Source of the DNA: Methanosarcina sp. KYL-1
Lineage (GTDB): Archaea > Halobacteriota > Methanosarcinia > Methanosarcinales > Methanosarcinaceae
Reading direction: 5' to 3'
DNA: 36,231 bases
Assembly (NCBI RefSeq): GCF_024372725.1
Contig: NZ_VOUA01000036.1
Coordinates: forward strand, 1-36,231
The number at the start of each line of letters is the position of its first letter. Position 1 is the first letter of the stretch. The notes under the pieces were generated by a model. It saw only the letters and a program-made list of their open reading frames with translations. It was not told where the DNA came from and ran no database searches. Of the stretch, positions 1 to 36,231 are shown in pieces. The position numbers were made by a program, and so were the translations under genes.

Positions 1-127
1 GAAATGGTCTTGAAATGGTCTTGAAATGGTCTTGAAATGGTCTTGAAATGGTCTTGAAATGGTCTTGAAATGGTCTTGAAATGGTCTTGAAATGGTCTTG
101 AAATGGTCTTGAAATGGTCTTGAAATG
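1..127. repeat. 11-bp tandem repeat array, cut by window start
   Basis: Unit GAAATGGTCTT is repeated about eleven times with no visible change and decays after position 121. The array starts at the window edge, so its real length is unknown. The lack of variation suggests recent slippage expansion. No coding role is seen. Confidence 0.95.
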
Positions 128-633
128 ATTCTGGATTATGGGATAGGTTGCTGAAAACCGCAAGCAAAAAGACGGCTCTCAAATCCGCCCTAACAGGATG
201 AAAGTATGCGTTTAATCAGGTATAACCAAAGACTCGCCCCCATTACCTGACCTCGAAACGCCCGGTGATCTTTAAAGAGATCAATGCCTTGAAGTTTCCA
301 GTTATTCTGAAACGATCTTAAAAAGATCTTAATATCCCCATTCAAATTCTTCATATATCAATAAATAACTTTTTTTTAAAATTATTTATAAAGAAAGAAC
401 AATAAAAAGTTAGTAGTAAATCAAAAGAGTACTCTATAAATGGTTTTTCCCCAGAAAATCCTGGCATATCCGTCCTGCCAACCAGAAAAAACAAATAACA
501 ACTACCTGAATACGTGGAAAAAACCTAAATACGTGGAAAAAACCTGAATAATGGAGAAGTAATCAACTGGGCTGAGAAGTGCTTCCCTTGACCTCGAGAA
601 ACCTTTTTTAATTTAAGGGGATGAAAAAGGTCC

Positions 634-652
634 CCGCCAGCTTGCCTGGCGG
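634..652. repeat. Hairpin with AGCTTGC core
   Basis: Perfect inverted repeat CCGCCAG / CTGGCGG around CTTGC. A hairpin with the same centre lies at 11077-11096, and other GC-rich hairpins lie at 980, 20142, 34096 and 34409, so it may belong to a dispersed palindrome family. It could act in transcription termination, but no gene ends just before it. Confidence 0.6.
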
Positions 653-783
653 CGCCTCACCAAAAACGAAACAATTTTGAATTTAATCCTTGCATTTTTA
701 TAGGAATCTTCCTTTGGGAGAACTTTCCTAAGGATCATCTGGCTGCTCCTTTTAGCTTTCCCGAAACATCTTTAAGTATCCAG

Positions 784-945
784 GATGCCTTTTTGGTCAT
801 CGCAATGATACGTATTCAGTCATCGGGATGACCTTTTTGATCTTCGCAATGATACGTATTCAGTCATCGGGATGACCTTTTTGGTCATCGCAATGTATTT
901 TTTAGTCACCACAATGTACTTATCAGGCATCCGGATGCTCTTTTG
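784..945. repeat. 43-44-bp tandem repeat, about 3.5 copies
   Basis: Units begin with GATG at about 784, 827 and 871 and share the core CGCAATGATACGTATTCAG. The third copy diverges after CGCAATGTA, and a final partial copy starts near 935. No coding or RNA function is visible. Confidence 0.8.
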
Positions 946-979
946 CTTCTCCATATTTTACCCACATTTATGGAAAAGG

Positions 980-1000
980 CCGGCCTCCCTCGTCGGCCGG
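980..1000. repeat. GC-rich hairpin downstream of the small unknown gene
   Basis: Inverted repeat CCGGCC / GGCCGG with a nine-base loop. It lies about 40 bases beyond the stop of the leftward gene at 1040-1342, so it could help terminate that transcript. It also fits the dispersed hairpins seen elsewhere in the window. Confidence 0.45.
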
Positions 1001-1039
1001 TGAGAGCGTCGGTACCTGAAAAGCAAGTCGAAAAAGGTT

Positions 1040-1342
1040 TTAAGGTTTTTCCCTCTCAAATCCCGTCCTTTCCCGAATTTCTTTTAGCCTCGATTTCCCG
1101 CATTCGACGATTTTCATGAGTTCCCTGTACTCTTCCTCGGGGACCTCTTTTCCAACAGCTACTGCCCGCATAAAGCTTCCGTCAGAATAAAGCAGGACCC
1201 GATCCCAGGCTGTGAAATGCAGGCCGCTCAGGTATTCGCAGGGCAGTTCCCACTTTGGGATCACATTCTCGAAGCCGTCAAACCGGTAGAAGGTTTTTCC
1301 GTTTTTCAAAACAGGGGTGAATTTCAGGACCGCAGCATCCAT
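1040..1342 (-). CDS. Small conserved-looking protein of unknown function (100 aa)
   Basis: Soluble 100-residue protein without signal peptide or membrane segment. It has an aromatic-rich middle (residues 25-50, including a WELPCEYL stretch) and a charged helical C-terminal third rich in Glu, Lys and Arg. The ATG start is preceded by a purine-rich GAGAAGAGA stretch that can serve as ribosome binding site. I do not recognise the family and see no catalytic motif. It lies downstream of the fwd operon on the same strand, separated by about 155 bases with a 16-bp tandem repeat, so it is probably transcribed separately. Codon use resembles its GC-richer neighbours, which supports it being a real gene. 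Confidence 0.6.
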   Translation of the reverse strand: MDAAVLKFTPVLKNGKTFYRFDGFENVIPKWELPCEYLSGLHFTAWDRVLLYSDGSFMRAVAVGKEVPEEEYRELMKIVECGKSRLKEIRERTGFEREKP

Positions 1343-1351
1343 AGCATTCTC

Positions 1352-1399
1352 TTCTCATAGTTTCCTCTTCTCATAGTTTCCTCTTCTCATAGTTTCCTC
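1352..1399. repeat. 16-bp tandem repeat, three copies
   Basis: Unit TTCTCATAGTTTCCTC occurs three times in a row, directly upstream of the start of the leftward gene ending at 1040. It sits where that gene's promoter or leader would be. Confidence 0.9.
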
Positions 1400-1497
1400 T
1401 CCTTCTGCATTTGGCAGTAAGAAAAAAGAGAGAAGAGACTAAAAAGTAAAAGGGTAGCGTTTTTCGGTTTTTTCCGGAAAACTGCATGAAATGGAAT

Positions 1498-1896
1498 TCA
1501 GAACTCGAGTTCCGTTACCTTTTCCCCTTTGGCTGTGGTGACTGTTGCCGTAATGTCTTTGAACCTCGGGACCCCTTTGCCGCCGGTTTCGTCCGAGACC
1601 AGGGAGTTGGACCAGGGGCTGTTAGGCATGTAAGCAGTGCCCCGGTGCGGGGCCTCGTAGCCGGACTCTTCAGCCCTGACAACGATTTTCCCGAAGGAGT
1701 TTTTCACGATTACGGTGTCGCCTTTTTTTATACCGAGCTGTTTGAGGTCGGCAGGGTCCAGCTTTATGAGAGCGGAACTGGCCCTGTAGTCTTCCCCGAA
1801 ACGGTCCTCGATCATTGCCTTGTTCTGGAAGATGTCCCTGTAAGTTACAATTTTTATCTTGATTTCAGGGGCTGAGAGAAAAGATCCGAAATCCAT
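1498..1896 (-). CDS. fwdD: Formylmethanofuran dehydrogenase subunit D (molybdopterin-binding)
   Basis: 132-residue molybdopterin-dinucleotide-binding domain protein, the small subunit that completes the pterin site next to FwdB. The enzyme reduces CO2 with reduced ferredoxin to formylmethanofuran, or runs in reverse during methylotrophic growth. Visible features are the beta-barrel pattern with IKKGDTVIVK (about residues 55-65) and the APHRGTAYMPNSPWSN segment (about 82-97) typical of this subunit. Its ATG overlaps the fwdB stop by one base (TGATG), so the two are translationally coupled. Last gene of the fwdG-fwdB-fwdD unit. The molybdenum form (FmdD) is the alternative; gene order with an FwdG-like protein favours the tungsten form. 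Confidence 0.93.
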   Translation of the reverse strand: MDFGSFLSAPEIKIKIVTYRDIFQNKAMIEDRFGEDYRASSALIKLDPADLKQLGIKKGDTVIVKNSFGKIVVRAEESGYEAPHRGTAYMPNSPWSNSLVSDETGGKGVPRFKDITATVTTAKGEKVTELEF

Positions 1897-3146
1897 CAGA
1901 GCGCCTCCATGAGCTTCTTGAGAACTTCCTCATCCGAGGGACGGTTCGTCTCAACGATAGGTTTGAAGCTTACCTCGACCCCGTCCATCCGTGTGGCACT
2001 GCCTCCGGACTCCACCCCGCTGACCCCGGACCTGATAGCGACCTTTGCCTTCCTGGAGGTAAGGGTCTCACAGGGGTCGACGGTTATGATGGGGATCTCC
2101 AGCAGGTTCTTTGCAATGGAACGCGGGAGGCTTGAAAGGGGGTCAGAGCCTATGATCAGGGCTGCGTCAACCGCTTTTGCCTTAAGGGCTTCAACGACCG
2201 AGTACTCGGGCCCGTGCTTGACGGCCCCTTCCTCAAATTTCACACTGTTTACGTACCCTGTCTCGGCAAAGAGGTTTTCGTTAAAGCCCCGCATGTTGTA
2301 GTGCCCGACCATGGGCACCAGGTGGAAGCTCCCCTTCGCCTTTTCATTCAAGGTTTCCAGGAGCCTGACCAGGGGACCGAGGTCTTCTAAGGAATAGAGC
2401 AGGCCCAGGCCCACGAAGATTGTCCCGAACTTTGCCCCTTTCAGGATGTTTGCCAGTTCCAGGAGCTTTTTTGGGGGGTAGTTGTAAGACGTTTTCGGGA
2501 TTTTTCCGGAAAGCCCGGCAATCAGGGCTTCGATAAACTCGGCGTCTCCTCCCTGGGGGACCTGGAAGAAGTAGTTCCCACAGATCTTTGCGGTGTGGGA
2601 CTTCCTGATGTCCACACAGATTGCGGTCCTTTCCTCTTCCCAGCCCCTCTGCTTTTCCTGGCCGCGGGGGAAGTAGGAAAACTTGGAAAGATGGCGGGGG
2701 TGGGAGTCCGAGGGGTCTGCGCCCCAGAAGATTGCGACATCGGCCTTGTGGCGTATGTCGTCAAGGGTGCAGGTTTTAAACTTTTCCTGGAGCAGGGCTT
2801 CGACCACGGGGCCCAGGCAGAAAGACGAGGTGTCGTCCAGGGTGGCACTGAGCTTCTTTGCAAGTTCAATTGCCAGTTTCTGGGCTTCGTTTGTGGAAGT
2901 CCCGAGCCCGAAGACCAGGGGGTTCTTTGCATTCTTCAGGATTAAAGCCGCTTCCTTTATCGCCGCGGCTTCGTCTGCGGGCTTGCCGTCTACAAGGAAG
3001 GCAGAATCCCTGCTGCCTTCTTTCATGTGGGCAACTCCCACCCTGCAGGCGGTGTAGACCTTGTTTACCGCGTTCTTCTCAAGTTCGACCTCAATGTCAT
3101 CGCAGAGGAGGCCGCATCCGGTACATACGTAATAATCTTTCTCCAT
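1896..3146 (-). CDS. fwdB: Formylmethanofuran dehydrogenase subunit B (catalytic)
   Basis: Catalytic W/Mo-pterin subunit, about 416 residues. The N terminus carries the [4Fe-4S] motif CTGCGLLCDD with a further Cys about 20 residues on (TACRVG). The metal-ligand position is a cysteine in SSFCLGP (about residue 110); some methanogens have selenocysteine there. Later blocks such as WGADPSDSHPRH and GADALIIGSDP-like segments fit the molybdopterin oxidoreductase fold. A GTG six bases upstream (3152) is in frame, but GAGGTG at 3157-3152 is well placed as ribosome binding site for the ATG at 3146, so I choose that start. The fwdG stop overlaps this site, giving tight coupling. No separate FwdA, FwdC or FwdF gene lies in the operon; they must be encoded elsewhere. 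Confidence 0.95.
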   Translation of the reverse strand: MEKDYYVCTGCGLLCDDIEVELEKNAVNKVYTACRVGVAHMKEGSRDSAFLVDGKPADEAAAIKEAALILKNAKNPLVFGLGTSTNEAQKLAIELAKKLSATLDDTSSFCLGPVVEALLQEKFKTCTLDDIRHKADVAIFWGADPSDSHPRHLSKFSYFPRGQEKQRGWEEERTAICVDIRKSHTAKICGNYFFQVPQGGDAEFIEALIAGLSGKIPKTSYNYPPKKLLELANILKGAKFGTIFVGLGLLYSLEDLGPLVRLLETLNEKAKGSFHLVPMVGHYNMRGFNENLFAETGYVNSVKFEEGAVKHGPEYSVVEALKAKAVDAALIIGSDPLSSLPRSIAKNLLEIPIITVDPCETLTSRKAKVAIRSGVSGVESGGSATRMDGVEVSFKPIVETNRPSDEEVLKKLMEAL

Positions 3147-3155
3147 CCGCACACC

Positions 3156-3620
3156 TCACACAAACTCAATTGCCTCTACCGGGCAGGTCACGATGCACCC
3201 GTTGCAGAGGATCTTGTTCTTCCCGAAGCGGCGGCATTCCCCGACGTTCTGGGCTTTTACGATTCCGTCCTCGATGATCAGGATAAGTTTTTCCGTTTTT
3301 GAGGGGGCCTTTCCAGAGCCGACCCCGTAAGGGTCGTTTGCCACATTGACCGGGCAGGCAACCACACAGTTCCCGCAGCCAAAACAGAGGTCCTCGTGCA
3401 CTATAAGCCCGGTTTCCGTTGCGCCTTCGGAGGTCTTGAAAAGGCCGCTGATCTTTTCATAGTTTTCTTTGTATTTTGATTCCTCTATAAGGGGCGGGCA
3501 GTCATCAGCTGTGAGCTCGCGGGCCATGAGGGCAACTGCAAACGCCATGCAGGAGGTTTTCCCGCACTTCTTGCAGTTGGTTTTTGGAAGCATCTGGTAG
3601 ATTTCCATTGCGTTTGTCAT
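3156..3620 (-). CDS. fwdG: Iron-sulfur protein of the formylmethanofuran dehydrogenase operon (FwdG-like)
   Basis: 154-residue electron-transfer protein. Residues 10-45 form a four-Cys Fe-S domain (C16, C19, C24, C41), the type also found in RnfB and corrinoid Fe-S proteins. Residues 79-89 give a regular ferredoxin motif (CxxCxxCxxxCP). The second ferredoxin motif is irregular: C139-x2-C142-x3-C146-P, with C129 as the only candidate for the remaining ligand. It probably feeds electrons from ferredoxin into FwdB. ATG start with GGTGA six bases upstream. First gene of the operon; the leader upstream is full of 14-bp repeats. The name FwdG rests on context and domain order, so the subunit letter is less certain than the role. 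Confidence 0.82.
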   Translation of the reverse strand: MTNAMEIYQMLPKTNCKKCGKTSCMAFAVALMARELTADDCPPLIEESKYKENYEKISGLFKTSEGATETGLIVHEDLCFGCGNCVVACPVNVANDPYGVGSGKAPSKTEKLILIIEDGIVKAQNVGECRRFGKNKILCNGCIVTCPVEAIEFV

Positions 3621-4141
3621 TCCAGGTCACCCTTGAGTCAATTTGAGTAGAAGTATCAGTGTTAACTTTATTGATAAGTATCAAATTCAACTGGCATTAA
3701 TTCAACTGGCATTTATCCAGCATGAAAAATCAACCGATATTAAGTCAACTGGCATCAAGTCAACTGGCATCAAGCCAACTGGCATTTCATCCAAAGTGGT
3801 AAGTTGGCCGGTATTTATCCGGAGTGGTATTTCATTGAAGAATGCCATTAAAGACTAATCAGGATCAAATACCATATAATTAAAGAGTATCTGAGTAATC
3901 TACCTTAAACTATTGCTTTTTAATTATCAGCGTTAATTTTAATTTACAGTGTTAATAACCCTTCCATACCTATCCGGGTCTGATGCGAGGCTTTTATCCT
4001 GCTCAAGCACTGAAAATGCCTCTTTTTTAAATTTCCCGGCTCCAGGAGGGCAAAAAATATTTAAATAAATTGCCTTTCCCAACCCCAGGTAAAAGGATTT
4101 AAAAGGGAAAACTTAAAGAGGCAATTTTGAAGCAAATTTGC
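3621..4141. other. fwd operon upstream region with 14-bp repeats
   Basis: About 520 bases between fwdG and the next gene, both leftward. From 3686 to about 3790 a unit near TCAACTGGCATCAAG recurs about six times with small changes and fades by 3845. The rest is AT-rich. The fwd promoter must lie here; I see no clear TATA box. A 71-codon rightward frame over the repeats is a by-product of the repeat period. Confidence 0.75.
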
Positions 4142-4423
4142 TCAGTTTCCTTTGAAGAAGAGTTCACAGTGGCAGTTTCCGTCCCTTTCGATTTCATCCT
4201 TGTGGTAGATGCAGGGGCAGACGATCTTTTTGTCTTCCTCCTCGTCCCCCGTAACTATCCTGCAGGGGCAGTACCGCCTTCCGTACTTATCAAGCCTTGA
4301 AGCAAGCCCGTCCAGGACATAATCAAGGGCTTCTTTATCGGGGTTAAGCCTGAATCCAGCTTTAGCAGCGTATTTTTCGGTCCATTCATACATTTTTTGT
4401 TTTAATTCTTCATGTTCACTCAT
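4142..4423 (-). CDS. Ferredoxin:thioredoxin reductase catalytic subunit (FTR beta-type)
   Basis: Reduces a disulfide partner, usually thioredoxin, with electrons from ferredoxin at a [4Fe-4S] cluster next to a redox disulfide. The diagnostic pattern is complete: CPC at 52-54, CPC at 69-71 and CHC at 84-86, numbered from the chosen start. The open frame extends 31 codons further up, but those codons come from a degenerate repeat rich in TGCAACGAACTATG. The ATG at 4423 has a strong GGGAG seven bases upstream and gives a 93-residue protein of normal length. No variable (alpha) subunit lies beside it, as is usual for archaeal forms. It may instead act on another disulfide protein; archaeal relatives include ferredoxin:disulfide reductases. 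Confidence 0.9.
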   Translation of the reverse strand: MSEHEELKQKMYEWTEKYAAKAGFRLNPDKEALDYVLDGLASRLDKYGRRYCPCRIVTGDEEEDKKIVCPCIYHKDEIERDGNCHCELFFKGN

Positions 4424-4886
4424 ATGAGCGCTCCCTTTGTTCCAAATTAGAAATAAACCTATTGAATAATGCTTAATTCTGCAACGAACTATGCAATTAA
4501 TTCTGCAACGAACCATGCAACGAACTATGTGTAACTAATGCTGCAACAAACTACGTACTAAACTGTACAACAAATAATATAATGAACTGCGAGGAGAACC
4601 TTTAATCAATTATTTGAATAATGAACTGTTCAAGCAGGTGTTTCTCATTCGCAGATTGGCTGGTCGATTACGAATTAATCTCTCAAACTATAAATTAATT
4701 GGTCATCCTTTAGCAGGAGAAGCTGAAGACGGTTAATTCTTTCCAGGAATAATCTCATGGTAATTTCAATCTCACGGGTAATTTCCGTCATATAGCACAA
4801 ACGAATGCAAGCAATTTAAACAATTACATAGATATTAGTATAAGTTATTAAATATAATAGTATAGATATTAATTAGCGGTGAGAAA

Positions 4887-4976
4887 TTGACAGAAAAGCT
4901 GTTATCAGTATCTCTACCATGTTTCCGGGAGATCCACATTAATGCAGCTGTTAGAGGTCAGCCTATTCTCATTTAA
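4887..4976 (+). CDS. Possible 29-aa small protein or leader peptide
   Basis: Short frame with a TTG start preceded by a good GGTGAG ribosome binding site three bases away, with an AT-rich TATA-like stretch at about 4845-4866 upstream. The peptide begins MTEKLLSVSLPC and matches nothing I know. It lies in a long spacer 640 bases before hdrA. It could be a real small protein, the start of a decayed gene, or chance. Confidence 0.22.
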   Translation: MTEKLLSVSLPCFREIHINAAVRGQPILI

Positions 4977-5331
4977 GGGCTCAAACCTTGCTTTTCCAGT
5001 TCACATGCACCAATTTCCGGCATCGAAGTCTGTGAAAGCTTCAAGGGGAAAAGCGGAAAAATAAAGCGCTACAACTCTGAAAAACACCCTTAAAATAAAG
5101 GTTTTGATTTTGTATAAAATAACTACATTTTTATCCCGTTTGGGGGAAAAACTATAGTAGGATAAATAAAAGTAAAAAATGAAGAAATGAAGGCATCTTC
5201 AGCTTTTTGGAAGACGCTTTCACAAAACTTAACTTTTTCTTTGTAACCCGCTGACCCCCTACGGACCAGCGATAAAGCGTTAGAAGGGACATTAAATCCG
5301 AAACTTTACCTGTAATTACAATTGGAGAACA

Positions 5332-5447
5332 GGATCCGCAATAATAGGACCCGCAATAATAAGACCCGCAATAATAAGACCCGTAATTAAAGGCCAGGAA
5401 TTGTAAAATGTAAATTGCAGGCCAGGAATGTGAAATCCAAATTATAA
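5332..5447. repeat. Two adjacent tandem repeats upstream of hdrA
   Basis: First a 15-bp unit (GGACCCGCAATAATA and variants) in four copies at 5332-5391, then a 28-bp unit beginning GGCCAGGAAT in two imperfect copies at 5392-5447. They end about 45 bases before the putative hdrA TATA region, so their copy number could affect promoter context. Confidence 0.85.
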
Positions 5448-5489
5448 GCGAGAACTGAAACTGCCAATTGTATGTGAGTATTATAACAG

Positions 5490-5512
5490 GATAAATATAA
5501 TATATTAAATAT
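5490..5512 (+). promoter_or_regulatory. Candidate archaeal TATA region for hdrA
   Basis: The stretch around ATAAATATAATATATTAAAT is the most TATA-like sequence upstream of hdrA. It would place the transcript start about 25 bases downstream and leave an untranslated leader of roughly 80 bases. This is assigned by composition and position only. Confidence 0.4.
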
Positions 5513-5615
5513 GAACAAATGTACGAATTATGAGCCGTGAATATATCGCGAAAAGTCAAAAGCTATATCAGATCCAAGTCCCTAACATTACCCATAGATA
5601 CAAGGAGTTATCATT

Positions 5616-7970
5616 ATGCGAATCGGAGTCTACGTTTGCCACTGCGGGCTGAACATTGCCGGCGTAATCGACGTTTCTGCCCTGCAGGAGATGGCAGCTG
5701 AACTGGAAGATGTGGTGCTTGCCCGGGAAGTACAGTTTCTGTGTTCCGATTCCGGACAGGAAGGCATCATAAAGGATATAAAGGACAACAAAATCGACAG
5801 GGTAGTGATAGCCGCCTGTTCCCCACGGCTGCACGAAAAGACCTTCAGGCACGTGATGGAAAAAGCCGGCCTGAACCCCTACCTCATGGAAATGGTAAAC
5901 ATCAGGGAGCAGTGCTCCTGGGTGCATGCCGATGACCCCCAGATGGCCACCCAGAAGGCCTTCGACCTTATAAGGATGGGGGTTGCAAAAGCCAAATTCT
6001 TAAAGGAACTGAGCGCGACAAGCTCGAAAGCCAGCAGGAATGTCCTCATAATCGGAGGAGGGGTTGCTGGAATCGAAGCCGCCCTGAACCTGGCCGAAAC
6101 CGGTTATCCCGTGACCATGGTGGAAAGGGAGTCAACGATAGGGGGCAAGATGGCCCTTATGAACGAGGTCTTTCCCACAAACGACTGTTCCATCTGCGTG
6201 CTCGCCCCCAAGATGACGGAAGTCCAGAACCACCCGAATATCACCCTCTACACCTATTCCGAAGTGACCGACATTTCAGGTTCGGTAGGGAAGTTCCATG
6301 TGAAGGTCAAAAGGAAGCCCAGGTTCGTGCTGGAGGACAAATGCAAGGGATGCGTTGACCTCTGTTCCGGGGTCTGCCCCGTGGAAATCGAAAACCCCAT
6401 GAACTACGGGATAGGAAAGACCCGGGCAATCTACATGCCAATCCCCCAGTCCGTGCCCCAGGTCGTGCTGATCGACCCGGACCACTGCGTGGGCTGCGGG
6501 CTCTGCCAGCAGGCCTGCCCTGCCGAGGCTGTGGACTACGAGCAGAAACCCGAGGAAATCGAATTCGAGGCAGGAGCGGTCATTGTCTCAACCGGGTACC
6601 AGCTCTTTGACGCCAGAAGGAAACCGGAGTACGGCTTCGGGAAATACCCCGACGTCATTACCAACATGCAGCTCGAGCGGATGCTGAACTCTGCAGGGCC
6701 TACGGGCGGAAGGGTTCTCAAGCCCTCCGACGGGGAACCCCCGAAAAGTGTCGCGTTCATCCAGTGCGTGGGGTCGAGGGATAAGACCGTAGGCAACGAG
6801 TACTGTTCCCGGGTCTGCTGCATGGCAGCCCTCAAAAACTCCCAGATGATAAAGGAGCGCTACCCGGACACAGACGTCACCATCCACTATATCGACATCC
6901 GGGCAGCCGGGGAGATGTACGAGGAATACTACAACAGGACCCAGGGCATGGGTGTGGACTTCATCCGCGGGAAGGTTGCGGAAGTCCACCGGACCGAAGA
7001 TGGAAAACTCGCCATCCGCTACGAAAACACCCTGGAATGCCAGGTTGCAGAGGACGTCCATGACATGGTTGTCCTCTCCACGGGCTACGAACCCACAAAA
7101 GCTGCGGAAGGGATAGGGAGGATGCTAAACCTTGCCCGCAGGCCTGACCAGTTCTTCTCCCCGGCCCACCCGAAAATGCGCCCGGTAGACGCTCCGGTGA
7201 GCGGGGTCTTCCTGGCAGGCTGTGCCTCGGGCCCCAAGGAGATCCAGGTCTCAATAGCCCAGGGCAGTGCCTGCGCTTCCAAGACAATGCAGCTCCTCAG
7301 GACCGGGGAACTTGAAGCCGACCCCATGGGCGCCCATGTTGACCCTGAAAAGTGCATAGGGTGCAGGACCTGTGTGGAAGTCTGCAAGTTCGGGAAGATC
7401 AGCATCGAGGACAAGAAAGCCGTGGTTGACGAAGTCTCCTGCCACGGCTGCGGGGACTGCAGTGCAGCCTGCCCCGTAGGGGCAATCCAGATGCGGAACT
7501 TCGAAAACGAACAGCTCCTGGCCCAGGTAAGGGAAGCAACGGCCCACAAGTCCCAGAGCCCCTTCATTGTGGCTTTCCTCTGCAACTGGTGCAGTTATGC
7601 CTGTGCCGACCTGACCGGGATGTCCAGGCTCCACTACCCGACAAACATCAGGGTCATCCGGACCATGTGCTCGGCCCGCGTCAACCCCGAATTCGTGCTC
7701 GAAGCCTTAAAAGGCGGAGCCGACGGGGTGCTTGTGGCAGGCTGCAGGATGGACGAGTGCCACTATATCTACGGGAACTATGACGAAAAGAAGCGGATCG
7801 AGGTCTTAAAAGACGTGATCGGGGAAATCGGGCTTGACCCGAAGAGGATAAGGACCCTCTGGATCTCGGCTGCCGAAGGGGAACGCTTCTCGAATACGAT
7901 CACCGAGTTTGTAAAGGAACTGAAAGAAATCGGGCCCATAGGAACCGAACTGAAGGAGGTGGCACAGTGA
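5616..7970 (+). CDS. hdrA: Heterodisulfide reductase subunit A with fused MvhD domain
   Basis: FAD-containing electron-bifurcating subunit of cytoplasmic heterodisulfide reductase, which couples CoM-S-S-CoB reduction to ferredoxin and F420 or H2 chemistry with HdrBC. In order: N-terminal HdrA segment with CHCG (residues 8-11), FAD-binding GGGVAG (about 147-152), conserved CSICVLAPKM, an inserted Cys cluster from about 243, a ferredoxin motif from about 291, two ferredoxin motifs from about 580 and 609, then an MvhD-type [2Fe-2S] domain from about 648 containing LCNWCSYACAD and a later GCRMDECHY. Stand-alone HdrA is about 650 residues; the extra 130 are the MvhD fusion, known in Methanosarcina. 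ATG with AAGGAG eight bases upstream. No hdrB or hdrC is adjacent. The partner polyferredoxin gene overlaps the stop by four bases. Confidence 0.96.
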   Translation: MRIGVYVCHCGLNIAGVIDVSALQEMAAELEDVVLAREVQFLCSDSGQEGIIKDIKDNKIDRVVIAACSPRLHEKTFRHVMEKAGLNPYLMEMVNIREQCSWVHADDPQMATQKAFDLIRMGVAKAKFLKELSATSSKASRNVLIIGGGVAGIEAALNLAETGYPVTMVERESTIGGKMALMNEVFPTNDCSICVLAPKMTEVQNHPNITLYTYSEVTDISGSVGKFHVKVKRKPRFVLEDKCKGCVDLCSGVCPVEIENPMNYGIGKTRAIYMPIPQSVPQVVLIDPDHCVGCGLCQQACPAEAVDYEQKPEEIEFEAGAVIVSTGYQLFDARRKPEYGFGKYPDVITNMQLERMLNSAGPTGGRVLKPSDGEPPKSVAFIQCVGSRDKTVGNEYCSRVCCMAALKNSQMIKERYPDTDVTIHYIDIRAAGEMYEEYYNRTQGMGVDFIRGKVAEVHRTEDGKLAIRYENTLECQVAEDVHDMVVLSTGYEPTKAAEGIGRMLNLARRPDQFFSPAHPKMRPVDAPVSGVFLAGCASGPKEIQVSIAQGSACASKTMQLLRTGELEADPMGAHVDPEKCIGCRTCVEVCKFGKISIEDKKAVVDEVSCHGCGDCSAACPVGAIQMRNFENEQLLAQVREATAHKSQSPFIVAFLCNWCSYACADLTGMSRLHYPTNIRVIRTMCSARVNPEFVLEALKGGADGVLVAGCRMDECHYIYGNYDEKKRIEVLKDVIGEIGLDPKRIRTLWISAAEGERFSNTITEFVKELKEIGPIGTELKEVAQ

Positions 7971-9430
7971 GCGAGGAATACCCGGATAAAAACCCGGAAG
8001 AATGCCCGGACAAAAAACCGGGACAGGAAACTCCCGTGTGCAAAGGGTGCTGCTGCGGAGATGGGGACGCCGAAGAATTCACTGAAGAACCCGAAGCCGG
8101 AGAAACTGGCGAAGCCGGGGAAGAAAGCCAGGAAAAGATCACGGTCACCACCAGCATGGACCTGCAGGGCTCCCACTTCCTCTACACCCAGGCCACGGAA
8201 AAGTCCATCAAGACCCTGGACTACGACTACAAGCGCTGCAACGGCTGCGGGATCTGCGTGGAGATCTGCCCCACAAAAGCCCTGGAAGCCGGGCCCATTC
8301 ACGAGATTGCAACAGGGCTTGATGCCCCACCCGTAATGATGGACCTTGAGAAGTGCACCTTCTGCCGGATGTGCGCAAACCTCTGCCCGGTCCATGCCAT
8401 AACCTTCGAAGCCATAGGCGAAGTCCCGGACGAGAAGCAGTACCCGAAGTATGACGCTTACGTGAACATCAATGAGAAGTGCCTCCCCTGCGCCCTCTGT
8501 GAAGGGGCCTGCCCCCAGGACGCAATCGAGGTGGAGTTCACCTTCCCGAAAAAGGAAGAGATCGCACCTTTCAAGGAAGGGGCCGAGGGTGAAATCGAAA
8601 TCGATATGGACAGGTGCAACTTTTGCGGGATCTGCGCCCGCTTCTGCGACGCCTTCATCCTGCTCGAGCGCGAGCCCACCCCCGATAATATCGTGCCCTT
8701 CGAGCAGCTCCTGGTAGATGAGGACCGGTGCGACTACTGCGTGCTCTGCCAGGACCTCTGCCCCGAAGAGGCCATAAAGGTCAAAGGGGAACGCCCCTGC
8801 GAAGCCCCGAAGGTGGAAGGCAGCATAAAAGTCGACGAGGTCAAATGCACCCAGTGCGGCCGCTGCCAGGCTGTCTGCCCCTATGAAGCCGTGGACCTGC
8901 AAAAGCCCATGGAAGGAGAACTGGCCCTGATCGAGCTCAACCTGAAAGAGTGCGACCCACAGGGCTGTCGCGGCTGTTTCAACGTCTGCCCCTCAAAGCT
9001 CTGGTACGTCCCCACAGACCCCGAAGACCCCCGGAAGATCGCCTTTGCCGAAGACTACTGCACCTACTGCGGGGCCTGCGTGAAAGCCTGCCACCTGGCA
9101 GCCATAAAACTCGAACGCACCTACGTCCACCACACCGAAATCCCGGACACCCCCTGGGCAGCCCAGTGGAAAGATGCCATCGAGTCCCTCAAAACCGGTG
9201 TAAGGAAGGGAGTTGACCGCGCAGTCTTACGGGAAACCGAGACCCTAAAAGCCCAGAAGTTCATGGGAATCGAGCCCCCCGAGGCAAACATGCAGCTTGC
9301 AGCCGTCCAGGCTAAGATCGACTCACTTATGCCTGCTCTCAAGAGCCCGAAAGTCAGGAAACTCTGGGAAAAGGATTCCACGGAAAATGTCCTTGCTGCA
9401 GTGAAAAAGAAGATGGAAAGCGAAGCTTAA
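7967..9430 (+). CDS. Polyferredoxin with eight ferredoxin motifs, partner of HdrA
   Basis: 487-residue electron-wire protein. Eight ferredoxin-type motifs run from about residue 91 to 375, starting with CNGCGICVEICP. Motif four lacks the usual proline (CGICARFCDAF), motif seven is expanded (CDPQGCRGCFNVCP), and motif eight ends CHLAA instead of CP. The first 60 residues are acidic, low in complexity and contain a separate Cys cluster (CKGCCCG); the last 90 are Cys-free and helical. The layout resembles FwdF/FmdF polyferredoxins, so it may connect HdrA with the formylmethanofuran dehydrogenase encoded divergently upstream; that link is inference. GTG start overlapping the hdrA stop (GTGA), with GGAGGT six bases upstream. 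Confidence 0.92.
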   Translation: MSEEYPDKNPEECPDKKPGQETPVCKGCCCGDGDAEEFTEEPEAGETGEAGEESQEKITVTTSMDLQGSHFLYTQATEKSIKTLDYDYKRCNGCGICVEICPTKALEAGPIHEIATGLDAPPVMMDLEKCTFCRMCANLCPVHAITFEAIGEVPDEKQYPKYDAYVNINEKCLPCALCEGACPQDAIEVEFTFPKKEEIAPFKEGAEGEIEIDMDRCNFCGICARFCDAFILLEREPTPDNIVPFEQLLVDEDRCDYCVLCQDLCPEEAIKVKGERPCEAPKVEGSIKVDEVKCTQCGRCQAVCPYEAVDLQKPMEGELALIELNLKECDPQGCRGCFNVCPSKLWYVPTDPEDPRKIAFAEDYCTYCGACVKACHLAAIKLERTYVHHTEIPDTPWAAQWKDAIESLKTGVRKGVDRAVLRETETLKAQKFMGIEPPEANMQLAAVQAKIDSLMPALKSPKVRKLWEKDSTENVLAAVKKKMESEA

Positions 9431-9514
9431 AACGGAAAGCTGAAAGCTTAAAACGGAAATTTGTAGCAAAAAGCCCGGAAGTAAAAAGCTGAGAAACCAA
9501 AGCCGGAAAACAAA

Positions 9515-9554
9515 ATTGAAAAATTGAAAAATTGAAAAATTGAAAAATTGAAAT
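9515..9554. repeat. 8-bp tandem repeat after the hdrA operon
   Basis: ATTGAAAA repeated five times in a spacer of about 200 bases between the convergent polyferredoxin and stress-protein genes. The flanking bases are also purine-rich with loose AAGC/GGAAA repeats. No terminator hairpin is obvious. Confidence 0.9.
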
Positions 9555-9637
9555 AACCCGAAAGTAAAGTTGAAAGCAGGAAGCCGGGAAATAAAAAAGC
9601 ACCGGAGAAACGGAAACCCCTGAAAAACGCTCACTTT

Positions 9638-10096
9638 TCACTCTTCGAGTTTCCTTTCTCCCCTTACGACCATCACAGGCACCTTGCTGTGCCTGACAAC
9701 GTTTCCTGCAACGCTTCCAAGCAGCACCCTGTCAATGCCCGTCCTTCCGAGGGTTCCCAGAACGATGAGTTCCATCCCGTTCTCTTCGGCATAATCGATT
9801 ATTTCGGGAGCCGGATGCCCTTCGAGCACGATCATTTCCACGGGTACAGCTTCAGCATCCCCGACAGCCTTTACATACTCAACGGCTGCATGCCCCTCTT
9901 TTTTCAGGACCTCGTACATCGTCTCCCAGCCCGTATCCACTGCCATCGAAGAAAAGTAATCCGTAGAAACGACATACACCGCATAAACGGTCCCGCCGCT
10001 CAGCCTGGCAAGCTCAACCGCCGAAGCCACAGCCTTATGGGAGCACTCCGAACCGTCGGTTGCGACCATAATTTTCCTGTAAGATAGATTTCCCAT
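9638..10096 (-). CDS. Universal stress protein, UspA family (ATP-binding type)
   Basis: 152-residue single-domain Usp protein of usual length. The N-terminal strand VATDGS with D14 and the C-terminal nucleotide loop G-x2-G-x9-G-S (GTLGRTG...LLGS, residues 114-128) are both intact, so ATP binding is expected. Such proteins are cytoplasmic dimers that act in stress tolerance; the partner is unknown. ATG start with GGGGAT about seven bases upstream. Convergent with the hdrA-polyferredoxin operon and apparently a single-gene unit. Confidence 0.93.
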   Translation of the reverse strand: MGNLSYRKIMVATDGSECSHKAVASAVELARLSGGTVYAVYVVSTDYFSSMAVDTGWETMYEVLKKEGHAAVEYVKAVGDAEAVPVEMIVLEGHPAPEIIDYAEENGMELIVLGTLGRTGIDRVLLGSVAGNVVRHSKVPVMVVRGERKLEE

Positions 10097-10244
10097 GCAA
10101 TATCCCCTTTATTCTATGCGCTTGCAAGAAATATAACAGCATCGTATTTTAAGGAAGTAGGGTTAAGATGTGCACCTGGTGCGCCACAGGCGACTATTCG
10201 GATGTAAGTGTGCCGGCGATAAAGGCACCTGCCACCAGCCCAAT

Positions 10245-10375
10245 CTCCGCAGGCTCTGCCTCGTGGGGCTCAGAGTGAGGATGGACAAAACCCTTGAAAA
10301 ACTGGGGACACCACTTCAGAATTTTTCCAATGGATGATGCGGCTCCAGAGCCGTACACGCTGGTTTTGCTGGACT
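10245..10375. repeat. Decayed dispersed element, copy 1
   Basis: This segment aligns with 10857-10985 in the same orientation: both contain GGGGAC, a CCAGAA/TCAGAA-TTTT block, GGATGA, GGCTCC and then TACACGCTGGTTTT or TATACGCTGGTTTT. Read on the minus strand, both give related peptides sharing KTSVY, GA-SS and C-P-F-K. The minus-strand reading continues beyond the aligned block to a stop near 10194. I read it as a remnant of a duplicated gene or repeat family, not a live gene. Confidence 0.6.
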
Positions 10376-10856
10376 GAAAGAAAACGGAAAATAAGGCTTT
10401 TCAAGGTTTTTGAATTATTTTCCAGGGTTACGACTCCAATTTCAAAAATATCATTTCATATTTTTTCCATGAGATGTTGATGATGAAATAAAATAAATAA
10501 AAAAAGAGAGATCAAAAGAAAGGGACAAAGGGAGCAAGATTAGTTCTTACAGGAACTTGTAATTAGAGATAAGAATATAATTCTATATATGGGAGGAAAT
10601 TATTGTATAATTTATGACAGACTCTTCCGATAATTCCCTTTCCACTTCGAAAAAAAATAATTCCTCGTTGAAAGATCATGATATGAATCCTGAAATAGTG
10701 ATTGCAGTATTGATGCATTTATTCCTCTTTCTTTGCCTGATTATTTTATTGTATTTGTTAGCAAAACAGTTTATGTTAATATAATAAGTGAAACTATGAT
10801 AAGTGAAACTGCACCGGCGCAGGTTCAGAAAGAGCCTCACATAACCCAACCCTCGA
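10376..10856. other. AT-rich gene-free spacer
   Basis: No supported gene. Homopurine and A/T runs dominate 10380-10620. A rightward open frame from 10733 runs into the copy-2 repeat and has no ribosome binding site, so it is not accepted. Confidence 0.55.
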
Positions 10857-10985
10857 AAAGCCGTGTCTCATGGCGTCCGGGCTGTGAATGGATCGGATGC
10901 TTAAGGAAACCGGGGACGCAGCTCCAGAAGTTTTCGAGGGATGAGGAGGCTCCGGTGCGGTATACGCTGGTTTTACCGGATTGAG
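10857..10985. repeat. Decayed dispersed element, copy 2
   Basis: Counterpart of 10245-10375. The minus-strand reading begins QSGKTSVYRTGAS and ends at a stop near 10837. Similarity between the copies is clear over about 110 bases, with differences in all codon positions, as expected of non-functional sequence. Confidence 0.6.
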
Positions 10986-11076
10986 AAGGAAATCCCGAAT
11001 CCAGAATTTCTCATTTTGCTCCGGAAAATAAGAGTAGCACCGGAGTTCTATCGGCTTTCAGGAGACGGGGCTCTCA

Positions 11077-11096
11077 CCGGTCAGCTTGCTGACCGG
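11077..11096. repeat. Hairpin with 9-bp perfect stem
   Basis: CCGGTCAGC / GCTGACCGG around TT, followed by CCTTTTC. It is centred like the hairpin at 634-652 and has a similar GGC-TTTT tail to those at 20142 and 34096. It may be a member of a dispersed palindrome family. Imperfect repeats follow to 11280: an inverted GTCCG / CGGAC pair at 11183-11216 and a doubled ACTCGGCTGGC. Confidence 0.65.
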
Positions 11097-11280
11097 CCTT
11101 TTCATAAAAAAGTTGCTTTGATGAAGTTCACGCAACTGACCGCCTACATGCAAAAAATAAAAAATAAGTTTTGAAAATTTCAGTCCGCTTGAGCGAACGA
11201 AGTGAGCGAAACGGACACCGTGCTGCCGAAGCGGAACTCGGCTGGCGCAACTCGGCTGGCACAACCCTGCCTGAAAACAA

Positions 11281-12702
11281 TTATTTAACGGCAGGGCGGT
11301 GAAGTGGGAGGCTGAAGCCGAAGATGCTGTACTTTCCGTATTCACTTTTGACCCAAACATCCCCTCCATGAAGTTCAACCAGTTTCTTGACAAGAGAGAG
11401 GCCGAGCCCTGTGCCTTCATGTTTCTTTCCAGTGTTACCTTCTGTGGGCCCGTCAACCTGGGAAAAAGGTTTGAAAAGCTTTGGCAGGTCTTCTTCTTTT
11501 ATTCCTACACCCTCATCCTTAACCTCGAATTTCATAAACCCTTCAACTACTCTGGTCCTTATGGAAATGTTTCCTCCATCAATGGAGAATTTGCTTGCAT
11601 TCCCTATGAGATTGTAAAGTATCTGCTTTAACTTTCCGCTATCCGCTTCAACCATGCCGACATCACTTTCTATGTCGGTGGTGATAGTTATTCCCCTGCT
11701 GCTTGCAGCCGGCCTCATAACGTCTGCAATCTCCTGGACTATCAGGGGAACCGAGATAAGCTCATACTGGATTTCCATTTTTCCGGCTTCTGCTTTTGAC
11801 AGGTCAAGGATGTCATTAATGATGCCGAGCAGATGCTTGCCGCTTGTGGAGATGTTACTTGCATACTTCATCTGCTTTCCATTTAAGGGTCCTGCAAAGT
11901 TATTGATAAGCAGATCGGAAAATCCGATAATCGCGTTAAGAGGCGTCCGAATTTCATGGCTCATACCTGCCAGGAATTTGCTTTTGGCAGTGTTTGAAGC
12001 CTCAGCAATTTCCTTTGCTTCCAGAAGAGTCTCCTCCATTCTTTTCCTTTCGGTAAGGTCTATCTCCATGGAGAATATCTCAACCTGGTCTTCAGGTACC
12101 TGGACGGCCGAATAACTGGAAAATACAGGGATTTTTTCCCCTGCCTTCGTTAAAAAATTATTTTCCGATGCACCGACATAAGTTCTATCTTTTTGCATGG
12201 AACCGATGATCTTTACAAAATCATTTTGATTTTCACAGGGGACAATAAGTTCAGTCAGTTTCTTCCCCATGGCTTCATTTTTTGGATAACCATACATTTT
12301 TTCGCTTGCAGTGTTCCAGTAAATTACAGTACAATCCGGATCAAAGCCCTGTACCGCAACATCCGGCACATTGTCAATAAAACTTTGGAATTTCATTTCA
12401 CACAGGTAAAGTTTTTTCTCCTGATCTACTACAGTTCTCAAAAGGCCTACCTGCTTGCTGAGAACCATATACACTATATTGGCGATCAGAAGAACCAGGA
12501 TAAATGTAAGGGCCTTGATAAAAGTTACATCTCCGGGAGTGAGTCCACCTACAAGGACACCTTCAAGCCAATCTGCAATATATAACCAGGCACGATAAAG
12601 GACCAGAAAAAAAAGCAAAACTGTTGTCACTGTCACAGAGTATGGTTTTGTAAACCATTCCTTTAATCGGAGCGGGTCCATGTCCTCTAGATCGCTTTTC
12701 AT
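11281..12702 (-). CDS. Membrane-anchored PAS sensor histidine kinase
   Basis: 473 residues. Two membrane segments (about 21-43 and 61-84) are followed by one PAS domain (about 103-215), then HisKA with the phospho-acceptor H249 in MSHEIRTPLN, and a full HATPase domain: N box with N364/N368, G1 DEGVG at 396-400, and G2 GTGLGL at 430-435. All catalytic motifs look intact. The short loop between the membrane segments argues for signal sensing in the membrane or PAS domain, not by a large outside domain. ATG start with GGGAG upstream. Divergent from a MASE1-like protein; no receiver gene is adjacent, the nearest being the stand-alone receiver at 16409. Confidence 0.94.
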   Translation of the reverse strand: MKSDLEDMDPLRLKEWFTKPYSVTVTTVLLFFLVLYRAWLYIADWLEGVLVGGLTPGDVTFIKALTFILVLLIANIVYMVLSKQVGLLRTVVDQEKKLYLCEMKFQSFIDNVPDVAVQGFDPDCTVIYWNTASEKMYGYPKNEAMGKKLTELIVPCENQNDFVKIIGSMQKDRTYVGASENNFLTKAGEKIPVFSSYSAVQVPEDQVEIFSMEIDLTERKRMEETLLEAKEIAEASNTAKSKFLAGMSHEIRTPLNAIIGFSDLLINNFAGPLNGKQMKYASNISTSGKHLLGIINDILDLSKAEAGKMEIQYELISVPLIVQEIADVMRPAASSRGITITTDIESDVGMVEADSGKLKQILYNLIGNASKFSIDGGNISIRTRVVEGFMKFEVKDEGVGIKEEDLPKLFKPFSQVDGPTEGNTGKKHEGTGLGLSLVKKLVELHGGDVWVKSEYGKYSIFGFSLPLHRPAVK

Positions 12703-12915
12703 TGCTATGACTCCCGGTAATGCAATTTACGAAAAATAATGAATCTCCGCCTTGCTGATACTAATTTTTTAGATCTTGCTGCAACTATGTTATATAATAA
12801 AAATGTTATATATATTGCACCGTTAACGGCACCTCTTTTAGAGGACTTGTTACACCTACTTGCTCCTAAAATTGAAAGAGACGACTGGTTACACCCACTT
12901 AGGTCATAAAATTAA
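12703..12915. promoter_or_regulatory. Divergent promoter region with palindrome
   Basis: The spacer holds two TATA-like stretches (TATATAATAA at 12791-12800 and GTTATATATATTG at 12805-12817), one suitable for each direction, and a perfect 10-bp palindrome CCGTTAACGG at 12820-12829, which is a candidate operator. Three 39-bp repeats start just after it. Confidence 0.45.
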
Positions 12916-12959
12916 ATGGTAAGACTGGTTACACATCACTTATGTCATAAAATTAAAGG
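12841..12959. repeat. Three imperfect ~39-bp direct repeats
   Basis: Units share GACTGGTTACACCCACTT, then a short variable part, then CATAAAATTAAA. Copies lie at about 12841-12878, 12880-12918 and 12920-12959. The last covers the first codons of the following reading frame. Confidence 0.85.
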
Positions 12960-13551
12960 AGAAGATATAATACCCGATATAGAGTCAGTATCAACCCATC
13001 TGAATATTTTTCTTTTCCTGATACTGGTTAATTCACTTTTGTCAAGATTTGCAGTGGTAAACTCTCCGATCTCACCTGCACCCGGCGTATCCAGCATGTA
13101 TTTTGCAGTCGCTTTTATGATACTTTTCGCCCTCTGGTATGGAATATGGGGAGTTCTTTCTGCCTACCTCGGATGTATGATAGGGGCAGGAATCCTTGCG
13201 GATATGCCCTTTTCATTAAATGTTGTGTGGTCACTTGCCGATCTCTGGCAGGTCCTTATACCCCTGGCGGCCTTTGCATACTTCAGGGCTAACATAAGGC
13301 TAAGGACAAAAAGGGATGTGGGAATATTCCTTTTGTTCGGTTGCCTGCTTAACAATCTTATCGGTGCTCTGTGGGGTTCCTTAATGATGGTCATGGACGG
13401 CATGATCCCATGGACTGAATTTTTTGTGGCATTTGAAGGATGGTTCGCTGGCAATGTGATAACTACATTGCTGATTGTACCATTTTGCCTCAGGTATGTA
13501 ACTCCCTACGTCCAGCAGACAAAATCTTACGTCCACAACTACTGGGTCTGA
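12916..13551 (+). CDS. MASE1-like integral membrane protein
   Basis: Up to 211 residues with about six membrane segments (roughly 29-48, 61-79, 80-98, 105-124, 135-158, 177-195) and no soluble domain. The pattern fits a MASE1 sensor module: PGVSSMYFAVAFMILFALW early, and an EGWFAGNVITTLLIVPF segment near the end, resembling the family's conserved final helix. MASE1 is usually the input half of kinases or cyclases; here it stands alone and could sense together with the divergent histidine kinase. The start is uncertain. The ATG at 12916 has no ribosome binding site and sits inside a repeat, while AAAGGAG at 12955-12961 has no start codon after it. The gene may have been altered by repeat growth. 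Confidence 0.65.
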   Translation: MVRLVTHHLCHKIKGEDIIPDIESVSTHLNIFLFLILVNSLLSRFAVVNSPISPAPGVSSMYFAVAFMILFALWYGIWGVLSAYLGCMIGAGILADMPFSLNVVWSLADLWQVLIPLAAFAYFRANIRLRTKRDVGIFLLFGCLLNNLIGALWGSLMMVMDGMIPWTEFFVAFEGWFAGNVITTLLIVPFCLRYVTPYVQQTKSYVHNYWV

Positions 13552-13858
13552 TTATGATAAAGTATGAAAAAGAAAAATACTAAAAATTTTTCAACGATAC
13601 ATAACTAAAAATTTAATACTTTTTTGAACATCTCTCTTCCTGTAATAGATACATTTATACATTTCAGCATACCTTTTACATTCAGTTTCCTGTTTAAAAT
13701 AACCGAGAACTGCAAACGCAGCACCTAAAAGAGCTAAGAGAGGAAATCAATAGCGCAAATAGACTATTTTAGGCGACGGACTTAAAAGTAAAGGGAGAAC
13801 AAAAAGAAGGTAGATTTGAAGAAAATATGGCGCTTCCTGCTTAGATTCGGGTGAGAAT
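13552..13858. other. Spacer upstream of gatE
   Basis: AT-rich in its first half with a weak TATA-like ACATTTATAC at 13651-13660. The second half is purine-rich. A GGGTGAG site lies a few bases before the gatE start. No gene or RNA recognised. Confidence 0.5.
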
Positions 13859-15760
13859 ATGGAAAAATACGATTATAGTGAACTTGGGCTGAAAGCCGGG
13901 CTTGAAATTCACCAGCAGCTGGATTCGAAGGAGAAGCTGTTCTGCAGGTGTCCGACCCTGATCCGGGATCTGGGGGATTCGGACTTTGAGTTTTTCAGGT
14001 ATCTCAGGGCTACGGAAAGCGAGATGGGAGAAAAGGACAGGGCTGCGGTTGAGCAGACAAAGATCAGGAGGAAGTACATATATAAGGCGTATGACACGAC
14101 CTGCCTTATAGAAAACGATGAGGAGCCTCCGAGGGAGCTTAATAAGGAGGCTCTTGAAATCTCCCTGGGGGTTGCAAAGCTTTTCCGGATGAAGCCGGTC
14201 GACCAGCTGCACGTTATGAGAAAGATCGTGGTGGACGGGTCAAACACCAGCGGCTTTCAGCGGACGGCGTTCCTGGCAAGCAACGGAGTAATCGAGACCT
14301 CGGAAGGGCCCTGCGGGATTGACAGCCTCTGTGTGGAAGAGGAAGCTGCCCAGAAGATCGAAGAAATCGGGGACTCAATTGTCTATTCCCTGGACAGGCT
14401 GGGGATTCCGCTTGTGGAAATTGCAACTGCACCGGATATCAAGTCCCCCAGGCACGCCCGGGAGGTTGCCGAGCAGATAGGGATGATCCTCAGGTCTACC
14501 GGGAAGGTCAAGAGAGGGCTTGGAACCATCAGGCAGGACGTGAACATCTCCATTGCCCAGGGCGCAAGGGTCGAGATCAAAGGGGTTCAGGCCCTCGACC
14601 TGATCGAAGACATCGTCCGGAGGGAAGTGGAAAGGCAGCTCAACCTCCTGTTTATCAGGCAGGAACTCCTCGAGCGGGGGGCTTTTGTCTGCGAAGAAAT
14701 CTATGACGCTACAGGGCTTTTCATGGACACCAAGTCCAAGGTCCTCCAGAAGGGTGTAAAGAAAGGGGCAATCCTTGCCGCCCTTCTTCGGAAGTTTAAC
14801 GGGCTTGTCGGCAAGGAAGTCCAGCCCGGAAGAAGGCTCGGGACCGAGTTCTCGGACCGGGCGAAAACTGCCGGAGTAGGAGGGCTCTTCCACACTGATG
14901 AGCTTCCCAACTACGGGATTACGGAAAAGGAAGTCCAGGCCCTCAGGGATGCCATCGGGGCAGGACCCGAGGACGCCGTTATCATGGTCGCAGATGAGCC
15001 GGAGAAATCCAGGCTTGCAATCGAAGCCGTCATCCTCAGAGCAAAAGAAGTCCTCGAGGGCATCCCCGAAGAAACCCGGAGAGCGCTTCCCGACGGAAAC
15101 ACCGCCTACATGCGCCCGCTGCCCGGGGCTGCGCGGATGTACCCGGAAACCGACGTCCCGCAGATCGAGATCTCCCAGGAGTACTTTGACTCCATCGAGA
15201 CCCCTGAACTCCTGACCGAGAGGGCAAAGCGCTTTGCCACCGAATACGGGCTGAACAGGGAACTTTCCGAAAAGGTAGCTTACTCCAAGCACCTCCCTCT
15301 CTTCGAAAGCCTGCTTGAGAGCTACAGGAAAGACGCAAACGTAAACGCAACCCTTATCGCCAGGACCCTCGTTGGCATTGTCCCCGAACTCCGGAGAAGC
15401 GGGGTTGACACGGAAAACCTTTCCGACGAGCACTTCAGAGGGCTTTTTGCAGCCATTTCAAATCAGGAAATCGCAAAAGAAGCCGTACAGGACCTCCTGA
15501 CCGCTCTTGCAAAAGAGCCGAACCTGAGTACACAGGAAGCCATTTCCCAGCTCGGCCTCAGCGCCTTCGACCCCGCAGAAATCGAGACATTCATCAAGAA
15601 CCTCGTCCGGGAAAGGGGCGATTTCATAATAGAAAAAGGCCCTGCAGCCCTTGGCCCCCTGATGGGCATTGTCATGCAGGAATACAGGGGCACGGTCGAC
15701 GGGAAGATCCTGAGCCAGATGCTGAAAACAGAAATAGACAACTTCATCACCCAGGGATAA
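13859..15760 (+). CDS. gatE: Glutamyl-tRNA(Gln) amidotransferase subunit E
   Basis: 633 residues, the normal length for archaeal GatE. With GatD it converts Glu-tRNA(Gln) to Gln-tRNA(Gln); GatE phosphorylates and amidates the tRNA-bound glutamate. The GatB-type core begins [14 protein letters not shown] and includes [10 protein letters not shown] and [12 protein letters not shown] (about 220-232). A GAD insertion typical of GatE and bacterial AspRS follows (about 280-400, with [10 protein letters not shown]), and a YqeY-type tRNA-binding tail ends with [13 protein letters not shown] near the C terminus. ATG start with GGTGA five bases upstream. gatD is not in the window. Single gene, strong GC-rich codon bias. 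Confidence 0.97.
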
Positions 15761-15780
15761 TACCCCTGGACAATTCTTTT

Positions 15781-15846
15781 ATTTTGAGAAGGTTATTTTG
15801 AGAAGGTTATTTTGAGAAGGTTATTTTGAGAAGGTTATTTTGAGCA
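15781..15846. repeat. 14-bp tandem repeat behind gatE
   Basis: ATTTTGAGAAGGTT in four perfect copies plus a partial, starting 20 bases after the gatE stop. T-rich runs around it may serve as archaeal termination signal. Confidence 0.92.
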
Positions 15847-15890
15847 AGAATCTTTTTTAAAATATATCCATCAATTCCAATATTTTAAAA

Positions 15891-16037
15891 CTATAACCCA
15901 CAATTTAAGGACTTGGGGCAGAGTTTAAATATTTTTTGGACTTTATTGTAAGTGATAGGCTGTTTTCCAATTTGCCCATTGTTTATTAAGTAGCCTATAA
16001 CTAACCATTCTGGAATTTGCTCCCGATTATTAAACAT
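15891..16037 (-). CDS. Possible 48-aa protein of unknown function
   Basis: An ATG-to-stop frame of 48 codons in an otherwise empty spacer, too short for the usual cut-off. The peptide starts MFNNREQIPEWLVIGYL, is amphipathic and has a protein-like composition. No ribosome binding site is seen, but TTTATATG-type sequence lies about 25 bases upstream of the ATG, which would fit a leaderless archaeal transcript. The pattern EWLVIGYLINN followed by a basic region could be part of a small helical DNA-binding protein, but I do not recognise a family. It could also be a remnant of a longer gene. Confidence 0.38.
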   Translation of the reverse strand: MFNNREQIPEWLVIGYLINNGQIGKQPITYNKVQKIFKLCPKSLNCGL

Positions 16038-16408
16038 ATATAAGTCATTCAGTGAACATATAAATAAATACTGAAGTTAACTTTTTATATTAATGAAGAC
16101 ATCCTTGATAATAACAGTAGTAAATTAAAATAAAAAATATGTCATGATAATATTCCACATATCATACCTATATTATAAGATTGGACTAATTCAAGATCTA
16201 CAGAGGCATCAAACTCTTTAATAAAAAAATTGAATGAAAGATCTTTGGAAGAAACGTTTGGAATACACTCCTACAGCCTCATTATAGCCTCATTTGTGAA
16301 TCATAAAAGCCACCAGGATTCCAAAATTTCCTGACAGGACAGGAGAGGCATAAAATCTTTCCGAAAAACGAAAACAGGCAAAACCAGAAACAATAAGGAG
16401 AAAACCTC
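16038..16408. other. AT-rich spacer before the receiver gene
   Basis: No gene seen. Several TATA-like stretches (for example near 16055-16070 and 16130-16140) could belong to either direction. The ribosome binding site of the next gene (AAGGAG) lies at its end. Confidence 0.45.
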
Positions 16409-16792
16409 ATGAAAGTATTGCTTGTAGACGACGACCCTGCATTTCTGGAATTATCAAAAACATTCCTGGAAATGTTCCACGACATTAACTCCGATACAGT
16501 GGACTCCGCAGGAGAAGCACTTAGGAAACTGGAGAAAGATTCCTACGATGTTGTAATTTCGGATTATGATATGCCTGCCATGGATGGAATCACTTTCCTG
16601 AAGGCTATCCGTGAAAAAAGAATTACCATCCCCTTCATCCTGTTTACGGGAATGGGCAGGGAAGAAGTTATGCACAGGGCAATAGAAAACGGTGCAAACT
16701 CCTTTGTTCAGAAAGGGGTGGACATGAAAGCCCAGTATTCCGAACTGTCAAAACAGATCTATCAGATTGTTAGCAACACCGCAGGCTACTAA
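16409..16792 (+). CDS. Stand-alone response-regulator receiver protein (CheY-like)
   Basis: 127-residue receiver domain with nothing attached. Acidic pocket D7-D9 (VDDDP), phospho-acceptor D52 in SDYDMP, T80 (LFTGMG) and K102 (QKGVD) are all present, so it should be phosphorylated. With no output domain it would act by protein contact or as a phosphate relay. AAGGAG lies about eight bases before the ATG. It is the nearest receiver to the kinase at 11281-12702, but 3.7 kb away and not in one operon, so pairing is a guess. Confidence 0.93.
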   Translation: MKVLLVDDDPAFLELSKTFLEMFHDINSDTVDSAGEALRKLEKDSYDVVISDYDMPAMDGITFLKAIREKRITIPFILFTGMGREEVMHRAIENGANSFVQKGVDMKAQYSELSKQIYQIVSNTAGY

Positions 16793-16857
16793 AAAAGATT
16801 ATAAAAAAGGGCCTGCAAAAATACCTGCATCTTTTATCCATCATTTACTCTTTTTCC

Positions 16858-16899
16858 AACATTTGGATTCTAACATTTGGATTCTAACATTTGGATTCC
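16858..16899. repeat. 14-bp tandem repeat, three copies
   Basis: AACATTTGGATTCT three times in a row, between the receiver gene and the aldehyde dehydrogenase gene. Confidence 0.92.
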
Positions 16900-16940
16900 A
16901 ATGCTCATATTCCAAAATTTAGCTTTTTAAAACGTGCTGG

Positions 16941-16992
16941 AATGATTTAGAAGAATAATTTAGAAGAATAATTTAAAAGAATAATTTAGAGG
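16941..16992. repeat. 13-bp tandem repeat in aldehyde dehydrogenase promoter region
   Basis: AATAATTTAGAAG in four near-perfect copies, ending about 45 bases before the start codon. It therefore occupies or borders the promoter. Confidence 0.9.
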
Positions 16993-17036
16993 AATATATT
17001 TATCTCTCTGTATATTCAATGATTTCTGGGGATTTT

Positions 17037-18524
17037 ATGGTTCAGGAATACCGACTGCTTATAGGTGGAGAGTGGACCGACTCTTCAACCGGAGAAACTT
17101 TTGACGATTTAAACCCGGCGACCCTGGAAAACCTCGCGGTGCTGCAGGCAGGTGGGAGGGAAGATGTTGACAGGGCGGTTGAAGCCGCAAAGAAAGGTTT
17201 TAAAACCTGGAGTGAGACTCCGGCTCCCAAAAGGGCCGAGGTGCTCTTCAGGGCGGCCCGGATTTTACAGGAGCGAAAGGAAGACCTGGCCGTCCTGATG
17301 ACTCAGGAGATGGGAAAGGTCCTGGCCGAAACCAGGGGGGACGTGCAGGAAGCAATTGACATTACCTATTACGCCGCGGGGGAGGGGCGGCGGATGTTTG
17401 GGGAGACCACCACCTCGGAACTGAAGGACAAGTTCTGCATGACCGTGCTCCGCCCCCTGGGGGTCGTGGGCCTGATCGCACCCTGGAACTTCCCGATTGC
17501 AATTCCCGCCTGGAAGATCATGCCCGCCCTTGCCGCCGGAAACGCTATCATCTTCAAGCCCGCAAGCGACACCCCGGTCCTTTCCATCAAGCTGGTCGAA
17601 ATCCTGGCAGAAGCAGGCCTGCCCCCGGGAGTCATAAACCTGGTGACAGGTTCAGGGGGGACCGTGGGAAAAGCAATCGTCCAGCACCCGGACATCCGGG
17701 GAATTTCCTTTACTGGCAGCCTTGAGACCGGGAAGTGGATCATGGGGGAGTGCTCAAAAGCCATGAAGCGGGTCTCCCTGGAACTGGGAGGCAAAAACCC
17801 GGTGATAGTCATGGACGACGCTGACCTTGACCTTGCCCTCGAAGGAGTGCTCTGGGGAGCCTTCGGGACCACCGGCCAGCGCTGTACAGCGACCAGCCGG
17901 GTGATCCTGCACGAAAAAATCCGGGACGAGTTCACAGCGCGGCTCCTTGCAAAAACAAAAATCCTCAGGGTCGGAGACGGCCTCCTTCCCGAAACCGACG
18001 TGGGCCCCGTAATCAACAAAGCTCAGCTCGAAAAGATCCAGAGGTACGTCAAGATTGGAGAAGAAGAGGGTGCAACCCTCCTGATAGGGGGAAAAACCAT
18101 TGATCCGGAGCTTTCCGGCCTCCCTGGCTATTTCTTTGAGCCCACGGTCTTTACCGACGTCAAGCCGGACATGAGAATTGCCCAGGAGGAAATCTTCGGC
18201 CCGGTACTCAGCATCATTACGGTTTCAAGCTTCGAAGAAGCAATAGAAGTTGCCAACAACACGCAGTACGGCCTCTCCTCGGCAATCTACACGGAAAACA
18301 TGGTAAACGCCTTCAAAGCAATCGAGAAAATCGAAGCCGGGATCACATACGTCAACGCCCCCACCATAGGCGCCGAAGTCCACCTGCCTTTCGGGGGCAT
18401 CAAAGGTACAGGAAACGGCTTCAGGGAAGCAGGGACCGATGCCATCAGGGAGTTTACCGAGGTAAAAGCCGTGTACATCGACTACAGCAGGAAGCTGCAA
18501 AAAGCCCAGATCGATACCGATTGA
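17037..18524 (+). CDS. Aldehyde dehydrogenase (NAD(P)-dependent, ALDH superfamily)
   Basis: About 495-residue ALDH of normal length, oxidising an aldehyde to the acid. Catalytic Cys in TTGQRCTAT (C283) and general-base Glu in LELGGKNP (E249) are present, as are the PWNFP and KPASDTP cofactor segments and the FGPV and PFGG motifs. An in-frame ATG at 17019 exists, but the ATG at 17037 has TGGGGAT directly upstream and matches the family's N terminus better. The class III aminotransferase downstream on the same strand suggests a transaminase-dehydrogenase pair, such as an omega-amino acid or GABA-like route with succinate semialdehyde as one option. The substrate cannot be told from the sequence. 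Confidence 0.93.
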   Translation: MVQEYRLLIGGEWTDSSTGETFDDLNPATLENLAVLQAGGREDVDRAVEAAKKGFKTWSETPAPKRAEVLFRAARILQERKEDLAVLMTQEMGKVLAETRGDVQEAIDITYYAAGEGRRMFGETTTSELKDKFCMTVLRPLGVVGLIAPWNFPIAIPAWKIMPALAAGNAIIFKPASDTPVLSIKLVEILAEAGLPPGVINLVTGSGGTVGKAIVQHPDIRGISFTGSLETGKWIMGECSKAMKRVSLELGGKNPVIVMDDADLDLALEGVLWGAFGTTGQRCTATSRVILHEKIRDEFTARLLAKTKILRVGDGLLPETDVGPVINKAQLEKIQRYVKIGEEEGATLLIGGKTIDPELSGLPGYFFEPTVFTDVKPDMRIAQEEIFGPVLSIITVSSFEEAIEVANNTQYGLSSAIYTENMVNAFKAIEKIEAGITYVNAPTIGAEVHLPFGGIKGTGNGFREAGTDAIREFTEVKAVYIDYSRKLQKAQIDTD

Positions 18525-18540
18525 GGGAGATTTCAGTTGA

Positions 18541-18600
18541 GGAGTTTGAAGGGAAGGATTGAAGGGATGGATTTGAAGGGAAGGATTTGAAGGAAGGGAA
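18541..18600. repeat. Imperfect ~14-bp repeat between ALDH and aminotransferase genes
   Basis: GGATTTGAAGGGAA and variants recur four to five times. The purine-rich low-complexity sequence continues to about 18740 and keeps a frame open upstream of the likely aminotransferase start. Confidence 0.75.
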
Positions 18601-18781
18601 TTCAGAGCAGGGGATGCCAGGTAAAAGAATGAGGAGTAAGGGGGAATGGTTTGTGGAAGGTAAAAGAAAAGGAGAAGGAAAAGGGGAAAGAAAACAGGTT
18701 CACAGCAGGAAAAGAAAAGCCGGGGAAACCGGAGAAAAAGCAAATTCCCGGATAGCGAATTCCCAGATGCAGGAAATCGGG

Positions 18782-20071
18782 ATGCTTGACACCATCGGCC
18801 CGAGGTCCCTGGAAGTAATCGAACAGGACTGCGATGTGATGTCCGCCTGCGAGACCAGGCCCTACCCCCTGGTTGTGGACAGGGCGAAAGGCTCCGTGGT
18901 AACGGACCTGGACGGCAGGGAGTACATCGATTTCGTCGCCGGGATCGGGGTCCTGAACGCAGGCCATTCGAACCCGGCCGTAAACGCCGCAATCTCCGCC
19001 CAGCTCGAAAAAATGACGCACTGCTGTTCTGCGGACTTTTTTGCCGAACCCCCCTTAAAACTCGCCCGGAAACTCCGGGAACTTTCCGGCTACTCAAGGG
19101 TCTTTTACTGCAACAGCGGGACCGAAGCCGTGGAAGCCGCAATCAAGCTTGCCATCTGGAAAACGAAAAAGCAAAACCTGATCGCCTTTTACAACGCCTT
19201 CCACGGCCGGACCCTGGGCTCCCTTTCCCTCACCGCCTCCAAAGCCCGCCAGAAAGAGCACTTCCCCGGCATCCGCACCGTCCACACCCACTACGCCTAC
19301 TGCTACCGCTGCCCCCTGAACCTTGAACACCCCGGCTGCGGGGTCGAGTGCGTAAAGCAGATCGAAAACCTGATCTTCAGGAAAGAACTCAACCCCGAAG
19401 ACACCGCAGCCGTCTTCGTAGAACCCATCCAGGGCGAAGGCGGCTACATCGTCCCTCCCCCCGAGTTCCACAAGGAGCTGCGGAAAATCTGCACCGATAA
19501 CGACGTCCTCCTCGCAGCCGACGAAGTCCAGGCAGGCTGTTTCCGCACCGGCCCCTTCCTTGCCATGGAAAACTTCGGGGTCAAACCCGACATCTCCTGC
19601 CTTGCAAAAGCCCTCGGCGCAGGCCTTCCCATGGGCGCAATCCTCGCCGACGCCACCCTCATGGACTGGCCCCCCGGCGTCCACTCAAACACCTTCGGAG
19701 GAAACCTCCTCGCCTCAGCCGGCTCCCTTGCAGCCCTCGAATTCATGGAAAAGGAAAAAATCGGAGACCAAGCCCGGCTCCTCGGCTCCCACATCCAGCA
19801 GCGTCTCCGTGAACTTCAGGACTCCTACCCCTGCATAGGCGACGTCCGGGGCCTCGGCCTCATGATCGGCGCCGAAATCGTCAAACCCGATAAATCCATT
19901 GACCCCGCAACCCGGAACCGCATCGTCCGGGAAGGCTACAAACAGGGCATCATGCTCCTGGGCTGCGGGGAGTCCGTGATAAGGTTCTCGCCGCCGCTGG
20001 TTATGACGGAGGAGGAGGCTGATAAGGGGCTGGAGAGGTTTGAGGAGGCGTTGAAGAGGGGAGTGAGGTGA
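18782..20071 (+). CDS. PLP-dependent class III aminotransferase (GABA/ornithine type)
   Basis: Fold-type I class III enzyme moving an omega- or alpha-amino group to a keto acid; some archaeal relatives are racemases. Motifs include NSGTEAVEAA for the phosphate site, FHGRTLG, ADEVQAG with the PLP-ring Asp, and the Schiff-base Lys in CLAKALGAG (residue 341 of the full open frame). An unusual CYRCPLN...GCGVEC Cys-rich loop follows HYAY. The frame is open from 18587, but the first 60 codons are low-complexity Lys/Gly/Glu sequence from a repeat. The ATG at 18782 has AGGA about eight bases upstream and gives a normal ~430 residues; ATG 18767 is the alternative. Probably acts with the aldehyde dehydrogenase. 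Confidence 0.88.
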   Translation: MLDTIGPRSLEVIEQDCDVMSACETRPYPLVVDRAKGSVVTDLDGREYIDFVAGIGVLNAGHSNPAVNAAISAQLEKMTHCCSADFFAEPPLKLARKLRELSGYSRVFYCNSGTEAVEAAIKLAIWKTKKQNLIAFYNAFHGRTLGSLSLTASKARQKEHFPGIRTVHTHYAYCYRCPLNLEHPGCGVECVKQIENLIFRKELNPEDTAAVFVEPIQGEGGYIVPPPEFHKELRKICTDNDVLLAADEVQAGCFRTGPFLAMENFGVKPDISCLAKALGAGLPMGAILADATLMDWPPGVHSNTFGGNLLASAGSLAALEFMEKEKIGDQARLLGSHIQQRLRELQDSYPCIGDVRGLGLMIGAEIVKPDKSIDPATRNRIVREGYKQGIMLLGCGESVIRFSPPLVMTEEEADKGLERFEEALKRGVR

Positions 20072-20094
20072 AGGTAGGGGAAGGTAGTGAGTGA

Positions 20095-20165
20095 AAAGAA
20101 ACGGTACTGCCGGAATAGGTGTATTTCCGTGGATTTTGTTACCGTGCGTAGCACGGGCTTTTCCA
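20095..20165 (+). repeat. Dispersed ~70-bp repeat with hairpin, left copy
   Basis: Contains GCCGGAATAGG and, at 20142-20156, the hairpin CCGTGC-GTA-GCACGG followed by GCTTTTCC. A related copy in the same orientation lies at 34045-34120 with hairpin CCGTGC-GCA-GCACGG. It may also terminate the aminotransferase transcript. Confidence 0.7.
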
Positions 20166-20558
20166 GAAAAAATGTAAATAGATAGAGAATATAAAGACTA
20201 GTGTCTAGGCAACTTAGTTATGAGACACTTTAATTATAAAATCTGTAACTATGGAGATGCTATCATATAAATTGTGTTTCAGATTTAATTTGTCGTGACA
20301 CCAGAACCCTGCAGGAAGTACACCTATTATTTTCGTAGCAAATTCAACCTTTTTTTAAGCTGCATTACTCTGAAATTGAATCCTATCCTTATTTATTTTT
20401 TCTACTATGGGCACACAACGGGTTAAATTTAACTAATTATTTTTGTGGATTCCATAATTCTTGTTTTAATTTGAGTACTTTATGACCAAAAAGTAAATTT
20501 AAAAAAAAGTATTTCAGCCAGATAAAAAGTATCAGTTCTCAGGTTAATTTGGATGTTA

Positions 20559-20572
20559 TTGAAATATTTCAA
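20559..20572. promoter_or_regulatory. 14-bp palindrome before the large fusion gene
   Basis: Perfect palindrome TTGAAATATTTCAA centred about 50 bases upstream of the ATG. Nearly the same sequence (TTGAATATTTCAA) lies at 26390-26402 upstream of the carbamoyltransferase gene. Candidate operator shared by island genes; inference only. Confidence 0.3.
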
Positions 20573-20614
20573 CATAATACTCCATGGATATGTCAAATAA
20601 TGGAGCTATAAAAC

Positions 20615-23600
20615 ATGGACGAATTGAAGAGAAAACAGAAAGTACAAAAAATACTTAAGGCTACTTATCCCAAAAAACACTTTAAATTCATAGGTTCAGG
20701 ATATGAGGCAGTAATTTTTACTGACTTTGCTCACATCTATAAGGTTTTCGACACAGATCTGGCAAACATGCCTCTTCTTCTAAAACAATTAATCGGGAGA
20801 TTTAAGGGCTGCCGAAGATTGTTCGACCTGGAAGAACTTCTTGATGTAGGGGGACTACCTGTCATTAAATATATTTATAAAGAATCGAAACCTTATACAG
20901 GTGGCAGGGAAGATGAAGTCATCGAGTTCTTGGTCGAATGCTGGGAAAGAGGGATTGTTCTCTGGGATGTTAAACCACTGAACTTTCAAATCTTTGAAGA
21001 TGGAATCCGTCTCATAGATTATGGACGGGACATAAAACCCTTCAACTACAAAGATTTTGTTTTTATGGCTCAGAGAGCTTTCTTGATGTTGAAATATTCG
21101 GATAGAAGTAGTTTTAAACCTCTTGTCCGCGAAGCTCTTAAAAACTGGGAGGTAGAAGAGTTAGCCGGTTTTGTAGACTTTTTTAATAAGGTTTATTCTA
21201 AGATATTATGCTTTGAAAAAGAGAAACCGTGTTTACCCCCTGTAACTCTCTTTAATGATGAAATGTTATTTAAGCAAATATGGGAAACTTTACCAAAACT
21301 CCAGTATGATGAAAAAATATTGTTATATTCTTCAAAAGTAACAAGTCCATCACACATTAAAGCAGATAAAGAAAGAATAATTCATGTCACAGATATCAAT
21401 CTATTTCAAGAAACTGGATTTTACGAGACAGCCATTGTAGACATCACGGGAATAGAAAGAAATTTACCTATAGTTTACAACATACTCGCAAAAGTTAAAA
21501 AAATAATTAATGATTCAAGTCATTGTGCTGTTGTTCTGAAAAATCCTTATTTTCATGGCAAAGAGGGTAAACATCCCTTAACAAATTTGCAGAGATTGAT
21601 AACAAATGCAGGCTTTTTCATTGAAAAAATTGAAGATACCAAATGGCAGATAGATCCGTCTGGTGATTTCTATTCTCAGTATATGATTATCAAATCAAGG
21701 GCAAGAAAAAATCATGGAAGCAATGTTAGTTTGATGATAAAAACTTGCTACCAGGACGGACCTGCCCTGGAAAAATTGGTACACCATATTGTCCATCAAC
21801 TGGAAGGTCCAGATAGATTTCTGGAGAAGATAATTGTTCTGGACCCAAAAGAGGATGATTTTCTGAGGCAGTTCGGGATGCCCGACAAAGAACTTACGCT
21901 AAAAACCTTAGATAAGTTGCTCTCCAGGGGAATTATAGACAAGTATTTCATAGCACCAACCGACCCAAACATTATCAAAGAAGTTAATCAACGATGGTTT
22001 GCCCTTCATACTGAATTAACTCACAGTGTTACAAATGTGCCTGTTTTTCCACAACTATACGCCTTCGAGCAATGCATGGGAGATTATATACTGCAGGTTG
22101 ACTCCGATGCAATAATAGTCAGAAGGGACCCAGGACACAGCTTTTTAAAAGACATGAAGGCGGCTTTACAAAATAATGAAAAAGCTCTGTCCGTTTCTTT
22201 TAATATTGCACATCACCCCGATACACCTGTGAGAGAATACACTTCACCGGGAAATGGTCATTTTGTCCCAGAAGTCCGTTTTTGTCTTATCCATCGTGAA
22301 AGATTCTTTCAGCAAAGACCATATCCCAATACACTTGTCAATGGTCAACTAGAACTAACCTGGTACCGCTCAGTTGAAAAAGCGCAGGCTGAGAGGGGGC
22401 TTGTTTCACTCAGAGGAGGAGACCCCCGTACATTCTACATACATCCTCCAAATGAGTATAAGAAAGATCTCAATAAATGGTTCTTTATTATGGATAGAGC
22501 TGAATCGGGACATATCCCCGAAATCCAGTTTGAAAATGTAGATCTACAGGGCAAATTTGATGATTGGAACATACCAAAAAGAAATGAACCGTTTATCTTC
22601 ATTATGTGTGCAAGAAATCTTGCTCCATCAAAATTCCTTAGATGCTGGCAGTCAGTGTTGGGGCAGACTATGGAAAACTGGGGTGCTATAATAATTGATG
22701 ATGGGTCAGATAACTGCCTTCCAGAATTTATTTCTTTTCTAACAAATGGATATAAGCATAAAGTAACGTACATCCGCAATAATAAAAGAAAAGGAGTTCT
22801 TTCAAACATAAACAAAGCTATCAGAGATTTTTGCATCAATCCTTATTCGATAATAATAATTTTAGATGCAGATGACATGTTGCTTTCTAATGATGTTCTT
22901 CTGAATCTAAATAGACATTACCTGAAAGGAGCTGATATGACTGTTGGTTCTATGTTACGTATAAACAAAGGAATCATTCCCTACGTTCCGGACTTCAAGA
23001 ACCCTCGAAATAAGAGGGGAGGTGACGTCTGGATGCATCTCAGAACTTTCAGGAAATATCTATTTGATCGTATAGACCTAAATGACTTTAAAAGGAATGG
23101 GCAATGGATCGACAAGTTCACAGAACTTACATACATGATACCAATATCTGAGATGGCAGCTAAACCGGTGCATATCAAATTCCCTGTATATCTATGGGAA
23201 CCGCAGCATGTTAGAAACGATGAGCATTATCGGAAGAACAGGGAAACAATAGAATATATAATGGCAAAACCACGGTACTCAATAAAAAACATTAAAATGC
23301 TTGATGAAGTAAAACCTCCTGGAGAGATTTTAAAAGATATAAATAGTGAAAGACAGATTATATTTATAAGACATGCTGAAAAACAAGTAATAGAAGGAAT
23401 GCCAGGAAAAAGAACTCAAAAAAATGTTGATTTAACCGAAAATGGTTTTGTTGAAAGTAATCATTGGGGCGCCAGTTTACCCGTGAAAATAGACCTGATT
23501 CTTGTAAGCCCCACTTTGCGAACGGTTCAAACAGCAGAAAATATAAGGAAAGGAAACGCATCAGACTGTGAAATAATAGTAATTAATGAATTGAGGGAAA

Positions 23601-23935
23601 TGCCAATAATAAATTACGATGAATGGCAAGAAATCAAAAATGAAGTAGGTTGGATCCATTTAATTAAAAAGTGGATAAACAATGAAATTCCGGATTCAAT
23701 CATAATGTCATATGCTCAATTCATGAATTTTATTCTCAAAGAAATTATGGAAAATATCGAAAAGAAGAATGCTGAAAAAGTCTTAGTTATCACACATGAT
23801 CATATAATGTACGTTCTTTCAGCATTTTTTTTAAATTCCATCCCTCAAAAGTTAAGGTACTTGAATGGTTTTGTGATTGAAAAAAGAGATCTAAATGAAA
23901 AGTTGGAATTATCTGAAACAACGCAAATCAGGTAG
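20615..23935 (+). CDS. Five-domain fusion: kinase-like, methyltransferase-like, two glycosyltransferases, histidine phosphatase
   Basis: 1106 residues. (1) 1-200: protein-kinase-like fold with glycine loop GSGYEAVIF (from 27), YKVF lysine, catalytic-loop-like D118-V-K120-P-L-N123, and DFG-like D135-Y-G. (2) About 205-345: weak resemblance to the second half of a class I methyltransferase (LITNAGFFIEKI), with no glycine-rich SAM motif, so probably inactive or something else. (3) 350-620: GT-A-like domain with D496-S-D498. (4) 640-880: family-2 glycosyltransferase with D695-D696 and D751-A-D-D. (5) 915-1100: histidine phosphatase with R919-H920, LRTVQTAE, an ELREMP glutamate and H1061 in ITHDH, apparently complete. 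No membrane segment. GGAG about 11 bases before ATG. WbdD, which combines methyltransferase and kinase to cap O-antigen chains, is a loose precedent. The next gene starts five bases after the stop. Confidence 0.82.
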   Translation: MDELKRKQKVQKILKATYPKKHFKFIGSGYEAVIFTDFAHIYKVFDTDLANMPLLLKQLIGRFKGCRRLFDLEELLDVGGLPVIKYIYKESKPYTGGREDEVIEFLVECWERGIVLWDVKPLNFQIFEDGIRLIDYGRDIKPFNYKDFVFMAQRAFLMLKYSDRSSFKPLVREALKNWEVEELAGFVDFFNKVYSKILCFEKEKPCLPPVTLFNDEMLFKQIWETLPKLQYDEKILLYSSKVTSPSHIKADKERIIHVTDINLFQETGFYETAIVDITGIERNLPIVYNILAKVKKIINDSSHCAVVLKNPYFHGKEGKHPLTNLQRLITNAGFFIEKIEDTKWQIDPSGDFYSQYMIIKSRARKNHGSNVSLMIKTCYQDGPALEKLVHHIVHQLEGPDRFLEKIIVLDPKEDDFLRQFGMPDKELTLKTLDKLLSRGIIDKYFIAPTDPNIIKEVNQRWFALHTELTHSVTNVPVFPQLYAFEQCMGDYILQVDSDAIIVRRDPGHSFLKDMKAALQNNEKALSVSFNIAHHPDTPVREYTSPGNGHFVPEVRFCLIHRERFFQQRPYPNTLVNGQLELTWYRSVEKAQAERGLVSLRGGDPRTFYIHPPNEYKKDLNKWFFIMDRAESGHIPEIQFENVDLQGKFDDWNIPKRNEPFIFIMCARNLAPSKFLRCWQSVLGQTMENWGAIIIDDGSDNCLPEFISFLTNGYKHKVTYIRNNKRKGVLSNINKAIRDFCINPYSIIIILDADDMLLSNDVLLNLNRHYLKGADMTVGSMLRINKGIIPYVPDFKNPRNKRGGDVWMHLRTFRKYLFDRIDLNDFKRNGQWIDKFTELTYMIPISEMAAKPVHIKFPVYLWEPQHVRNDEHYRKNRETIEYIMAKPRYSIKNIKMLDEVKPPGEILKDINSERQIIFIRHAEKQVIEGMPGKRTQKNVDLTENGFVESNHWGASLPVKIDLILVSPTLRTVQTAENIRKGNASDCEIIVINELREMPIINYDEWQEIKNEVGWIHLIKKWINNEIPDSIIMSYAQFMNFILKEIMENIEKKNAEKVLVITHDHIMYVLSAFFLNSIPQKLRYLNGFVIEKRDLNEKLELSETTQIR

Positions 23936-23940
23936 TACAA

Positions 23941-24699
23941 ATGAAGAATGGGTATGAAACATCACTTGATTTGATTGAAATAGATGTAACTTTCAAATGT
24001 AACCTGATGTGTTATAATTGTGACCGTTCTTGCAGGCAGGCTCCTGAAGAAAGACACATGAGCACCGAACAGATTGGTAAATTTCTCGAAGAAACCCAGA
24101 AAAAAAATCGTAGCTGGAAAAGGATACGTATATTGGGAGGAGAACCGTATCTTCATCCAGAAATCCACGAAATAATGAGGATGCTTGCAGAATATAAATC
24201 TGAAAATCGGGACACAGTCGTTGAAATAGTAACAAATGGATATGGTCCAGAAGTAAACAAAGCTATTAAAAATACACCTACAGACATCATAATTAAAAAT
24301 ACAAAAAAAGTTTCTCAATATAATAAAAAATTTGAGCCATTCAACATAGCGCCCGTGGATAAAAAGGAATACTTATCTTCTGACTACACTAAAGCATGCT
24401 GGATAACTGAGGAATGTGGAATGGGGTTAAATCCATACGGATATTATCAGTGTGGAGTAGCCGGGTCCATAGACCGTGTTTTTGGGTTTGATATCGGGCT
24501 AAAAAAAATGCCAGATGAGCAACAACAACTGACACCACTAAAAAAGAAACTTTGTGCATATTGTGGCCACTTTCTTAATCAAAAATTTATACCACCTGAA
24601 GCAAGAAAACCTTTGATTGGAGAGCCCCAAACAAGATCATGGAAGATGGCTTATTCAAATTATAAAAAACAAAAACCATCGATGACTGTGTACCTGTAA
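23941..24699 (+). CDS. Radical SAM protein with C-terminal auxiliary cysteines
   Basis: 252 residues. The radical SAM cluster is C20-x3-C24-x2-C27, followed by the GGEPYLHPEI segment (66-75) that binds SAM. After a short core, cysteines C153, C159, C171 (in YGYYQCG) and C205-x2-C208 resemble a SPASM or twitch auxiliary-cluster region. At 252 residues it is short for a radical SAM plus full SPASM enzyme. It follows the large fusion gene by five bases with AGGTAGT upstream, so the two are almost certainly cotranscribed and may act on the same sugar or carrier. The reaction is unknown; no precursor peptide gene is seen nearby. Confidence 0.85.
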   Translation: MKNGYETSLDLIEIDVTFKCNLMCYNCDRSCRQAPEERHMSTEQIGKFLEETQKKNRSWKRIRILGGEPYLHPEIHEIMRMLAEYKSENRDTVVEIVTNGYGPEVNKAIKNTPTDIIIKNTKKVSQYNKKFEPFNIAPVDKKEYLSSDYTKACWITEECGMGLNPYGYYQCGVAGSIDRVFGFDIGLKKMPDEQQQLTPLKKKLCAYCGHFLNQKFIPPEARKPLIGEPQTRSWKMAYSNYKKQKPSMTVYL

Positions 24700-24728
24700 T
24701 CTGATTCTTTTTTCCGAAAGTAGACCAT

Positions 24729-26294
24729 TCAATTTTCGAGATCATCCTTCGAGATAAGTTTATCTTCAATTAAAATATGCGTTAGAGAAGTTTCCCTTAG
24801 AATCTTAAAAGCGTCTTCATATCTTGTAATCAATGGTCTACCCTTTACGTTAAATGACGTGTTTAAAAGTATAGGGCAACCACCTTTATCGTTGATTTTT
24901 TTCAGAAGACTGTATAACCAGGGATTTTGTTCCATCGAAACTGTCTGAACCCGGGCTGTGCCGTCAAGGTGTGATACGGCAGGAAAACGCTTCACTGCAT
25001 CCTTTCGGAGTAAAAAAGAGAAGGACATAAACGGGGAATTAACATCTTCTCCAAGGAAAAAATTTGAATAATCAATTGGAATAACCGGAGCGAAAGGTCT
25101 GAACCATTCCCTATTTTTTATATTTTTGTTAATAAGGTCCTTAAGTGCTTTGTTTTCTGGATAAGCTATTATTGACCTGTTTCCAAGGGCTCGAGGACCA
25201 ACTTCGGATCTTCCTCTCAAAATGCCTACTATTGAACCATCAAGAAGTTTGTCAGCTATTTCATCAATATCTGCGGTTTTAGCCGAATCAAGAACCTTTT
25301 TGTTTTTTTCAGACAAATTATCAATTGCCAGTAAACCTTTATAGGTTATAGGATTCTTATTGGCTGGCGGGTTATGGTACCAGAGTGCACCGGTTGATAT
25401 TCCGCTGTCATTAGGATTAGGCGGAACATGAACTTGAATCCCGAATCGACTTTTAATTCTACTGTTAGTTATTACGTTTAAGGCACAACCTCCTGTTACA
25501 ATAACACCATCATAACTGGATTTCCATATAAAAGATCCAATTATATCCAGAACTACTTCTTCATAGGCTTTCTGGGCAGAAGCTGCCAAATTTCTTGCAA
25601 TATCCTTCTGCAGTGTTGTACCCATTTCAAGTTCGATATTGAGTTGTTTGCCCAGGAAACAAAGTGATTGCTCAGGTGACCGATAAGTGATGTAGTAATT
25701 CTTTAGAGGGCTAACCCATTCAGCTATGACCTTACCTAAAGCTGCATATCCCATCAGCTTACCTGAGAGTGAAAGATTACCGCATTTTCTGTGCTGCACC
25801 TCTCCATGAGTAATTTCTTGCATCAGGGTCGCTAAAAGTCTGTATGAAGAACCCATGTTTATAGGCTTTGTATCAATCAAGTTAACTCTTTCATTCTGAA
25901 TGTCGAAAACATTCAAAGTACCATCATTTCCACCACCGTCATATGATAATATGAGAGGCGTCTTGAAATTAGAAGTGTGATAGGCGAGTGTTGCATGAGA
26001 CACATGATGGTCGGTAGTCACCCACTTTTTAGCTTTTATGAGGGCTTCCAGAACAGTTTTTTGAGTTGGTGTGACCCAGCTGGTGACTGCTAAATCAAAT
26101 TCATCAAAGCCTGTATAATCATACGTGTACTCAAGAACCTCTTTCCATTGTTTCTCAAAAATTAAGGGATTATAAGAACTTTCAAAATACCTTTCATCAT
26201 ACCATCTCTCAAGTTCGAGAATCAGTTTTATTTCATTTTTATAAGAAATTGTAAGATTAGAATCATGTTTGGTATGGATGGATATGAATTTCAA
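24729..26294 (-). CDS. O-carbamoyltransferase, NodU/CmcH/TobZ family
   Basis: 521 residues. Transfers a carbamoyl group from carbamoyl phosphate, through a carbamoyl-adenylate, to a hydroxyl of a sugar or metabolite. The N-terminal Kae1-like part has HDSN (10-13), metal-binding HHVSHA (96-101), GGNDGT (121-126) and GGCALN (268-273). The C-terminal YrdC-like part has GRSEVGPRALGNRS (361-374), REWFRPFAP (395-403) and LLNTSFN. All motifs look intact. Start is TTG with GGTGA about five bases upstream; no better ATG exists. It converges with the radical SAM gene, with only 29 bases between them. The likely substrate is the sugar made by the island. Confidence 0.94.
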   Translation of the reverse strand: MKFISIHTKHDSNLTISYKNEIKLILELERWYDERYFESSYNPLIFEKQWKEVLEYTYDYTGFDEFDLAVTSWVTPTQKTVLEALIKAKKWVTTDHHVSHATLAYHTSNFKTPLILSYDGGGNDGTLNVFDIQNERVNLIDTKPINMGSSYRLLATLMQEITHGEVQHRKCGNLSLSGKLMGYAALGKVIAEWVSPLKNYYITYRSPEQSLCFLGKQLNIELEMGTTLQKDIARNLAASAQKAYEEVVLDIIGSFIWKSSYDGVIVTGGCALNVITNSRIKSRFGIQVHVPPNPNDSGISTGALWYHNPPANKNPITYKGLLAIDNLSEKNKKVLDSAKTADIDEIADKLLDGSIVGILRGRSEVGPRALGNRSIIAYPENKALKDLINKNIKNREWFRPFAPVIPIDYSNFFLGEDVNSPFMSFSFLLRKDAVKRFPAVSHLDGTARVQTVSMEQNPWLYSLLKKINDKGGCPILLNTSFNVKGRPLITRYEDAFKILRETSLTHILIEDKLISKDDLEN

Positions 26295-26368
26295 AAAATC
26301 ACCATAACATATTTACAATAATGTTCACTCAACCAAGAAGTTTGAGGGCTAATTAACAAACTACATAT

Positions 26369-26402
26369 TTCAACTTTTTAACACGAAGTTGAATATTTCA
26401 AT
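26369..26402. promoter_or_regulatory. Inverted repeat upstream of the carbamoyltransferase gene
   Basis: Stem TTCAACTT (26369-26376) pairs with AAGTTGAA (26386-26393) around a nine-base loop; its right arm runs into TTGAATATTTCAA (26390-26402), nearly the palindrome at 20559. It lies 75-110 bases before the carbamoyltransferase start and just after the GIY-YIG stop, so it may be an operator or a terminator of the upstream gene. Confidence 0.35.
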
Positions 26403-26424
26403 TAAAAAATAAATTTGTTGATCT

Positions 26425-26928
26425 TTATTGTTTGTTATATTCAGGTTCAGTACCAGTAATTTCTTTAAATTCAGCTAGTGCTTCATATTCCAAACAAGCA
26501 ATTTTCCCCATAATTCTCAAATCTTCAGGGGTTCTTTTATTTCTTTTAACCTCACAAGCAACCGCTTTTGCACAAACGAAAAGTTTCTTATTCCAATCAT
26601 CGTAGGGACCAAGTTTACTACGAATAGTTCTACCCCCATTATGGCCTTCTTTTCCTTTAATTGTATTATCCAATTGCTTCCATCTCCCACAGAGCCCCTT
26701 CCTGGAATTAGTCATACCAATGTAAACTACATCTTTATAATCTACCTTTAAACCATGAAGATTTTTATCTGTAATAGAGATCATATAGATTCCAGGATAG
26801 TGTTTTAATTCAAAATCGCCTCTTTCTTCCCAAAGTATCCATTTTGAAAAATCAATCATAAACTTAAATTCAAGAATCTTATATATAGTATTTAGTACTT
26901 TTCTAAGAATCATCCAATCAAAAAACAT
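26425..26928 (-). CDS. GIY-YIG domain protein
   Basis: 167 residues. GIY (46-48) and YIG (69-71) are present with about 20 residues between them, longer than the common ten or so. R82 (GRW), the GGRT segment (98-101), E147/E149 and N165 could supply the remaining active-site residues, so nuclease activity is possible. No DNA-binding domain is attached. The first 23 residues are hydrophobic and lack a ribosome binding site before the ATG; M24 is an alternative start. It shares strand with the carbamoyltransferase but is separated by 130 bases with an inverted repeat. Its role beside sugar genes is unclear: it may be a leftover of a mobile element or a free-standing nuclease. Confidence 0.8.
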   Translation of the reverse strand: MFFDWMILRKVLNTIYKILEFKFMIDFSKWILWEERGDFELKHYPGIYMISITDKNLHGLKVDYKDVVYIGMTNSRKGLCGRWKQLDNTIKGKEGHNGGRTIRSKLGPYDDWNKKLFVCAKAVACEVKRNKRTPEDLRIMGKIACLEYEALAEFKEITGTEPEYNKQ

Positions 26929-26978
26929 TTCTGTGTTAATATAATTAAAGGATGTTGTAGACAGATTATAATTAATAG

Positions 26979-27944
26979 GTGAGATATTTGCATTTAAACC
27001 CTGAAAATCCTATCCTTATAACAGGTGGAGACGGATTCATAGGAAGAAATTTAGTTCAAAGACTTATTCAACAAAATTACACTATAACTGTTATAGATAA
27101 TCACGTAACAAGTTATCCATATAAGATAGGTAATCCTAATTTCAGAAGAATTACTGCTGACATCTCAGAAATCGAAATTGATTCCATTCCTGAAGTATCC
27201 GGGATTATACACTTAGCATCGGTTGCTGCACCTCAGTTGTACAAGAAAGACCCTTCATTAGTCCTGAAACCAAACACAATTGGCACAGCAAAATTAATTG
27301 AAATTGCAAAAAGAGATGGGGTTAGAATCCTTTTTGCCTCAACAAGTGAAGTATACGGAAATGTCCGCTGGGATAAAACAGATGAAAAGGGCATCGAAGA
27401 AGAAAATAATGCAATAGTAAAGCTGTTATCCAAAAGGAGTTGTTATTCGGCAGCAAAGAGATTTGGCGAAGAATTAATTTTGAATTTTAAAAAAAATGGG
27501 GGAGACGCTACGAATTTCCGACTGTTTAATGTTTATGGTCCTGACATGGATACAAAAAATATTGGTTATGGAAGAGTAATACCAAACTTTATCCATAAAA
27601 TGTCTTGTGGAGAACCTATTGAAATATTTGGAGACGGCACACAGGTTCGAAGCTTCTTGTGGATAGATGAAGCTGTGGAGGCTATCTTATCATTATATTT
27701 TTATGAGGGGGACCTTCCCGACGCAGTAAACATAGGAAATGATGAACCTATAACCATAAAAAATTTGGCTGAAAAGATATCTAAGGTGTTGGATCTGAAC
27801 TACAGAGTGAAATATCTGGAAATGGAAGAAGATGATCCCTTATGGAGAAGACCCTGCGTAGAAAAAATTAAAAGCTTAACAGGTTGGGAACCTAAAATCG
27901 GTTTAGATGAGGGATTAAGAATTATAGCAAATAGTAAATTGTGA
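26979..27944 (+). CDS. Nucleotide-sugar epimerase/decarboxylase (extended SDR, UDP-xylose-synthase-like)
   Basis: 321 residues. NAD-binding GGDGFIG (16-22), active-site STSEVYG (121-127) and Y156-x3-K160 in RSCYSAAKR are intact. The RSCY...KR pattern, the glutamate in STSE and the C-terminal RRP...LTGWEPK segment resemble UDP-glucuronate decarboxylases more than plain 4-epimerases, though an epimerase or dehydratase is possible. Its substrate could come from the UDP-glucose dehydrogenase domain encoded at 29729. The GTG at 26979 begins the longest frame, but GGTGAG at 26978-26983 would suit the TTG at 26988, losing three residues; both starts are open. Followed after six bases by a glycosyltransferase gene on the same strand. 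Confidence 0.88.
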   Translation: MRYLHLNPENPILITGGDGFIGRNLVQRLIQQNYTITVIDNHVTSYPYKIGNPNFRRITADISEIEIDSIPEVSGIIHLASVAAPQLYKKDPSLVLKPNTIGTAKLIEIAKRDGVRILFASTSEVYGNVRWDKTDEKGIEEENNAIVKLLSKRSCYSAAKRFGEELILNFKKNGGDATNFRLFNVYGPDMDTKNIGYGRVIPNFIHKMSCGEPIEIFGDGTQVRSFLWIDEAVEAILSLYFYEGDLPDAVNIGNDEPITIKNLAEKISKVLDLNYRVKYLEMEEDDPLWRRPCVEKIKSLTGWEPKIGLDEGLRIIANSKL

Positions 27945-27950
27945 TGTGCT

Positions 27951-28766
27951 ATGGGTATATCAATTGTAATTCGCTGTAAAGATGATGAAAGGGTATTTCG
28001 ATGTATTGACAGCATCGATGAAAAAGCTGAAATCATTGTGGTATTAAATCACAATCCAGATTTGCAAAAGAGGCTTGAGCAAAAAGGCATAATTTGCTGT
28101 ATATCCCCACCGAGCAATTTGTCTATCGTATCAAATATCGGCTTTTTCGCCTCCACTACAGGCAAAGTTATTATTACAGATTCTGACACGGTATTTCTCA
28201 CGGGATGCATAAATAAGATAAATAAAGCCCTTGATAACCATAAAGTTGCAAGAGCCAGGCTCACATTCGATGTAAATAATGAGCTCCCTTTTTCAAAGGT
28301 AGTGGCTGAAGCTCGGGATTATGTCAATTCACTTCCTCTCGTCTACACGCCTGGAATTGGCGTTAGGAAGGACCTTGTAAGGGATATAGGGAATTTCCTG
28401 TTCAATGAGAATGTTCCTTTTGCAGTTGATGCAGATCTTGATTACAGGATAAAAAAAGCAGGAATTGATGTTTTATTTCTGCAGGATGCTCTGATTCAAC
28501 ATTCTGCCGAAGGGATTAAGCACGACATTAAAGCTGCATTGAGAATAGGAAGTGGATGCAGAGTAAGTGCAGAAACTCTTAGCCGAATCTTTAACGGCAG
28601 TAATCCAGACATGATAGGAAAACATTTAAAAGGTGTGAAATTTAGTCATTTTCCAGACTTAATACGAAAAAAGGGAATTGTAGTATTTTTGTATCAGATC
28701 ATATGGGACATCCACTTTTATATAGGATATAATTCCCAAAGGGTTTGCTCTTTGAAAAAAGGATAA
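27951..28766 (+). CDS. Family 2 glycosyltransferase
   Basis: 271 residues, GT-A fold. It begins directly with the nucleotide-binding strand (ISIVIRCKDD), has the metal-binding D77-S-D79 and a later VDADLDYRIKKAG segment like the acceptor-side ED/RxxxG motif of family 2 enzymes. A hydrophobic stretch near the C terminus (about 240-258) is too weak to call membrane-spanning. Six bases behind the epimerase gene, so it probably uses the sugar made by that enzyme. Donor and acceptor unknown. Confidence 0.85.
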   Translation: MGISIVIRCKDDERVFRCIDSIDEKAEIIVVLNHNPDLQKRLEQKGIICCISPPSNLSIVSNIGFFASTTGKVIITDSDTVFLTGCINKINKALDNHKVARARLTFDVNNELPFSKVVAEARDYVNSLPLVYTPGIGVRKDLVRDIGNFLFNENVPFAVDADLDYRIKKAGIDVLFLQDALIQHSAEGIKHDIKAALRIGSGCRVSAETLSRIFNGSNPDMIGKHLKGVKFSHFPDLIRKKGIVVFLYQIIWDIHFYIGYNSQRVCSLKKG

Positions 28767-28791
28767 GAATAAGCATTGAAGGAACTATTAA

Positions 28792-29736
28792 TTATAGCAA
28801 CCCGAGTTGTTCAAGCCTCAAAAGATCGATATTCTCCACATCACTGTGCTCCAATGATTTCCGGATGCTTGCAGCGAGCTGATCTCTGAAACCAGGATTG
28901 TTTTTTAGATAATCGGGAACTGTTGCTTTGTCATAACCAAAGTTGATCTTATCAAAACCAATTTCCCTATAAGTTTTCAAAAATAATGGGATTTCGTGTA
29001 GAGCAAATGTTGTAAGTGTCATTCTTCCGTAAACAGTAAGCTCTGTTCCATTTTCTTCCCTGGCTCTGACAAGCCTTTGAATATTCGAAAGAACTTTCTC
29101 CCAACTTGACCCTCTATTGACCTTCTCATGTGTAGCCTTGGTAGCGGCATTTATCGAAATACTTACCACATTGGCATCAAGGGATAACTTCTCAGCCATT
29201 GAATCAGCAATAAGGAGACCGTTTGTCAAAACAGTGTACTTTTTTTCTTGAGTTGCAAGATAATCCATATAGCTAAGACACTGTGAAATATAAAGCGTTT
29301 CTCCACCCTGTATCACTATTTCTTCAAAAGGGGTTACGTCAATATTTCGAATCAATACTTCCGGATCAAGCATTTGTTGATTTTGCATGTATCTTTTTGG
29401 CTGCTTGCACATAATACATGCAATGTTGCATTTTTCTCCAAAATTAAGGTGAAGGCGACGCATTGTAGAATAATCACATAAAGGACTGATAAGCTCAAGG
29501 TTTTGAGGTACTACAGTTTTTTTGATAAGATTGCAGTTAGGATAGCAGTGAAGCTGACCTTGCAAAGAATACTTTCTACACTTTACAATATTTTCATTAT
29601 TGGCTAAATCTGCAAGTTTCGAGGAGTAAATATTACCAATAATCAGAGGCTGTATATGGCAGCAGCTAAAGACATTACCTTTATTGTCAATTGTAAACCC
29701 ATCCCACAACTGCGGACAATATGTAGAATCAGACAT
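28792..29736 (-). CDS. Radical SAM protein with N-terminal SPASM-like cysteines
   Basis: 314 residues. The N terminus looks like a SPASM auxiliary-cluster domain: C7, a DNKGNVFSCC segment with C25/C26, IIGNIY, then C53, C64 and C68. The radical SAM core follows, with C103-x3-C107-x2-C110 in CNIACIMC, then IQGGETL and strands VLTNG and SISINA. The usual order is radical SAM first and SPASM last, so the protein looks permuted or split from a longer ancestor. Its ATG lies inside the end of the upstream dehydrogenase-transferase gene (8-base overlap), so the two are translationally coupled. It converges with the glycosyltransferase gene. Substrate unknown; a sugar-nucleotide or peptide substrate is equally open. 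Confidence 0.85.
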   Translation of the reverse strand: MSDSTYCPQLWDGFTIDNKGNVFSCCHIQPLIIGNIYSSKLADLANNENIVKCRKYSLQGQLHCYPNCNLIKKTVVPQNLELISPLCDYSTMRRLHLNFGEKCNIACIMCKQPKRYMQNQQMLDPEVLIRNIDVTPFEEIVIQGGETLYISQCLSYMDYLATQEKKYTVLTNGLLIADSMAEKLSLDANVVSISINAATKATHEKVNRGSSWEKVLSNIQRLVRAREENGTELTVYGRMTLTTFALHEIPLFLKTYREIGFDKINFGYDKATVPDYLKNNPGFRDQLAASIRKSLEHSDVENIDLLRLEQLGLL

Positions 29737-31297
29737 CAGTTAAAACCTCTATAGCAAACAATTTTTTGGCTCTCTCGGTAAACTTCTCTTTCTGCTCAGG
29801 GTTCATTCTTGCGCTGTATTTAGAATAAAAATTGCAAATTCCTTGCTTTTTTCTTTCTGACCCCGGGTATGAGAGCCGATCTACTCTTAAAAATGCATCA
29901 TGATGTACCAGGTGATTTCTGAGAATTGCGTATTTTGTTCCACGATCAAGCAATCTGATACACACATCCCTATCTGTAGTGCTGGGCAAGTTCTCATCAA
30001 ATCCCCCAATTGCAACTAACTCCGAAAGGCGAAGAAATAGATTAGAGCCTTGAATATTCGGGTTTGTGATAAAAAAAGTTTCAGCAAAAATAACATCTGG
30101 GATTGGTTGAGTTTCTCCCTGGGGATATGATTCATCATGCCTGATGAGCCCTGATATTGTCCAATCAGAATTTGTCTCCAGGGCATATTTGATGTTATTC
30201 TGGAGATATTGCCTATCCCACCAATCATCATCATCCAAAAAAGCTATATAAGTGTTATCCAGATCAATATTTAATAAAGAAAAATAATCCAATGCTGTAT
30301 TTACGGCACCTGATAGGTTTTTTGTTTTGATGTTTGTGATATGATCTATGTTCAGTTTTTTCCCCAGATCGCTCAAAAAATCATGAATAACCTTTATCGA
30401 AGAGTCACTCTCTTCGGACACTATTATGACCTTATCCGGCAGCCTTGTCTGGGACTCAACTGATTTTAATGCTCTCTTCAGTTTTTCTGGGCGATTATTT
30501 GTTGGAATAATTACAATTATTTTTGATTCAGGGAATTTACTTGGATAAGGAGGCACATTTTTATTTACAGCTTCCACAGCTTCCAGCAGGATTGGGTTAT
30601 CAGCAACACATATTAATTCATGTGTATCCTTTGGAACACATTTTCCTTCATATGGACCAAGACCTGGAGTAAGGTGGTCAGTTGACATTACTCTTCTGTC
30701 TGCCCATATAATACTCATAACATCTATCGGATTAACCTCAAATTGCTGACAGATCTTTTCAATTTCATTCGTGAAACTCACTTTAGTAGCTATAAATGCA
30801 TTATGAGCCAGCTTCCCAAGTTCAGCACTTCTGTAATTCATAATTAAAGTTTTGGCTCCCTTCACCCAACTAAAAAATGACAAAACTTCATTTATATCAT
30901 CCCTTTCACCACTTAAGACAATTCTGTCAGGTTCTGCAAACCATGTGAAAGAGCTTTTTTCTCTAAGAAACTCGGGCATATAAATTAGCCGTAAACCTGG
31001 AAATTTTTTTTTCATTTTTTCCATAAATCCAATCGAGACAGTACTTTTGATCACCACACAACCGTTGTACTTTACCGAATCTAATCTGTTTAATACCTCA
31101 GATACATTACCGCAGTCTAATTCACCATTAGCACTAATAGGCGTCGAAACACAAATGAAAATTATATCAGCAGCCAGTACTGCATCCCAGTCATAGTCCC
31201 CTACAATATCATATCCTACACAATGATAGAATCGGCTTATTCCGTGTATCACAGCCCATCCAACTGAGCCCAATCCGATAACTCCAACGGTTTTCAT
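29729..31297 (-). CDS. Truncated UDP-glucose/GDP-mannose dehydrogenase fused to a family 2 glycosyltransferase
   Basis: 522 residues from the chosen start. Residues 1-250 are the NAD-binding and central domains of a nucleotide-sugar 6-dehydrogenase: GLGSVG near the N terminus, STP at 51-53, MPEFLRE, K162 and N166, and catalytic C220 in GKCVPKD. The C-terminal nucleotide-sugar-binding domain, normally another 150-180 residues, is missing. From about 259 a GT2 domain begins (IVIIPTNNRP), with a FLDDDDWW metal site and a GGFDE...TDRDVCIRL acceptor motif. The frame is open 20 codons further, but the ATG at 31297 starts the Rossmann strand MKTVGVIG and has GTGGT upstream. Activity without the third domain is uncertain. 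First gene of a two-gene leftward unit. Confidence 0.88.
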   Translation of the reverse strand: MKTVGVIGLGSVGWAVIHGISRFYHCVGYDIVGDYDWDAVLAADIIFICVSTPISANGELDCGNVSEVLNRLDSVKYNGCVVIKSTVSIGFMEKMKKKFPGLRLIYMPEFLREKSSFTWFAEPDRIVLSGERDDINEVLSFFSWVKGAKTLIMNYRSAELGKLAHNAFIATKVSFTNEIEKICQQFEVNPIDVMSIIWADRRVMSTDHLTPGLGPYEGKCVPKDTHELICVADNPILLEAVEAVNKNVPPYPSKFPESKIIVIIPTNNRPEKLKRALKSVESQTRLPDKVIIVSEESDSSIKVIHDFLSDLGKKLNIDHITNIKTKNLSGAVNTALDYFSLLNIDLDNTYIAFLDDDDWWDRQYLQNNIKYALETNSDWTISGLIRHDESYPQGETQPIPDVIFAETFFITNPNIQGSNLFLRLSELVAIGGFDENLPSTTDRDVCIRLLDRGTKYAILRNHLVHHDAFLRVDRLSYPGSERKKQGICNFYSKYSARMNPEQKEKFTERAKKLFAIEVLTDV

Positions 31298-31525
31298 ATT
31301 ACCACTTTTTAAAGAAAAACTACTTAAAACATAAATTCTTGAATAGTCTAATATCAACGTAAAAACAGAGATGACTGTAATTATCTTCCTATTTGGATAT
31401 TTCGGAATTTTATGCAGTTATTTACCCACTAATATAGAAGAATATGCAAAGCTTTAACTTACAGAATCAGATTTAAAATGTCAAGTGATGTATCCTAAGA
31501 TAGCAGGAAAAATATGATTTTGATA
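31298..31525. other. AT-rich spacer upstream of the dehydrogenase-transferase gene
   Basis: Should contain the leftward promoter of the two-gene unit. A rightward ATG frame of 28 codons at 31371-31457 has no ribosome binding site and is not accepted. Nothing else is recognised. Confidence 0.4.
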
Positions 31526-31819
31526 AGGTATATCTTACTCTCGGCAGGTCGACATTTAAATTCTAATAATTTTGATGATTGCGATTTTGAAATGATGCTC
31601 TATAATTATGTGTAGTTTTTCGGTTTACATATGTCTAATTATTAAGCTCTCATACTAAACTTTAATGAAAAAATGATTTAGTGTTTATATATGTCTTGGG
31701 AGTTGAGCCACAGGTTAACTATCTTTAAACCTAATATATAGTTAGCTAATGTTCAAAAACGGCATCAAGAAAAATATTCTAATTTCTTATGTCGACCTGC
31801 CGAACGTAGGGTATATACT
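31526..31819. mobile_element. MITE-like element with terminal inverted repeats
   Basis: TCGGCAGGTCGACAT at 31541-31555 is repeated perfectly in reverse complement at 31789-31803. The similarity goes on outward in weaker form (GTATAT plus a TAC block), giving imperfect ends of about 30 bases and an element of roughly 290 bases. The inside is AT-rich and non-coding. This is the shape of a non-autonomous transposon derivative; no transposase is present. A target duplication is not obvious by eye. It lies at the right end of the AT-rich island. Confidence 0.6.
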
Positions 31820-32026
31820 AAAGTCAGCCATTTAGTTCTCCGAACCACTTCCCCTATATGTTACCCTCCTCTTAGAATATCTCCCCCTATACCCGCAAAT
31901 AATGAAAATACAATCCACCTTCGTGAAGTGTTCGCATTTCCTGCACTCCGTAAACCTTACGCTTTTTCCGTCTCTCGGACAATTTTCGATCCATCCCTTA
32001 AGCAATGGAAAAACCCCTTGATCATC

Positions 32027-32458
32027 TTATTTTAGCAATCCACCAATCCTCTTTAAAAACCCCACCCCCCTTTCCGCCTCCTTCTCAATAACCGCCACAT
32101 ACACCGAATCACCCGAATCAATGAACTTTCTAACCCTCCACCCGCTCCCCTTCAATATCTCTTTCATTTCGCCCTTCGACACATACAGGTAATCAAACCA
32201 CGGAGTCACGTAACCCCCGTACCTCACGTGGATCCTCAACTGCCCGGGCATCCTGCCTCGTTTTTTATTGGATTCCAGGTATTGCAGGTAAGAAGGATCA
32301 ATCGAGTTGTACGGGTCGGTGCTCTCGGCAATTATCCTCGCATTGTCCTCCGTAATTTGATGGAACTTTTCAAGCAGCAGCTTTGCCCTTTCAAAGCTCC
32401 CGAAAAGCCCGAAGTAGTTTTCCGGCATGAGAATGGTCCCGAATCCTCCAATCAGCAC
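32027..32458 (-). pseudogene. C-terminal fragment of a SAM-dependent methyltransferase
   Basis: 143 codons. The sequence begins mid-fold with GGFGTILMPENYFG, goes through IIAESTDPY, RGRMPGQLRIHVRYG and WFDYLYVS, and ends with a Lys-rich tail. This is the pattern of the second half of a class I methyltransferase with its substrate-side insertion; the N-terminal SAM-binding half (GxGxG strand) is missing. An in-frame stop lies only a few codons upstream of the GTG that opens the frame, and no methyltransferase sequence is seen in the 60 bases before the divergent HEAT gene. Most likely a 5'-deleted relic; a short functional protein is less likely. Confidence 0.6.
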
Positions 32459-32519
32459 TAAAAACCAAAAAAGAAACCGTTTTAACCGTCAATTGCGTAT
32501 GAACTTATGGTGACGGGCA

Positions 32520-33437
32520 GTGATCGACCAGGAGAAAATTCACAACCAGAGTCTTAGCAGCGATCCGAAAGAACGCATTAAGGCGCTGGAACAGCTAAAA
32601 TTCAATTTTTCGGCCCTGCCCGATAAGGAAAAAGCCTGGGAAGACCTGCACAGGCTCACTTCGGACGAAGACCGGGATGTCAGGTGGGATTCGGCCGGGA
32701 CCCTTATTTCTGCTTTTTATAACCTGCCGGACAGGGTAGAGGCCTGGAAAGCCCTGATAAAACTGGCAGCTGATGAAGACAATTATGTTAGACAGAGGGC
32801 AGCAGGGGGCTTTGTCTCTGCATTATCCCGGGTTCCGGATAAAGCACAGGTATGGGAAGACCTGCACAGGCTGGTAAACGAAGGCTTTGACCCTTTCGTG
32901 AGATGGCGGGCAGCCGATGCCCTCGGCTCTGTGTTTCCTGATGTCCCGGACAAAGAAAAAGCAGGAGACGACCTGCACAGGCTCAGCACCGATGAAGCCC
33001 GGAACATGAGAAGGTGGGCAGCCGGGACCCTTGGCTCTGCTTTTCCTCACGTGCCGGATAAAGCACAGGCATTTAACGACCTGCACAGGCTCACCGGGGA
33101 GAAAAACTGGGATGTTAAACGGAGGGCAAATGATGCCCTTTGCTCTGCCTTTTCCCACGTACCTGAAAAAACACAGGCCTGGAAGGACCTGCTCAAACTG
33201 GTCGCAGATGAAGACAGGTACGTTAGAATGAGTGCAGTCGATTCCCTCTGCTCCGTATTTTCCCACGTACCTGACAAAGAACAGGCCTGGAATGACCTGA
33301 TAAAACTGGCTGCGGATGAGGACAGGTACGTGAGGATGAGTGCAGCCAGCGCTCTCTGCTCTGCTTTACCCCATGTGCCGGATAAAGAACAGGCATGGGA
33401 TGACCTGGTTAAACTGACCAGGGACGAAGACATTTGA
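32520..33437 (+). CDS. HEAT-repeat protein
   Basis: 305 residues made almost wholly of about eight helical repeats of 36 residues, consensus near DEDRYVRMSAASAL-S-F-HVPDK-QAW-DL-KL. The family serves as protein-binding scaffold. The last units are nearly identical at DNA level, which points to recent tandem duplication. The protein stops four residues into a new unit (RDEDI), so it may be cut short compared with relatives. GTG start with GGTGA six bases upstream. No signal peptide, membrane segment or enzymatic domain. Neighbours give no hint of the partner. Confidence 0.9.
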   Translation: MIDQEKIHNQSLSSDPKERIKALEQLKFNFSALPDKEKAWEDLHRLTSDEDRDVRWDSAGTLISAFYNLPDRVEAWKALIKLAADEDNYVRQRAAGGFVSALSRVPDKAQVWEDLHRLVNEGFDPFVRWRAADALGSVFPDVPDKEKAGDDLHRLSTDEARNMRRWAAGTLGSAFPHVPDKAQAFNDLHRLTGEKNWDVKRRANDALCSAFSHVPEKTQAWKDLLKLVADEDRYVRMSAVDSLCSVFSHVPDKEQAWNDLIKLAADEDRYVRMSAASALCSALPHVPDKEQAWDDLVKLTRDEDI

Positions 33438-33683
33438 ATGAGAGGCTGCACAAATTGCTCTTCTGGACAGGGTCCATATTTTTCTCTCTTCTCCTTCCTT
33501 CTTCTCTCTTCTTCTCCCTTTTCCCCTACCAAAATTCTGTATGAGTGCTGTATGAGTGCTGCCAGCGGTATCGGGCTTAACTTCAGAATCAACCCATAAA
33601 TGTATAAAAAAAATAACAATGATCTCGGATGACAATTATATCACAACAAAAAGATTAAATAAATGAAAGCTAATTAATACAGT

Positions 33684-33839
33684 GTGTTTGAAAATATTGT
33701 GGAAGTATTAGGGGCAGAAATATGGGAAATATTGGGAAGAATTGCCGGCGTAGGATTGGTATTATTCGTAATGGTGGGTCTGGCTATCATTGTTGTTCTC
33801 TTTCCAATATTCTGGCGTAAATTCTTTTACGGGCAATAA
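33684..33839 (+). CDS. Small single-span membrane protein (51 aa)
   Basis: Short frame with GTG start, too small for the usual cut-off. The product begins MFENIVEVLG, has one long hydrophobic segment (about residues 18-43, rich in Val, Leu, Ile and Gly), then FWRKFFYGQ with a basic end. The positive charges after the helix predict an N-out, C-in orientation. A second GTG at 33699 could be the start instead. No strong ribosome binding site; AT-rich sequence at 33650-33675 could be the promoter of a leaderless transcript. Composition is far from random, so I think it is real; function unknown. Confidence 0.5.
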   Translation: MFENIVEVLGAEIWEILGRIAGVGLVLFVMVGLAIIVVLFPIFWRKFFYGQ

Positions 33840-34044
33840 GGCTCAAAATTAGACTCAAATTTTTCATCCCCGTTTTTGGCTCTTTAATTCTCCCGTTTCT
33901 GAGAATACGGTTTATTGTCTATTTTTACTGTTTTTTTACGGCCTACTTTTACTGTTAATTTAGCTTTTTCTTGATCAGGAGGGGCCACCGGGTGAAATAA
34001 AAAAGCACTTCAAATACCAGGAAACCGGAGAAAAGACCCGATGA

Positions 34045-34120
34045 GAAGAAAGAAATCCGGGCAGCCGGAATAGGAATCTCGAACCGTTTTTGTCACCGTG
34101 CGCAGCACGGGCTTTTTCAA
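34045..34120 (+). repeat. Dispersed ~70-bp repeat with hairpin, right copy
   Basis: Same layout and orientation as 20095-20165: CAGCCGGAATAGG, then at 34096-34110 the hairpin CCGTGC-GCA-GCACGG, then GCTTTTTC. The two copies bracket 14 kb that includes the AT-rich island. Confidence 0.7.
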
Positions 34121-34408
34121 AGAAAGAATAAAAGTCAGCAGAAGTAAAATTTACCCGGACAGTTGAGACTCCTAAGGAAATTAAGCAATCAAACCGGTAA
34201 AGAAGCACAGGCGATTAAAATAGTAACGGCAGCATTACATCTAATTTCAGATCTGAAAAACTTCCCTGCCTACCCGGTCCCCTATCTCCTGAAATCACGC
34301 TTTTCTAAAAGAGTAAAAAAGTGGCTCTTCGCTGTTTCAAAAATGAAAGGAAAGAGCTAATGAGCTGCTTCATTACACCACGACCTTTTATTTCAAAACA
34401 GGAAATAG

Positions 34409-34424
34409 CCGCGCTAAAGCGCGG
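34409..34424. repeat. Hairpin CCGCGC-TAAA-GCGCGG
   Basis: Six-base GC-only stem with TAAA loop followed by an A-rich run. Another GC-rich hairpin in an AT-rich spacer; read leftward it would be preceded by a T-run, read rightward followed by A's, so it is not a classical terminator. Confidence 0.55.
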
Positions 34425-34479
34425 AACAAAAAAGGTAAAATATGGTATTAACGGCTGCCCTGTATAGTTCTTTTAGCTT

Positions 34480-34533
34480 ACCTTGCTAACCTTGCTAATC
34501 TTGCCAACCTTACTAATCTTGCTAACCTTACTT
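34480..34533. repeat. 9-bp tandem repeat, six copies
   Basis: ACCTTGCTA and one- or two-base variants, six in a row. The last copy covers the stop of the leftward gene that follows, so repeat changes could alter that protein's end. Confidence 0.85.
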
Positions 34534-35028
34534 CCTTTCCTTTTCAGCATTCTTCAGCTTCTCTTCGGTGCTGCTGAGGCTCATCAACTTGCTCTCGACA
34601 GGCCCCATTGGAAGGTCGGCGCTGGCGCTGAAAGTCCCGAATTTGTCGCCCCTGAGGGTCCTTCCGGGAAGGTCGGGCCTGACCTCAAGCCCTTTTCCGG
34701 CAGGAAATTCGAGGTCTTCGGTTTTGAGTTCCGAAAGGGCGCCGAAACGGTTGCCGGAAACTAAACCCTGGCTGCATTCCGAAACAAGCCTCGGGCGGGT
34801 CTCGGGGCTCAGGCGGGGCTGGCCTGCGGGAGAAAGGCCCAGGTCCCGGTCAGGAGAGAGACGCCTGTTGAATTCGGGCAGGACGCCGTTGAACTGGTCA
34901 AGGGCGGGCCTTGAAAAAGTAGCGGACTCATAAGTAGGAGTGCTCAGCCCGGCAGGTGCTTTTTCACGGGCGGCGCGGTCAGAAAGGTGAGAAGGTGAAA
35001 CGGAATCTTCGGATTTGCTGCTATTCAT
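34528..35028 (-). CDS. Disordered Ser/Pro-rich protein of unknown function
   Basis: 166 codons with ATG start. The product is low in aromatic and branched residues, rich in Ser, Pro, Arg and Leu, and contains an internal periodicity of RLSP-like blocks (about residues 55-85: RRLSPD, LGLSPA, PRLSPE). The C-terminal 20 residues are a Lys/Glu helix. No known domain, signal peptide or membrane segment. Upstream is only a weak GGT. The reverse strand also has open frames here because the sequence is GC-rich, so the coding strand is less than certain; the proper start and the following promoter-like spacer favour this one. Confidence 0.5.
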   Translation of the reverse strand: MNSSKSEDSVSPSHLSDRAAREKAPAGLSTPTYESATFSRPALDQFNGVLPEFNRRLSPDRDLGLSPAGQPRLSPETRPRLVSECSQGLVSGNRFGALSELKTEDLEFPAGKGLEVRPDLPGRTLRGDKFGTFSASADLPMGPVESKLMSLSSTEEKLKNAEKERK

Positions 35029-35230
35029 ACCAGTTAGGATTGTCCCGAAGGTATATCAATTATACGCGGGGTTTCACCAGCTAATTTTTATTAAGAGTTA
35101 AATTTATAGTTCCCATTGTTGTGTCTTAATATCAGTACCAGGTTGTAAAATTATTTATTTTGCGTAATGATGCTACATTACTTTTATCACTGGATTTTGG
35201 AACTGAGTCAAGGATTGGAGATGAAAATAA

Positions 35231-35998
35231 ATGGAACAGTTTTTAATAACCCCGGCGGCAGGAAAAAGATTAATAGCAAAAGCTCTGGTAAAGCATCCAG
35301 CAGTAAATGAATCTCTTGCATCTGGAACCATTGTTATAATTGCTGGAACTACAAATGGTTACGTGGCTGAAGAAATATTGTCTTCTATAGGTCAAGCAGA
35401 AAATTTTTCAAGAAAAAGGTTCTTCAGGGGTATTGTACTTCCTCCTGGCAGTTCTGTAACCAGTTCCGGGCGTATTAAAGATGAAACTGGTTTTCCAGGA
35501 GATGTAGTAATTAAGGATGGTATCTGGAAGCAGGGAGAAACTATTTTTGACGTTGTGGATGATTTGAAGGAAGGAGACGTGATTTTAAAGGGTGTTAATG
35601 CATTGAACCTTCCAAAAGGACAGGCAGGCATTTACATTGGAGATCCACATGGCGGAACTGCTGCTGCATCGATTCAGGCAGTTGTAGGCCGACGTGTCAG
35701 ACTGATACTTCCTGCAGGACTTGAAAAACGTGTTTACGCTGATTTAAATGAATTAGCAAGGAAAGTAAATGCTCCTGGTTCTCATGGGTCTCGTTTATTA
35801 CCTGTAGCTGGTGAAATTGTCACTGAAATCGAAGCAATTTCACTTCTTACTGGTGCCAGTGCAGAACAAGTTGCAGGTGGTGGAGTAAGTGGAGCTGAGG
35901 GCGCTATCTGGCTTGCAGTAGATGGAAACGATGAACAGATTGAATCTACAAAGAAATTGTTAAATTCTATTATTAGAGAGCCTAATTTTGAGTTTTAA
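35231..35998 (+). CDS. Conserved-looking protein of unknown function (255 aa)
   Basis: 255-residue soluble protein. The N-terminal half starts [14 protein letters not shown] and contains [17 protein letters not shown]; the middle has a FPGDVVI and [12 protein letters not shown] pair and [10 protein letters not shown] (about residues 137-147), followed by [16 protein letters not shown]. The glycine-rich loops suggest an alpha/beta protein binding a small molecule or phosphate, but I do not recognise the family and claim no reaction. A Gly-rich [11 protein letters not shown] segment lies near the C terminus. GGAG about 11 bases before the ATG. Codon use is more AT-rich than in the energy genes. 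Single gene. Confidence 0.8.
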
Positions 35999-36100
35999 CT
36001 TGAAACAAAATCATTGTTCATCGCTTAAGAATTGATTTCCTTCCTCTCTTACTCTTTTTTTGGATCCAAATCCTTCATTTCTTATTCAAACCATTCATGT

Positions 36101-36231
36101 CTATCTTTCTCTATTTACATGTGGATCCAATGCTTGACTTTCGTATACATTCATCACTGTTTCAAAAGTTCTTTCAATTCCACATCTATGTAGAATCCCT
36201 GTCAATAAATTTGATGCATTTTCAGCAAATA
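36101..36231 (-). CDS. C-terminal end of a leftward gene, cut by the window edge
   Basis: On the minus strand an open frame enters from the right edge (first whole codon at 36229) and ends at a TAG at 36101-36103. The 42 visible residues begin FAENASNLLTGILHRCG and look like a folded protein end. No family recognised. Its start lies outside the window, so a chance frame cannot be ruled out. Confidence 0.4.
   Translation of the reverse strand, partial: FAENASNLLTGILHRCGIERTFETVMNVYESQALDPHVNRER

Follow-up and report, generated by a model that had tools for sequence, protein, structure and literature searches.

Glycan synthases that include a kinase have been described for a few bacterial O-antigens, where most of them are chain terminators. 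In ORF6 of Klebsiella pneumoniae O7, an assayed protein, a methyltransferase, a kinase and two GT2 modules follow one another on one polypeptide (PMC11231755). In vitro, ORF6 adds phosphate and methyl groups to the glycan end (the D441A substitution kills the kinase), and its kinase and methyltransferase terminate the chain made by the GT2 modules of the same protein (PMC11231755). In the Hib capsule polymerase Bcs3, the CrpP phosphatase removes phosphate between two transfer steps (PMC10299916), and on animal glycosaminoglycans the kinase FAM20B and the phosphatase XYLP control extension of the linker (PMC12110425). We describe here a single archaeal polypeptide with features of several of these systems, encoded on a contig of 36,231 bases (the window) from a genome of 4.04 Mb in 66 contigs.

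Five modules on one archaeal chain

One unbroken frame from ATG, at 20615-23935 (+), spans 1106 codons and encodes a fused protein of 1106 aa with five modules: kinase-like (KIN), decayed methyltransferase (mt), divergent GT-A transferase (GTa), GT2 transferase (GTb) and branch-1 histidine phosphatase (HP). Genome G702, from another archaeal class, encodes at 5872-9189 of locus L039 a chain of 1105 aa with the same five segments in the same order, 46% identical to that of the window. Because the order recurs at this identity in another archaeal class, it is beyond chance. Neighbouring genes of the window recur in G702, where the radical SAM gene comes immediately after the chain and the dehydrogenase-GT2 fusion, a radical SAM gene and a GT gene lie ahead of it. 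The G702 locus sits on the 2.96-Mb contig of a single-contig genome, which rules out the misassembly that the sequence-only reading had named as a way for its proposal to fail; a frame artefact is rejected as well, since split forms of the chain retain the same neighbours.

Pfam recognised GT2 at residues 663-796 (E 2.6e-18) and His_Phos_1 at 915-1082 (E 2.9e-15), with no match in the first 660 residues; beyond Pfam, the kinase, methyltransferase and GTa segments were identified with family profiles built in this analysis. A full-length AlphaFold model of the chain (4 sequences) reached a pLDDT of 36 and was left out of the evidence. The sequence-only reading had proposed all five parts, and Pfam, the family profiles and a model of GTa agree with it throughout. 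The kinase motifs D118-V-K-P-L-N123 and D135-Y-G, the two separate GT-A metal sites (D496-S-D498 and D751-A-D-D754) and the phosphatase residues R919-H920 ... H1061 on which it relied are all present, and R969 is a further addition.

The protein-kinase-like domain (20672-21211, +; G27/G29 loop, K43, D118, N123 and D135) scores 262 bits by profile. When the kinase-family profile (A7, 12 sequences) was run against the PDB, 1102 sequences matched at E up to 5, and the top-scoring among the matches listed are protein kinases, with MARK4 best (E 9e-6) and CK2 and others also present. The N-terminal segment is thus kinase-like by profile, as had been proposed; Pfam Pkinase gave weak matches in 4 of the 12 profile members. 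Between the kinase and GTa, residues 213-366 (21251-21712, +) align with the intact methyltransferase of relatives (Pfam Methyltransf_23, E 3e-11), which occupies the same place in locus L041, and the segment previously called methyltransferase-like can be placed accordingly; in a profile comparison with the methyltransferase the similarity is weak and local (E 0.0018). The class I SAM motif I (DxGxGxG) was sought in this segment and is absent from both the window and the G702 chains, whereas it is intact in the methyltransferases of the type 2 relatives described below (D-Y/F-GCGRG). The remnants of the two chains share just 18% identity. This identity and the loss of motif I are what a decaying domain would show.

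GTa (21722-22570, +) is a divergent transferase module. Against Pfam, residues 366-655 gave nothing significant (GT2 at just 12.8 bits, E 0.12, below the cut-off), a sequence search of the PDB matched nothing, and similarity to GTb was undetectable by profile comparison. Modelled alone (4 sequences), GTa adopts a GT-A-type fold (pLDDT 64, pTM 0.71, with five models of unequal quality); Foldseek returned matches with E down to 1.3e-5, and Z is about 12 over 170-200 residues against GT-A enzymes and other nucleotide-diphospho-sugar transferases, the span being about 190 residues for the GT-A enzymes. Both D496 and D498 are invariant across 21 GTa homologues. By its model, GTa is a transferase with a GT-A fold, and its family is new and not represented in Pfam. 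The fold is common to nucleotidyltransferases, and because GlmU and IspD score as high as GT-A enzymes, glycosyl transfer by GTa is likely rather than proven. GTb (22583-23296, +) is a clear GT2-family member (66.9 bits, cut-off 23.3) with D695-D696 and the acidic metal motif D751-x-D753-D754, and its profile matches TagF, GalT1 and chondroitin synthase in the PDB. In the histidine phosphatase (23339-23905, +), which has a separate-gene homologue adjoining the main gene in type 2 loci, the RH motif (R919, H920), the second phosphate-pocket Arg (R969) and the C-terminal His (H1061) occur in order; these four residues are kept in 7 of 7 homologues, and the module is, to judge from them, intact.

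An acquired island and a reshuffled family

The fused gene lies in a low-GC island (20100-31900, about 20.1-31.9 kb), with a GC content of 31-39% vs 50-60% in the adjacent coding stretches, and a GC3 of 0.24-0.34 in eight island genes vs 0.57-0.74 in five of six flanking genes tested, the flanking gene at 35231 being AT-rich as well. A search with the fused protein in 100 genomes, 30 of them congeners, yielded nothing beyond local GT2 matches except in the genome of the window, and the ORF is missing from the 99 other genomes of the same order. Given this low GC and the absence from relatives, the island is, on composition and distribution, horizontally acquired and accessory. No tRNA was found in the 36,231-base window. 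An archaeal GatE is encoded at 13859-15760.

Directly downstream of the fused gene lies rSAM_A (23941-24699, +), a conserved radical SAM partner that is 39% identical to its Salinivibrio counterpart. A NodU-like carbamoyltransferase (Pfam; 24729-26294, -), not found in the other cassettes examined, and an NAD-dependent sugar epimerase/dehydratase (Pfam; 26979-27944, +) follow. Three further genes are common to type 1 and type 3 cassettes: GTc, a GT2-like protein (27951-28766, +), rSAM_B, a radical SAM protein with an N-terminal SPASM-like region (28792-29736, -), and a truncated nucleotide-sugar dehydrogenase fused to a GT2 (29729-31357, -). The last of these lacks the C-terminal UDP-binding domain, and the same fusion occurs in loci L039, L058 and L059; in type 2 loci the short dehydrogenase stands without a fused GT2. 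A 167-aa protein inside the island (26425-26928, -) has GIY...YIG motifs, read by eye, and no Pfam match. Among the island genes we recognised no flippase, polymerase or ABC exporter, and no island protein checked has a strong transmembrane segment.

With our own profiles mapped on 22 loci, five types of cassette were defined. Type 1 (the window and G702) has the order UGD-GT2, rSAM_B, GTc, KIN-mt-GTa-GTb-HP, rSAM_A. Type 2 (seven Methanomicrobia) has UGD, a GT2-DDDx-KIN-MT-GTa-GTb protein of about 1740 aa, and HP. In five of the seven loci the phosphatase is a gene of its own next door; the other two loci run off their contigs. In type 3 (three Methanomicrobia), GTa, rSAM_A and GTc are separate adjacent genes, the two complete loci also having KIN, UGD-GT2 and rSAM_B; no GTb or HP was found in the type 3 loci examined. 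Type 4 (Vibrio and Salinivibrio) runs epimerase, GT2, GT2-KIN-GTa-GTb, GT42-like, rSAM_A, with parts missing in some loci; the name GT42-like is our reading of a GNGPG motif. Type 5, on a Pseudoalteromonas plasmid, is GT2-KIN-DDDx.

The family is sparsely distributed, being found in 7 of 197 Vibrionaceae genomes, 10 of 232 Methanomicrobia (the class of G850) and 4 of 295 Halobacteriota, the window's own genome included, with nothing new among 398 Pseudomonadota or 369 Gammaproteobacteria. A scan of contigs with weak patterns gave only three Vibrio loci, the wider sampling coming from the genome search. No relative was found in E. coli, nor in viral contigs or phages, and a virus origin was rejected. 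The kinase occurs in 9 of the 232 Methanomicrobia, all nine within the 10 that carry GTa (hypergeometric 2e-15, ignoring phylogeny, the genomes being partly related), and this co-occurrence holds even where the two are separate genes. The GTa and kinase trees have the same clades. Co-occurrence and congruent clades together indicate that the kinase works with these transferases.

Several features of the relatives deserve mention in their own right. In three type 2 loci a gene of SLOG cluster 4 (LDcluster4, an identity checked by Pfam in L062 only) directly follows the separate phosphatase (L062 12037-12588, L057 7441-8016, L061 13252-13827), and in L064 (3-4822, -) the frame of about 1740 aa is split into two overlapping frames, a frameshift or sequencing error. 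At L022 9535-9614, the kinase-GT gene overlaps tail to tail with the gene of the GNGPG-motif protein (about 256 aa in the Vibrionaceae loci, without Pfam match); other Vibrionaceae loci conserve an overlap of up to about 80 bases at the corresponding position. Several Vibrio copies lie in variable islands beside defence- or mobility-type genes (WYL regulator and RadC in L023, L024 and L042; McrB-like, HipA and UvrD-like genes flanking L022). The GT2-KIN-DDDx gene of the plasmid (L021 8762-12112) is followed by RibA-like, asparagine-synthase-like and arylamine N-acetyltransferase genes, a locus that we read as another product class with the same kinase.

One might speculate that the product of the cassette is not a surface glycan but a small glycosylated molecule, perhaps with an antiviral or signalling role. 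Radical SAM partners, the lack of recognised membrane or export genes, the SLOG gene that comes after the phosphatase in three or more type 2 loci, and the mobile-element and defence-type surroundings of the Vibrio copies would all suit such a product, which we nevertheless hold to be very improbable, as the sugar dehydrogenase, the epimerase and several glycosyltransferases suit ordinary glycan synthesis and the cassette proteins tested fall in no known defence family, save for weak viperin-like radical SAM matches. A defence system as such was rejected: PADLOC matched nothing beyond these weak viperin hits, and the Vibrio flanks are suggestive only.

The catalytic position of the kinase-like domain

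By sequence, the window domain carries the full set of kinase catalytic residues, namely the VAIK Lys (K43), the HRD Asp (D118), the catalytic-loop Asn (N123) and the DFG Asp (D135). In 18 of the 20 kinase domains of the family, the HRD Asp is replaced by Asn (TNFHPKN, LNIKRDN, NNIHPKN), with the ATP-site Lys, the loop Asn and the DFG Asp still kept; these 18 domains are not independent, nine or more being close Vibrionaceae copies. The Asp is found only in the two type 1 chains, in the context WDVKPxN. The same two chains are the only ones with a fused phosphatase and the only ones with a decayed methyltransferase, so that the link between Asp and phosphatase is drawn from two sequences. On a parsimony reading, the Asp would be a single change on the type 1 branch, as against at least three losses if it were ancestral. 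This parsimony and the restriction of the Asp to type 1 suggest that the window kinase is catalytically competent and that most of its relatives perhaps are not. Since Asn holds the HRD position in most members, phosphotransfer may not be the general role of the family.

The same residues bear on the main rival to a reversible switch, namely that the kinase-like domain regulates the transferases, or acts as their scaffold, by binding ATP or a nucleotide-sugar (or serves some other chemistry), while the phosphatase trims donor-borne phosphate as CrpP does in Bcs3 (PMC10299916). The near-fixed Asn beside an otherwise preserved site favours this pseudokinase, as does the absence of a phosphatase from the Vibrio and type 3 cassettes examined, and Bcs3 provides a precedent for the trimming step. 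We consider it somewhat unlikely, however, for the Asp of the window and G702 chains stands in a canonical DxKPxN context, and precisely these chains carry the fused phosphatase.

Proposed function and precedents

Our preferred reading, held tentatively and with not quite even confidence, is that the fused ORF is a cytosolic assembly-line enzyme of a horizontally acquired, accessory glycan pathway, in which the transferases extend, the kinase phosphorylates and the phosphatase removes phosphate. Module identity, linkage and catalytic-residue conservation are seen in sequence or model; the substrate, the order of steps and their reversibility are inferred. The two GT modules would add sugars to an acceptor; the kinase would phosphorylate a hydroxyl of the glycan or its primer; the phosphatase would remove this phosphate, or a donor-borne one, letting extension continue; and sugars would be supplied or edited by the adjacent sugar dehydrogenase-GT2, the epimerase and the two radical SAM proteins. 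Ancestrally, the chain probably combined the transferases with modification by a kinase and a methyltransferase, as in O7 ORF6. In the window lineage, with the methyltransferase decayed, the phosphatase fused and the kinase bearing an HRD-type Asp, a permanent methyl-phosphate cap could have become a reversible mark. The build-cap-uncap control suggested by the sequence-only reading is in this sense plausible. The more specific proposal, that amid kinase-like domains which are for the most part of the Asn type and probably inactive, possession of a catalytic Asp, loss of the methyltransferase and fusion of the phosphatase gave this one archaeal lineage a single polypeptide that writes and erases phosphate on the glycan being built, we regard as doubtful. 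If true, it would be a self-contained phospho-switch within a glycan synthase.

It could also be imagined that the kinase caps a finished chain in the manner of WbdD of E. coli O9a, with the phosphatase riding along as a housekeeping trimmer of precursors. WbdD resembles the window chain in joining a protein-kinase-like domain to a methyltransferase and in having a glycan substrate; it differs in lacking GT and phosphatase modules and in having the opposite domain order, a coiled coil and an active methyltransferase (PMC3482155). A terminator would agree with the adjacency of kinase and methyltransferase on the same chain as polymerising transferases, as in O7 ORF6 (PMC11231755), and with the intact methyltransferase of type 2. 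In the window chain, however, the kinase precedes the methyltransferase, in reverse of the methyltransferase-kinase order; the methyltransferase is dead; no exporter genes were recognised; and a search of the cassette for a coiled-coil ruler found none, nor a long unassigned helix region, nor room for one between the domains. With neither ruler nor exporter, and with 18 of 20 kinase domains devoid of the catalytic Asp, chain-length capping of the WbdD type is unsupported, and we judge a terminator to be decidedly unlikely.

Whatever the chemistry, this archaeal and vibrio family has its modules fused, split and reshuffled, with one form pairing kinase and phosphatase, and it permits a direct test of reversible sugar phosphorylation in microbial glycan assembly, as on animal glycosaminoglycan linkers. 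Two protein families are added as well, one of glycosyltransferases that no Pfam model covers and one of kinase-like proteins in which Asn is nearly fixed at the catalytic position. The Vibrionaceae GT2-KIN-GTa-GTb proteins (e.g. WP_269587818.1), annotated merely as 'glycosyltransferase', share with the window chain a homologous kinase, GTa, GTb and the radical SAM partner, but have an extra N-terminal GT2, no methyltransferase remnant, no phosphatase and Asn at the HRD position.

The FAM20B/XYLP pair is like the proposed scheme in that a sugar phosphate added by a kinase and removed by a phosphatase balances chain synthesis; unlike the window chain, these are separate human proteins, and no homology is claimed. 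We found no paper on the combination of kinase, glycosyltransferase and histidine phosphatase. The sequence-only reading knew of no described protein with this domain order, and for the exact order this stands within the literature searched; O7 ORF6 (PMC11231755) and Bcs3 (PMC10299916) are nevertheless near precedents and, with WbdD, make the idea less unprecedented than it had seemed. O7 ORF6 also has a methyltransferase, a kinase and two GT modules on a single polypeptide, but its methyltransferase comes first and is active, a coiled-coil ruler lies between the modules, its kinase is AmiN-like and of another sequence type, it lacks a phosphatase and it serves a bacterial O-antigen. Bcs3 likewise carries a phosphatase and two transferases on one chain, but the phosphatase is of the HAD type, the transferases are a GT-B and a PRPP transferase, and there is no kinase or methyltransferase. 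The exact order, the archaeal setting and the first GT family appear undescribed, the family of Asn-type kinases is likewise new, and so is the natural series that runs from fused to split forms. By order, kinase type, coiled coil and phosphatase type, the window chain is a member of neither system, yet it would work most like O7 ORF6 and Bcs3.
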